This document shows positions 1 through 64,000 of a stretch of DNA of 64,000 bases, in pieces. The notes under the pieces are model-generated. The model did not search any database. It worked only from the letters and a program-made list of their open reading frames with translations, and was not told the origin of the DNA. This DNA comes from Yponomeuta sedellus (lineage: Eukaryota; Arthropoda; Insecta; Lepidoptera; Yponomeutidae), in NCBI GenBank assembly GCA_934045075.1, contig OW203745.1, positions 12,796,873-12,860,872 of the forward strand, given 5' to 3'. Position 1 is the stretch's first letter, and the number at the start of each line of letters is the position of its first letter. The position numbers were made by a program, and so were the translations under genes.

Positions 1-1797
1 ATGAGTGGAGTTGAAAAATTTACGAGAAAAAGATTTTCTTATTTCAGCAGAAATTAAAGACAACCTACGAATCCGCAAAACACAAGCACAAAAAAGTTAC
101 AGAGACAAAAAACTTTTTTTATTATATTTTTCCTACATATTTTTCACAAAAACATGGAATTTTCTGCATATTTTGAGCCAGGACTACCCGGATAGCAGGG
201 ACTAAAGAAATTGGAAAAACGTGTAGAACTTTTTTCATCACTGAAACGTCACACTCTGGGGGCCACTTCTACCAGGGAAATATAGATTGCCACACTATGA
301 TGATTATTATCTTCACGTGTTTTTCCGATGTAGTAGAAACAACAGAAATACAGTCAGGAGAAAAAGGTTTGAAGCTTATAGAACTGAAATATTCTCTCGG
401 ACACTGCAAAGAAGGCCATTTTCTAAGACCGAGCTTTGGAAAAATCCAAGCCTTAAATACTAGGAGCGCATGAGACGCAGAGCATTTCCTCGTGTTCCAT
501 GAGTAAAGAGAGATTTTTGTTTTCGTAATGTTGTTTTTTTTATTTCTCAGCGGAAAATTCTGTCCAGTCTGCGAGGGTTGTTTTTTTAACTTTTGTTCTC
601 CGGTTTTATCCGGGAATATTTTAAAAAAGCTTTTCCGATTTGCCTGTTTGAATTTTCTTTACTAGGACCGCATGGTTTTAGGCACTCTAAGAATGCTAGG
701 AATGTGTGAGAGAGAAGGGTAGTGCCGAGGAAAACTTGTGCCCTCCCTGAAAGATTTCCCTTCATAAAGGAGATTTTCGCGCATTCGAGCATTTTTACTA
801 CCAGGCCGACATGAGCCGACGAAGCTCGACAAGAATTCAAAGAATCTCTTGAATTTTCAACAAAGAAAGTTGAACATAAGACGAGAGGTAGCTAAACCCC
901 AAAACCACACTAAAAATATTTGTTTTCATAAAAGCCTAATGTAAGCTGTCTATAACGTTTTTATTAAATACCCGAATAAACTATAAATATGTAATGCAAT
1001 AAGTAACACAATTACCACACTTTACACAAAATATTTATTAGTGTGCAAACTAAAATTATGCAATGACATAATGACCTTGACATAACACTATCTTCAAGCA
1101 TTGCTATTAATTCAGCACACAGAAAACACAATGAAAGCTAAAACAAACTAAACATTCCGGCAATTTTCGTTTCCGGTTGCGACACCACTCTATCTACCTA
1201 GTGTGGCATGTACAGAAAACAGGGATAAGCCGGATAACCGGGCGGGTAAACCGTGTTAAGAACGCTCAAATCCGTCCTGAGGTACTAGCACTACATGAAT
1301 GGCGAGGCACTGTTAATCCGGTTCAGAACACCCGGTTTTTCCCACTCACCCCGCCTTAAGCCCGGTAGCGGAAATAAGTACGTACACAGTTTCGGCTCTT
1401 ATGATGAGGGTATTATGGCCTAGAATGAAACTAAACAACCTTGTGAAATAAAATAAAGGGAAAGAAAATCCTCGGGAAACACGCAGATTATTCAAGTAAT
1501 ATCAAGGAATAGAACAGGTAGTTAGGTAATATTTGTTATTGTGTACCTTTGGTATTAGGGTATGTGCTTATGATTTCCTACTAGCCTGGGACAGATTTTC
1601 AATGCGGCTCTTCGAATGAGGCTGTAGAGTCCGCGGGGTTTATACACGCTGTTTTCCTTTACAAAAACTTAAGCAGAAGTTGTCTATAAACGTCCCACTA
1701 TAGGGCACAGGACTTCTTGCATAGAGGGAGTTTTCCCGTGGCGATTTTAGGAAACACTTTTGCTCTCCGTTCCTCGCATACTAACTGTTACTGTAGA
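1..1797. other. No gene recognised; AT-rich intergenic or intronic DNA
   Basis: No open reading frame here resembles a known protein and no RNA gene is visible. A short tail of the lepidopteran LINE type ('cgtcccactatagggcacag') lies near 1690-1710. If Wnt5 has a long intron here, as the position of its last exons suggests, this stretch may be intronic. Confidence 0.4.
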
Positions 1798-1990
1798 TAG
1801 ATAGAATATTCTTTATTGCATGTACACTAAGGATTACATAAGATACTTAAAAAATAACAGTACAAGTGGCGGCCACCGGGAACACAATTTGTTTGCGGAC
1901 GTTGCGACCGGCGTTGTCGCTCTCGTATAGGCCTTGTTAGCCATCGGCGGCCTTATTACTAAAAGTAATTTCTTCCAGACAACCATTAAC
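1798..1990 (-). repeat. LINE 3'-end-like fragment
   Basis: The stretch begins with 'ttctttattgcatgtacac', the complement of an AATAAA-like 3' end. It continues with the 'gtggcggcc...ttcttccagacaacc' block that recurs at 13590-13630. Position and composition suggest a 5'-truncated, antisense LINE tail. No coding part remains. Confidence 0.4.
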
Positions 1991-3407
1991 TGTACTGTAC
2001 TGTTAACAGCTTACAGGTAGTGAAAGTGCTCTTAAGAACTTAAAAGAAACAGATACTTAGATTGTTAAAATCGCCATGGCCAAACTTTCTCTTTGGGGGA
2101 AGTCCTGTCAACAGTAGATAATCAGATTGTTAAAGTATAGGAAATCGGGGGATGAAGCCTCCCGGAATAACAGATTAAATAAAACGCTTCTAGGAGTGTT
2201 TAATGGAACCTTGTTTTTAAAAATAACACTGTTAGAGTCGTTTAGACTCTAAAATAAATGTTTACCACTATAAAAGAAAACTAGAGGGCCTGATTGCGCT
2301 TTTGTAAACTTTAAGGCTCTTACTACTAATAAGCCTGGTATAGTAATCAATATTTTTAGTTCATGTAAAATAATTGGATTTATTAATTTAATTTTTTAAC
2401 TTCAATTACTAATAATCAATATTGTTGACTTTATAGAAAATAATTGAAATACCTATTTTGGAACGTAACTTCATAATTAACTTTTGTAATTCTTGCCGAG
2501 GGTAGTAAACTAACCGTTAATGCTTTCAAAAAGACGCATACCACCTCAGTTATCCGAGACCACGGCACCTGTAAAAGTGCCGAAACGTTGGAAAATTGTA
2601 AAAATGTAATAAACGAGCATAAATCCGTATAAAAACAGTTTTAATACTTACACCAAGTTTATTAGTAAGGCTGTATCAATATTAAAATTTTAATTTATAT
2701 TGGGAGAAATAATTTTGCAGTCCAAAGTAATTTATATTTTATAGGGACTATAGGGATTATAGGGACTTTATATTTTATTCGCCTCTCTGTACATTTTATT
2801 CACACTCTTAATAATTTACTCACCTGGTAAAGTAGCATTGTTTATACTATTAGATGGTTTCCATTATTTTTACCAAAATATACCCGGATTTTAAGGCTTA
2901 GGTATGTGAATTCAAATATTCCTCATAAAATAAAAAATATTGTTATTTTAATTTATTGCACTAATTACATGAGTAAATGTACAAGGGCGTGCTTAATGCA
3001 TGAAGCATCCTCTTCCATCAAACCTTTGGTGTAGAAGAGACTGCCAAATGGTAGTGCAGAAAAAAAAGGTAAAAAAATTATTACTCAGTTTTAATTAGTA
3101 GTATTAATTTCAGTATTCTTTTTTATGTAGCCAGCCTATAAACTGCAGGGCACAGGTACTGCTACGAGACGGTACGGGGTTAATTTATCAGGCATGCCCA
3201 CCCCTGATTGACAAGTTTAAGCTCTGAGGTATGTAAATCCCGCAGACTGGTTACCTCACGATGTTTTCCTTCACAATTAGCGAATGGTATTACTGATATA
3301 ACTTCAAAAATTAACATAACAATAACACAGTGGGTAGAACGATAAACTCGGAAGCGACAGATCCAGGTTCGATTCGCAGTGCGGGCATTTTACCAATGAC
3401 TTTGTTA
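1991..3407. other. AT-rich DNA with short repeat remnants
   Basis: No gene is visible. At 2550-2590 the block 'gaccacggcacctgtaaaag' resembles the centre of the palindrome at 20708-20860. At 2950-3060 there is a LINE tail ('ttattgcactaattacatg' and following). At 3325-3390 a degenerate tRNA-like block ends in 'aggttcgattcgcagtgcg'. Confidence 0.4.
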
Positions 3408-3735
3408 CCTTCTTCTTCAGGCTTTATTAGTCCACTGCTGGACATAGCCCTCCCCTAATGAGCGCAAGGTTGTGCCATCATTGGGGGGTAATGCCCATAA
3501 TCCCCACGCTGGGCATGCGGGTTGGGGATCGCAGTTTGGTGGAATTGGCAAGCAAGGGGCGCTGCTGCCCACCACCCGGTTTGTATCACTTAGTCGCCTT
3601 TTACGACACCCGCGGGAAGTATACGGGTTGATGCTATTGTCTAGGCCGACAGCAATATATAAATATTTCGTGTCAAAGTGTCTGTTATCGTATCGAACTT
3701 CTCCGAAACGGCTTCAACGATTTTTATGATTTTGT
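3408..3735 (+). repeat. Interspersed repeat, 'agtccactgctggaca' family, copy 1
   Basis: Shares long blocks with 5925-6140: 'agtccactgctggacat', 'gcgcaaggttgtgcca', 'gggcgctgctgcccacc', 'ccttttacgacacccgcggg' and 'ctaggccgaca'. The two copies differ by indels and substitutions. No protein is recognisable, so this is probably a non-autonomous interspersed repeat. The tail after 3650 contains 'gaacttctccgaaacggctt', an inverted relative of blocks at 8045-8105 and 25365-25420. Confidence 0.55.
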
Positions 3736-3955
3736 TTGTGTATATTTGGTAGGTTTGAGAATAGATCATAAGCTGTTATAATTAATATGGCTTAACAACA
3801 TAATATGTTGATATAACATATTATATTATAATTAATATAGCTAAACAACATTTCTGAGGTAAGCTAGTGTAGTTATAGATTGATAGATAGAATGGAATAC
3901 GAGGGATGGAAAGTGGAAAGGTGATATAGAAAGAAGAGTAAAAGCGGAAAAAACG
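3736..3955. other. AT-rich spacer with short direct repeats
   Basis: The phrase 'taattaatatggcttaacaacata' recurs within 60 bases in slightly altered form. No gene is seen. Confidence 0.3.
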
Positions 3956-4720
3956 GTGCCTTGCACTCCATTGTGTGCAACCGAAACATCTCCAAAAGAG
4001 CTAGATTGGCTATTCATAATGTTCATAACACTTATGTATGGTAGCAAGACTTGGGTGTGGCAAAAGAAGCAACAAAGTAGAATTAATGCAGTAGAAATGA
4101 GGTCCTTGAGAAGTATGCGTAGTGTTAGGGCGCGTGTCGACGAGACGGTTTCTGCCCGGCGCGGCGCCGGCCCGGCGTCGGACCGTTACCAGTTATGTAT
4201 AAAGCTCCATACAAGTGTGCACATGAAACCGGCGCAACCGGTGCTAGTGCCGGTCCGGTTCGGAGCCGTGCCTGGCCGGGCCGGCGCCGTGCCGGGTAAA
4301 AACCGTGCTCGTTGACACGCGCCCTTAGTTTGAATGACAGGATACGCAATAGTCTGATTAGAGAACGTTGTGAGCTGAAAGAGAATGTAGTGACTGAGGA
4401 ATGCTTAGCGAGTAAGCGAGCGAGTAAGGAATGTTGCGTTGGTTTGGACATGTGGAGAGGATGAAGGAAGAAAGATTGACGAAACAAATTATATTGCAAA
4501 TGTGAGTGGAAAGGCTGGTAAGGGACGTCCCAGACGGACATACATCGACCAAATAGGGGATGTATTAGCAAAGGGAAAGATAAAAAGTACCCGGAACCGG
4601 CGTGCGTGCATGCAACGACTTATGAACGTTGATGAAGCTAAGGTGATTTGTCAGGATCGTGGCAAGTGGCAGTCCCTGGTCTCTGCCTACCCCTCTGGGA
4701 TACAGGCGTGAGGTTAGCTA
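3956..4720 (+). pseudogene. Reverse transcriptase C-terminal fragment of a non-LTR element, interrupted by a MITE
   Basis: Reading frames here give 'YGSKTWVWQKKQQSRINAVE', then after 4327 'LNDRIRNSLIRERCELKENV', and later 'GKAGKGRPRRTYIDQIGDVL' and '[20 protein letters not shown]'. This is the familiar tail of a retrotransposon reverse transcriptase common in Lepidoptera: a Y-G-x-K/E-T-W motif, then a G-R-P-R-R-T-Y block and an S-A-Y-P-S-G end. The frame is broken by a 197-bp insertion at 4128-4324 and by frameshifts near 4400-4450. The catalytic YADD region is absent, so this is a dead 5'-truncated copy. Relatives of its 3' end occur at 8395-8475, 9425-9495 and 49120-49310. Confidence 0.75.
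4128..4324. mobile_element. GC-rich palindromic MITE with TTA target-site duplication
   Basis: The element starts GGGCGCGTGTCGACGAG and its reverse complement starts GGGCGCGTGTCAACGAG. The terminal inverted repeats extend about 48 bases with few mismatches. TTA is present immediately on both sides (4125-4127 and 4325-4327), as expected for PIF/Harbinger-type insertion. Its GC content is far above its surroundings. The 197-bp length and lack of coding capacity make it non-autonomous. Removing it with one TTA would put the two flanking reverse transcriptase fragments back in one frame, which supports the boundaries. Confidence 0.85.
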
Positions 4721-5924
4721 TGTATGTATATAGAATGTTTATGTGATCGCTTAAAAAAAACTTATAATCCAAAAATTAAAAAAAATAGGAATTGGCACCA
4801 AAAAGGCCTCCGCTCAATTTCAAGCCGTGCCCGATAGCGACCACGACGGTCAATGTGTCAAAGAAATCGGTAAGTAACCTTTTCAGCATCAACTTTTCCA
4901 AACATTTTACTTTTCCGTCATAGTTTCCACAAACAACCCCTAACCATTAGGAAAGTACCAGGCGCCAGATTTCCCGAGAAACGCAAAGGAGGTTGTTCCA
5001 CATTCCATCAGTACCCGCAGAGTAAAATGCACTTTAAAACTATGTAACGTAAAACCTAAAATCACTCCGGGAAATGAGGGTGCTACGAAATCAATACTTT
5101 CCCAGCGTAGCGTAATAGCAGTTGTAGAGAAAGCTACGATATGTTAGTTGTTTCTTTCGCTCGGTTTTTCTCGCTCTTAGAGAGATTTTGTCCTTGAAAT
5201 AAAAGGTACTAGGGGCAAACTAACCTTATTTACAGTATACAGGGCGTCCCACGGCTATGCCACATGGAGGGAAAGTACCTTTAATATTGTAGATGGAACA
5301 TTTTACTGAAAGAAGACATTACTTTAATTTCAAAAACAATATAAACTGCATTCATAGATTTGTAAATAATTACACGGCTGAACCGGGAATCGAACCCGCT
5401 ACACGAGATAAAAAATTACCCTGTAGCTTTATCACACCGATCGGAAGGCTTCATCGTAAGGATTATTTTATGTTAAATAACAGAAATAAAAGGAAGACCG
5501 TGAATTTTAACATTTTTAATAAACGAGACGTATATTTTTTTTAATGTTACACAACTAACCTTGGTCTAACTACTTTATTACTATGTGGAAGCCTACTGAA
5601 CATTGTTACTCTATTAAAGCTTCTATTTTTATTTAAGCTGGTAGTTTCCCGAATTAACTTAAAGTGAACTTTTCCTCAATTATATACTTTTAAGGCATTA
5701 ATTAATGAGTTAATTAACTCATTAATTAACTCATTAATTAATTCTTTATTGAGTTAAGTTACCTTCAAAATGTATTTTTTTATATGGGGACGAGTCATTC
5801 AAAATACTATTTGTAACCCTCTTCTAATGGTCAAATAAGCACGTCAATAAGTTTGTCAATGTTTTTACTACATACCTACGTTTGAAGATTTTTATTATTT
5901 TTTTTTAAATCTTTTTCTTCATTC
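4721..5924. other. No gene; tRNA-like relic and AT palindrome
   Basis: At 5375-5455 a degenerate tRNA-like block lies on the minus strand; its B-box region is the complement of 'ccgggaatcgaaccc'. At 5697-5746 there is an AT-only tandem palindrome built from 'attaatgagttaattaac'. The rest shows no feature I recognise. Confidence 0.4.
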
Positions 5925-6140
5925 TATACTAGTCCACTGCTGGACATCCCTCCTCTGATAAGCGCCATAGCGCAAGGTTGTGCCATAATTGGGGGGTAGT
6001 GGGGGTTGGGAATCGCAGTTTGGTGGAATTGTACTGCAGGGGGCGCTGCTGCCCACCCCCCGGTTTGTGTCCCTAAGACGCCTTTTACGACACCCGCGGG
6101 AAGAATTTGGGTTGGTGCTATTCTCTAGGCCGACACCACA
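5925..6140 (+). repeat. Interspersed repeat, 'agtccactgctggaca' family, copy 2
   Basis: Second copy of the family at 3408-3735, sharing the same ordered blocks, including 'gcgcaaggttgtgccat' and 'ccttttacgacacccgcggg'. It lacks the 'aatgcccataatccccacgc' segment of copy 1, which points to an internal indel. No coding capacity is recognised. Confidence 0.55.
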
Positions 6141-6480
6141 CAGCTTTTTTAAATGTTATTTGTATATTACTCTGCATTATCCGATAGAGCAATTCGTATT
6201 AGTCTTTGTGGCATAGCGTGATGTAAAATTATTTATTTTATATTCTAAATTTATTTCTTGGAAATTATACATTTAATTATGAGTTTAAGCAATAAATAAT
6301 AAAAAAAACATTAATTTAAAAAGGTAATATAGCTAACAGTGTACAACCCCTTCAAATCTAACATATTTTTTTACATTTATAACAATATACCTACTATTTA
6401 TTTATTAAAAAAATTAATAAAAATACGAATAAGACAAACTTACGTTATGGTAAATATTTATTTAATTTTTTGATTTGGTA
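6141..6480. other. AT-rich spacer
   Basis: Very AT-rich, with A and T runs. No gene or repeat family is recognised. Confidence 0.3.
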
Positions 6481-6592
6481 GCTACCTCGACCAGCGCATC
6501 AGCCTCGACATTCAGAGGGGGAATGCTGCCAGCGTCCTGGGAACTCTCCTCAACAGCAGTGCTGTAGACTTTTATTTATATAGAAATTATTT
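6481..6592 (+). pseudogene. Coding relic with DQRISLDIQRGNAASV motif
   Basis: In one frame this gives 'LDQRISLDIQRGNAASVLG', an uninterrupted, GC-richer stretch inside AT-rich DNA. It looks like the C-terminal end of a transposon-borne open reading frame, but I cannot name the family. Both flanks are non-coding, so only a fragment remains. It lies about 100 bases upstream of the tandem array at 6697-7905. Confidence 0.35.
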
Positions 6593-6696
6593 TGTAAATA
6601 TGTAAATACCGTTTACTTAAATAGTAATCGTTGAGTTATTTATATATTATTATAGCCAAATGAATACCCTGAAAGACTAATATATATATGATTTCT

Positions 6697-7905
6697 TTGA
6701 TGCAGATTCACGGAAGGATTTGCCGACATACGGGAAAGGGAGCGAAAAGTCAAGAGAGGCAGTCGAGAACAGGGCAGGCAACTGATGAACAGACACAACA
6801 ACGAGGCTGGACGGCGGGTAAGATTATCTCTTTATCTCACAGCCTGCGTCTCTTTCCCTCTCTCTAGTCAAAAGAGGCAGTCGAGAACAGGGCAAGCAAC
6901 TGATGAACAGACACAACAACGAGGCTGGACGACGGGTAAGCTTGTCTCTTTCTCTCACACTCTGTGTCTCTTTCAGTCTCTCCAGTCAAGAGAGGCAGTC
7001 GAGAACAGGGAAGGCAACGATGAACAGACACAACGAGACTTGACGGCAGGTAAGCTAGTACGTCCCGTTCTCTCGCACTCTTGTGTCTCTTTCCCTTTCT
7101 CTAGTCCAGAGAGGGCATCGGGAACAGAGTCGACCACATGAACAGTCACAGTAACGAGGCGGGAGTCATTACTTTTTAGGTCACTCTGTCTACTCCAGAG
7201 GGATGCGAAAAGTAATGAACAGACACAAAACGAGGGCGGACGGAGGGTAAGCTTTGTGTCTCTTTCTTACACACTCTGTCACTCTTTCCCTCTCTCTCTC
7301 TAGTCAAGAGAAGCCGTCGGGTACAGAGCCGGCAACTGATGAACTGGATCACACAACGAGGCGGGAGTCGATCTCTTTCTTGGTCACTCTGTCTACTGCA
7401 AAGGGATGCGAAAAGTAAAGAGAAGCAGTCGGGAACAGGGCCGACAACTGATGAACAGACACAACAACGAGGCCGGACGGAGGGTAAGCTATTTGTCTCT
7501 CTCTTACACATTGTATGTCTACATTTTCTCTCTCGAGAAGAGACTGCAAAACAGGTTCGACTATTGATGAACAAACATAGGCTGGACGGAGGGTAAGCTG
7601 TAATTGTAATTATTTCTCTTACCTACTCTCTTTCCCTCTCTATCTAGTGAAAGCAATCGAAAACAGATTCGACCACTGATAAACAGACATAACATCGAGG
7701 GGTGGACGGAGGGTAAGCTATATGTCGCTCTCGTACACTCGTGTAGATATATACATGTCTCTCAAAATGAAGAGAGACCCTGAAAAATAGGATCGACGAC
7801 TGATGATCAGACATAACAATGAGGCTAAAGAATACGCTATCTGTATGTCACTTTTCTCGCCTTCTCTATCTAGCGCAAGCTGAAGAGAGGCACAAGGGTA
7901 TCCGA
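6697..7905 (+). repeat. Tandem array of ~115-bp units, each with donor-like and acceptor-like splice signals
   Basis: About eight to nine degenerate units follow one another. The conserved half of each unit reads 'agagaggcagtcgagaacag', then 'actgatgaacagacacaac', then 'aacgaggctggacgg'. The other half starts at a donor-like (G)GTAAGCT and ends in a polypyrimidine tract plus CTAG or CCAG. Donor-like GTs lie near 6818, 6936, 7050, 7247, 7484, 7593 and 7713. Acceptor-like AGs end near 6867, 6985, 7104, 7303, 7647 and 7873. The intron-like parts are mostly 50-57 bases and the exon-like parts about 65-70 bases. Two units (7140-7250 and 7360-7490) are longer because they share an extra block, 'ggtcactctgtctactcc'. 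No long protein frame crosses the units, so this may simply be a satellite whose unit happens to contain these signals. Confidence 0.75.
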
Positions 7906-8394
7906 GTTCAGGGCCACGTGGTTTGTTGTCTGGAAGCTATTACTAGTAGCTGGGACGGCAAACGCTGTTTTTTTTTGCTATTTTAATTAGCCTGCCACCC
8001 ATTCTCAGACAGATGTACATAAAATAAAAAAAATCATAAAAATCGGTGAAGTCGTTTCGGAGAAGTTCGACAACAAACACTGGGATACGAGATTTTTATA
8101 TCTTAGATTATTTTTCTGCGAATATACCTAAATGACATTTCTTTATTTGTATTTAGGATTAGGATCTAGTTTTATAGTAGTTTTTAAGTCGGTGAGTGCT
8201 GAAAAACAGCGCCGTCTATGTCATTGTTGTCTCTGGCGGCACACGCTGAGCACACACCTTTTGTCGCCAACTTTCACAACAACAACAATGACTTCATGTC
8301 ATTATTTGTAATTTCTCCTTTTATTCTTGTTCTTCTACTGTTGGTCGCAATAAATGCATTTTCACTTTAATTTTACTTACTTAAAAAGGATCAG
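7906..8394. other. No gene; repeat fragments
   Basis: Contains 'ggtgaagtcgtttcggagaag' followed by 'acgagatttttatat' at 8045-8105, a block recurring at 25365-25420 and inverted at 3670-3720. At 8190-8212 'gtgctgaaaaacagcgccg' is a diverged reverse complement of the 'cgctgattttcagcac' motif seen at 14189, 46041 and 62123. Confidence 0.35.
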
Positions 8395-8475
8395 TTTTTT
8401 CTGTCAGGCTCGTGGCAAGTGGCAGTTCCTGGTCTCGGCCTACCCCTGTGGGGTACAGGCGTGAGTTTACTGCAA
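8395..8475 (+). repeat. Non-LTR element 3' end
   Basis: 'cgtggcaagtggcagttcct' and 'ggggtacaggcgtgag' match the last codons and 3' end of the reverse transcriptase relic ending at 4720. Only the tail is present, as in a severely 5'-truncated insertion. Confidence 0.55.
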
Positions 8476-8736
8476 ACTCATAAAGTTGCAAACTTATATT
8501 TTGCTGTTGAATTTACGAGGTTCATTACTATTTGTAGAGTATTTATTTTCACAGGATAAGGATAAAATGTCCGCTAATATTGTCCCTTTAGTTGACAGTA
8601 ATCCTTTTACACAGTTAATTTATAGGTGGGGCCACGAACCTAGCGGTTAACTAACACTTGCGACAAACTTATACCGTAGGCATTACCGTACCTATCTCCT
8701 TCAATAAGCGAATCTCCTTGATCTCCTTGGAACGCT

Positions 8737-9303
8737 CGTGGCCTAGTGGCACCGAGTGAAATCAATCACTTGGGTTAAGCAACAACAGGTGCGGTCAGGT
8801 GCTCGATGGGTGACCATCCCATGACTACCTCTAGTGACATTTTTCCGGGTGTTAAGCTGTTGGGGACGGCTGTCATGAAATGGCAGTCGTTAAGCCATGT
8901 AGCAGGCCTTATGAGCATTTTGATACCTTCTGATAGTAAGGCCCGCCACTGTCTTACAATCCTCCACCAACCCGGACTTGGCTCCTGTGGTGATGTATGG
9001 CCTAACCTTCCTGCGATGCAGTAAGAAACCCGGGCCTTTTTTTTTTTAACCCTATAAAGGGCACCCTCCGGAGGACACGGGGGAGGGAGGTTGTGAATGC
9101 TCATGCATAACAGCACGGACCCGGCCGTGTTGCCAATGTGGGACTTACAAGAAGTGCGCCTACCCACTAAACACCACCTTGGGGCTGGTTTTGGTCCTAA
9201 AGACCCCTAAACCCACATCGGGAGCGACCCCCCTCGAGGCCGAGGAGGGCGCACAAAAAAAAACCCGGGCCCCAGCAGCGGAGACATACCAAGAGTTGAT
9301 ATC
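8737..9303 (+). repeat. 5S-rRNA-derived SINE, longest copy, with nested insertion
   Basis: The head at 8737-8830 contains 'gttaagcaacaacaggtgcg' followed by 'gctcgatgggtgaccatccc'. These correspond in order and spacing to the internal promoter half of 5S rRNA ('gttaagcaac...ggatgggtgacc'). The body runs 'ggctgtcatgaaatggcagtc', 'gcccgccactgtcttacaa', 'cctccaccaacccggacttg', and the copy ends 'ccccagcagcggagacatac'. The same body recurs at 12185-12535 (-), 23715-23885, 25078-25258, 37076-37318 and 59596-59695 (-). A promoter derived from 5S rRNA makes this a SINE3-like element. A separate insertion occupies 9037-9260. Confidence 0.8.
9037..9260 (-). mobile_element. 5'-truncated LINE insertion with 11-bp target-site duplication
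   Basis: The insertion begins with a run of T (a poly-A tail on the minus strand) after 9036. AAACCCGGGCC occurs exactly on both sides, at 9026-9036 and 9261-9271. Read on the minus strand, the segment gives a frame containing 'SCKSHIGNTAGSVLLCMSIH', a short LINE-like C-terminal tail, then 3' UTR and poly-A. The target is the SINE at 8737-9303, whose other copies are continuous at this site. Confidence 0.8.
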
Positions 9304-10613
9304 TAATTACCTACCCGTAATATAGACGCTGAATAGAACTACTAGAGACATCATATGAAAAGTAAAAAAAAACTTCTTAAAAACTGGCACACGGTTTCCA
9401 AAAGTATTTTTGTTTATACTACATAAACTCACGCCTGTATTCCCGGGGAAGGGAGCCAGAGATCAGGGCTTGTCACTTAGGTACCACGATCCGATAGACA
9501 ATACATAGGTTTAGTCAATTAAGTCATTGAAACATACTAGTTAGGTATATATATTGAAGTTCCTCCAATTGACCCTAAGGGCCAATTTTTGGACTGAGAA
9601 TTTCGCTAAGTAAATAGTTAACTGCAGTGCTAACTCTTCGAATTTCAAAGAAAATAGCCTGACAAAACGTTACTTAAGTATTAAATTATTTATGTAGGGT
9701 TCAGCATTGCAGCTTTGAAAAATCTCCTGTTAGCTTTACAATTGCTTGTATGCATTTGTTTATTTATAATCCATCCGTTCGTCGACTTTTGACCGGTTAA
9801 AAATTATATTGGAGGTGAAAATTTGACCGCTGCTCCCATGGCCCCAACCGAGAGCCTTCAACTTGCAAGTTCCACTTCCAATACAATACAATAAAGAGCC
9901 ACATATTTTCTGATTACGCCTCGGGCCTTGATAGCCCCTTTGCCAGACAATGTAGACAGTGAAGGCCGAAGGCGGTTGTATTTAATACTTATTTGATGTT
10001 GTCTACTTACGTTGGTCCCTGTATGTTTTATCGGAACATAGGAAAACGCGTTCTTCTAGAAATTTCTAGGAGCAATATTACCAACCTGAGTGAGGAAACC
10101 TGAATGTCTGACTTATCTAAGCCCTTAAAATTGGCAATTCACGGTGAGGACGCGTAGAGCTAAGCCCATATCTCTTTGAGAAAAGGTGCCCTGCAGTGGA
10201 ACGTATAGGCTACGTAATTTTACCAAATCTTAGTAGATATAGGTACCTACATCCAAATATGGGGGGATTCTGGTAGTCAATACGAACAGATTTTATGGCC
10301 TTAGTCCACCTCGAATTTTGAATCGCAGTTTGTGACTGTTTTGAGAAGCGTTGCAAACGTGCAAAAATGATTTATGCATATTATTTATCTACTTTACATA
10401 ACTCCTTTGTATAACATAAAAGACGTACACTTTATTCACGAATTACACCTGACTTGCCAGAGTGTAGCAGCGACAACAAACGTAGTTGATAAAGACAGGT
10501 TTCATGAATAGCAATTTCTCAAATAACCGTGTTTAGAGGAGCCTATAACATATTTAATCGCAGGTTTTAATCAATCAGTATCAAGGTAGATTAGTCCTTA
10601 AATAAAACCCGCA
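9304..10613. other. No gene; repeat debris
   Basis: At 9425-9495 there is an inverted copy of the non-LTR tail ('ctcacgcctgtattcccgg'). The remainder has no coding region or RNA gene that I can recognise. Confidence 0.35.
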
Positions 10614-10659
10614 ATGGGTCCTCTACTCAACTTTATTGCCGTCATCGTCAACATCATCA

Positions 10660-10925
10660 GCATTTCAGCCTATTGCAGTCCACTGCTGGACATAAGCCTC
10701 CCCCAGGGTGCGACACTCTCGATCACCGATCGAGATCTCACCGATCTCCCGTTTTCGCCATCCAGTCACCACCAGCCACCTTTTTCAGGTCGTCGGTCCA
10801 TCTGGCCGGAGGGCGTCCTACACTACGCTTTCCGAGACGTTGTCTCCATTCGGCAACCCGTCTGCTCCAACGATCATCGGTTACTTTATTACCAATCCAA
10901 CTTAAATTCGTCTGTTGAAAACCAT
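10660..10925 (-). pseudogene. RTE-type LINE C-terminal fragment
   Basis: On the minus strand the frame reads 'SWIGNKVTDDRWSRRVAEWR' and then 'GRPPARWTDDLKKVAGGDWM', the standard C-terminal block of RTE-clade reverse transcriptases (W-R-x-R plus G-R-P-x-x-R-W-x-D-D). The downstream 3' tail includes the complement of 'cagtccactgctggacataa'. Endonuclease and catalytic domains are missing, so this is a 5'-truncated dead copy. Confidence 0.7.
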
Positions 10926-11309
10926 GTCCCAAGCTGCCGAAGTTTAGACTTTGGGAGTTTGGGACATGATTTTTGTTTTGGGACATGGTGCTGACCGCCA
11001 AAACGATGATAAAGCTTCGCGGCGTCTTCGCCTCACAAGGGGCGATGGCGACCATCTTCGTGTTCTGTTCCCAGTCGCAGTGGAGCGCGCAAACGTGCTC
11101 GTTTGACTTACCGGTCCTTAGTATAGCGCTATTTCTTTTCAACTCTAAATAGGTTTTTAAAAATTGTCCTTAGCACGGGTTAGTGCATTAGAAAGAGTAT
11201 AATCATATGGGTACAGCGATATCATTCCGATGTAAAAAAAACCTAACTGCAATGTAGGTACTCGGGGCTGGAAGTGATGCAAATCACTTCAGCCAGATGT
11301 TGCTGCCTG
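10926..11309. other. No gene; short repeats
   Basis: At 10950-10990 'tttgggacatg' is repeated. At 11140-11200 there is the 3' tail block of SINE family A ('attgtccttagcacgggttag'). Confidence 0.35.
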
Positions 11310-11475
11310 TACGTAATACAGAGAATATTGTAAAGAGGTTCGAAATTTCACTGATGCCGGTGAGTCGCCCATTAGCTCAGTTGGAAAGAGCGCTGGCACG
11401 AATAGCCAGAGGTCGCGGGTTCGAATCCCGGTACGGGTGGAATTTTTAGTCTCTAAATAGGTTTTTAAAAACGCT
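11310..11475 (+). repeat. tRNA-derived SINE (family A)
   Basis: Contains an A-box-like 'tagctcagttggaaagagcg' and a B-box-like 'ggttcgaatcccggtacg', followed by the family tail 'cctctaaataggtttttaa'. The head is 'ctgatgccggtgagtcgccc'. It is a retrotransposed tRNA derivative, not a tRNA gene: there is no closing acceptor stem. Confidence 0.85.
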
Positions 11476-11869
11476 ATTAAAATTAATATTTTTTTAATTT
11501 CTTACTTTACGTCTTTTAGTTCCACAAAGTAGGTATTTGTAGGCCTTTGTCCAGCACTGGACGAGTATGGACTGGCTGATTGATACATATTTGTGTTCCA
11601 CAGGCGGTGATAAAAAAGTCCCGTGTGACCTGCAAATGTCATGGCGTCTCCGGCTCCTGCAGCCTCATCACGTGCTGGCAGCAACTGGCCTCCTTCCGGG
11701 AGATTGGTGGGTCCATTACATAAACTCAAGCCTGTGTCCCGGAAGGGTAGGCAGGAGAGAGAGAGTGCAAAGTATCATATTTCTGTCTGCAATGCAATGT
11801 CTGTCTCGATCCGTATCTGACACGGGGTTTCTAAAATGTGTAATTCCAGAAACACCCCAATCAAGTACG
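11476..11869. other. No gene; truncated LINE tail
   Basis: 'gtaggcctttgtccagcactgg' near 11535 and 'cctgtgtcccggaagggtaggc' near 11735 are inverted LINE-tail fragments. No coding region is recognised. Confidence 0.35.
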
Positions 11870-12030
11870 TAATACCTACAGAGAATATTGTAGAGGTTTG
11901 AAATTTCACTGATGCCGGTGAGTCGCCCATTAGCTCAGTTGGAAAGAGCGCTGGCACGGATAGCCAGAGGTCGCGGGTTCGAATCTCGGCATGGGTGGAA
12001 TTTTTAGCCTCTAAATAGGTTTTTAACACC
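11870..12030 (+). repeat. tRNA-derived SINE (family A)
   Basis: Near-identical in layout to the copy at 11310-11475: 'gatgccggtgagtcgcccat', A-box 'tagctcagttggaaagagcg', B-box 'gggttcgaatctcggcatg', tail 'cctctaaataggttttt'. The two copies lie only 400 bases apart in the same orientation. Confidence 0.85.
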
Positions 12031-12039
12031 CCAATTAAA

Positions 12040-12140
12040 GTTCTTGTTATACTTTATTGCACTTAAACAAATGCATGATAGGGCGGACTAAATGCCTTAA
12101 GCATTTTCTACCAGTGGAAGAAAAAGTTGGTAGGAGTGCA
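12040..12140 (-). repeat. LINE 3' tail
   Basis: 'ttatactttattgcacttaaac' followed by 'gggcggactaaatgccttaagc' is the typical antisense 3' UTR end of a lepidopteran LINE. Similar tails occur at 2950-3060 and 49430-49500. Confidence 0.5.
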
Positions 12141-12184
12141 AAAAAAGAACACGAGAAAAAGTAAAAATGCAATCTGTAATGTCG

Positions 12185-12535
12185 ATATCAACGCTTGTAT
12201 GTCTCCACTGCTGGGGCACGGGTCTCTTCCTGCATCGCTCCAGCGAGATTAGGCCATAATTCCACTGCGGGGGCCAAGTCCGGGTTGGTGGAGGATTGTA
12301 GACAGTGTGGTCTTACTGTCAGAAGTTACCAAGCTACCCATAAGGCCTCAGACATGGCTTATGGCTGCCATTATATGACAGCCGGTACTGCCATTACACG
12401 GAAGCGCTTGGAAAAATGTCACTAAAGTAGTCCCGGGACGGTCACCCATCCTGCATCCGACCGCGCCTGTTATTGCTTAACTCAAGGGATTGATTCCAAT
12501 CACTCGGTTCGAACAGGCCACGAGCGCTTCTAATC
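12185..12535 (-). repeat. 5S-rRNA-derived SINE, antisense copy
   Basis: The reverse complement starts 'gcgctcgtggcctgttcgaa'. It then has 'gagttaagcaataacaggcg' and 'aggatgggtgaccgtcccgg', which is the 5S rRNA internal promoter region. The body and the 'ccccagcagtggagacatac' end match the copy at 8737-9303. It is nearly full length and without the LINE insertion. Confidence 0.8.
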
Positions 12536-12776
12536 TATAATATTGACCTTATAGATTAGGTACTTAAATTCTTGATGCAAAAGGCACCTAACTTTCTTCC
12601 TGGAACTCTGGGTGGTCCCAGAGTGACTAATGAAACCTTAAATATAACAGTAAAATGCAACAATAAAATATACAAAATTATATCGATTTTATTAACCCGT
12701 CGACCATTTTGAAATCGTAAACTTTTGTGCTCCAAATCAAAAGATAAGTTATGTGACAGAAGGTTCTCCCTGCTAA
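12536..12776. other. Short AT-rich spacer
   Basis: Nothing recognised apart from a short palindrome around 'aatctataatattgaccttatagatt' near 12531-12557. Confidence 0.3.
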
Positions 12777-13115
12777 AGCCAGGTTTTCACGATCTTAGTG
12801 CGCTCGGTCCGAGTGCGCCATCCGAGTAAACTAATGCTTCTGATTGGCTATTTTGATGTTATTATACTATTTTTATTTTTAATGCACTAACCCTTGCTAG
12901 GGACTGATGCCGGTGAGTCGCCCATTGGCTCAATTGGTAGAGCGCTGGCACGGATAGCCAGAGGTTGCGGGTTCGAATCCCGGCATGGGTGAAATTTTTA
13001 GCCTCTAAATAGATATTTTGATGTTGTCACGAAAAACCGTCCAATCACAAGCATTCGTTTACTCGGATGGCTCACTCGGTCCGAGCATACTAAGACCGTG
13101 AAAATGCGACTTCAG
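12777..13115. mobile_element. Palindromic MITE split by a SINE
   Basis: The left arm has 'ttttcacgatcttagtgcgc', then 'tccgagtaaactaatgcttc' and 'tgattggctattttgatgtt'. The reverse complement of the right arm has 'ttttcacggtcttagtatgc', 'tccgagtaaacgaatgcttg' and 'tgattgg'. The inverted arms are about 85 bases each. A SINE sits between them at 12861-13013. No coding capacity is present. The outer ends and their target duplication are uncertain. Confidence 0.75.
12861..13013 (+). repeat. tRNA-derived SINE (family A) nested in MITE, 12-bp target duplication
   Basis: TATTTTGATGTT occurs on both sides, at 12849-12860 and 13014-13025. Between them lies a family A SINE with A-box 'tggctcaattggtagagcgc', B-box 'gggttcgaatcccggcatg' and tail 'cctctaaatag'. 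The intact duplication shows that the SINE inserted after the MITE. Confidence 0.9.
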
Positions 13116-13283
13116 TTTGGAGAAAAAATCTTTGGTAGAGTATCTTCTTCTTTGGTAGAATTCTATTCTTCTTCTTTTCTTTGGTCGTAGCCTCATTCAT
13201 TACTGAGGAACGTGACTCAGCAATTTGGTTATTAAAAAAAAAACTTTAATTTTTGGTAGATAATAAGTAGAAGTGCGTAATAC
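13116..13283. other. Short spacer
   Basis: Contains repeated 'cttctttggtag' phrases around 13145-13185. No gene. Confidence 0.3.
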
Positions 13284-13435
13284 CAGAGCGGTGGTAGCGC
13301 AGAAGTAGAACGCCAGATTCTATTCGGGAGGACGTGGGTTCGAATCTCGGCATGTGCCTCTTTGTTTTCTAAGTTAGTGAAGTTAGTAGCCGTGCCACTC
13401 ACTAAAGTGTAGGAGAACATCGTGAGGAATCTTAA
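13284..13435 (+). repeat. tRNA-derived SINE (family B)
   Basis: Begins 'gagcggtggtagcgcag' and continues 'gaacgccagattctattcgg', B-box 'gtgggttcgaatctcggcatg', then 'tttgttttctaagtta'. Other copies are at 29113-29385, 44452-44712 (-), 60253-60530 (-) and 63113-63368. This copy is truncated at its 3' side. Confidence 0.75.
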
Positions 13436-14216
13436 GTTTTTGAGTGTTTATTCCAAACCGCGGCGGGCACACGTAGTAAACAAGCCCATATTGAAGCTCT
13501 TTCTCTGTGAGAGAAGGCCGTGTCCCAGCAGTGCACAGGCAAAAAAAAATTACAACCATGATTTCTGTAATCTATGTGTATACAATTGGTGGCCTTATCA
13601 CTTCGTGCGAACTCTTCCAGACAACCTTGTGTTGTCGGTTCTTCGGTTTGTTCCGCAGTTGTAGCAGTTTAAACGCGCCGTAAACTCCATTATTATAATT
13701 CAAGATGGCGTCTTAATCAAGTTTTTATGGACTTTAAATTTCCCATGATTTTGGAAGTAGCCCTTCAACTTTTACGTCTGAGAAAAGCTATAAATTCTAA
13801 CACTGTCTTCTTTTACAAGCTTACCTACAATTCTTTTTTTATTATTCTTTATAACAGGTTTACACGTCACCTTTCTGTCTCATTCTCCAGACCGTATAGT
13901 CAAATACACAATTAATTTTTCAATACAAGCAATATAAAGTAAAGTAAGTAAAAAGATATTTATTGCCACCAACAAAACACTGGTTGAAAGAAGAAAGTAC
14001 AAACTACATTTGGTTAACATACACATTTTACCAACTAGTCTCAGCCAGGTAACAATAATTTATAAGGTTCATTGGCACTTTTTATAATTTATATAAAAAC
14101 AGTGACCCATAATATACGCAGTTGGCAGCAAAGGGCACAGTGCTCAGCGCGGGCCGTCAGGCGTCGTGGATTTCACGCCCTCCAACGGCGCTGATTTTCA
14201 GCACTTACCTAACTAA
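13436..14216. repeat. LINE-tail-rich region, no gene
   Basis: At 13490-13540 there is a tail 'agaaggccgtgtcccagcag'. At 13925-14216 there is an antisense LINE 3' region, beginning 'agatatttattgccaccaac' and ending 'ggcgctgattttcagcactta'. The last motif recurs at 46041 and 62123 and marks a shared 3' UTR end. No host coding sequence is seen. Confidence 0.4.
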
Positions 14217-14501
14217 CGGCCAAATACTCAAACGTCATTCATATATTTAAAGGCATCTTAAGTAATTGACAAGCCGTTAAACACAAAATTCGTATACACA
14301 AACGTTAGTTAAAAGCTTGTGTTAAATTTAAGTGGAACACAAAATAACTGGCAGTTAAACATCACTCAGCGAAAAATTCGTATACTCGAACGCCACTTAG
14401 CGCGATTTATCTGTCAAATGGGCTGTCAAATCGAGTTGAGTAGGCGTTACAATTGAAAGTGGTCGCGAGGACCTTCAAATCGTAAAAAAGTTGTAATATC
14501 A

Positions 14502-14702
14502 GTGAACTTATGTGAAAAACAATGTCCTTATCATGTCGAGGAAGGGCCTAATGTGCCTCGAAGAAATGAGGCAAAGTTAAATGCTTTCGAGTATTGTAAT
14601 GAAACAGACTTCCATGCGCGGTTCCGGCTGTCGAAAGAGACGGTATTATATTTGCAGTCGGTCCGTCTTTTGACATACAATCCAACCAGTTACAAGGAGT
14701 AA
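14502..14702 (+). pseudogene. HARBI1-like transposase N-terminal fragment
   Basis: The 66-codon frame contains 'FEYCNETDFHARFRLSKETV'. It resembles the start of PIF/Harbinger nuclease-type transposases, where a D-F-x-x-R-F-R-L-S-K-E-x-V segment precedes the DDE core. The frame ends at 14702 and the catalytic part is missing. It lies in the left third of the transposon at 14217-18715, in the opposite orientation to the main transposase, which suggests a second, older element. Confidence 0.5.
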
Positions 14703-15546
14703 TAGATCCAAACAGCTAGTGGACCAAATTTTAATAACCCTGCGTTATTAATATTTATTATGCTACTGGCATAATAACGCATAATAATAATTCTCATTCA
14801 ATTCTTGTTTATATTAGTATTTATCAGGGAATAGCTTTAAAAAACCGCAATACCGCAATGTTTTTACTGTGGTAGACTTTTCAAATGTCATTGGTGAGAT
14901 GGCCCTAACGTTTCGTTCTACGACAATATAAGATATTATTATTACAACATTAAACATTTTGCTTTGTACAAAACGAGGTAATAATAATTTAAGTTTGTTT
15001 CATAAATCATATTATGATTTATTTTATTTTATTTTTATAAAAATACTTCATATTTCATCACGAAACTTAAAATTGATCGAACAAATTCTGCGTAAATCGG
15101 ATACACAACGTAAGTTTAAATATTTTGTCAATGAAAACAGACTTGTTGTTTATTTGACGGCTTCTCAGCTGATCACGGTCTGAAATTGTTTGAATGACGT
15201 TTGTGTATACCACTCAATATTTAACAGATGTTCAAAGGATGATGGGCACAAATGTATGGAACCTGGTCCTGGCACCAATCGGAATGAGTAATACGTCGTT
15301 GGAAAGGTATTTTTTTGTAGAATAAGAATAATCGAAGCGCTCGTCCCGATTTTCTGTCCAATTTGAGTAATCATACGTTAAAAGTTTTTTTTTATTTAAT
15401 TTTTTTTCTGTTGTTTTAATTCTTTTTGATATTTTTTCGACATTGTATATCGATTTTAATTACAAATGATCAGCATTGATTATTATATTATCATTGTTTG
15501 TTTATTATCGAAGTAAATAAAACAAGTTCAGAGTAAGTTTTATCGT

Positions 15547-18117
15547 TTAATGTGTTTCATCCATGATAATGTTATTTAAAAATAGTGCTGGTTCAGTAAA
15601 GCCTTCATGTCTAGCATATCCTAAATACCACACAATAGATATAATATGCGCACAGGAACCTATCGTGCGGCGTCCTGTCAAACATGTGCAATAATGTTGT
15701 AATATGTTTCTACTATTTCTGTCTAATAATATATAGCAAAAATATTGTTTTGATCGTACATGTCGGGACTGTATGCGTGCACGCAACAGCCACGCATCTT
15801 CGTGGATCCCATATTCATGGATATCCTCCAAAGCAGCTTCTCTATAAGTTTCTATAAGATATAAGCCGTTGTTGAGGTGCTCGCTGCAATATGATTTTGC
15901 CAGTTTTAACTGATATGTCCCCAATGACAGCAAAATCACGTCCTGTTCCCTCAATCGTGGAAAGTCTTGAATGTCATTTGCTTCCAATCTCTGGAAATTG
16001 GCTCTTCTGTTGTTTAATCTTTTTGCTTCTACATAATCATATAACACGTTTGGGGTTTGCCTTCTTTCAACAATTTTTTGTAAAAAAGCTTCTGCGTGTT
16101 GGCTATCGACAATAGGCCTGTGGAAGTGATTTGTAATTGCTGCTGCAATCATAAAATCCCCGAACATATTAGGCATTGTGTTATTAAAATATTTTAGGCG
16201 CAACAGCTTGAAATCTCTTTTGAAACGCCCGTTAACCACTTCCACTACCCATCGGCACATTGTCACCAGCCGGGAATCATTTGCTTGAGAAGTCGTGAGC
16301 TGCGACTCTTCCCGGTTCTTCGTCGGGGGGACGTGAAATTCGTAGCCACATGCTTCTATATGCTGCAGACTATCCCTGAACCCGCGGTCCAAAATAAATA
16401 CGTCATTCGGCTGAAGCAATATATGAAGGGGATTTTCCTCGTCAGTCATTAAGTCGCTCATTATCTGCGCATCAGTTTTTGTTGCAGCGTATGGTCCTTT
16501 AACATCTATAATGTATCCGTCAGTGGTTACGATTAAAAATGGTTTCAACAAGTTTTGGAACTTGTGTAAACTGTAGGATTGCCTCTGAAACAAAAAGTTT
16601 GAACTCTTGTATACCTATATAAATATACGTACCATCGCAAATAATAATGGCTTTATTGTTGTCTTCATTTCCATACAGTGCTTTTGGAATCCTCAAGTTT
16701 CTCTCCAATATATCTTCTCTATTCATGTGATCCACTCCCAAGTGTCGCACAACGTAGTCAGTGCTAAGACACTCTCGTGCGATGGCCAACTGGCGTTCGA
16801 GTTTTCTCCGAGACATGTTAAACAACGTCGCAAGTCTCGCGTTGGGTTCTCCTGTGCGTAGTTTCGTTAGTAAAATGCCCAAAGTGGTTCTGGGATCTGC
16901 ACTTCTATTTCTTAATAATGGATTTTGCTCTAAGATGGCATTAAATTCATCATTAGTACGTCCAGTCCAAAAGTGCATTTCTTCTTCATTCATGCCTCGG
17001 TCGCTAAAACGTAATCTGGGTGAGTTTAAGGCATTTCGCATTAGGTCACAAACATCCCTGAAGTGGGCAGCCGTAAAGTCATGGGAAATGTTGCAATGTT
17101 GGGGCAAATCATCCCAATCATTCCCATTAAGGTGATCGTGACATACTCTGGCACTGTCGGGGATATACAATTTATGTTGAGAAAATACGTGGATTTTAAC
17201 AACATTTGGAATTCGATGGCGGGTTTCATTAGCGCAGCCATGAAAGATACAATGCGTCGCGGTATTAGGTGCTCTCATATATTCAGGAATATGAAGCATT
17301 TCTTCTAATTGCGGTTGTAGTTGTTCTTGCGGTTGTAGTTGTTCTTGCGGTTCTGCTTGTTCTTGCGGCTCCGGCTCGGGTTGAGGGTTTGCATGACCTC
17401 TAGTCGCATTTTCGGCTCTTTGCCAGCATCGGTAACATACTCTTCGGGTGTTGTCAAACACGACCTGAAAATGATATATGAAAATGTAAGGAAAAGAAAA
17501 ACAACTTTGGTTTCCGAAAAATACCTAACAAAATAACGCATTGGGGGTCATTTGTGGGAGGGATTTGTTTTTCTGTCAGAAGGTGTGCGAATCGTCAAAT
17601 ATATGCCACAGATTCACAGATTTCTCAGAGATCTGGTTGCGGTTTTCTGTAGTTGTGTGTACGAAAACAAGGCACACAACCACACAAAACCGCAACCACA
17701 GTAATTGGTTGTGGTTTTGTGTAGGCCTTGTTTTGGTGGTAAATACATCGTGGAAGACGTAAAAGTGAAAAAGGAATCACTTGAATGTTCTTTAAGCGAC
17801 CAGAATCACTTATCAATCGGTTTTCACTTTTATGTCTTCGTTACCTCATTTACTACTAGAATAGATCTGGGATGCAGTTGCACATGATTTCAATTGGTTT
17901 CCTTTTATATCGAAGGTTCAGTGAGGATCGAGTGGAAAAAAAAAGTGCAATAGGTACAAACCTCCAGAGCAGCGTTTTCTCGTATAAATGTTACTAGCTC
18001 CACGTGTGTTCTTGTCAAGGCTTCCGACAGAACGCGTACTTGATATCTGCCTCGGTATAGCCCTCTTCGGCACATTACACAGTTACGGTAACGTTCCATT
18101 GCAACGAAACAATCCAA
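15547..18117 (-). pseudogene. DDE transposase with zinc-binding N-terminus and SWIM finger, broken by a frameshift
   Basis: Exon 1 (18117-17962, 52 codons) carries CVMC. A 497-bp intron (donor GTTTGT, acceptor TTTTCAG) leads in phase 0 to exon 2 at 17464, which begins 'VVFDNTRRVCYRCWQRAENA'; CVMC plus CYRC would form a zinc site. Next come a repetitive P/E/Q linker, a second possible zinc motif (CIFHGC...CHDH), and a helix-turn-helix region around 'LATLFNMSRRKLERQLAIAR'. The DDE core follows: first Asp in 'IICDGTYIYI', second Asp in 'FILDRGF', Glu in 'RWVVEVVNGRFK'. The C-terminus has a SWIM-like finger 'HYCTCLTGRRTIGSCAH'. Near 16610 the frame shifts, so the first Asp is in one frame and the rest in another. 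The missing stretch (KSSN..FQRQSYS) is present in the second frame, so a small insertion is more likely than a tiny intron. The stop is at 15547. This is DDE_4-type transposase architecture and probably an inactive copy. Confidence 0.8.
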
Positions 18118-18718
18118 TCGTTAAGCACCCAAGTCCAATATAAAGCCATGGTCAACAAATAAAACGGGTAACAGAGTCCAAAATGATGCCAAGGTCAAAG
18201 TCGATGTGAACAATGAGGAGCGTAATAACGTAGCACTTAACACAATATCAGCAAACGACTGACTACCTGCGCAAGCGGCCAAGCGTTCCTCACCCTAACA
18301 TACCTGCCCCCGCGCCGTGTCCCGTAGCGCGAGAGGGGTCAAAACCGAATTCCAGCGTTACCCGTGACCGTGAGTGGGAGAGAGAGCGCAATGTCGCTGT
18401 CTCGCTCTAATGATTTATGACAGAGTATGCATAGATGTGATTTTCGTAAAAATCATGAGCATCGGTTGAGTTAAACCAGAGATATGAATTTTTCTAATTT
18501 CTATTTAGAGCAAAAAATGGTACTTTCCGACGAGCATATTTCAAAATGGACAATTCATACGGATTCGTCTTCATAGAATTTATTTTTTCACTTGAAAAGA
18601 GCTATCCAACGACATATGACTCATCTTGATTGGACATAAGGACCAAAACGCCCATCATCCTTTGAATGCCCTTCAACTGAGTGATCGATTTGACTGACGT
18701 TTGAGTATTCGGCCGTAA

Positions 18719-20050
18719 AGCTAAAATACTTAAAACTAAACCTAAATAATACAAGGGTAGATGGTATAAAACATCATCCATGCGCGGGTTGATAGAAAAT
18801 TATTGATACAAACCAAGACAAATCAGCACAGAAGGGTCACTGATGTTTTTAAACATAAATAAAAATAGTAACTTTAATTTCATAACCCTAATGTACAGTT
18901 TAATGCTTAGCGTGTATGAGTGTGTGTGTTGTGTGTGAGGGTGTGTGTGCGCGTGTGTGGGTGGGTGTATGTGTTATATTTATTTTGTATATCTGATAGC
19001 ATATTTTTTGTATATATATTGTGCTTGTGGATTTATTAGTTCACATTTGATTTTTTTGATTTTGGTTTCGGTAGTTTTTTCGATGTTTTTATAATGTAGG
19101 TGTTTTTATTATGAGCAACTTGTTTCTCCATAAGAATATTTTTTAATTTTTCTTTAAATGTTCTATAAACTAATATAAGCACGAGAGTAGCTGTAATTTG
19201 TCTCTTTTTAGTAGTCTATAAAGCAATAGCAGTACAGTAAGAAGTCATTACAATAGTAATTAATAGGCGAGGCAAAATTGAATCGCAAAACACGCCCAGT
19301 TGACTCGCACGGGTACCATGTGAATAAGATTCGCAGTCTACCAATAGTGTAAATAAACAACTATTACCGTAATAACTATGCTGGGTGTATTTCCATGTAG
19401 GTATGTGGTGTCTTTAGCTGAATGATTAACACCAACGAAAAATTTGAGTTGATATTCAGAAACCTGTTAAAAATTGTTACATTGCAATTTAACCAGTTCA
19501 ATTCCCTCCTAGGATTTTGCCAACATCAGATTGTGAAGACGGCTTTCCTTATTCCGCAAGAGCCAATGCATAGGTAGTCGAGAAACTTACAACAAAATAT
19601 TGTAAAGAAATATTATAAAACTATTTTATCACGAGTTTGCAAAGTTCTAATCTAACTTTGATTGAACAACCAACCAACAAAACATCAAAAATTCCCGCCA
19701 TCTTTCCGGGTGGGCCTTTATTTTTTTTTATCTCCGCCCATCGCTGCGGGCAAGGGAACGCCCATTCAGCCACACTCGAAACAATTTATGATCCTAAAAT
19801 GCTAATCACAACCCTTTGTAACAACTGGTAACGTGCAATTAATTGTTATTTATTTGTATTAAATGGCTCTATTAATACGTTGTTTCTAACCAGTAATTAT
19901 TGTAGCTTCATAATATCTTTTAACATACCTATTATTATTTCTGTGGAGACAGACACATCGTTATTAAAGCGTTCCTCTACGACTTTCAACAAACATGTGA
20001 ATATTGATCACAAATTAGATATTTTATTTATTTATACTATAGATTAGTAT
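18719..20050. other. No gene; GT-rich microsatellite
   Basis: At 18908-18980 there is an imperfect (GT)n tract interrupted by GA, GG and GC steps. The rest is AT-rich with no coding region or repeat family that I can name. Confidence 0.45.
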
Positions 20051-20240
20051 GTCTGTAAGCTTTTAGAATATACCTCGGGCTCTAAAGGCTTCGGTTTTCT
20101 CCAATTTTCGCCGGTTTTCGTACTGATGATCGAGTTATGATTTCGAAATTAAATGTCATATTAGTTCCGATATTTCTATTACACGACTATATCCGATTCT
20201 ATCCGATAGTAGTCGAGGTATGTTCTAAAAGCTAACAGAC
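20051..20240. mobile_element. MITE with 'TTAGCTTTTAGAATATACCT' ends, copy 1
   Basis: Left end 'gtctgtaagcttttagaata' and right end 'tctaaaagctaacagac' are inverted repeats, followed inward by 'tacctcgggct' and 'gtagtcgaggta'. Interior landmarks are 'ttagttccgatatttctatt' and 'tccgattctatccgatag'. The same element is present in the opposite orientation at 21420-21630. No coding capacity. Confidence 0.8.
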
Positions 20241-20379
20241 TATATATCAGGTATGTGTGTATAGGTACTCCGTTTGTTTTAATTTAGCATTTCTTCCGTA
20301 CCTATAACTTTGGTACCTAAGTAGATATGAAAAACCTTCGGTAAGATCAAAATTTTTCTGTTGAATATAGAAAAGAGAA

Positions 20380-20645
20380 GAGAGAAATAGAATAGAATAG
20401 AAAAACATTTATTCAATAATATGAAATATGCAGAGCTGAAGTTTGGCCGTCAGCTTTGCATGTTCCTTTCTTCTCTTGGTCAAGTGAAATAGATCTAAAT
20501 CGCTGGCCACTCCAGTCGACTCTCTGATGTTCCAGAGCCATGATTTCCTTCTTCTACCAGCGCGCCTCGTCTCCCATAATTTTGCCCATCATGATAATTG
20601 AAGAAGTCTGCACCGGTCGCTTCAAAAGCGCATGTTCCAAGTAAA
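20380..20645 (-). repeat. LINE 3'-end fragment
   Basis: 'aatagaaaaacatttattcaat' near 20395 is an antisense poly-A-signal-like start. It is followed by about 230 bases of moderately GC-rich DNA without a long frame, consistent with a 5'-truncated retroelement in the last part of a Wnt5 intron. Confidence 0.35.
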
Positions 20646-20707
20646 TTTCTTTAATTAACCGTTATAATATTTCTAAATGATTCGCGATACTCATACACAT
20701 TTTTTTA

Positions 20708-20862
20708 ACGGGTTTAATCGCGATTATTTATTATTAGGTTAAACGTAATCACCTACCTTATTTCCCGACCGTGACCACGGCAACTGTAACGCTGCTGAAA
20801 TGTCGGGAAATAAGGTAATTACCTACGTTTTACCTAATAAATAATCGCGATTAGACCCGTTT
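20708..20862. mobile_element. Near-perfect palindromic MITE next to a Wnt5 splice acceptor
   Basis: Left arm 'acgggtttaatcgcgattat', through 'accttatttcccgacc', pairs with right arm 'gtcgggaaataaggt' through 'ataatcgcgattagacccgt'. Arms are about 60 bases with a short centre containing 'gaccacggcaactgtaacg'. The right arm ends about 40 bases before the start of the Wnt5 exon at 20902, in the usual branch-point zone. Confidence 0.75.
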
Positions 20863-20901
20863 AATAAATTAACCGTTCTGTTACAATATATTTTCCTCCA
20901 G

Positions 20902-21059
20902 GCGACTACCTCCGCGACAAATACGAGGGCGCGACAGAGGTGCGCGTCTCGCGTCGCGGGAAACTGCGCGTGAGCAGCGCACTGTACAGCATCCCCACTG
21001 CGCAAGATCTACTGTACCTGGAGGAGTCGCCCAACTACTGCGTGCGGAATGACACCTTG
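20902..21059 (+). CDS. Wnt5: Wnt5 penultimate coding exon
   Basis: 158 bases: two bases completing a Gly codon, then 52 codons ending ...NYCVRNDTL. It is markedly GC-rich compared with its surroundings. The acceptor is 'ttttcctccag' and the donor is 'ttg|gtgagg' (phase 0). It is flanked by inverted copies of the same MITE (20051-20240 and 21420-21630). Confidence 0.9.
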
Positions 21060-21862
21060 GTGAGGGATAAAGAGATAGATGTAAGCTGCACGGGGGCAAT
21101 CGACTGTACAGAGACCTCAACAGGACATCTGAAACTACTGAATTAAATCATCATGAGAGAAGGGGAGGGCAGAAAAAGTGAAATAAGCTGGAGAAACCCA
21201 GAATTACTGCATGGAGAATGATACTCTGATAAGAGAGAGGCAAGCTGCAACAACTTCTTTAAAAACACTTACGAAATACCTTCTTATGAAGCGGGTTCCC
21301 GATTAAGGATCAATGGTACCTATTTTATAAGAATAAGCAAACCATGGTACCTAAATTGTTTTTATGTATACTATAATAGTGTTTGACCCAGAGTTCAAAA
21401 AATTGTACCTACTTAAATTCTGTTAGCTTTTAGAATATACCTCGGCTACTATCGGATAGAATCGGATATATTCGTGTAATAGAAATATCGGAACTAATAT
21501 GACACTTAATCTGACATAACGTTTCAAAATAGTGAAGGAAAGAGGAAGTAGTAGTTATTACACTCGTGTGCTTTCGGCGAACACCGAAGCCTACTCCAGA
21601 GCCCGAGGTACATTCTAAAAGCAAACAGACTGTATTTATGTAGGTATAAATTCTTCACCCGCAGGGCTCCCTCGGCACGGCGGGACGCGAGTGCAAACGC
21701 ACGTCTGCCGGCACGGACGGCTGCGCGCTTCTGTGCTGCGGCCGCGGATACAACACCAGAAAGCGCAGTGTGCAGACCCGCTGCGAGTGCAAGTTCCACT
21801 GGTGCTGCCGCGTGGAGTGCAACACTTGCGTGCATAGTGAGGAATTACATACGTGTAAATAA
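20902..21862 (+). CDS. Wnt5: Wnt5, last two coding exons (partial gene)
   Basis: Wnt5 is a secreted, cysteine-rich, lipid-modified signalling protein. In Drosophila it acts mainly through Ryk/Derailed receptors in axon guidance. Exons 20902-21059 and 21665-21862 join in phase 0 to give the final ~118 residues. The stretch beginning '[20 protein letters not shown]' and the block '[17 protein letters not shown]' fit Wnt5 better than other Wnts: Drosophila Wnt5 has a closely similar R-G-x-L...PT-x-DL-x-Y-L-x-ESP arrangement. The last exon has the Wnt C-terminal cysteine pattern ([14 protein letters not shown], then CECKFHWCC, then ECNTC and HTCK-stop). Acceptors are TTTTCCTCCAG and CACCCGCAG; the donor is TTG|GTGAGG. 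Earlier exons, including the palmitoylated serine region, lie left of the window. Confidence 0.9.
21420..21630. mobile_element. MITE with 'TTAGCTTTTAGAATATACCT' ends, copy 2 (inverted)
   Basis: Left end 'ctgttagcttttagaatata' and right end 'tctaaaagcaaacagac' are inverted repeats. The element matches 20051-20240 in reverse orientation, sharing 'ctactatcggatagaatcgg' and 'agaaatatcggaactaatat'. An extra ~40 bases lie in its right half. It ends about 34 bases before the last Wnt5 exon. Confidence 0.8.
21665..21862 (+). CDS. Wnt5: Wnt5 terminal coding exon
   Basis: 66 codons including the TAA stop, starting [10 protein letters not shown] and ending ELHTCK. The acceptor is 'cacccgcag'. The last 82 bases of this exon, from the codons RCECKFHW to the stop, are the founder unit of the tandem array that follows immediately. 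Confidence 0.92.
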
Positions 21863-23690
21863 GATGTCAATTACTTCTACGCAGCCGAATATACAATCGT
21901 TTCTACGGTTAGAAGACAAACTCGGCTTCGGCTACAACTGCAAGAGTAATGTACAACTGGCTGCGAGTGCAAGTTCCACTGGTGCTGCCACGTGGAACGC
22001 AACACTTGCGTGCATAGTGAAGAATTACATACCGTAAATAGGATGTCGATTACTTCTACGCAGCCGAATATACAATCGTTTCTACAGTTAGAAGACAACT
22101 CGGCTTCGGCTACATCTGCAAGAGTAATGTACAACTCGCTGCGAGTGCAAGTTCCACTGGTGCTACCGCGGGGAGTGCAACACTTGCGTGCATAGTGAAG
22201 AATTACTCACGTGTAAATAGGATGTCGATTACTTCTACACAGACGAATATATATTCGTTTCTTTGGTTAGAAGACTAACTCAGCTTCGGCTACATCTGCA
22301 AGAGTAATGTACAACTCGCTGCGAGTGCAAGTTCCACTGGTGCTGTCACGTGGAACGCAACACTTGCGTGCATAGTGAAAAATTACATACTGTAAATAGG
22401 ATGTCGATTACTCCTACATAGCCGAAGATACTATCGTTTCTACGGTTAGAAGACAAACTCTGCTTCGGCTACATCTGCAAGAGTAATTTACAACTCGCTG
22501 CGAATGCAAGTTCTATTAGAGTTGTTGCGTGGACGTATACAATGCTTGCGTGCATACTGAGACATACTTGCATACGTACAAATCCACCGATTCACCGCAA
22601 GGAGTACAATACATGCGTGCATTCTGAGAAAATACATACGTGCAAGTAGACAAACCCAAACATAGAACCGCATCTACGATTAAAAGATAAACGTGCTGTG
22701 TGTAGAACTCGCTGCGAGTGCAAGTTACACTAACGCTATTGTGTGGACTCCAATGCTTCCGTGCATACTGAGGAAATACATAGGTGCAAATAGACACATC
22801 GTTGTTGTCGATTACCTTTTAGAAAACAAACTCTGACACCTCAAGAGTAGTGTACAACTCGCTGCGAGTGCAAGTTACACCGATGCTGTCGCAAGGACTG
22901 CAATACTTGCGTGCATACTGAGGAAGTACATACAGGCAAGTAGACAGAACCAAGCATAGAACCGCATCTTCGTTTAAAAGATAAACCGTGCTGTACCTAG
23001 GCCTGAAAGCGCTGTACTTGCACAACTCGCTGCGAGTGCAAGTTCCACTGGTGCTGCCGCGTGGACTGCAATACTTGCGTGCATACTAAGGAAATACATA
23101 CGTGCAAATAGACAAACTTGGCTACATGACCACAAGAGTAGTGTACAACTCGCTGCGAGCGCAACTTACACTGATACTGTCGCAAGGACTGCAATACTTG
23201 CGCCCATACTGAGGAAGTACATGCGTGCAAGTAGACAGAACCGTATCTACGATTAAAAGATAAACCGTGATGTAGCTAGGTCTAAAAGCGCAGTGTACAA
23301 CTCGCTGCGAGTGCAAGTGCCACTGGTGCTGCCGCGTGGACTGCAATACTTGCGTGCATAGTAAGGAATGACATACATGTAAATAGACGGATCGTTTCTG
23401 TCGACTACTTTCACGCAGCGAAAGATACAATAGTTTCTACGGTTACAAGACGAACTCGGCTACGTCTACAACACCGCAAGGGTAGTGTACAACTCGCTGC
23501 GAGTGCAAATCCCACTGACGCTGCCTCTAGGAGAGCACTACTTGCGTAGGAAACTACTGAGAAAAACACATGCGCAAGTAGACAAGAACATAAGACTGCT
23601 TCTATAGAACAGAACAGAGTCGCTGCGAGTGCAAATTTTGCTACTGCTGAATACGTGCGTTACTGAGAAAATGCACACGTGCAAATAGTC
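21781..23690 (+). repeat. Tandem array of about 12 units derived from the Wnt5 C-terminal coding segment
   Basis: Each unit starts 'ctgcgagtgcaagttccact', the Wnt5 codons for CECKFH. It continues through 'gcaacacttgcgtgcatag' to a stop-like 'tgtaaatag' or 'tgcaaatag', then about 100 bases of 3' flank ('cggcttcggctac...aagagtaatgtacaactcg'). Units begin at 21781 (inside the genuine exon), 21961, 22139, 22319, 22498, 22712, 22862, 23030, 23153, 23304, 23497 and 23623. The first four periods are 178-180 bases; later ones vary from 123 to 214. Copies 2-4 are close to the founder and the distal copies are more decayed. The coding-derived part appears better conserved than the spacer. No unit has the upstream exon or an acceptor, so these are not extra exons in an obvious sense. 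Confidence 0.92.
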
Positions 23691-23714
23691 AGATTGCTTC
23701 TGTCTATAATATCT

Positions 23715-23885
23715 ACCTACATCTTATGGGCGGCTTGATAACTTCTGACAGTAAGGCCCGCCACTGTCTTACAAACCTCCACCAACCCGGACTTGCCCCC
23801 CGTGGTGGAGTATGGCCTAACCTTCCTGCGATGCAGGCAGAGACCCGTGCCCCAGCAGTGGGGACATACAGGGTTGCAATCGATT
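23715..23885 (+). repeat. 5S-rRNA-derived SINE, 5'-truncated copy
   Basis: Contains the shared body 'gataacttctgacagtaagg', 'cctccaccaacccggacttg', 'gatgcaggcagagacccgtg' and the end 'ccccagcagtggggacatac'. The 5S-like head is absent, so this copy lacks the promoter. It abuts the end of the Wnt5-derived array. Confidence 0.75.
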
Positions 23886-25077
23886 ATCAAACATCCACAG
23901 AACCGAAGATACGACCGCCTTAATGTTTAGTAAATAAACTCCACTACGATTATAACACTCTCACAAGTGTACATTGGAACATTCCCTACTGTTGATTTCT
24001 TAATCGATCATATTTATAGAAATGGTCGCTTACATCTGGCGAATTTTTCTATACGTGTAAGAACACAGATGAAGGGAAAGGTGTTTTAAATTAATCTGGG
24101 TGTAAGAAAGATTAGTTGTCAATCTAGACTTTCTCCCTTATAAATTATGATAATTAAGAGGCTACCGTACTTAAATAAGCGATTTTAATTTATTATACTT
24201 TTTTAAATAGCCAGTAAGTAACTTGATAAGAACTGTTTAACACTATGCCCGTTTTCACCACCGGGGAATTCCCTATTTATTTAATAAGTAAGGAAATTTT
24301 AACCACTTTTTACTCCCCTCTCCCGATGTAAAAAAAATCTTATTCCATCCCCTTATATAAAAAACTAAGTCTTACGTACTAAAAGTACCTCTTTCTTTAC
24401 CTCCTATATCGTTTATATAATAACAGCTCCTAATCTAAATTAACTCTTGTGCTGTCCGGTCTAAGAGCGAAACTTCTTGGACTACGAAAATAAAAGTGAA
24501 ATTTACAACAATATAACGTAGTTTTATTTAAGTCATGCTAGATTATTATTACAAAAACTAAACGATACGCTGTTTAGTTACACAGTGAAATAAATATTGG
24601 TTTTACAGACATTGTACAGTCTATTTATTCTTACTTGTCCAATTTAGTAAACAAGATTCTACCCGTAAACTGTAACTTTTTAGTCCAAAACTGCCATATT
24701 TTCATAAATGACGTAACTTGGAACACTCTTTTAGATAACACGCTGCCAATTTTATAAACATAGTTCATGATAGTTCATGAATTTGCGAGAAAATGTCTAG
24801 TTTAGGCATCTAATCTCAATTTTAAGGTTAGAGTCTTGTTTACTAAATTGGACAAGAATAAATAGACTGTAAGTTGTTTTATTGCACTCATGGTATCTTC
24901 TTAAGGATATTGGGAAAAGATAATCAAAGTGGGAGCTTTTCGCTGAATTTTTCTCAACTACCACTTGACTCGAAGGCATTTGCTAACCTTGTAAGGCCCA
25001 CTTACGTCAGCCAGGGTTAGCTCATTTAACTCGAGTTGACCGTTTAATTCGAAATTATCGATTTTACCGGTTTTGTG
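23886..25077. other. No gene recognised
   Basis: AT-rich DNA downstream of Wnt5 and its array. A segment around 24600-24660 ('acagtctatttattcttact' to 'cccgtaaactgtaacttttt') has an inverted counterpart around 24815-24870. No coding region is recognised. Confidence 0.35.
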
Positions 25078-25258
25078 CTTCCGTGCTTCGCAAGGCACGT
25101 TAAGCCGTTGATGCTGGCTGTCATGTAGTGGCAGTCGTTAAGCGATGTCAGAGGCATTATGGACGGCTTGATAACTTCTGACAGTAAGGCCACTGTCTTA
25201 CAATCCTCCACCAACCCGGACTTGGCCCCCGTGGTGGATTATAGCCTAACCTTCCTTC
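25078..25258 (+). repeat. 5S-rRNA-derived SINE, 5'-truncated copy
   Basis: Begins 'cttccgtgcttcgcaaggca' and shares 'ggctgtcatgtagtggcagtc', 'gataacttctgacagtaagg' and 'cctccaccaacccggacttg' with the other copies. It stops before the usual 'cccagcagtgg' end. Confidence 0.75.
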
Positions 25259-25580
25259 TGACAACTTCCAAGTAGATTACGACCCCTCGAACGTTGTTTT
25301 GGTTAATGGCCTGCGGTCTATTCTCAGAGATGCCAAATATACACCAAAAACCTAATAAAAATCGGACGTTTCGGAGACGTTCGATAACACTGAGACACGA
25401 GATTTTTATATACACATAGCATATATTAAAAAAAGCCAGACCGAAATTGAATTGTTGAAAACGACACAATCATACGATTCCCTAATGCCAAACGCACAAT
25501 TATTGTCCTTAGAACCTCTAGTACAAAAAAACTTTTTTCAGCTGTAATTCCGCGCGTATTTCACCGTGTATAATTTAAAC

Positions 25581-25679
25581 CTAATACCAGTAGGACTTAG
25601 CTGGCTCTCTGTCTTCCTTGATACCCATAGATTCCATAATCTCCATCTCAAAGGTGCAGAGTTTTGGCGCGAAGGTTAT
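25581..25679 (-). CDS. mRpL24: mRpL24 terminal coding exon 6
   Basis: 33 codons including TAG, ITFAPKLCTFEMEI... to ...PAKSYWY; acceptor CTCTTCCAG. The SYWY end matches the conserved C-terminus of uL24m. Confidence 0.93.
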   Translation of the reverse strand: MTFAPKLCTFEMEIMESMGIKEDREPAKSYWY

Positions 25680-28600
25680 CTGGAAGAGAATTTAGCACAC
25701 GTTTAACATGAATGTTTGTTTTAAAAAACCTATTAAGAGGCTACAAATTCCAACCATGCCGGGATTCGAACCAGCGACCTCTGGCTATCCATAGCTATCT
25801 ATGGCTATGAATATTTGTTGTTAGGAAAACTCATCCCAACTAACATGAGAGTACCTACGTTATTATTTAAGATAATTTTTTGCTTAATAACATAGTGTCA
25901 GGAAAAAAGGAAGACCATCCTTACGGCAATGTCATCTTTATTTTGCTGAACAAAATTTCACAACTGTTAAAGTTTCTGAACAAAACAAACAAATAATCAC
26001 TATGCTAATGCAAAAAATTATAACCTATTTAGAGGCTAAAAAGGTCACTGCCTATACGTTATACAGAGAATGTTGTAAAGGTTCGGGTTCGAGTCCCAGC
26101 ATGGGTGGAATTTTTAGCCTTTAAATAGGTCTTTTAGAATTGTCCTTAGCACGGGTTAGTGCATTAAAAAGAATATACACATACATAACTTTTCAAAATA
26201 GTGAAGAAAATGTTTATACAGAGCTGGAAGTAGCGCGCCCGTGGAAGGAAGCGCCCGTGCCGTCGAAGTTATTCCTAAATACTTTTAAAAATGTCCAATC
26301 CAAATACTAGGAAATCATGTGTTGTGTCTAAATGTTAAAATAATACTACTAATTCGCCGGAAAAGTTATTTTTTATAGTTCCAAAAGACGTTAAAATGCG
26401 AATAATATGGATATTTATAGAGTTTTAATAAAACATTAGGATAACGATATGTTATTATTTTTGACAAAAATATTTTCCTTCCAAAACCTTACACATTTTT
26501 CAAAACGATCATCACAATATTTTTTTTACAAACTTCTGCATGCACATCAACATTCCTTGAGGTTTGAAAGTCAACGTGTGCAATACAAAATAGGGGTTTT
26601 ATTTTTCCGGTGATTTCCATTTGTGTTTGTATCTGAGCACAATATTTTATACTTAATAAAAATGTTTGCTTTGGTTGGACACTTTACTTCTATAACGGAG
26701 TCAGTACGCCCGTCAGGCGAGGCACCTATCAGGCCACTCATTCTTTAAAACAAGACCAGATTCCACTATCTTTATGTTAGGGTCTCAATAATTAGCTTTT
26801 GTTTACTAGAGATTTATAAGATTATTAGTGTTTATTTGGTAATAAAAAGATATAAATTTTATAATGTATCACTTTAAGAAAATACCGAAACCATATTATA
26901 ATTATATCGATTCACTGACTATTCTCTCAAATGTATTTTTGATGCTGGCAACCCGAGCAGAACTGAAACGAATTCGGTTGACAGTTTGGAACGGGTTGGT
27001 GGCGGGGAGAGATGAGTCGGTGGGACGGCATTCGATTGGGAACGACGGTTGAAGTCTGCCATTATTTTGTGAATATTTTAAATAAATAACCGTTATTCTG
27101 TTAGACTGGTTTTCCATTTTGATCCTCACCATCTAAGTTGGAGCAGAGTTAACATTTATAAAGTGTATCTTCGCGACTTCCTTGACATCCTTTTCTAATA
27201 TTTTCTTCTTTTGATAGCATTCGTAGCACAACACAGATAAGAAATATTCGCATATCGAGTCGATAAATGAAAACGTTCCCTTTCATTATGTTCGTTCAAT
27301 AACCTAACAAAGGTGGAATATGCAGAAATGTAGTGGCTACTTGTCAAAATTCAGGAGATTTTACTCAATTCTACAAATAAAACAGTAGATCAGCGCTTAA
27401 AATCAGAAAATCTGACAAATTAGTAGCGGCCGGCGCGTTGTGACATGACGTCACAAGCGGTCATGTGACTGTTAGCTGGACTCGATATTTTTCGTAACTT
27501 TGAATGCCTATAAAATCAAAACTACTGAGTATTTTTGACTACAGCAAAAACTAGTGTATTTGTATACATACAGGCTTGAGTGAGACAAGCATTTCAAGCG
27601 ATTTAGCATACCTAGTAACATTCTTCATACTATTTTCTTTTTCAAATCGATGTACATCAACTTTGATGTTTTTTGTTTTCTCGCTATCTTTATTTCTGCT
27701 CCTGTAGTGCTCTCGATCGATGACTTACGACCGAAGCTATCGATCGTAAGCACATAACACAATCACGTAAGCCAAGTTAAGTAAGTACCTTAGCGTGAGC
27801 CTCCACAGTGGTGTCCTTGTCTGTGTTCTCGATATAGGCGGCCTTGCTCTTGTAGTCAATGGTTTCCTCCGCGCCTTTTGGGATCGGAATGATGCGGCTG
27901 CTCTGAGCGGACACACGGACCTGCGTATTTCAATACATTGGAATAGAGATAAAAACTCACGAACAGTTTCTGAATTGAGAATTTCGCTGAGTAAATACTG
28001 TGGTTATATTCTTTTTGATGCACTAACCCGTGCTAAGGACAATTTTAAAAGACCTATTTAAAGGCTAAAAATTCCACCCATGCTGGGACTCGAACCCGCG
28101 ACCTCTGGCTAATCGTGCCAGCGCTCTCCAACTGAGCTAATGGGCGACTCACCGGCATCAGTGAAATTTCCAACCTCTTTACAACATTCTCTGTATTACG
28201 TATAGGCAGTGACCTTTTTAGCCTCTAAATAGGTTTTTTAAAATACTGTGGTGCTGTCTCTCCGATTTTCTAAGCAAAGAGCGTGACAGAACGTTGCTTA
28301 AGTATTAACTTAGTGAAATTCTTAACTCAGAAACCAGCCCTCAGGGTCTTATTTATAAAAAGACGATACGTTAAACCATTTGAAAAATGCTGATTAAACT
28401 AGTCTGTGAGGGAAGTTGATGGAAGAGACTAAATAAACTGACTCTAAAGGCTTTGAATGCTTTAGAGGAAGAGTGTTTTCATAAATAACACGATTATTTA
28501 TTTGCAAAAACATGTTCGTCAAGAAAATACGAGTAAGCAGGCATTTTGGATATTAAATAAAGTACTGTCAAATCAACATATTCTACTGTTATCAGCGTAC

Positions 28601-30735
28601 AAATTAGAGTAGGTATCTGTAAGACTGGAGATGGTTTTAATAATTACAAACTTTTCATTTAAAAATGTTTTCTATCTATTACTTATAATATAATATTTTA
28701 ATAATAAAAATTTTGGCCTCTGCATCTTCATAATAAGATGATTTATACAGTGTCTCGCACTAAAAGGACCACACAGAAGCTACAGTGCCTGGGACATTGT
28801 TTTTTAGATATAATAGTAACTGTATAATTAGAATTTGTCATTGAGAAGTAATTTATGTCTTTTTTTTTACATCAACAATATTTTAATAATAACAGTGAAC
28901 AGTGTTATTAGTATTTTGGAAATAAATATAGGTTTCATTTAGTAGCGGACAAACTAATTAAATTTAGCTGTAGTAGATTTGGTTTCAAAGTGTAATATAA
29001 CAGTCTCAAACATAGGAACATGATGATAACACCGAAATGCATACAAAATAACAACTGACATCTGTCGGGTATCGGACACCTGTTCAGCCAGAGCCTGCCT
29101 CTTAACAGCTAATCTAAAGGGAAGTGGTGGAGTGGAGGAGTGGCCTCTCAATCGGGTGGTCGCGGGTTCAAACCCCGGCATGTACCAATAACTTTGTTTT
29201 CTAAGTTATGTACATTTGTGAAATTATAGTAGCAATACCACTCGCCGCCGGTGAAGGAAAACATTGTAAAGAAACCCTAGTGTCTGAAGTGTTAGCATAC
29301 CTCAGCGCTTGCTACGTACAATGGCCCAACTATGAGGCTAAGTGCGGAAATCTCAGGTCTAACTAACAGCTAGTCTAAAAGACGAAGTACCTTCTCTCCA
29401 TCTTCGGTGTATCTCCACTCAATCTCAGTGGGTTTCAAGGTCTCTGGATCAACCAGTTTGATGTCAGTAGTGACGAGCAGTGGAGCCTCCTCAAGGATTG
29501 TGATGCCTGGGAATTTCTTGGCATCATCTCTGCCCACCTGACGAAAGTTTTCTTCAAAGGTAAAGGAAAAACAGAAAGTTTCTTAAATTAGAGGGTCCAA
29601 GAGAGGACTTTTGCTTTGTGCTGCAATATTTTTTCCAACATATAAATGTATTTATCTTTTGAGCCTAATCAACTTTTTCATAGAAATTTTCACATAGGTG
29701 AAATATCTAGGTGATTTTGCAATTGTCAAGATGATCAAACCTTGATTTTACAAGACGTATATCCGGTATTGCAATCTGGCATGTATACCAACATGAAAAT
29801 CAAACTATGCTTGAAGGCACCTCTTAATTCAACCTCTTAATTCAGTGTTAAAGGTCTAGGATTAAGGTTACTAACGACTCTGAGGTGTGTATTGAGCCCT
29901 TCAACAATGACCCAGTTGCGCTCCTGTATAACTTGTGTGACGATGCCTTGCTTGCCTTTGTCACGGCCAACCATCAGTTCTACACGGTCTCCTCTGAAAC
30001 AATTATATAATCAATCAATTCAATTATTAAAATTTTAATTGTAACTGATTTTAAATAAGAGTTTAAATATAAATATAAATTAAAAAATAATGTTGGTTAA
30101 TTAAAGTTAAGAAAACCTAGTTTCAAATTTTTAATCTTGGTCTAAATTGGTCTTCTAAAACCGATAATTCAAACACCGCTAATAGTAGATGATTTTTAAA
30201 ATCCTGTAAATGGACAATAGATTTTATAGTATTGGCAAGTCAACTTAATTAGCCCAAATGCACTAATAGTCTTCTAATTGTAAGAATTAGAAGATTAGTA
30301 GCAAAATTATCTATATCTTTAAATGAACTTACTAGGGCAATAAACTTCACTACATTCTAACAATGTATGAGAGAAGTAGTATCTTACTTGAAAAAACTCC
30401 ATTCGCCAACTGGCTCCAAAAATACTTTCTTTCTGTGTGTACCTGGCTCGTTCTGCTGTCTGAACTGGAATGTCCATGGCCTGTTCGTAGTAAAACGGTA
30501 CCTTTTACGGGCTATCTGAGCCTTTGGGTACTGAGGATAGCCTGTGGGATTCTTCCAATACACCTGAAAAAGGAATAATTCGGTTTTAGGTTACAATTTT
30601 CGGGAATACATAGAGCAGATAATTTTTAAAGGAAAATACCTGTTCATAGCTCCGTTTAACGTAAGATTCAGGGAAGTTAGAATATTTGATGGTGAGATCA
30701 CCTACTTTCTTGGATAAATAGCTGAATATTCGCAT
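25581..30735 (-). CDS. mRpL24: Mitochondrial large ribosomal subunit protein L24 (uL24m), complete, six coding exons
   Basis: uL24m is a nuclear-encoded KOW-domain protein of the mitochondrial 39S subunit. Coding exons, in order: 30735-30640, 30563-30388, 29993-29879, 29537-29391, 27920-27789 and 25679-25581. They sum to 765 bases, giving 254 residues plus TAG, with every junction phase matching. The N-terminus is MRIFSYLSKKVGDL and the second exon starts VYWKNPTGYPQYPK. The KOW segment spans about residues 92-125, with 'GDRVELMVGRDKGKQGIVTQ' and then 'RNWVIVEGLNTH'. Conserved later blocks are 'LVDPETLKPTEIEWRYTEDG', 'SRIIPIPK', and a C-terminus 'MGIKEDREPAKSYWY' matching the family ending. 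A start at MRIF gives the usual family length. The donor after the third exon (GTCGTT) is weak, but it is the only one that keeps phase. Introns carry SINEs and a THAP pseudogene. Confidence 0.95.
25730..25800 (-). repeat. tRNA-derived SINE (family A), truncated
   Basis: 'cctattaagaggctacaaat' followed by the complement of the B-box ('atgccgggattcgaacca') and 'gcgacctctggctatcc'. The A-box half is missing. Confidence 0.7.
26025..26170 (+). repeat. tRNA-derived SINE (family A), internally deleted
   Basis: Contains 'tacagagaatgttgtaaagg', then directly 'ttcgggttcgagtcccagca' and the tail 'gcctttaaataggtctttta' plus 'ttgtccttagcacgggttag'. The segment with the A-box is deleted, so it should not be transcribed by Pol III. 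Confidence 0.7.
26291..26410 (+). pseudogene. THAP-domain pseudogene fragment
   Basis: From the ATG, the frame reads MSNPNTRKSCVVSKC, then an in-frame TAA, then 'NNTTNSPEKLFFIVPKDVKM' and R-I-I-W. This is the start of a THAP zinc finger: C-x4-C, then N-x5-P-x3-F-F-x-x-P, then R-x-x-W. The second Cys is followed directly by the stop, and the C-terminal Cys/His half is not visible downstream. It lies inside mRpL24 intron 5 on the opposite strand. A decayed THAP-type transposase or host THAP retrocopy is likely. Confidence 0.6.
26411..27788. other. mRpL24 intron 5 remainder
   Basis: No coding region. Around 26935-27130 a GC-richer block ('ggttggtggcggggagagat') is followed by 'aataaataaccgttattctg', reminiscent of a retroelement 3' end. 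At 27430-27475 there are palindromic 'tgacatgacgtcac' and 'ggtcatgtgac'. Confidence 0.3.
27789..27920 (-). CDS. mRpL24: mRpL24 coding exon 5
   Basis: 44 codons, VRVSAQSSRIIPIPK... to ...TTVEAHAK; acceptor TACGCAG, donor AAG|GTACTT. It continues the E-K-V-R-V-S block typical of the family. Confidence 0.93.
28018..28248 (-). repeat. tRNA-derived SINE (family A) in mRpL24 intron 4
   Basis: On the minus strand: 'ctgatgccggtgagtcgccc', A-box 'tagctcagttggagagcgct', B-box 'gggttcgagtcccagcatg', tail 'gcctttaaataggtctttta' and 'ttgtccttagcacgggttag'. It is the same strand as the gene, so the transcript carries the SINE in sense orientation. Confidence 0.85.
28249..29112. other. mRpL24 intron 4, no further feature
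   Basis: AT-rich. At 28745-28800 'gtgtctcgcactaaaaggac' and 'gtgcctgggacattgtttttt' recur at 57985-58045, so a short unnamed repeat is shared with Vha44 intron 3. Confidence 0.35.
29113..29385 (+). repeat. tRNA-derived SINE (family B) in mRpL24 intron 4
   Basis: Reads 'ggaagtggtggagtggagga', 'tctcaatcgggtggtcgcgg', B-box 'gggttcaaaccccggcatg', 'ttgttttctaagttatgtac', 'gttagcatacctcagcgctt' and 'gcggaaatctcaggtctaac'. It ends at the donor of exon 4, antisense to the gene. Confidence 0.85.
29391..29537 (-). CDS. mRpL24: mRpL24 coding exon 4
   Basis: 49 codons, VGRDDAKKFPG... to ...WRYTEDGEK; acceptor TTTCGTCAG, donor AAG|GTACTT. Confidence 0.93.
29879..29993 (-). CDS. mRpL24: mRpL24 coding exon 3 (KOW domain)
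   Basis: One base plus 38 codons, 'GDRVELMVGRDKGKQGIVTQ' to ...GLNTHLR; acceptor TTGTTTCAG. The donor AGA|GTCGTT is non-optimal but keeps phase 0 into exon 4. Confidence 0.88.
30388..30563 (-). CDS. mRpL24: mRpL24 coding exon 2
   Basis: 58 codons plus two bases, VYWKNPTG... to ...VGEWSFF; acceptor TTTTTCAG, donor CAA|GTAAGA. The split Lys codon is completed by the next exon. Confidence 0.92.
30640..30735 (-). CDS. mRpL24: mRpL24 coding exon 1
   Basis: 32 codons from ATG, ending ...SYVKRSYEQ; donor CAG|GTATTT; phase 0. The basic, amphipathic N-terminus is compatible with mitochondrial import. Confidence 0.9.
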
Positions 30736-30835
30736 TTTTGTTGTTTCGTAACCAAACATACAAGCAAAGAGTAGGTATTTAATCTTTGGAGTGCCTATTG
30801 TGGTGCCCACAGAACAATTAAACCAAGAAACGATG

Positions 30836-30845
30836 GTCACGTGAC
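30836..30845. promoter_or_regulatory. Palindromic E-box GTCACGTGAC upstream of mRpL24
   Basis: GTCACGTGAC is the full CLEAR/M-box palindrome bound by bHLH-Zip factors such as TFEB/Mitf and USF. It lies about 100 bases upstream of the mRpL24 start codon. The same 10-mer is retained in the duplicated segment at 39534-39543. Confidence 0.5.
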
Positions 30846-32010
30846 AGCGTACAGGCCTAATTGTCAAAACGATGCCTTAATGCCCTGAGTAAGAGACCAA
30901 ATTAAGATGGGTAATGTAACTTACAATAGTGGCAGCACTCTGAATGTTTTCAAATTTAGTCGGGTTATCGCAAGTGCAAAATCTGTGAAGACGTCGTCGG
31001 ATTATTTTAGAAAATTGAAATAACTAAAATATTTTGGTGCACACAACTTACCCTGGGATATTGTACAATAAATGCACAACGAGGTGAAAAGTGCGTGGTG
31101 GCTGCAGGTCACATAAGAAACAAAGAATACGGAGATTATAATATGAACTTCCAAAGGTGAGTACCTAAAACCTATGTTTTCTCGCATAAAAGGACCAACG
31201 GATAAAATATTACTTTGTAAATAAACTTCCTAATGACTTATTAACCAAAATTACCGTAATTGTTGCTTCTCGAACCCTTCTACGCTCTAAAATTAAGAAA
31301 ATAAACCAATCCATTTGTAGGTTGTCCTAGTGATGGGATGGCACAAGCATGGTCGATGAAAATTCGCCTCAGTAGTAGTATAGTCGATACTTGTTCATCA
31401 CGCCTTCTTAATACATAATCCATTGTTTCTTCTTGTTCAAGTTTTCCCAAATTGATAAATGGAAGCAAAAGCACGCAAAAACCCAGAAATAAGAAACAGG
31501 ACAAAAACGACTGTAAACTGCGCTCTAGGCACTTTAGACCCGAGTGATTGGGACGAAGAAACTTATTGCGAACACGCCTGAAGGAAGATGTGGTGCCCAC
31601 CTTAGACCAGTAAAAATGGAAGTAATGGTGAGAAAGTTAAACATTTGTTGCAGAATATGTACCTCTACCTTTTCATATACACTTATCACATGTTTTTACA
31701 AAACAGGATGCTCCCAGGATATTTTGTATTCGAGCATAACGAGAATAACTATGAAAACTTACAATATTTTTTTTCCTTTGCCATACTTCTTTAGTTAAGT
31801 CTACTACATCCAAACAGTGTCCCAGCACCACAGCATCCGAGTGGTGCCTTCATCCATTTAATTCATTTAACAGTTTATCTTTATTTCAAAATTTCTAAAT
31901 CGTAATAAGTAAACAGTGTGATGTGAGAATTGATAATATAAAAAAAACAAGCCCGAACATCCCACATCACGATGTTGCTTATATTAAGACTTCTACGTGT
32001 ACACAATTTG

Positions 32011-32070
32011 GACAAACATAAAACAGCTGATGGGGTTTGGAAAACCCCCATCAGCTGTTTTATGTTTGTC
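32011..32070. repeat. Perfect-arm hairpin in duplicated segment copy 1
   Basis: 'gacaaacataaaacagctga' and following bases pair with 'tcagctgttttatgtttgtc' across a loop of about seven bases. Copy 2 (near 40700-40725) has only the right arm. Confidence 0.8.
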
Positions 32071-33085
32071 CTGAATTGAAATCTCACCCAACGACAATAC
32101 AAACTACCATAGACTTACCCACAAAAAACCATCTCTCCAACAGTGTAAATCATAGATAAAGAAAAGTTGAAAGGTAAAAACAAAATGTTAAATGAATGGA
32201 CGTCAAAGCTGTTAGTTTCACAATTAATAAATTATGTGGTGATCACCTTATTGCAAAAAATATCTGACTATATAGATGCAAATTGTACCTTACTTCAAAG
32301 TATGTAATTAACTATCAGGATCAGTCAATAATAGACGTAGCTTGTAACCCAAATAGCTTTTATAAAGAGATCTAAAACGAAAGTGTTTAAAAGTGGAATA
32401 TGTTATTATTTAAGCAGCTCTCTTTTGTAGGTACGCCTTTATTAAAACTTTCTGTTTGTTTTCAGGTCAGTACTGAACATGGGAAGTGAGCAAAATGTCT
32501 GTTATCTGCCAATGCCACGGTCATAGTCTTCTTTCTTGATCAAATTTACTGCAGCCTGACGTAGTTGATGATCCTTATAGTCTTGCGTTCGAAAATTCCT
32601 TTGTTGATGTGGTCATCAACCCCTATACCTTTTGTCTAAAATCTGTCAATGAAACGTATTCAAATATCAGAATTCATCACTTGACACATCAAATTACTGC
32701 ATCCATCGAATTACTGAATTATTACTTGCAATAATATAATATTGTGATCATTAAATACGACTTTTAGCGACAGATTGCGGTCGAAGATGGATTTACCTAG
32801 TCAATATTAGCAATAGTATTTTCCTTTTCAAATTTCATTGCAAGATAAACAACTTTTTAATACAAGGACCTAGCTCGATCTGTATTTAAAAATGGGAAGA
32901 AGAAACGTAACGTAAATTTGGATGTCGTTACGGATTTTATTCAGGAAGAAATCTGAGACGGAGTATTATGCTGACGTTGACGAATATAATTGTAAATTCA
33001 CTATTTTGTATAAAAGTGTTGCTTTTAAAATTATTGTTACTTATTTTGATTAAACATGATTTAAAACTTATATACAAAGCAATTT

Positions 33086-34597
33086 ATTATAAGATAAAGA
33101 TAGATAAAGATATTTATTGAGTCACAGACATCGGTATACATGTAAAGTTAGGCTAGTTTACAGGTTGACTTATAAGTAGGTATACGTAATATTTTATCAC
33201 ATTAGAAACCAAGCTAGGTAGATCCTGTGTTATGGTTTCTAACGCCCCCCTTCGGTTATCATTAAGTCAAAATTTAAATTTAAATACAGCAAATCTAGGT
33301 AAAAAATACTTTCTTTCCTTTTTTCACTATCAGTAATCTGCTCCCACATTACGCGCACCAAATGCAGAGCGATCCCATTCGTGTATTACCAAGTCCCATA
33401 TAAATTGCTATCATACGTTTCAAGATTCTAACAGGATTCGGTGAGCGCAATTAGGTCGCAGATACGATCCAAGTTTTATTTAAATCTTTTGAAATTGCGG
33501 GTAGAACAACATTTATAAGAAATTGCAACAGACCAAAAAAAAATCTTCATCAATCAGCCAAGATGTACTTTGATTAATGACAATCAGTAGATAGTCCACA
33601 ATAGCCCGATATTTATGATTACTTACTCATTACCAAATTAATTTTCACACAAGTATTGTTTACACTAAGCCTCATATCACACAAGTATTGTTTACACTCA
33701 CCTGCCCTGCCCTACGCAACAGCTTGGGTTCGGTTGTGCAAAACCACAGGACAGGCAAGATAACCAACCAATATACACATTTTATTTAAGTTACCCAATA
33801 AAATAAAACAGACGGAGGGTAAGTGAAAAAATAATAAAACACAAGCACTCAATAGCACTCCAGAGTGACAAAGGCAGCATTAGGGAACTTGCGTCAAACT
33901 TATATTCGACCCGATATTATTCGAGCAATATAGCCTTCATACCATAGAAGATTATACAGAATTCAAAAGTTTTGAAAGAAATTTATAAAATACTACAAAA
34001 CTATTAGTTTAAGACTTGTTTACGTCCTAATGAGAAGGCCCTTTAGAATTCCATGACTAATTTCGATAATAGTAGTAGGTATTTTATATTATACAGGGTA
34101 ATTCACACATTTGAACCCTTCATACCTACATATTATAAGACATTGAGTTACATTTAATTATTATTTTCTCATTGAGATCTGAAGATTTACTTATCTTATA
34201 AATATAATAAGCTTGAGCTATATAATAAGCTTAAATAGTCAGCTTGTAAATAAATAGGGATGGACACATAAATACTTTTTTTTTTACGAGCGAACCCCAA
34301 ATACAAACACTCCGTATCCTAGGTAGTGGGCATTACCTGCAAGTTGCGACGTCATATTTATTGGGTAATAAGTATGGCGCGTTTTTACATCATGTGACTA
34401 AACATACTATTGACTAAACATTATTGCTTGGTTGGATTATGAAATACTTATATAGTAAGTGTGAAGTAAGAAAAGACATTTCAGCCTTTTTCCGTCAACT
34501 CCGATCACATTAAAACATTTTTCTGTGCAAGTTCACCATCGTAATTATTTCTACCCAGCTATCAATTATAATTATTTACATGATTTAGTCTAAGGTG
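33086..34597. other. No gene; LINE tails
   Basis: At 33095-33250 there is an antisense retroelement-like 3' end ('agatatttattgagtcacag', 'ggtttctaacgccccccttc'). At 33640-33700 'cacacaagtattgtttacact' occurs twice in tandem. No coding region. Confidence 0.35.
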
Positions 34598-34860
34598 TCT
34601 TCATTTTTCAACGTTTCTATCGATATCGATGGTGAGTTAGGCCTATCCCTAGTCGGTAGCGTTTGACAGTAGGGCCTGTACCACAGAACATAAAAAAAGA
34701 GTAGAAGTAGCGACATGACACATTTGTACGAAAACCAGTGTAACCAAACTGATACTTACAAACCAAACGCACACTACGAATGCCAACCTGCCATTGGTAA
34801 ATAAAGTCAATGCCGAAAAGGTGTACATCATAAAAGTTTCAATTAAAATATGCACCTTTT
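34598..34860. repeat. Rearranged repeat shared with 39185-39385 and 41808-41892
   Basis: 34598-34682 ('gtcttcatttttcaacg', 'tccctagtcggtagcgtttg') matches 41808-41892 directly. The adjoining 34683-34720 ('ccacagaacataaaaaaag', 'agtagaag') is the reverse complement of 39330-39370. One part is therefore direct and the neighbouring part inverted, pointing to a past rearrangement around the duplicated segment. Confidence 0.6.
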
Positions 34861-36399
34861 TGTAATGTTAACAATGATCAAAATCAAATGACAATGATGA
34901 AATTAAGATTGACATGTTGTAGTAACGCTACTCTACACTAGATGGAACTACCGCCGCGTCGGACCGAAAAGAACTTTTACCTAGTAAGACATAAAGTTCA
35001 AAATTGAAAAACAAGTGCATTCTCAGTTTGGGATGGGACAATACGAGTTCTAGTTTGTCGATAGGGAGAACCTATCGACAAATTATACTCGTACAAACAG
35101 TTTACACATTAACGGCCGAATATGAATGCTGGTACTTCGAAGTTTTTTAGCTATTTCTTTTTGCGGGTTGACTGGTAGAAAATGCATCTTTTCTACATTA
35201 TCTTTTGTGCAATATAGTATATTTCATTACAAGTGCGGAAAGGCTGTCATTGCAAAGAGTTCCGACAAGTTGCAATGACAATTCCGCACGTGTACTGAAC
35301 GACTATTTTTAATACAGTTGCGAAAAAATAAGCAATTTAATAAAGAACAATATTTAGAAAATTGCGCCAACCGTAAAAAAATATAAGCAGAGATTTTTTT
35401 TCTTCACCCATTCTAGAAGGCAAAGGGAACTATGCCCATACAGCCAAGTCTTCAGAAGATTTTTTTTATTGATATGAAATGAAAATGTAATGAGATGAAA
35501 TTAAATGAAACCTAACTTAACTCATTCAATCAAATCATTTAATCTGATATTGAAACAAATTAGTAGCTCATAAAAACTTCTATGATTTTTTTTAGTAAAA
35601 ACTTCATGGCTGGTTTTTCTTTTTAATAGACATTATTTTGACAGTTGGGAAAGAAAACGCACGAGTGCGGGAAAGGTAAAAAAAAATTACGAGTGTGTAA
35701 TAGCCCACATCCCGCATGCTATACGTCCGTGTAATACGCCACTTTTTGAGCAACTGTATTAAAAAGAATTAACACTAATAGGGTACATTGACGCACAAAT
35801 AAAACAATGTGGTAGATTTCATATTTTAAAATGTTATCTCTTATTTAAAACTAGCTTTAACCCACTGCTTCGCGGGCGTTAGAAATTACGCCAATATTAC
35901 ACGGGAAATATAATGTATTCTACGACTCAATTCAGATCTTTGTCTATCTGTACGCCATGTTTCATACGTTATACTATTTTTTTTGACGATGGTACTTAAT
36001 ATATTTCATTTATACGCAAGAGTCTAACCTGGGAGTAAGCACATTTTTTTGGTATTGCTGCATCACATAAGTGCCACCTTCCGCCATTTTTAGTGTTTAT
36101 GAAGTGTTCATGAAAATGCTTTGAATATATTGTGTTCATCGTCGTTTTGAACCAATTTTGCCTTTCTGTCGCTGCCATCCATTTTAATTTCGTATCCGGT
36201 TCCTTAGAAAACTAAACGAAAACTCACTTCCAAATTGTTTTGATTCCGAGAGGGTTGTTGTAACATTGCCTCGGTTTTCTGTTGTCAAAGGGGTAGGATG
36301 AAAATTACTTCGATAGTTTCTTGGATATTTCAGTCACTGATAAACTGGTGAAGAAAAACTATATCGCGATCTATGTGCTCATATCATATCTTGTATGAA
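34861..36399. other. No gene recognised
   Basis: A palindromic patch at 35045-35095 pairs 'gtttgtcgatagg' with 'cctatcgacaaat'. At 35870-35960 'cccactgcttcgcgggcg' begins a block that looks like a common interspersed repeat end. No host coding sequence. Confidence 0.35.
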
Positions 36400-36525
36400 A
36401 AGTAGTAATGTATGAGCTCCAAAGACAGTTTTCACATGCACAACGACCAGCCGGCGACCGGAGCTCATACATTACTACTTTACCCGGCCTGGCGACCGGA
36501 CGGCGACCGGGTGCATGTGAAAAGG
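36400..36525. repeat. Nested hairpin repeat
   Basis: 'agtagtaatgtatgagctcc' (36401-36420) pairs with its complement at 36460-36479. 'ttttcacatgcac' (36429-36441) pairs with 'gtgcatgtgaaaa' (36511-36523). The GC-rich insides share 'ggcgaccgga'. Probably a small MITE or an inverted duplication. Confidence 0.6.
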
Positions 36526-37075
36526 CACTTAGGAAGTAGGTATAAAATAACAACAATTATTTTACCTACTTAGACGAATTGGAATTTACAATAGTTAAGT
36601 ACCATTAAGTATGTAGGACTACTAAGGCCAGTATTACAGAAGCGTACTCAAGCGCCAATCTCTACTTAAGACTAGTTTTGAGTATGGATTTAATTTTAGA
36701 ACGTTACTTGAGTCGAGATTCATCAAGCGCGACTCAACTGAGTAATAGCTAATTCGAGAACGATACTTGGGTAGCAATCTCTACTTAAGTAAAGATCAAA
36801 TCTGTATTTACTCAAGTGTGGTCGGAAACACGCTTGAGAGTCGATCGGCCAGTTATTATAATTGTCAATTTGGAATGTTTATTGCAAAATTCATATATTC
36901 GAAAACCTTGATTACAATGACGAAATAGTTAATGATAGCAGCAGCCCCTTAGGCATTTAAGGGACGCTGAAGACCCCTACTGCATGGATTCTAATAAGTG
37001 TTTATATGCAAAAACAATTACATTAATATTGGGGTGGTTTCATTGAATAAATTTCACGCAACACAATCACTTCGC

Positions 37076-37318
37076 GAGCGCTTCCGTGCTTCGCAAGGTA
37101 CGTTAAGCCGTTGGTGCCGGCTGTCATATAATGTCAGTCGTTAAGCCATGTCAAAGGCCTTATGGGCGGCTTGATAACTTCTGACTGTAAGACCGGCTAC
37201 TGTCTTACAAACCTCCACCAACCCGGACTTGGCCCCCGTGGTAGAGTATGGCTTAACCTCTTGCGATGCAGGAAGAGACCCGTGCCCCACCAGTGGGAAC
37301 ATACAAGGGTTGATAACG
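37076..37318 (+). repeat. 5S-rRNA-derived SINE, 5'-truncated copy
   Basis: 'cgcttccgtgcttcgcaagg', 'gccggctgtcatataatgtc', 'ggcggcttgataacttctga', 'cctccaccaacccggacttg', 'gatgcaggaagagacccgtg' and 'gtgggaacatacaagggttg' follow the family order. It is nested in the element at 36628-38897. Confidence 0.75.
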
Positions 37319-37429
37319 AACACAATCACTTCACCTGGTCCCAAACTAGGATATCCTGTACTTTGATAACCAGGCAAGAACGTCACAAACATGAAAGTAC
37401 ACCGAGACTGTGGTCACTTGTACAAATAT

Positions 37430-37505
37430 ATAGCCCCACAGTGGGAATCGAACTCACAAGCTCGGTCTTGGTAACCAAGCGCCTTAGCGGCTAGGCCAAC
37501 AAGAC
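37430..37505 (-). other. tRNA-like block (probably SINE-derived)
   Basis: The minus strand reads 'gttggcctagccgctaaggc', 'gcttggttaccaagaccgag' and a B-box 'gagttcgattcccactgtgg'. A and B boxes are present, but I cannot fold a convincing acceptor stem or assign an anticodon, so I treat it as a tRNA-derived relic. Confidence 0.4.
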
Positions 37506-37634
37506 AGTCACAAAGAGGAATAAATAAAATAATCAGTTAAACAATCTCAGCTTTTTTATTGCTCATAAATTTGTAACATAATTGACACATATTCTATAAA
37601 TCCGCTGTGTTGAAGTTGTCTTTTTATCTTCCTC

Positions 37635-38325
37635 GAGGAGGATCCTCTCCACTGTGGTGAAGTTGAAGTTTTGTGTTCAACGAGCAGGTTCCTCTCCACT
37701 GCGATGAGGTTGAAGTTTTATGTTTACCGAGCAGGTTCCTCTCCACTGCGGTGAAGTTGAAGTTTTATGTTCAACAAGCAGGTTCCTCTCCACTGCGGTG
37801 AAGTTGAAGTTTTATGTTTACCGAGCAGGTTCCTCTCCACTGCGGTGAAGTTGAAGTTTTATGTTCAACAAGCAGGTTCCTCTCCACTGCGATGAGGTTA
37901 AAGTTTTATGTTTACCGAGCAGGTTCCTCTCCACTGCGGTGAGGTTGAAGTTTTATGTTCAACAAGCAGGTTCCTCTTCCCTGCAGTGAAGTTGAAGTTT
38001 TATGTTCAACTAGCAGGTTCCTCTTCACTGCAGTGAAGTTGAAGTTTTATGTTCAATGAGCAGGTTCCTCTCTACTGCAACGAAGTTGAAGTTTTATGTT
38101 CAACAAGCAGGTTCCTCTCCGCTGCGGTGAAGTTGAAGTTTTATGTCCAACGAGCAGGTTCCTCTGCACTGCGGTGAAGTTGAAGTTTTATGTTCCATGA
38201 GCAGGTTCCTCTCCACTGCGATGAAGTTGAGTTTTTGTCTTCTACGAGGAGGACCCTCTCCACTGCAGTGAAGTTGACTTTTTATGTTCCACAAGGAGGA
38301 TTCTTTCCACTATGGTGAAGTTCCT
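37635..38325. repeat. 47-bp minisatellite, about 14.5 units
   Basis: Units of 47 bases begin 'ggttcctctccactgcggtg', continue 'aagttgaagttttatgttc' and end 'aacaagca'. Starts fall at 37640, 37687, 37734 and so on, in steps of 47 up to about 38298. Two alternating unit variants ('gtttaccgagca' and 'gttcaacaagca') are visible among units 2-8, so part of the array expanded as a 94-bp dimer. Because 47 is not divisible by 3, no repeated protein can be read through it. Confidence 0.92.
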
Positions 38326-38897
38326 TGTTCTCATTTTTTCACATCTCGTTTCAAAACAGCGATTAATGTTCAAATTAAACCACACCGACTATGTACAGAT
38401 ATTAGTAATTTAGTAAACTTAATTAAATAGACAGACGTCAAGAGAATTATTTTATCGACATTTGTTACGTTCCGTTCTGTACTCAAAGCGAATAAATAAA
38501 CAAGAAGCGTGAACGTTTTGCTTCATTTAAATATACGGTTCATTACAAACTAATTACTAAATAAAGAAACTTTGAACATTTTATTTACGAATACATAAAC
38601 ATTATTTTAGTTTTCTCTGTATATTTGACATAATTTACTAAGTTTCATCGTCACGTTTTTGTAACATGCGTAAAACGGAATTAAAATCTACACTTGTATT
38701 TTTCTTGTATAGAAAACAAACTTTGATCATAGACAATCTGATTGCAGTTCTGAATCTCTACTTAAGCAGTGATTGGCTGATCTCTACTCAAGAACTGTTT
38801 GAAAATAAAGGGAGTGCTTGAGCATCGATTCAGCGCTCAAGTAATGATTGGGCGATCTGAGATCAATCTGTGCTTGAGCATCGTCCTGTAATACCGG

Positions 38898-39365
38898 CCT
38901 CAGTCATAGACAATTATCGATAGATTTTTATCATGTGTGCCCCCATCCGTAATTGAGTAGAATTCAAATTATGACAGAAATTTCTAGAGAAGGTACACTT
39001 TCATCAATGAAAATTTAACTTTACTAACCAGTAAATAGAGGTGGTTTCACTTTTTCATTTTCGGATTGGTTTCCGTGTTCATGTCATTACAAATTTAATT
39101 AAAAATACAGTGAAATACGTCTTACCGATGAAGTATTACGGCATGATCGGTATATTTTAGTCCCCAGCATTTATTTTTGCTCTCTAACACAGCACAACAA
39201 TGCATTTTAATCAAGTTTTCACCATTTTTTTCTTTACTAGAAGCACACGGCAACTGAAGTCAACAAAACTGTCACCGACTACGCATAGGCAATACATTGC
39301 TAATGTGAGGCACGCAGGCACCGCCCACTTACGACTTCTACTCTTTTTTTATGTTCTGTGGCCTG
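38898..39365. other. No gene; partly repeated sequence
   Basis: 39185-39365 shares an inverted block with 34683-34860 ('acttctactctttttttatg'). No protein is recognised. Confidence 0.35.
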
Positions 39366-39489
39366 TACGCACCTTGAAATCGGTGCATTGATAAACGTAG
39401 TGCCATCTCTTTTTTTGGAAGGTTGGTTAGCGAAAGCAGGACAACATTACTGTCGAAGGTTTCTGCGAAGTTACTGCTACCCCTTGGTG
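39366..39489 (+). repeat. ~125-bp direct repeat flanking duplicated segment copy 2 (left)
   Basis: 'gtacgcaccttgaaatcggt' to 'agttactgctaccccttg' recurs at 41890-42018, on the other side of the duplicated segment. The right copy has four extra bases ('ctta') after the T run. Confidence 0.75.
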
Positions 39490-41710
39490 GTGCCTATAAC
39501 CACAGAACAATTAAATCAATAGAAGAAACGATGGTCACGTGACAGCGTACATGCCTAATTGTCAAAACGATACCTTGATGCCCTGAGTAAGAGTCCAAAT
39601 TAAGATGGTATTGTAACTTACAATAGTGGCAACACTCTGAATGTTTTCAAATTTAGTCGGGTTATCGCAAGTGTAAAATCTGTGAAGACGTCGTCGGATT
39701 CTTTTAGAAAATTGAAATAACTAAAACATTTTGGTGCAAACAACTTACCCTGGGATATTGTACGATAAATGCACAATGAGGTGAAAAGTGCGTGGTTGCG
39801 GCAGGTCATATAAGAAACAAAGAAACCGCAGTTTATAATATGAACTTCCAAAGGTGAGTACCTAAAACCTATATTTTCTCGCGTAAAAGGACCGAGGAAT
39901 GAAATATCACTTTGAAAATAAACTTCCTAACGACTCGGTAACCAAAATTACCGTAATTGTAGCTTCTAGAACCCTTCTACGCTCTAAAATTAGGAAAATA
40001 AACCAATCCATTTGTAGGTTGTACTAGTGATGACAAAAGCATGGTCGATGAAAATTCGCCATAGTAGTAGTATAGTCGATACTTGTTCATTACTCCTTCT
40101 TAGTACTTAATCCATTGTTTATTCTTGTTCAAGTTTTCCCAAATTGATATATGGACGCAATAGCATGCTAAAACGCAGAAATAAAAAGCAGGACAGAAAC
40201 GACTGTAAACTGCGCACAAGGCACTTTAGACCCGAGTGATTTGAACGAAGAAATTTATTGTGAACACGCCTGAAGGAAGTTGTGGTGCCCACCTTACTCC
40301 AGTAAAAATTGAAGTAATGGTAAGAAAGTTAAACATTTGTTACATAATATTTATCGCTACCTTTTCATATACACTTATGACATGTTTTTACAAAATAGGA
40401 TGCTCCCAGGAGTTTATTTTGATTTCAAGCATAACGAGAATAACTATGAAAGTTTACAAAATATTTTTTTCACCATACTTTCTTAGTAGTCTTCTACATC
40501 CAGACAGTGTACCAGGCACCACAGCGTCCGAGTGGTGCCTTTATCCATTTAATAATTTATCTTTATTTCAGTATTTCTAAATCATATTAAATAAACAGTG
40601 TGAGAATTGATAATATAAAAAAACAGGCCCTAAATTCCCACATCACGATGTTGCTTATATTAAGACTTCTACGAGTAAAAAATTGGTTTTCTAAACCCCA
40701 TCAGCTGTTTTATGTTTGTCCTGAATTTAAATCGTACCCAACAATAATACAAACTACCATAAACTTTCCCACAAAAAAACCATCTCTCCAACAGTGTAAA
40801 TCATAGATAGATGGATTAAGAAAGGTTGAAAGGTAAAAATAAAATGTTAAATGAATGAACATCAAAGCTGTTAGTTTCACAATTAATAAATTGTGTGGTG
40901 ATCACCTTATTGCAAAAAATATCTGACACATAGATGCAAATTGTACCTTACTTCAAAGTATGTAATTACTTATCAGGATCAGTCAATAATGGAATATTTT
41001 ATTATTTAAGTAGCTCTCTTTTGTAGGTATGCCTTTATTAAGTTTCTTTTTGTTTTCAGGTCAGTACTGAACATGGAAACTGAGCAAAAATGTCTGTTAT
41101 CTGCCAATGCCACGGTCATATTCTTCTTTCTTGATCAAATTTACTGAAGACTGACGAAGTATAGTCATCCGTTCGAAAATTCCTTCGTTGATGACCAGCC
41201 CTATCTATTGTCTAAAATCTGTCAACGAAACTTATTTAAATATCAGCATTCCTCACATGACACATTAAATTACTGCGTGCATCGAATTACTGAATTATTA
41301 CTTGCAATATAATAGTGTGATTATTAAATAAGGTTTGCTGGCAACTTTTAGCGACAGATTGCGGCTGAAGATGGATTTACTTAATCAATATTAGCAATAG
41401 TATTTTCCTTTTCGAATTTTATTGCAAGATATGAGTATTAAGTTTTGATAACTTTTTCAATTAACTTATATATAATACAAGGTCCTAGCTCGATCTGTAT
41501 GTTAACTAAATGTGAGGAAGAAACGTAACGTCAATCTAATACGTCGTCACGGATTTTTTTCTGAAGCAAAGCCTTCAGCAAGAAATTCGAGACAGAGTAT
41601 TATGTTGAAGTTATAAGCAATTTTGTGTGAAAAAGTGTCGCTTTATAAATTATTGTTACTTTTTTTGATAAAACATGATTGAAAACTTGTATACAATACA
41701 ATTTATTTTA
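39490..41710. repeat. Diverged ~2.2-kb duplicated segment, copy 2
   Basis: Collinear with 30793-33085 but without any mRpL24 exon beside it. It keeps GTCACGTGAC (39534-39543), the possible donor 'ccaaaggtgagtacc' and the acceptor-like 'ttttgttttcag'. The minus-strand reading frame of copy 1 is interrupted here by a stop (near 40110), and several small indels are visible. Confidence 0.8.
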
Positions 41711-41889
41711 ATTTATTACATTGCTTAAGATAAGAACATTATTTATTGTACACCAGGAAAAAAACAAACAAAACATAATTACAAAGATACATTACAATTA
41801 ATTCAAGAGTCTTCATTTTTCAACGTTTTTATCGACATCGATGGAGAGTTAGGCCCATCCCTAGTCGGTAGCGTTTGACAGTAGGGCAT
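41711..41889. repeat. LINE tail and shared repeat
   Basis: 41720-41800 contains 'agaacattatttattgtaca', a LINE-type 3' end. 41808-41889 matches 34598-34679. Confidence 0.45.
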
Positions 41890-42018
41890 GTACGCACCTT
41901 GAAATCGGTGCATTGATAAACGTAGTGCCATCTCTTTTTTTCTTATGGAAGGTTGGTTAGCGAAAGCAGGACAGCATTACTGTCAAAGGTTTCTGCTAAG
42001 TTACTGCTACCCCTTGCC
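41890..42018 (+). repeat. ~125-bp direct repeat flanking duplicated segment copy 2 (right)
   Basis: Matches 39366-39489 over its whole length, with a few substitutions and one 4-base indel. Confidence 0.75.
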
Positions 42019-42720
42019 TATAACCTACAAGCACAGACTACCTTGGCACAGACTAAGTTGGATGGAGAGAGAATGACAGATGATAGCGTTCCTGTATCAG
42101 AAACACTACATCCGTGATCAGAAATTGTTCAAAAAGATATGAAAAAAAAATTGTTAGCGCAGACCTCACATTACAATAAATTACGAGTAATTTTATTGAT
42201 GTATACTGTGGATGTATAGATTGATCTACGATTTAATTTGAGCACTGCTGCGATTTGTATACAAAAATTACAAAATTCTGGAATATGGAACGCACGCAGC
42301 ATAAAATAATACAGATACCTACACTCCTTTCAACGCAAATGAGTTTTTACTATAAACTTTTCGAATCCATTGATTTGGAAACCTTTCCGAGGTTACTTTT
42401 ACAAAAATAAAATATTAATTATTTGATATTATTTCATCAAAAATACTTAATATTGTGCTATAAATTATATTCAGTGGGACACAAAATAGGCTAACTAAAA
42501 AAAAATATATTCAAAAATTTGTTTTGGAACTGAGAGACATTTTTGAATTGTTTTTTTAACTGGATGCAAATAAAAAATCTCTCCAATTACGCTTAGAATT
42601 ACCTATTATTGTTGTTATTTCTTATTATAGTCGATAGTAGGGTTTTATTCCGATAAATATAAAATTATCCCCCCTTTTGCTGAAAATAACCTCAGAACAA
42701 TATTGTTCTGAGAAAATAAC
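42019..42720. other. Spacer upstream of Vha44
   Basis: AT-rich, without recognisable genes. A small palindrome 'cctcagaacaatattgttctgag' lies at 42690-42712. Confidence 0.35.
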
Positions 42721-43359
42721 ACGAACCATAGAGAAGTGACGTTAATCAGCTGTCCGATATCTATCACTCTGCGCAGATGGCAGCACTGAATCACGTGAAT
42801 TTTCATGGCGCTGGTATTGGGCTAGTCCCGATTGTCTTGTGATTTCGCCAATAATTTTCTGTTTCAGTAAATTTATTGTTAAACAGCACCATAATTTAAG
42901 CCCGGGGTGAGTATTGCGAGTCTTTTGTTCCAATATTTCGTGCGTAGAAGCCCTGGACGCTTTATGCGCGGCAGTTGAAAGTGTCAAAGTAGTGACGGGT
43001 GCCTGTGGGGTGGTTTGGGAGTGATTATTTCTTTCTAGAGAAGGGTTAGGCGACAAGAAGTCTGGGTAGCGGACCGGCGCTATGTGCCGCGCCACGATAT
43101 TGATTCACCGCACTCCCCGTCGCACCCGCGAAGCCGGAAAACACCATTACACCATCGTTCCTTGAGCGCTAAACTTGCGTCTGAAATAATCCTTGTAGTT
43201 ATCGATTTTGTGAAAAAGCTCTCTGATTGGTGTTGTTGCGACGATGTAGTACACATCTGGTACTTGGATTTTGAACGACTTGAGTTCAGCGCTTAATTGT
43301 TGGCTCGATTCAAGGTCACCAGTTTTTAGTGTTATTTTTATTCTGTTTTAGTGTCGAAA
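42721..43359 (+). promoter_or_regulatory. Vha44 promoter and 5' UTR region
   Basis: This stretch is GC-richer than the DNA on either side and leads directly to the Vha44 start codon, as expected for a broad housekeeping promoter. It contains 'cagctg' (42749) and the palindrome TCACGTGA (42791-42798). I cannot place the transcription start from sequence alone. Confidence 0.5.
42791..42798. promoter_or_regulatory. TCACGTGA E-box (CLEAR/M-box-like) upstream of Vha44
   Basis: TCACGTGA is the core recognised by the TFEB/MITF family, and Drosophila Mitf is known to control V-ATPase subunit genes through such boxes. It is 562 bases upstream of the start codon, inside the GC-richer presumed promoter. 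Confidence 0.5.
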
Positions 43360-43488
43360 ATGAGCGAGTACTGGCTTATCAGCGCCCCTGGCGACAAGAC
43401 GTGCCAGCAGACATGGGACACCCTGAACAATGCCACCAAGGCTGGCAACCTCAGTGTCAACTACAAATTCCCTATCCCTGACCTAAAG
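43360..43488 (+). CDS. Vha44: Vha44 coding exon 1
   Basis: 43 codons from ATG to ...KFPIPDLK; donor AAG|GTAAAT; phase 0. The [11 protein letters not shown] start is the canonical N-terminus of subunit C. Confidence 0.95.
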
Positions 43489-46400
43489 GTAAATAATAAT
43501 TGACCAAAACTTGTATGCTTGAAATTCACCAATAATGCTTGAAATTAGCAATATACGGTGGGCATGCATGATTACTTAACCCGTACTCTCTATCTGACAG
43601 AAGGAAGATCTGCGCTCTGCAGTGGGATGCCTTATATTTAATTATGATATACATAGTATGTGAATCTGTGTATGATATGCCTTGGTATATCGTAGGTCCT
43701 AAAAGTGGTCTCGGATTGTCATTGTTCATGTGTGGTTTTTAAGTCCACCCTCTCTCCTTGAGAGGCCTGTGCTCTTCAGTGGGACATATACAATAGGCTA
43801 CTTATATGCATGCTTATGCTACTCTAGTAATTCAATATTTTTTTTTTTTATTTGCTTAAAATTTTCTAGAACAACACTAGCCACAGAAATGTAAACCGCA
43901 TAAAAGTTATTATGTTGAGAGAAGATGAAAAGGGGGCGCCTCCCTAGTTTATTATTAAAAATTCATTCTTTCTCATTTATGCTAAGTAGAATCTTGTCCT
44001 ATAAGTTTAAATTTCTAGTCTTTCATGAAAATATGAAAATATATTATCATGAAAATAACATAGAAAATAAACTCAATTTTGTTTTCATTATGGATTTTTA
44101 TTTATTTATAAGCTGTGATATACCTATTCAAAATGTAAACTGAACTATCCCTAAATACAGTATTAATATCTTTTTAAACATTTTTCATGAATTGTTCATG
44201 TGTGACAGTTTTGGGAATGTGGATCTTTTTCCTACAACCTTTTTCTTACAAATTCCCCATTCCCAGTTTATTCCAGTCCAGTCTCCACATAAGTCTTCAG
44301 ACTGCACCGTAAACAATATTTATTGTGTTCCAGGTGGGGACATTGGATCAGTTGGTGGGGCTGTCGGATGACTTGGGAAAGCTCGACACCTTTGTCGAGA
44401 GTGTCACCAGAAAAGTGGCACTGTACCTTGGAGAGGTCAGTAGTTAGTTATTTAGTTAGACCTGAGATTTCCGCACTTAGCCTCATAGTTGGGCCATTTT
44501 ATGTAGGAAGCCCTGAGGTACGCTAACACCTCAGACACTAGGGATTCCTTTCGATGTTTTCCTTTACCATCAGCGAGTAGTATTGCTACTATAATTTCAC
44601 AAATGTACATAACTTAGAAAACAAAGTCATTGGCACATGCCGGGGTTCGAACCTATGACCTCCCGATTGAGAAGCCGGAGTTCTACACCGCTTCGCTACC
44701 ACCAGGGAGAGATCAGTATTACGATGCAAATGTACTCAATGTCTTGAAGAGATCTGCACAGAAAAAACATACATAAACACATGCCTATAATTCAGAACAC
44801 CAGTGTCCCAGATAGGCGCACTTAGGTTTGCCACTTGCCACAGTCCTGACAAACCTGTTTCGCTACATCACTTTCATCCCTGTATACTTATTGCAACAGA
44901 GTGTATCAGAAAACAAAGGTGTTTTGTCCTAATGGCAAACCAGCAATGGATGGAAAGGCATACAATGCCAACATTATTAAAAAAAGAAATAGCTTGTTAC
45001 GGTCTTAAGTTTAAGAAAAGAAAGAAAAGCAATTTTTGAGAAGACTGTGTGCCAATTATCATTCAAACTCATCCATAAGTGAATCCTATACAGCTTCTTA
45101 TTAGCTATCTGAGTTTTCTGTGCATTATTATTATTCAAATTCTTTATTTCATATGAAGTTTAATGCTTCATAGTACTGCTACATGCTGCTGGATAATACT
45201 ACAAAAAACAATCAAGTGCTATCATAAGATATACTTGCATCAACTTAGCGCTGCTAGTGTATTAACAACAATAATGATAATAGTAATATATTACCAAAAT
45301 ATTAACATGTATAGTTTGTCAAAAAATTCAAGAAAATTATTAAAAATTAAGACCATTTACTACCTTTGATTAAGCGCAATACATCTTTTTAATGTATTGT
45401 AAACTGTAGTTTTTATTTTTATAATGCTTTTAAGTGCAAGAAATTAACTAACACAGACAAAAAGTCTGAGCAAAAACTTACTCTTTAATTTCTACACTTT
45501 TTAGACAATGTACACTGCAACTTAAGATATTAATTATCCTAATTAGTAATGAGGTCTCAATCGAATATGCATTTTGCGTAAATGAATTTTCAGAATTTTT
45601 TTCCGGGAGTGTTGCCAGTAACATTACGGACTCCATTGCGCACTTCGCACCCTTTCTTTAACAGAGACGCTTGATTCGCACAGTACAAACTTAGTTTTTT
45701 TAGACAACCCTGTACCAATAGCCATTCAATGTTTTGGACCAAGATAATTTTCAACAATCATCTCAACATTTCAATTTAGATGGGTAAATTAAAAATCAAA
45801 CTGAATCACTCAGTGACAGATTCTTCTCATCAGTACCAACCAGTTTTAGGGAAAAACGCGAAAAAAATATGAAATTGAAATTGAAATTGAAAAATGGTTT
45901 AATTATCGCAAAAAAGTACAAAACACAACTTAAAATAGACTAAGTTAAATACATACTTAGTTACTTTAGTGAAAACTTAGTTAAATAACGCTATGCGATA
46001 ATAAGGATATGCTCAGCTAAATGCTGCGTGTGTGAACATCAACGCAGCGCTGATTTTCAGCACATCCCGAGTATTTGCTAGCAATTGACACGTTGGTAGC
46101 TAGACATGCAACTAGCCAATATTAGAAATAAAAAAAAATACTTTATACAGAATAGGTCTAAAAATAGACTGCATACACACATGAGATATTGCGCAAATTA
46201 AGCACAATTAAGCAAGTAGGCACTATGATTGTTAAGAATAATAATTAAGACTGTAAGCAGCATGTAGGTGGCACCACTGGAATCGGAAAATCCCTGAGAA
46301 GAGGAAAAATACAAAATTGTGACAGGCACCCAAGTGGTTAAAAAAACAGTTCTCATGTCGGATATTTACATAAGGTGCAGATTTTAGGGGTTATTGACCT

Positions 46401-49400
46401 GTTTATCGAGAAGTAACTTTTTTAATGCGTTTTTAAACGTAATTGGCGTCATATAGTTTCGAAGGGGTGGTGGTAAATCATTCCACACTTTAGCTGCTGC
46501 ATATTTAAAGGTGCCTCTAAAACCAGCCGTCTTGTGCCTTGGTATGAGCATTAAGTTTAGATTTCTTCGTCTTGTATTGCGTCCGTGAGATTCGTTTGCC
46601 CATTCAAACTTGCTAAATAAGTACATGGGTCTCCTTCTGTGCACTACCCTATGCACAAGGCTAGCTAGATGTAACTGTCTCCTCGCTTTCATCTTTAAGA
46701 TGCCTTTTTTGTTCATAAATGGTGTCACATGAGCTCTTTTTGGTATCGAGAAGCAAAACCTTGAACTCTTTGAATTGCTCGTTCCGTTTTAGCAAACAAA
46801 CGGGGTCCATAGACCACATCACCGAAGTTCAGAACAGACAAAATTAAACTCTCAGTTAGAAGTATCCGTATTTTTTCCGTCAAGTACGGTCTTATATGAT
46901 AGAGTATCTTGAGTCTAAAAAACGCATTTCTTATCTTAAAATCGATGTGTTCAATAAAACGTAGCTCGGGGTCCATAACTAAGCCTAAATTACGTGCTTT
47001 AGTTACCCTTTCAACCAGATTTTCTGCTATTTTTATGGTAGGATTCCTCTCGACTATCGTTTCGCATTGGTGTTTCGTACCTAGAACCATAAACTTCGAC
47101 TTCTGTGGGTTAAGTAACAGACAGTTCTCTTTTGCCCACTCGTTTATTATGTGCAGATCGTGGTTAATCTTAGATACCGCCGAATCGACCTCTTGGAGCT
47201 TGAATGAGTAATAAAGCTGGGTATCATCTGCATATAGGTGTACTTGGCAGTGACTTATCCTACTTACTAGATCCGCTGTGTAAATTACAAATAGAAGAGG
47301 GCTCAAAATACCGCCTTGTGGGCAACCTCTGGTTATAGGCTTATAATCCGATTTCAGGGTATTTCCCTCACAGTCATCCACCTCTACATACTGCTTACGA
47401 TCATTTAAATAAGACCGGAACCATTCACATGCTCCCGCTGAAACGCCGTAGTGACTTAGCTTCTCAAGAAGAAGTTCCTGGTTAATGCAGTCGAATGCTC
47501 TTGAGAAGTCGAGAAGGACCAAAATACTACCCTGGCCCGAGTCAGATGAAGTAATTATTTCATCCGTTACATGGGATAGCGCCGTTTCCGTACCATGCCC
47601 ACCACGGAATCCGGATTGTAGCAGTGGGATTATATGTTCAGATTCCACATGTGCTGACAGCTGCCTATGTACAGCTCGCTCTATAACTTTTGATAGGATT
47701 TGCAGAATACTGATAGGGCGCAAGTCTTTAAATTCGGTAACGGAAGAATTTTTTGGTAGAGGTTTTACCCTAGCAGTTTTCCATATGTCGGGAAAAACAT
47801 GAGACTCGATAGACTTGTTTACTATAGTTGTTATCAGAGGTAAAGTTACCCGTAGAGTCATACGAATCATATTTATCGAAATATTATCACACCCTACGGC
47901 ATTTGTTCCTATTTCTTGTAGAATTTTATTTATTTGATCCTCCGTGCAGGGTTGAATGTCGAAATTGGTCTCAGTAAACTTGTTCAATTTAAATGAGTCT
48001 AGTAATGCCTTTTTTACTGTTGATGTACCTGGTATATCCAAAAAAAAGTTATTTATCCTAAAGGGGTCTCTTAAGCTATGCGGCAATGCTGCGTTGTTCT
48101 GGCCTCCTCCCATTATCGAAAGCTTTTTTAAGTGTGCCCACATTTTTACGGGTTTTTTTATATTATTATTTACAAAATGTGTAAAATAAGCCCTTTTTTC
48201 TCTTTCTATGGATTTAATTACAAAATTTTTTAGGGATTTATAATATTGTGTCTTTTGTTGATTCTTCGATGATTGTGCCATCTTCAAGGCTGTGTCTCTA
48301 TGCCTCATCATTATCTTGATTACGTCTGTTATCCAGGGCCTCGGATTATGATTGATGCGAATTTTTTTAAGAGGGGCGTGCCTGTCGAATAATTCCAAAA
48401 TCAGTTCGTTGAAAGTAACCGCCATTGAGTTTACGTCGTTGTCCTCGGCCACTTTATACCAAGGCATGGAATATAAGTCTGAAAGGAAGTTGTATTCGTT
48501 AATTTTCTGTAGTTGACGTGAACTTACATACTGTATCGATTCTTTTGGTTTGGCTATATTTAGTTCGGCAAGTACCATAGCGTGGTCACTAAGCAAGGGA
48601 TTGTGGTGTACGGTTACACGCTTACACATTTCAGGGGAATCGGTTATAATCAGATCCAATAATGTAGCAGTTTTATCAGTAATATGAGCTATTCCATACT
48701 GACATTACCACCTACGGCATTAATAGTACATTACACAACTATATAGGGTGGTAATACAAAGAAAGGCCGAGATCGCAGAAGTTTGCGGCCCGAGCTGCAA
48801 GCGAGGGACGTAAATATGCGATCGAGAGCTTTCTTTACTACCTCCCGTGTTGTGTACATCTTTTTATGTCTACACTTGGCCAGAAAGCGGCTTTTTTGTG
48901 GCCGTACGCGCAGCGTGCGGAAAAAGCCTCTTTATTGCCAGGTGTGGCATAAAATATATAACAATGCAGCCTCTATACGTCCTACTGTAGGACATAGGAC
49001 TCCGAGGGACAAAAAGAGCTAGGCGTCCCCACCACCTATTAGCGGTTTCAAGTGCTGAGGTAAACATTACACGTCCACAAATGTATGGAATAGCTGATTC
49101 GTTTTCGCGATTTCGAGGAAGATTCGAGGGTTGGTAAGGGTCGTCTCAGGTGGACATACAACGACCAGATAGTTGATGTATTAGCAAGCGACGAGTGCAA
49201 CGACTTATGAACGTTGATGAAGCGAAGGTGATCTGTCAGGATCGTGGCAAGTGGCAGTCCCTGGTTTTTGCCTACCCCTCTGGGATACAGGCGTGAGGTT
49301 ATGTATGTATGTATTCGAGTAGAACGGATGCAAACGGCGGTTTGGTTACAATAATAACAGTGAGATATATGGATCTAAATCTTCCTACCCTCGGAAAATA

Positions 49401-52400
49401 TTCCTTGAATATAATAATAATATTAATTATTGATACGTTTACTGCACGCAAATAAGTCTTACAATGGCAATGCGGCGGACTTAATGCTACAAGCATATAA
49501 ATAGCATTTCGAACAAATTAAAGCATCTAATTTGTAATATTGTCTCTTCCTAAACAGGTATTGGAAGACCAACGTGACAAGCTCCATGAAAACCTGATGG
49601 CGAACAACAGTAAGTACAGTTTTATTCAGAACTCGAAACTTAATAACTCATTCAATTCTAAATGACATCAAAAAATTTCATGCAGTATAATTTTTTTATG
49701 TCATTTTAATTTGTTACTTACTATAAATATTTTTTTGGACTTTATTGAAGGTGAATTAGCACACGAGTCAGATGAAATAATTATTAGTCTATCAGCTTTT
49801 ATAAATAAAAAGTTGTGATAGAGTGCATGGCAAAAAAATAATTGAAAAATTAGCAGTTTTGACTGATGGCATGTTATTGGGAGAGATTACTTAGTGGTTA
49901 AAAAAATAGGTGCTGACGAAAGTCTACGGTGTTGCCAGCATGAATTACTAAATGAGGTAGAAAAGATAAATAGCATAGAAATAAATTACAAAAGCACAGA
50001 ACAGTGCTCAAAAGTTTAAGCATGCCGCTAAAATTTCGGTGGTTTACTTTCAAAAACCTTTTTAATTATGATTCTTCCTTTCAATTTTTGTTTTACATAT
50101 TTTTTATTATTTTAAAACATTCGTGTATATTTTGCATGTTATTTATTTGTAACACTGAATGTTTTTTCGATAATTAATTATTTAACGTCAAAATATTCAG
50201 TGTCGGTTTACTTCACATAATTTGCAATTCTCCGATTGCACTCTATCCGAATATTTACTTTTATTTCATGTAAATTTTGCTGTTGTTATTTTTATATTAT
50301 AATTTGTTTCGAACACATTTTCACACATCGACACTACATCTCATTTCTATTCCTTAACTAACACGATTTTCGCATTAATAAGCACTAAAGATGAATATAA
50401 TATGTCTCGGGAATTTTTTATACTTATAAAAACTACAACTATAAAAAGCAGTATATTAGTATAAAAAATTGCCGAATTGCCAAGTATGTATCAATGAAAC
50501 AAATAATAATGAACCCACTAAAATAAAAGCTAAGAATGTTTAGTGGACAGTGTTTCGGAACAAAATAACTATGGTTCATTTACTTGTGACTATCTTGAAC
50601 CTTTCTGCACTAAGTAGCATTTTTTATGTTTTCTGTGTGTAAATAGCTGGAATGGAATGTTAAATACGGTCTTAAGACTCGAGAATGCATTTATGACTTA
50701 TACTTGTAGATAGAATTTTTTTCAAAATTCGATCGACCGTAAACCTGTGATGATTGGCTTTAAAATTTTATCCTTACTACGTAGGTGGGTGAATTTATTG
50801 TATTTTTATTATTGAAAGTTATTGGGTGTATGCGAATATCGGCTTTTTCAACAATCTGAAAAGTGTAGGCGATCTTTTTTAAATTTAGCTTCGGATTGAA
50901 TGGATCTTCGCACTCCACTGTTGCATTTTGGATTTTTATTTTAGAAGTTTTTGGTCTAATGAGAATGCTAGCTCTAATATTATATTTCAGTGTCTGAGAA
51001 ATGGAAAAAAGTTTGTGGCAGTGAGTAATATCTTTCTGTAGTGTATGTGCCGCTTTACAGTGATATTGTGCTTCAACTTTAATGTATATTTTTTGCTTTT
51101 TCGAACGTTAAATGTTCTTAGTTTTTTTTGTTTCCAATCAGAAAGTGTAATCTGAGAATATAAATTTGAACCATTTTAACGGAGAATTCTTATTTTCTTG
51201 TTTTTTTAATTTAATTATATTCCTGAGTTTCCTGCCATTTAACGAAAATATGGCACCAATGTGCAATCATGTCTGAAATGATATGTTTATTTCATTGTAC
51301 ACCGTAGGCCTCTTATGTGTGTTACCTATAAATTATATAATCTTAAGACATCCTGACGCAATGTTGAAACATGTTTCCTAATAAATAATATTTTCTAACG
51401 CCATTCGCATCTAAAATCTGAGGACTATTTTTTTTTTCAATTGTATAAAAGTACCTGTATCATTTTTTTTATACCAATGTTATCAAATTAACCCTCATAA
51501 ATGTCACGGTTAATAAGCACGCGTGGCAATTAAATCCATTAACTCTCTCTGAGAGAAGGCCTGTGCCCAGCAGTGGGACCATTAAAAAAGCTGAGACTAA
51601 GAACGATACAGTCTTCCTCTCTTCTTCTTCTTCAGGCTATATTATGTAGTCCACGATACAGCCACACATACATAATTCTAAAACTAAGATATCAAAAAAT
51701 CGTGTCCCGAGCTTCGATCACTACGAGCCCGAGCTTTCGCAGAGAAAAGTGTAATTTTCTTTTCTAAAGGCGTTTCTGAAATCTATGTGTCACGAAAATT
51801 AGGTCGGCCGGAGCAACGAAGGTCAGTGAGTCATCGCGACAAATTAATATTATAATGAACGATGGGGTCGTTTCGTTTTTCCGTTTTACTACTTCAATTT
51901 ACTATCATAATAGTATTAACAGACGATCAAACATGGTACGGGCCGGACAGCGGACTCGGTACGCTCCATACAATATCTGTTCATCTTGATTGCCGAACAT
52001 AATTAATACTACACTGGGCTGCAAAAATAAGTATCACACTTTTAAAATTGCAATAACTTTTTAAGTGCACAAGATATACTTTGGAGACAAAAAGAACTGG
52101 AAAAGAGTTTAATTTTGTGTATAAGATCTCTATAGTATGTAACCTTATTCTAAAATATGGCTGAAAAACAACTCGATTTGTTTTGGTTGCTTTAGGACAA
52201 AAAAATATTTAAACTGTAGTACTTTTGCAGTTCAGCGTATTTCGTGTTAGCTTGGACCGATCGATGGTACGCCAAATCGCTGTGCGGCCCGTGCCATGTT
52301 CGATCGTCTGTTAATAGTATAAGGTTTGCTAAAGATCATTCGAATGGTGGCGTGGTGGCCGGGTCGTCTGTCTCCCTCCAGAACGGCTGAGACTGACGAC

Positions 52401-55400
52401 GGCTGAGCCCTGCGTTATGCTCATGAACGAGCGCTGTTCGTGTGTTTGGTCGCAGCACTTATGTTTTCCTTAAGACAATGAATGCGTTGGCATTTAAATT
52501 GATTGATGGCAATCATGAAATCTTATCATACGTATACTCGTTAGTGGCAACTGATGTATTAGGCTTAGTATGACTTGAGAAAAGATGGTCAGAGTGGAAT
52601 TTTTTTTCTTGCTGCCTTTTTCTCCACTACAGTACGGCCCGAATGGCAGCAGCTTACATTGTACATTGAAATGCAGCAAACAGAATGTAAATTTTCACGT
52701 TGAAATCCGTGATGGCTCCTTTTCTTATTGTGCTGTGCTGACTTATTGTCTTATTTATAAAGCACCATTCCTCTAAAACATTCTCTCTGATACTCTTTTC
52801 CTTTTGCACAGATTATTTCAACTCTCTTTGGAATTGTTGGAATCGTGTTTTTGTAATGAGACTATTAGTCTATGTGATCAGGAGTGGTTTATTCGTCGCG
52901 TATACCATATTTGAGTTTTCTTTAACTTTTTTAAATCAGGAGCTAAATAGAAGCGTATTTCCGGTCCCATGTGCGCAGGGGCCTTAGAATTCTTTGGACT
53001 TTAGTTTAATGACAATGAACAATTTTAAGCACAAATTCACAAAGTCATTCATAGATAGCGCAATAATTTTTTTGCTCTGCAGATTAATTTTGACAGCCGT
53101 ATTCCAGTTCTTCTATGGCCACGCCTGTAAGCGCCATCTTTGAATTTCTTTGTGAATTTGTGCTGAAAACGGCTCATGAAATAATAATCAAATCACAAAA
53201 AAAATAGCGCATACTTGTCCACGGTATTTAGAAAAGAACACTCACCTTTATTCTTTTATGAACCGTAAACATTTTTTCGGTTTTATAAATTACCATTAAT
53301 GAAATACTCCTCAAATGTTTTTATAAATAACACCGTTAATTTGTGTCTTTACTTTGTTTTAAATATGGCAACCCTGTAGTTTGCACATTTTGCGACACAT
53401 TCTGGATGGATTAAGATTTTTTTTCTAGGTATTGAACAGAAGCTGGGTACAGTTCCACTTGATGACGTATACATTGTAAAATACGGCACATACAGTCTAC
53501 GTTTATAATTGTTAATTAATGTATTTATTGTTTGTGCGTGGAAACAACTATAGTTTGTAAGATCACCTATCCTACTTGTCTGCTGTCTGGATACCTTAGA
53601 TCTTAACTGTATATTAATATATGTTAGCTCAATGCACTGAAGACTGTTGTATTAAGTTAGATCAACAAATTGTTCCCATATAGAGTTTAGCAATCACTGC
53701 CTCACACCAGACATTCATAGCTTAGCCATTTTGAGCTTTTTTTATTGTCTATGCTTTACGCTTATTTTTTAATTTTATCTCAATTATTTTTATACTTTAT
53801 TTTTGTTTCTTTTGAACTGTCTTCTGTCCCTCTACTAATATTATCTTTTGATTACCGTTTAATGAAAGCGTAAGGCGACATTTTACGACTCGATAAAATG
53901 CTCGGAATCGTAAAAACTTTGGGCGTCAACCAAATGTTTAGACTCCGTAATGAGAAGGAATGCACTGAAATAAACTAAGTGTGATTTTATTAAGTAAGTT
54001 AATTATAACCGACGTTAATTCCGAAGACTGATTTATTAACATTCATCACGTAACCACTAATAAAAAAACAAAAGGATCGAACACCACAATATTTTTGATA
54101 GTCGCTAATCTTCATAACTTTTTTTTTACATTGCGAAAACAGCCTTTCGTTGTTTTGGCGACTCAGTCACTGACATTGTACGATCGACATTGTATTGAAC
54201 CGTAGAATCACTTGAAAATTTAAGCGTGTGTCTATATGAAATTGAATGAACACATAGGGATACCATCTCTCAAACCAAACCGGGCGAATCTAGGCATGGA
54301 TTCGTACGCCGACACCGGTGGTGGGGAGCCACCACCCACGCCCACCTCTCCTGTTTGCGACTCCGCCTTCTCTGACCACCATGGCTGTTGGCCCTGCGAA
54401 CACCGGGAGCATTCCGACTGTGACGTCACACAGCCCTCGAGTGGGAGGAGCTCGCCGCGATGGGACGACGACGAAGAGGAAGAGAGACACCACCACCACA
54501 TACTGTCGCAAGGTCTAGGGGTCTATGTGCCGTCGCCGTACCTCCCCCTACAAAGGCCCGAAGCAGAACTACGCGAGCGGTTCTGCTTCGATGGACTTCT
54601 TAGCGGCCAGCGCTACCTGCCGTAGGGTTGCCAGGGTCGAGTTTCATAAAACTACAATTTGTAATTATCAAACCATTCAAAATGTTTTAATCACTACGAC
54701 TAAATCTACAAAATAATGAACGTTACAAGTTAAACTACGTGTGCATTTCAAACTCCTATTAGTTTTGAAATTGAAATTGAATAATGGTTTTTATCGCAAA
54801 TAATATGAAGAAAAAAAATTCCAAACTTAGTCTTACTATTGCGTATTTGTCTTCCTTCATTCTTCCTATATTTACATAAAATTGTTATCGTCTTCCATGA
54901 ATAATTATTGTAGTTCTATGAAAAAGGACCCAGTTAAGTTTAATTTTTCGGTTGGTTTTCATTTTCGTTTGTTTATTTCTTTTTATTACGTGACGTTTTT
55001 CGCGTGCACTGAATATGAGGCAGTGATTGCGTATGACTCAAATTATACATACATAATAACTTAACTTTTACGTAACAAATATAATGTCGGCGTTATTAAT
55101 ATTGTGCTTATGTCTTTTACATTTAGGCAGGTGGCGCTGTTCGTGTGTTTATTAGAAAAGAAAGATTTGAAAGCGCCATCCTGGATTTAAAATACGAAAT
55201 TATATTTTACAACAACCCTATTCTAAAGCAATAAGTGTTAAATCTGTGTAACATTACAGTGTAAACCAATTACAAGAGTGTTCAAGTCTAGACCTTACCA
55301 TGCTCAGGAAAAGGGTGACCTAAATATAAAAAAAATATGTATGACATTGAGGATGACGTTTCAACGAAAATGTACCTTATTATCGTTGTATTTTAGAGTG

Positions 55401-58400
55401 AAATCTGTAAAACCCGTGCCGCTTTGTTAATGCTAAACAAAATAGTAATTATTACACATAAGCAACAGCTTGAGGCCTGGGGCACGCAGGAAAGACGTGA
55501 CACGAGGCCTCGGGACGCGACGCGTTATATAGAGTTCGCTTCCTCGCCACGTCTCTTCTGTGTGGGCTATGTCCCATCGCTTCAGTACATTTTGTATGCA
55601 AGCGAATTGAAAGTATCCCACGTCTTTTCCGTGACCTCGTCCCACGTCCTTGCCGTGTGCCCCACGCCCTCGCACCCACTTTGTTCGTATTTTTAGTTGC
55701 GAAGCTACTATTTACTTTTTTTTCTTTAACCACACCGATCAATGTAAGCTTACATGTAAAACACCTATAATATTGTACTGTATCACTGTTTCTTTTTTTC
55801 AGTGCTAAGATGGCTATCGTTTTTCTCAGACGGCCAGTGTTACATGTTATTGTTTCAGCTATTATTGTGTGTCTAATACAAAGCTCGGAGTTCGGCCTCG
55901 TTGCTATGTAATAAATCTGTAACGCTACTGTTGGTTCTTATTTTAAACATAAACAATAAAATATCTAAATTATACACGATTCGCCGATAAGCGCATCACA
56001 CACTATGCAGATACGGTAAGATAATTATCTATCTGTATCTGAGCATATATCTTTCAATATAGCTCTCTATATAATTTGTAAGAACTAACACACACAGCGC
56101 AGATAATGTATTTTATCGTTAAGTATCAGTGGGCACCGACATATATAGAAAGGTGGTGAGATTATTATCTGCGTATACAAATATATCTGCAGATAACGTC
56201 GGTCGATACAAATTTTACCTGCATATAAATACAGGTGGATGCGCAGGGGCAGGGTCTGCGGTGAGACAGAGGGGAAGGAACAACCCGGTGCGGCTGCCCC
56301 GGCGCATTGTATGTAACACTGTATACAAGCTGAAACTGTACAAAACTCTACACAATATTTTTTATCGACTTGAATACTGTGTTTAATTTATAACAATAAA
56401 CAGATTTTTTTTATAGAAAAACAGGTAAAGGACGATTTCTGTAGTCCGGTCTGGTTGAAACGTAAAGTAGTAATGCCAAAATGTCAAGGAAATCCCAAAA
56501 ATGGGTGATGTAAATAAAATTTTGAAAATGATAGACAACAGTAAAGAAATCTCAAAAAAAATGTGTATCTTTACAAAATAAGAATGGGTTTGCACCGTTA
56601 CAAATCCTTACCAAAAAACAAGTCTACTCTGAAGGTTTCCGAGTGTATCAGCTTGTATATTATCGTATCTGTGTAGTGTGCAAGGAACGTTATTGGTAGT
56701 TTGTGATGCTTTCAGATAATTTAAGTTTTTATACGCAGATAAAATATTACCGTAACTATTTGCGCAGTGTGTGATTCGCTTTATGGTGTATGTACGTAGG
56801 CATGGATTTCTATTGTGTTTTGCATTTTTAATTTTTTTTTGTATTTTCCGTTGAGTGTGTATACTAGCATCGTTGCACCATTTCCCTCTGTATGCATGGT
56901 AATTATTGCATGCCTATGTATTTTTAATGTTTAAAATGTACACGGTGTCTTTAAATATTGATTCTTGTTTGAAAGTTATGCATACTTCGTACCGTATATA
57001 CTCGTATTTGAAAGTAAAATATATTTTGACTATAGGCAATTTGAAACAATTTACGGGATGAGATTCTTTTTATAAGCCATGTAAAAATAAAAAAATCTTC
57101 TTTCGATATACGACATTTTGTCCATGTGTTAACTATTTTAATATTCGTATATTAAAATATTTAACAGATGAAAGAAATGTCTGTTCAGTTCTTTGATAGT
57201 CATAGATGAGATATATATATTTCTAATTTACATTTCTTGACTCAGATCGTATTTACCTACAAGAACAGGTGGTTTGGGTCCCAGTAAGCAACAGTTTAAT
57301 TAAATAAAACTGCCAATATGCCTGGGTTGTTTAAAGTAATTGACCACTAAACAGGACTAGAAAAGTTTTTAGCCTGCAAAACTTGTGTCTTGTGCTCGAG
57401 AAAGTTGAAAGATTAATAAAGTTCATCTATAAACTTTAATAAAGAAAAAAAAAAGTGAAAATTATGACTGCATAATTTGGCAATTAATGTGCAATTCTTT
57501 TTAATCATTGATCATTGGACGGCACTTAAACATCGTGTACATTTTATAGAATTGTTCATGTGAATATATCTTTACGTGTAGAAAAGTGTAAGTGTATTGA
57601 ATGTGTATTTCGTTCTTCGCGCACATTTTGCATGACGCTCTACTAGTAGCTTTGAAAATGTTGTTTTAGTAATTTCAACGTTTCTGTTCAATTTGTCAGA
57701 TACATCTATTCTGTCGTAGCACAGCCGGTAACCTACACAAAATAATCATGTTTCATTCATTCTTGTTTCGTTTCTATTTTAAGTAACTTCATGAACATTA
57801 CCCCGTAACATTTTTAGTTTCTACAACTTTTTTTAACGTGTTTCACAGCCTTGTAATAATTTTTAGGTGATGATTCCATTCAACTTTAACTTAAGTAGTG
57901 TCGAGAAAGAAGTCTGGAAAGCACAAAAAAGCTTTGGCTTTAGCATCTACATAATTTGATGATTAATATAGCGTCCAGTGGCACCTTCACTAACACTAAA
58001 TGGGTGAAGGGACCACTCGAACTTTGCAGTGCCTGGGACACTGTTTTTTAGATGTAAAATAGTGATAGCCTAGCCCACTAAAAAGTCAAGTCAATACGTA
58101 GAGCCAACCAATCCGCGGGTTTTCTCAAGATTTTATCCTTCACAGTTAGCGTGTGGTATGTGCGTGGAAAGTCCAACATTATAAAGTTAACCCAAGTATG
58201 GGAACACATTCATTATTTATCTGAACGTGAAAAGTACAAAGTTTTACCCAAGTAAAAAGTAGAACTACATTATGATCTTAAAATTAGATTTTTTCCTCTA
58301 TAATTTTACGAATAGTAACGTCACGTTTTGAATTAAAAAAAGAAAGAAAAATACAATTATTTAAATGTAAGTGTTACTGAAATGCTGGGTCCAAAATGTT

Positions 58401-61400
58401 ACTTATAACTCTATCAACACTGTAAACTTATGTTGGCAATAAATGATGATGATGATGAAATTGCCATGGAAAAACATAGTAAACAAAAAATTCTATGCTA
58501 CTTTTAAATTAAAAAAAATCTTATGTTAACGTTATGATGGGCACCGAACTCCGATCATCCGGATCTTGACACCATACCACTAACTAAGCTATCAAAACAT
58601 AAGACCTTGGTGAAATTAAGCACAATTTCTTTCACATTCCTTTGACTGTTCTGGTATCAGGGTTTTTGTATTAGATGCTGTTTATTTCGGTGTGCTAATT
58701 TTTTTAAAGTTGGAAGTAGCATTTTTTATTTAGGATCCATTATTTTTATTATGATATCGATTATTTTTAATATACCTTAATAATTTCGTTGTGTTTTATA
58801 CCCTGAATGGAATCAAAACCGCTTAACCATCTCTAAAGAAACTGGTCTCACAAATTCAACGATACAACTACGTACAATCCCCCGATTATTAATTAGATAA
58901 TAATATTTTACTGATCCTCAATTGAATGAAACCGATTATGCCCTCTCTGCCTGTCCTTTGGCTGATGAAAATTAGTAATAACTAAATATATTAATTAAAT
59001 TTACGTAAAACTATTTAAATTATCATGCTGATAGTCGCCGAGTCGGTGAAATCGGTCTTTGCTAAAATCGGGGGCGTCCGTTGCTTACGTGAGGCGTGGT
59101 TCACAGTCAAATACCGACCCCAAGGCAAGATTTTATGCTAAATGCACTATAGTTCTCCTGTTCTGGGGCACACAGGAAGGTCGTGGGACTAATATGGGAT
59201 ATAATAAGTCGAAATATACACTTATATACCAATAGGCAAAAACAAGTGCAATATTGGCGCAGCAGCAGTGCATCTGCCTACCATGCAACAGGTCCCGGGT
59301 TCGAACCCCGGCTAGGGACAAAAAAAAAACCCCAGGTCTTTCATGTTTACATGTTAATATAACTACCTATGTATGAGCATCGCGAATCATCATGTTTGTG
59401 AAGTCGTTGTTTCTGATTCCCATGACACAGGGTATCCTAGTGTGGGGCTAGAAGCAATGTATGTGCCTGTATGTAAATGTTTATGTTTATATTAACTGCA
59501 AAAAAATTTCATGCCAGCATTGGCGCATCGCGCATGCTCTTTAGTATTGTAATTTAGGTACTTATATAAAATGTACCGTGTATGGTATAAACCTTTGTAT
59601 GTCCCCACTTCTGGGGCACGGGTCTCTTCCTGCATCGCAGGAAGGTTAAGCTATACTCGACAACGGGGGCCAAGTCTAGGTTGGTGGACCGTGTATGCTT
59701 GCAAATTAATAAATGAAATGCAATGAAGCGTTGCATAGAATTCGTTCTCGTCGTGTCTTTTCTGAGTGACGCTAGTCCCGTTTCTTCAGTACGTGTCTTA
59801 TCCGCGCCCTTGCCCCACGTCCTATCCTGTGTTGTCGAGACCTAAAGCAGTATGGCGAGAAACTCGGCTCCTATTCGGCAAAGAACAGTCCTTCGTGATT
59901 GTTTGACGAAACGAGGAACTGGCAGTTATACATATGGCTTGGGACAGCCCAAAGCTTGGGACAGCCAATGGATGTCCCAAACTTTGGGCGATGTGACAAG
60001 ATGAACTCTGTCTGTCTTACGTAACTACGGACGTCCCCCTTCTCGAAGTCACCAACACTGAAGTTTGTCTCTAAATCGCCAGGCGACCTGCCCACGTACC
60101 TCACTCGCTTCCAGTGGGACATGGCCAAGTACCCCATCAAGCAGAGTCTGCGCAACATCGCCGACATCATCAGCAAACAGGTGAGTTCACCAGCAAACGG
60201 TGAGGGCCTCGATTCTGTTAGTGCATTATAGTACCATGACAGATACATGGTCGGGTCGGGGTTAGTTATTTAGTTAGACCTGAGATTTCCGCACTTAGCC
60301 TCATACTTGGGCCATTGTACGTAGCAAGCGCTGAGGTACGCTAACACCTTAGACACTAGGGTTTCCTTCCGATGTATTCCTTCACCGTCAGCGAGTAGTA
60401 TTCCTACTATAATTTCACAAATGTACGTAACTTAGAAAACAAAGTCTTTGGTACATGCCGGGGCTCGAACCCTCGACCTCCCGATTGAGAAGCCGGCGTT
60501 CTACACCGCTCCGCTACCACCGCTGGGTCACGTGGGGTGTTGGAAGTTCGATGTATGTGAGCGCGTAAACTTGAAGCAGTAACGAAATTAGATAGCCATG
60601 TTCATACAGGTACAGTGCTACACAAGAAATAAGTCTCGCGGATGTACCTGCGCAGATGACCAAATTTTGGATGTGCGGCAAGTTGATCGACCAATCAGAT
60701 AGTTTCATTTTATGGCAGGCCGCGCGCCTTTGTTGCTATTGGTTGATTCAACGTCATCGATGCAGGTGACTATTAGTTTGGCAATATTAGCGTGAGCGAA
60801 ATAGGTAGCGCTACTGCGGCAATCAATTCTGCACCTTAACCGTATCGGTTAAAGATCATGTTGAATGTACTTATAGCTTCGGGTACTTTACACTTCTTCC
60901 TAGTCTGCGCGAACGAATATTCCCGAAGGGACTTTTATGATGTGTAGTACTGTACAATTGTACCACAATGCATAAGCAGAATCTAGGCACAGTTCATCAT
61001 TGGCAAAGAGGTCAGTTTTAGCTTTAGTTTATTACTGAAATATAGTTTTTTTTTTCCACATTATGGAAGAGGTTTAAAAATCTTTCGCCATGCCTATTGC
61101 GCATTCTATCTTCGATTTTATTCCTCATCAGGTGGGCCAGATTGACGCGGACCTGAAGGTGAAGTCGCAGGCCTACAACGCACTCAAGGGCAACCTACAG
61201 AACTTGGAGAAGAAACAAACGTATGTACCCAGATATATGTTTTCAATTCCCGGTTGCATTCAGTGGAGGCTTTGAAATCAGATTGGAGTGACATTGTATG
61301 AATACCACAGAGGACATAGAAAAACGTAGAAAAACTTTTTTTAGGTACCTATAAACGTCCCACGGCAGGGCACAGCCCTTCTCTCAGAGATAGAGTACGG

Positions 61401-63078
61401 GCTTAATTACCATGCGTGCCCACCAGGGACAGAAAAAACTATTAATTTTTTATACTATTTTTATTTTTAATGCACTAACCCGTGCTAAGGAACAAATTTA
61501 AAAACCTATTTAGAGGCTAAAAATTTCACCCATGCCGGGATTCGAACCCGCAACCTCTGGCTATCCGTGCCAGCGCTCTACCAATTGAGCCAATGGGCGA
61601 CTCATCGGTGAAATTTTTAGCCTCTAAATAGGTTTTTAAATATTAATTTTTTTTCGGGGCTTAAGTTGCTCTAATATTTAAAAACCTATTAGCAAATCAA
61701 GTTGTTCTGATAATAAAAAGAAATATAACATTACGGCCTTGTTTATGAAGACAAGATTCCTTTAAAGCTCTTCCTTGGTGTATTTTCCTTTAATCTGTTT
61801 AATCAGTTATTTATAATACTTTATTGCACACGAAACATTAAAAGGGACATTACATTAGAAATAACACGTACAAAGGCGAGCTTATCACCTTCACTATTTT
61901 AGTGAGAACGTCTTTGAAGTGTTTGTGGTGTATTTTTAATGCAGAAGAAGTACCTTTGTTTATCGCCACACAGACATGTATAAAACGTAGAATAAAAACT
62001 AAATCATAAAAGTAATAAAAACAAACAAACACGACTGAACACAGCAAGCGGATACGAGCCATGTCCATGCGGCGGTAAAACGGCCTCAGGCTCAGTACTT
62101 GCTGCAGGTTTTTTGCCCACAGCACTGATTTTCAGCAAGGGCCTGGTCCAGTCACTCACAGAAAGTCGCATCGAGACCCACAACGTACGATACAATACAC
62201 CACAGGACAGGACAGTATAGCGTAGTAATACTATACAACACAATATAATGAGGCGACCGACCACGAGTTATATGAGGGAAAGATAGACATAGAATAATAA
62301 TAATTATAAATAATAAAATAAATATTCATGGACATATTACACTGATCTCGTCAGCTCTATACTAAGTACAACTAAGTAAATGACTTGTGTTATAGGTGCT
62401 AACTCGACGATAGATTTAATACAATAAATACATAGATAATATCCAAGGCCCGAAACAAACTAGAAAAGTTCGTTTCCTAGTTTGACCCGGCCGAGGATCA
62501 AACACTTCAATTTTTTTTTTTATTTATTTATTTATTAAATTGCCCAACCTTACAGTGTTAACTAATTCGTTGAACAATTAATTGTTTAGACTGTAATAAA
62601 CTATAAATTCCACACAATTAACAATACTAGCCTAAGTAAATAGGTATTTAATTTTACTAAACTAACAACACAGATTTTTTTAATTTTCCTCTGTGCATTC
62701 ACCCAGCGTGTCAAACCGCTGCGCCACCGGGGCCGCCCCAGTAGGCATAATGAATTTTAAAAACCTATTTAGAGGCTAAAAACTCCACCCATGCCGGGAT
62801 TCGAACCCGCGACCTCTGGCTATCCGTGCCAGCGCTCTATCCAACTGAGCTAATGGGCGACTCACCGGCATCAGTGAAATTTCGAACCTCTTTACACTAT
62901 TCTCTGTATTACGCACAGGAATAATGAATTCTAAGCATTACCTAACAAGCTTTTACACCGTTGTTTTGCACTCTTGCAGCGGCAGTCTCCTGACGCGCAA
63001 CCTTGCCGATCTGGTGAAGAAGGAGCACTTCATCCTGGACAGTGAATACCTCTCCACCCTGCTGGTCATCGTGCCTAA
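43360..63078 (+). CDS. Vha44: V-type proton ATPase subunit C, N-terminal two-thirds of the gene (partial, continues right)
   Basis: Subunit C is the cytosolic stalk protein that clamps V1 to V0 in the proton pump of endosomes, lysosomes and insect epithelia. It controls reversible assembly. Constitutive exons: 43360-43488, 44334-44435, 49558-49609, 60083-60180, 61132-61220 and 62980-63078, all joined in phase. The protein starts [20 protein letters not shown]. Conserved blocks follow: '[20 protein letters not shown]', '[17 protein letters not shown]', '[20 protein letters not shown]', '[17 protein letters not shown]' and '[20 protein letters not shown]'. These match the insect family closely. 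The exons visible encode about 190 of the ~385 residues expected for the core protein; the rest must lie beyond 64000. Introns 2 and 3 are unusually long (5.1 and 10.5 kb) because of a LINE and other repeats, and intron 3 also holds candidate alternative exons. Confidence 0.95.
43489..44333 (+). other. Vha44 intron 1
   Basis: Contains an antisense LINE tail at 43740-43800 ('gagaggcctgtgctcttcag'). Otherwise AT-rich with no feature. Confidence 0.5.
44334..44435 (+). CDS. Vha44: Vha44 coding exon 2
   Basis: 34 codons, [13 protein letters not shown]... to ...KVALYLGE; acceptor TTCCAG, donor GAG|GTCAGT; phase 0 at both ends. Confidence 0.95.
44452..44712 (-). repeat. tRNA-derived SINE (family B) in Vha44 intron 2
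   Basis: Antisense to the gene. The minus strand has 'ggtggtagcgaagcggtgta', 'gaactccggcttctcaatcg', B-box 'ggttcgaaccccggcatg' and the tail 'atctcaggtctaac'. It lies 16 bases after the donor of exon 2. Confidence 0.85.
44713..45870 (+). other. Vha44 intron 2, first part
   Basis: No gene. A LINE-tail-like block 'attcaaattctttatttcat' is at 45135-45160. Confidence 0.35.
45871..48695 (-). mobile_element. 5'-truncated LINE (CR1/L2-Jockey-like) antisense in Vha44 intron 2
   Basis: The minus-strand reading starts inside the endonuclease ('[12 protein letters not shown]', then SDHAMV). It runs through a reverse transcriptase with '[20 protein letters not shown]', '[20 protein letters not shown]' and the catalytic [12 protein letters not shown]. 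It ends with '[17 protein letters not shown]', a C-terminal block typical of CR1/L2-like LINEs. A frameshift near 46745 separates the reverse transcriptase (48659-46725) from the C-terminal frame (46728-46384). The 3' end is a (TTTCAA)n microsatellite at 45871-45892. The 5' half, including ORF1 and most of the endonuclease, is missing, so it cannot move on its own. Confidence 0.85.
46725..48659 (-). pseudogene. LINE endonuclease (C-terminal part) and reverse transcriptase
   Basis: 644 codons uninterrupted. Visible motifs in order are SDHAMV (endonuclease His), '[18 protein letters not shown]', '[10 protein letters not shown]' (first catalytic Asp), '[11 protein letters not shown]', YADD, and '[20 protein letters not shown]'. 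It is the only long intact retroelement frame in the window. The frame is lost near the end by a small deletion, so it is a recent but defective copy. Confidence 0.85.
48746..48847. mobile_element. Small palindromic MITE
   Basis: 'gggtggtaatacaaagaaag' pairs with 'ctttctttactacctcccg'. Inside, 'cgagatcgc' faces 'gcgatcgag'. It is about 100 bases long with no coding capacity. A second GC-rich hairpin follows at 48882-48945 ('ccagaaagcggctttttt', 'aaaaagcctctttattgcc'). Confidence 0.55.
49110..49310 (+). pseudogene. Non-LTR reverse transcriptase C-terminal fragment
   Basis: Contains 'ttgatgaagcgaaggtgatc', 'cgtggcaagtggcagtccct' and 'tctgggatacaggcgtgagg', the same end as the relic at 4500-4720. 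A deletion removes part of the 'GRPRRTY' segment. Only the last ~60 codons and the tail are represented. Confidence 0.65.
49558..49609 (+). CDS. Vha44: Vha44 coding exon 3
   Basis: 17 codons plus one base, [17 protein letters not shown]; acceptor TAAACAG, donor ACA|GTAAGT. It ends in phase 1, so any cassette exon in intron 3 must be phase 1 to 1 to keep the frame. Confidence 0.95.
49610..50990 (+). other. Vha44 intron 3, first part
   Basis: AT-rich, with no recognised coding region or named repeat. Confidence 0.35.
50991..51020 (+). CDS. Candidate 30-nt microexon of Vha44
   Basis: A strong acceptor (TTATATTTCAG) and a strong donor (GTGAGTAAT) enclose exactly 30 bases. Entered from exon 3 in phase 1 they add ten residues ([10 protein letters not shown]) without a stop and leave in phase 1, as exon 4 requires. 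The surrounding 1.5 kb is AT-rich intron. I know of no proof that this exon is used; the prediction rests on phase and splice sites. Confidence 0.45.
51021..53428 (+). other. Vha44 intron 3, second part
   Basis: 51545-51585 holds a LINE tail ('gagagaaggcctgtgcccag'). No further recognised feature. Confidence 0.35.
53429..53508 (+). CDS. Candidate alternative terminal exon of Vha44
   Basis: The acceptor TTTTTTTTCTAG is excellent. From phase 1, reading gives a Ser and then '[20 protein letters not shown]' and YSLRL before TAA. It could be joined from exon 3 directly or from the microexon at 50991-51020, both in phase 1. If used, the product would be a truncated subunit C lacking the assembly head. 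AATAAA follows near 53970. I recognise no family for the peptide. Confidence 0.4.
53509..54223 (+). other. Vha44 intron 3, third part
   Basis: AT-rich. An AATAAA at about 53970 could serve the candidate terminal exon. Nothing else is recognised. Confidence 0.35.
54224..54626 (+). CDS. GC-rich open frame in Vha44 intron 3, candidate alternative exon
   Basis: An open frame on the gene's strand encodes [17 protein letters not shown], a Pro/Gly-rich stretch, '[20 protein letters not shown]', an acidic-His run ([12 protein letters not shown]), then '[20 protein letters not shown]' and [19 protein letters not shown]. Its base composition is far richer in GC than the flanking intron, as the real exons are. 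An in-phase acceptor-like ATAG ends at 54257, and a phase-1 donor-like CAAG|GTCTAG occurs near 54511. Long insect subunit C isoforms with large insertions are known for Drosophila Vha44. This could be such an exon, an alternative last exon, or an unrelated small gene. Confidence 0.45.
54766..54840 (-). repeat. LINE 3' tail, same family as 45871-48695
   Basis: 'gaaattgaaattgaataatgg' followed by 'tttttatcgca' repeats the microsatellite and 3' end of the LINE at 45871. This is a very short dead-on-arrival copy in the same orientation. Confidence 0.65.
55472..55671. mobile_element. ~200-bp MITE with GAGG..TGGGGCAC ends
   Basis: The left end 'gaggcctggggcacgcagga' and the reverse complement of the right end 'gagggcgtggggcacacggc' are inverted repeats, continuing with 'aagacgtg' and 'acgaggcc'. 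It lies in a GC-rich patch of Vha44 intron 3. A larger relative is at 59165-59845. Confidence 0.6.
56235..56312 (+). CDS. Candidate 78-nt cassette exon of Vha44
   Basis: After the acceptor TATAAATACAG a GC-rich 78-base segment reads, from phase 1, Ser then '[20 protein letters not shown]' and PRRIV. It can exit in phase 1 at GTAACA (GT at 56313). A stronger donor, GTATGT at 56309, would exit in phase 0 and break the frame to exon 4. The compositional jump against AT-rich intron suggests coding, but the upstream tract is poor in pyrimidines. Confidence 0.3.
56400..59130 (+). other. Vha44 intron 3, distal part
   Basis: AT-rich with no named element for most of its length. 57985-58045 shares 'gtgcctgggacactgtttttt' with 28785-28805. 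58560-58605 is a degenerate tRNA-like block. (GATGAT)n at 58445-58458. Confidence 0.35.
59165..59845. mobile_element. Degenerate TIR element with nested SINEs
   Basis: The left end 'ggggcacacaggaaggtcgt' and the reverse complement of the right end ('caacacaggataggacgtgg') resemble the ends of the MITE at 55472-55671. Inside are a tRNA-like block at 59250-59322 (B-box 'gggttcgaaccccggctag') and an antisense 5S-type SINE at 59596-59695. Confidence 0.45.
59596..59695 (-). repeat. 5S-rRNA-derived SINE, 3' fragment
   Basis: The minus strand has 'ccaacctagacttggccccc', 'ccttcctgcgatgcaggaag' and 'ccccagaagtggggacatac', the end of the family. Only about 100 bases are left. Confidence 0.7.
60083..60180 (+). 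CDS. Vha44: Vha44 coding exon 4
   Basis: Two bases plus 32 codons, [20 protein letters not shown] and on to [12 protein letters not shown]; acceptor AAATCGCCAG, donor CAG|GTGAGT. It joins exon 3 in phase 1, giving ...MANNSDLPTY. Confidence 0.95.
60253..60530 (-). repeat. tRNA-derived SINE (family B) in Vha44 intron 4
   Basis: Antisense copy: 'gcggtggtagcggagcggtg', 'aacgccggcttctcaatcgg', B-box 'ggttcgagccccggcatg', 'gcttgctacgtacaatggcc' and tail 'aaatctcaggtctaac'. Nearly full length. Confidence 0.85.
60531..61131 (+). other. Vha44 intron 4 remainder
   Basis: No feature recognised apart from T-rich runs before the acceptor. Confidence 0.35.
61132..61220 (+). CDS. Vha44: Vha44 coding exon 5
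   Basis: 29 codons plus two bases, [20 protein letters not shown] and on to NLQNLEKKQ; acceptor TTCCTCATCAG, donor AC|GTATGT. The split Thr codon is completed by exon 6. Confidence 0.95.
61460..61640 (-). repeat. tRNA-derived SINE (family A) in Vha44 intron 5
   Basis: The minus strand has A-box 'tggctcaattggtagagcgc', B-box 'gggttcgaatcccggcatg', and tail 'gcctctaaataggtttttaa' plus 'tagcacgggttagtgcatt'. It is closely similar to the copy at 12861-13013. Confidence 0.85.
62755..62925 (-). repeat. tRNA-derived SINE (family A) in Vha44 intron 5
   Basis: The minus strand has 'ctgatgccggtgagtcgccc', 'tagctcagttggatagagcg', 'gggttcgaatcccggcatg' and 'gcctctaaataggtttttaa'. It lies about 55 bases upstream of exon 6, close to the acceptor. 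Confidence 0.85.
62980..63078 (+). CDS. Vha44: Vha44 coding exon 6
   Basis: One base, 32 codons and two bases, [20 protein letters not shown] and on to [12 protein letters not shown]; acceptor CACTCTTGCAG, donor AA|GTGAGT. The remaining C-terminal exons lie outside the window. Confidence 0.95.
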
Positions 63079-63112
63079 GTGAGTGAGCTCGATGAATGAC
63101 ACTTTTGATGGA

Positions 63113-63368
63113 CAGAGCGGTGGTAGCGGAGCGGTGTAGAACGCCGGCTTCTCAATCGGGAGGTCGTGGGTTCGAACCCCGGCATGTACCAATGACTTTG
63201 TTTTCTAAGTTATGTACATTTGTGAAATTATAGCAATACTACTCGCTGACGGTGAAGGAAAACATCGTAAGGAAACCCTAGTGTCTGAGGTGTTAGCGTA
63301 CCTCAGCGCTTGCTACGTACAATGGCAAAACTATGAGGCTAAGTGCAGAAATCTCAGGTCTAACTGAC
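63113..63368 (+). repeat. tRNA-derived SINE (family B) in Vha44 intron 6
   Basis: 'gcggtggtagcggagcggtg', 'gaacgccggcttctcaatcg', B-box 'gggttcgaaccccggcatg', 'gtgttagcgtacctcagcgc' and 'aaatctcaggtctaac'. One of the best-preserved copies in the window. Confidence 0.88.
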
Positions 63369-63384
63369 ACTTTTGATTGTATTC

Positions 63385-63560
63385 TTTTTGTTGCACTAAC
63401 CCGTGCTGAGGACATCTTTAAAAACCTATTTAGAGGCTAAAAATTCCGCCCATGCCGGGACTCGAACCCGCGACCTCTGGCTAACCGTACCAGCGCTCTC
63501 CCAACTGAGCTAATGGGCAAGTGCCGGCATCAGTGAAATTTCGAACCTCTTTACAATATT
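63385..63560 (-). repeat. tRNA-derived SINE (family A) in Vha44 intron 6
   Basis: The minus strand has 'tagctcagttgggagagcgc', 'gggttcgagtcccggcatg', 'gcctctaaataggtttttaa' and 'tcctcagcacgggttagtgc'. Confidence 0.85.
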
Positions 63561-64000
63561 ACGTACCGGCACCGACAGATACAGAGAGATAACTCACCAG
63601 TGACATCACTCATTCTTGTGCGAGGCCATATTGCTCACGAGCGTATGGGCGCGGGCGGTTTATTAAAGAAACGAATTTTTATTTTCCTGTTTTAAAAAAA
63701 TACACGAAATATTTTAAAATGGTCTCTTTCTGAGCACTTATGAAACACCAACGAAAAATCCGAGTTGCTATTCAAGTCAAATAGCTTAGCGTTCAATCCG
63801 CATAGAAGTATTTTTTACGAATTAACTAATCATTCAACGAGCGGACAACCAACAGAGTCGATTTTATGGCTGGATAATGATGTATCCCTCAATATTACAT
63901 TTGTACAAATGCCCTCATTCTGCGTGTATTGGTAGTGTCCGTTCCTGGTCATATCATATCCATATCCTATTTTGGGACCAGGACAGGTGGTTGCGTTGTG
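63561..64000 (+). other. Vha44 intron 6, window end
   Basis: No exon or repeat recognised. The sequence simply runs to the window edge. Confidence 0.35.

Follow-up and report, generated by a model that had tools for sequence, protein, structure and literature searches.

Minisatellites and satellite DNA grow by unequal exchange. The tandem arrays described here, in the Wnt5 gene of the moth Yponomeuta sedellus, resemble them in consisting of head-to-tail units, in having a dimer-like higher-order structure and in carrying older units at the edge. In contrast to minisatellites, a Wnt5 array has at one end a protein-coding exon that is under selection and cannot decay, which gives the array a permanent source and a direction. 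The analysis covered a 64,000-nucleotide stretch of contig OW203745.1 (assembly GCA_934045075.1), here called the window.

It is accepted that new introns can arise when a tandem duplication spans an exon border (PMC4974935, PMC2891723, PMC3443670); the second of these papers concerns near intron pairs in Drosophila. The Wnt5 arrays share two features of this process: an exon border is crossed or copied, and an intact functional copy is left. The array behind the first of the Wnt5 exons found here (array A) also joins intron end to exon sequence, making new AG/GT pairs as intron-gain duplications do. In the intron-gain cases, however, the reading frame gains an intron, whereas the Wnt5 copies multiply and, judged from the DNA, stay outside the coding path; within a single gene they lie behind two exons and probably a third. 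No earlier exon-tail array of this kind was found in a limited search, with partly narrow terms, of open-licence PMC titles and abstracts, and no relatives of the arrays were found in public viral contigs.

Tail copies behind the exons of Wnt5

Four Wnt5 exons with conventional splice sites were located in the window, giving a spliced reading of 189 residues (Table 1). The joined reading matched the Pfam wnt family (PF00110) at E = 3.5e-71, its best PDB match was Wnt-5a, and its best protein matches were lepidopteran Wnt-5b, with 77–84% identity over 189 aligned residues to 12 named proteins. The gene had been called Wnt5 from its sequence, and these comparisons bear the name out. Two of eight query proteins gave no tblastn match to the N-terminal half in the window, among the matches listed. 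The GC content of the exons is 0.54–0.62, compared with 0.38 for the window, and might promote duplication there. The long Wnt5 intron holds a DDE transposase-like frame on the minus strand (15550–16614). A search of Rfam over 6000–25000 gave three tRNA-type matches only, none of them in the arrays; they lie in the Wnt5 introns around the second exon (11367–11439, 11926–11995 and 12921–12989) and look like tRNA-derived SINEs.

Table 1. Features of the Wnt5 locus (positions in the window)
Feature	Coordinates	Strand	Remarks
Wnt5 exon e1, reading FTEGFADIRERERKVKRGSREQGRQLMNRHNNEAGRR	6706..6817	+	acceptor ...GATGCAG, donor GTAAGA; founder of array A
Wnt5 exon e2, reading ends ...REIG	11604..11706	+	tail copy not found
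Wnt5 exon e3, reading ends ...NYCVRNDTL	20902..21059	+	
Wnt5 last exon e4, stop TAA	21665..21862	+	tail is unit 1 of array B
Array A: 3' end of e1, splice donor and about 50 bp of intron	6748..7878	+	TRF, blastn, alignment
Probable decayed single copy of e3 3' end with flank	21193..21243	+	tblastn, DNA alignment
Array B, units 1–4	21780..22496	+	period 178–180; divergence from founder 0.042–0.113
Array B, units 5–12, irregular, more decayed	22497..23731	+	
Junction core TGTACAACTCGCTGCGAGTGCAAG, example from unit 3	22126..22149	+	1-bp deletion and 13-nt inverted repeat ACTCGC-T-GCGAGT
First AATAAA after the stop codon, beyond array B	23933..23938	+	next at 24489

The array at the end of the gene (array B) consists of twelve direct head-to-tail units, u1 to u12. 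Unit 1 is exon sequence, the genuine tail of the last exon, and the other eleven lie behind the stop codon, as the original prediction of about twelve units had it. The units are anchored at 21780, 21960, 22138, 22318, 22497, 22711, 22861, 23029, 23152, 23304, 23496 and 23622, and the spacings are 180, 178, 180 and 179, confirming the regular first four periods of 178–180 noted originally, then 214, 150, 168, 123, 152, 192 and 126. TRF reported 4.1 copies of 179 bp at 21779–22513 (score 1200), and local alignment of the last exon plus 60 bp with the next 1.5 kb scored 238, against a maximum of 33 over 300 shuffles. Units 1–4 are a duplicated dimer (u1u2 and u3u4 are 91% identical), and the u7/u9 and u5b/u7 pairs are spaced 291–294 bp apart. 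Unit 5 is made up of two partial units, with the half unit u5b running from 22596 onward. Among the copies, the 26-codon tail, with all seven cysteines, is intact in unit 8 only. The founder has the stop codon TAA, and all 11 copies have TAG. The units had been described as C-terminal codons plus flank. They are indeed direct repeats of this kind, but the junction at 23457–23488 also matches codons further upstream in the founder (21739–21771), a match equalled by none of 500 shuffles, which makes coding sequence a larger part of the unit than described, at least there. The other ten junctions were singly unconvincing in the same comparison, with 17 to 372 of 500 shuffles as good. The DNA directly behind the array (23730–23870) may resemble a repeat of moth genomes.

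Array A comprises the founder and nine copies, at 6866, 6984, 7103, 7211, 7302, 7414, 7535, 7646 and 7766, and a doubtful further copy at 7879. TRF gave a period of 118 bp, 3.2 copies and a score of 510, and alignment of the exon with the DNA downstream scored 176 (shuffle maximum 28). Both arrays contain dimer-like duplications, here a4a5/a6a7, and in both the units adjoining the exon are the nearest to the exon sequence. Copy a7 (7394–7483) is nearly intact; a 1-bp insertion brings an ATG into frame with the copied exon sequence, and the donor reads GTAAGC, so that on its face a7 could resemble an alternative first exon. Exon e3 is probably followed by one decayed copy of its tail, the weakest link among the tail copies: tblastn gave E = 1.4e-4 with flank and 0.016 for the exon alone, and the DNA alignment was borderline, its score being reached by 8 of 1000 shuffles and by 3 of 110 other pieces of the window. 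The phenomenon is thus wider than the original prediction, which missed both array A and the probable e3 copy. Downstream of e2, no tail copies rose above background.

Tail copies therefore follow two exons with certainty, and a third probably, of the four found, and every copy detected stands 3' of its source exon. No copies were found within 1.5 kb upstream of any of the four exons, where scores of 16–25 were at the level of shuffled downstream pieces. The probability that two randomly placed arrays would each overlap the 3' border of one of the four exons is 0.0071 × 0.0084, or about 6e-5, and 3.2e-4 for overlap with any part of an exon; these values are post hoc, assume uniform placement and apply to a window chosen for one of TRF's three arrays. 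The three TRF arrays with a period of at least 40 bp have periods of 47, 118 and 179 bp; the first lies at 37611–38322 (15.1 copies, score 990). Elsewhere in the window are a reverse transcriptase frame on the minus strand (46728–48704) and an open frame of 133 codons without a Pfam match (54224–54622), perhaps an exon of another gene.

Divergence and constraint among the copies

In array B, the divergence of the flank from the founder grows with distance (rho 0.63, p = 0.04), and with the more decayed state of units 5–12 this upholds the stronger distal decay seen originally. The coding part showed a trend that was not significant (rho 0.56, p = 0.07), with units 8 and 10, whose coding part is as near to the founder as that of units 2–4, as exceptions. 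In array A, it was the exon part that diverged with distance (rho 0.83, p = 0.005), the intron part not significantly so (rho 0.43, p = 0.24).

In the distal units the coding part had been thought better conserved than the flank. This is true of comparisons with the functional exon: founder pairs of array A differ at 14 of 206 exon positions versus 32 of 143 intron positions (p = 3.9e-5), and differences between the founder and u2–u11 in array B fall 32, 32 and 65 times on codon positions 1, 2 and 3, the cells not being independent. When the copies are compared with one another, however, the constraint on the gene itself drops out. In array B, the pooled pairs u2–u4, u7–u9, u6–u8 and u5b–u7 differed at 33 of 302 coding and 31 of 259 flank positions (p = 0.79), and the differences fell on the three codon positions 13, 8 and 12 times (p = 0.53), without a third-position excess. 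In array A, four pooled pairs that share members (a2–a7, a7–a9, a8–a9, a9–a10) differed at 55 of 262 exon and 35 of 165 intron positions (p = 1.0). Other pairs gave p values of 0.12 to 0.83 in array B (u3–u4, u8–u10, u3–u10, u7–u5), and in array A 0.41 for a2–a3 and 0.37 for the a4a5/a6a7 dimers. The flank was the more diverged part in five of eight copy–copy pairs of array B, in none significantly. Since the coding part is better conserved only against the functional exon, its apparent conservation is mainly a signature of the living exon. The check on both parts of the unit and on codon position showed no significant difference between copies; the third-position excess is seen against the exon. 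In these comparisons the tail copies look unconstrained, but the junction core and copy a7 are better kept than expected. Of the readings originally offered, the one favoured is a neutral minisatellite originating in the exon.

The codon counts differ from pair to pair. Replacement and silent codons numbered 7 and 0 between u7 and u9, 10 and 0 between u6 and u8, 3 and 2 between u8 and u10, and 2 and 6 between a2 and a7. Copy a7 differs from the exon by five silent codons and one replacement, where 1.3 and 5.1 are expected at random (P = 0.00075). Silent change on the founder side explains which way this excess runs, but perhaps not all of it. The silent excess in a7 and in the a2–a7 pair is greater than is due from a freely drifting copy, and counts against neutral decay.

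Origin of the arrays and alternative explanations

All ten scorable units of array B (u2–u11) share a frameshifting 1-bp deletion immediately before the CECKFHWCC codons, reading TGTACA-ACTCGC where the exon, which lacks the deletion, has TGTGCAGACCCGC. In the exon such a deletion would throw Wnt5 out of frame. At this site, therefore, the array has not gone through the exon, and exchange into the exon across it would be harmful.

Array B is probably a nearly neutral exon-tail minisatellite without a function of its own, grown by unequal exchange outward from the live exon, with the reverse exchange selected away. A tandem duplication would have begun inside the last Wnt5 exon and ended beyond the stop codon, so that the real exon stayed whole and a spare copy of its tail came to lie behind it, probably in the 3' UTR. 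Unequal exchange, which we infer to be the engine, would then have multiplied the spare copy. A recombinant carrying a copy of the live tail into the array would survive, and one bringing the frameshifted junction into the exon would be lost. Since selection preserves only the first unit, exchange would act as a one-way valve, which would keep the units by the exon fresh and leave the distal units as decaying relics of older exon states. The polarity across the gene could arise in the same manner: a duplication that starts in an exon and ends downstream would keep an authentic first copy with its own donor or stop, while one across the 5' end of an exon, over a whole exon or inside an exon would alter splicing or coding. 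The weak age gradients in the coding part of array B and the intron part of array A count against this explanation, and so do the closeness of units 8 and 10 to the founder and the Ser at tail residue 19 of the distal units 5 and 10.

The tail residues carry a possible trace of such a history. Residue 19 of the tail is Ser in this Wnt5, in distinction from lepidopteran Wnt-5b; Thr stands there in 11 of the 12 named Lepidoptera and in 15 of 18 aligned relatives. The founder and units 2–4 share Ser19 and Leu22, whereas units 6–9 and 12 have Thr19; units 5 and 10 have Ser despite their distal position. Ser19 and Leu22 appear to be derived states of the exon, and several distal units seem to keep older-looking ones. 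The pattern is most simply explained if the bodies of the proximal units were taken over from the exon by unequal exchange after the Thr-to-Ser change, while the array junction was retained. A further difference from the relatives lies ahead of the CECKFHWCC motif (21773–21778), where Thr replaces the Glu found in 18 of 18 aligned relatives; the array copies read Thr there too, and the change, being common to exon and copies, may predate the array.

With the first AATAAA beyond it, array B lies probably within the 3' UTR, in keeping with the original placement in or near it, and it would be transcribed with the gene. Two roles proposed for it at the RNA level gained no support. Repeated poly-A signals were rejected as a candidate, with no AATAAA between the stop codon and 23932 and ATTAAA only at 22679 and 23252, in units 5 and 9. 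Nor were inverted or antisense-forming copies seen that might make the array a source of antisense or small RNA: the four pairs of inverted repeats in 20500–24800 join no array units, a search of the minus strand with the anchor pattern found nothing, and copies of this kind were rejected.

A broader reading, which we put forward tentatively, is that exon-tail satellites are a recurrent product of genomes, each a valve-fed archive of past exon alleles with the palindromic junction as a hotspot of exchange. Tandem duplications beginning within an exon and ending downstream would be the exon-overlapping class tolerated by both splicing and translation, and for that reason would accumulate at the 3' ends of exons.

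The junction bears on this reading and on a narrower one, that the junction core is a repeated protein- or RNA-binding site in the Wnt5 3' UTR or a recombination hotspot driving the expansion. The core, 24 columns wide, is the most conserved window among units 2–11 (0 of 10,000 permutations; 0.0013 for the distal units alone), and its 13-nt inverted repeat is exact in 7 of 11 copies. As the core carries a frameshift absent from the exon, constraint on Wnt5 cannot explain its upstream half. The ten junction columns upstream of the search anchor exceed the rest of the unit in conservation (p = 5e-5), the units having been collected by a pattern in the 14 adjoining bases, inside the core; ascertainment by this pattern may account for part of the conservation. 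The pattern misses units that lack the core, and one such half unit, u5b, exists. Furthermore, the palindrome is imperfect in the founder exon and in 4 of 11 copies, and no Rfam family was matched. A conserved junction is not predicted by plain neutral decay, and an exchange hotspot or a binding site is possible, but as the main explanation of the array we consider the core unlikely.

That the units serve as gene-conversion donors rewriting the C-terminal finger of Wnt5, as was suggested originally, is quite improbable. Donor and recipient do adjoin in the same orientation, and the Ser19 and Leu22 shared by the founder and units 2–4 can be read in either direction; the founder's Ser19 is explained equally simply if the exon changed first and the new state spread outward by copying. 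The frameshift at 10 of 10 scorable junctions, together with an intact tail in unit 8 alone of the 11 copies, speaks against donors, although exchange confined to the tail is conceivable.

Slightly less probable again is a role of the array A copies as alternative or poison exons tuning Wnt5 output. Of the 15 GGTAAG donors in the window, 6 lie in the copies, and in several copies the copied exon is preceded by a pyrimidine-rich stretch and an AG. Two of seven candidate exons, 6843–6935 (93 nt) and 7199–7246 (48 nt), have lengths divisible by three and stay open in frame, but the other five (68, 73, 64, 55 and 65 nt) would shift it, and the copies differ equally in their exon and intron parts. 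Selection on the donors was rejected, conservation of the donor 8-mer not being significantly above that elsewhere (p = 0.062; p = 0.18 for a 12-mer); a 16-column window with p = 0.032 lies over the exon body, not the donor.

An assembly artefact is barely credible: short-read assemblies can misplace tandem repeats, but the 12 units are mutually different, the window contains no N, and each of the two arrays follows its own source exon in sense orientation.

Implications of exon-side arrays

The arrays are real and their mechanism is mostly ordinary; it is the polarity across the gene that is unusual. For annotators of Wnt5, Wnt-like tail peptides beyond the stop codon would on this account be relics. 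Should the polarity and the valve prove general beyond Wnt5, exon-side arrays could date and polarise coding changes within a single genome, without an outgroup, since distal copies would reveal what an exon formerly coded; the same generality would explain why minisatellites that overlap exons would be expected behind them and not in front.
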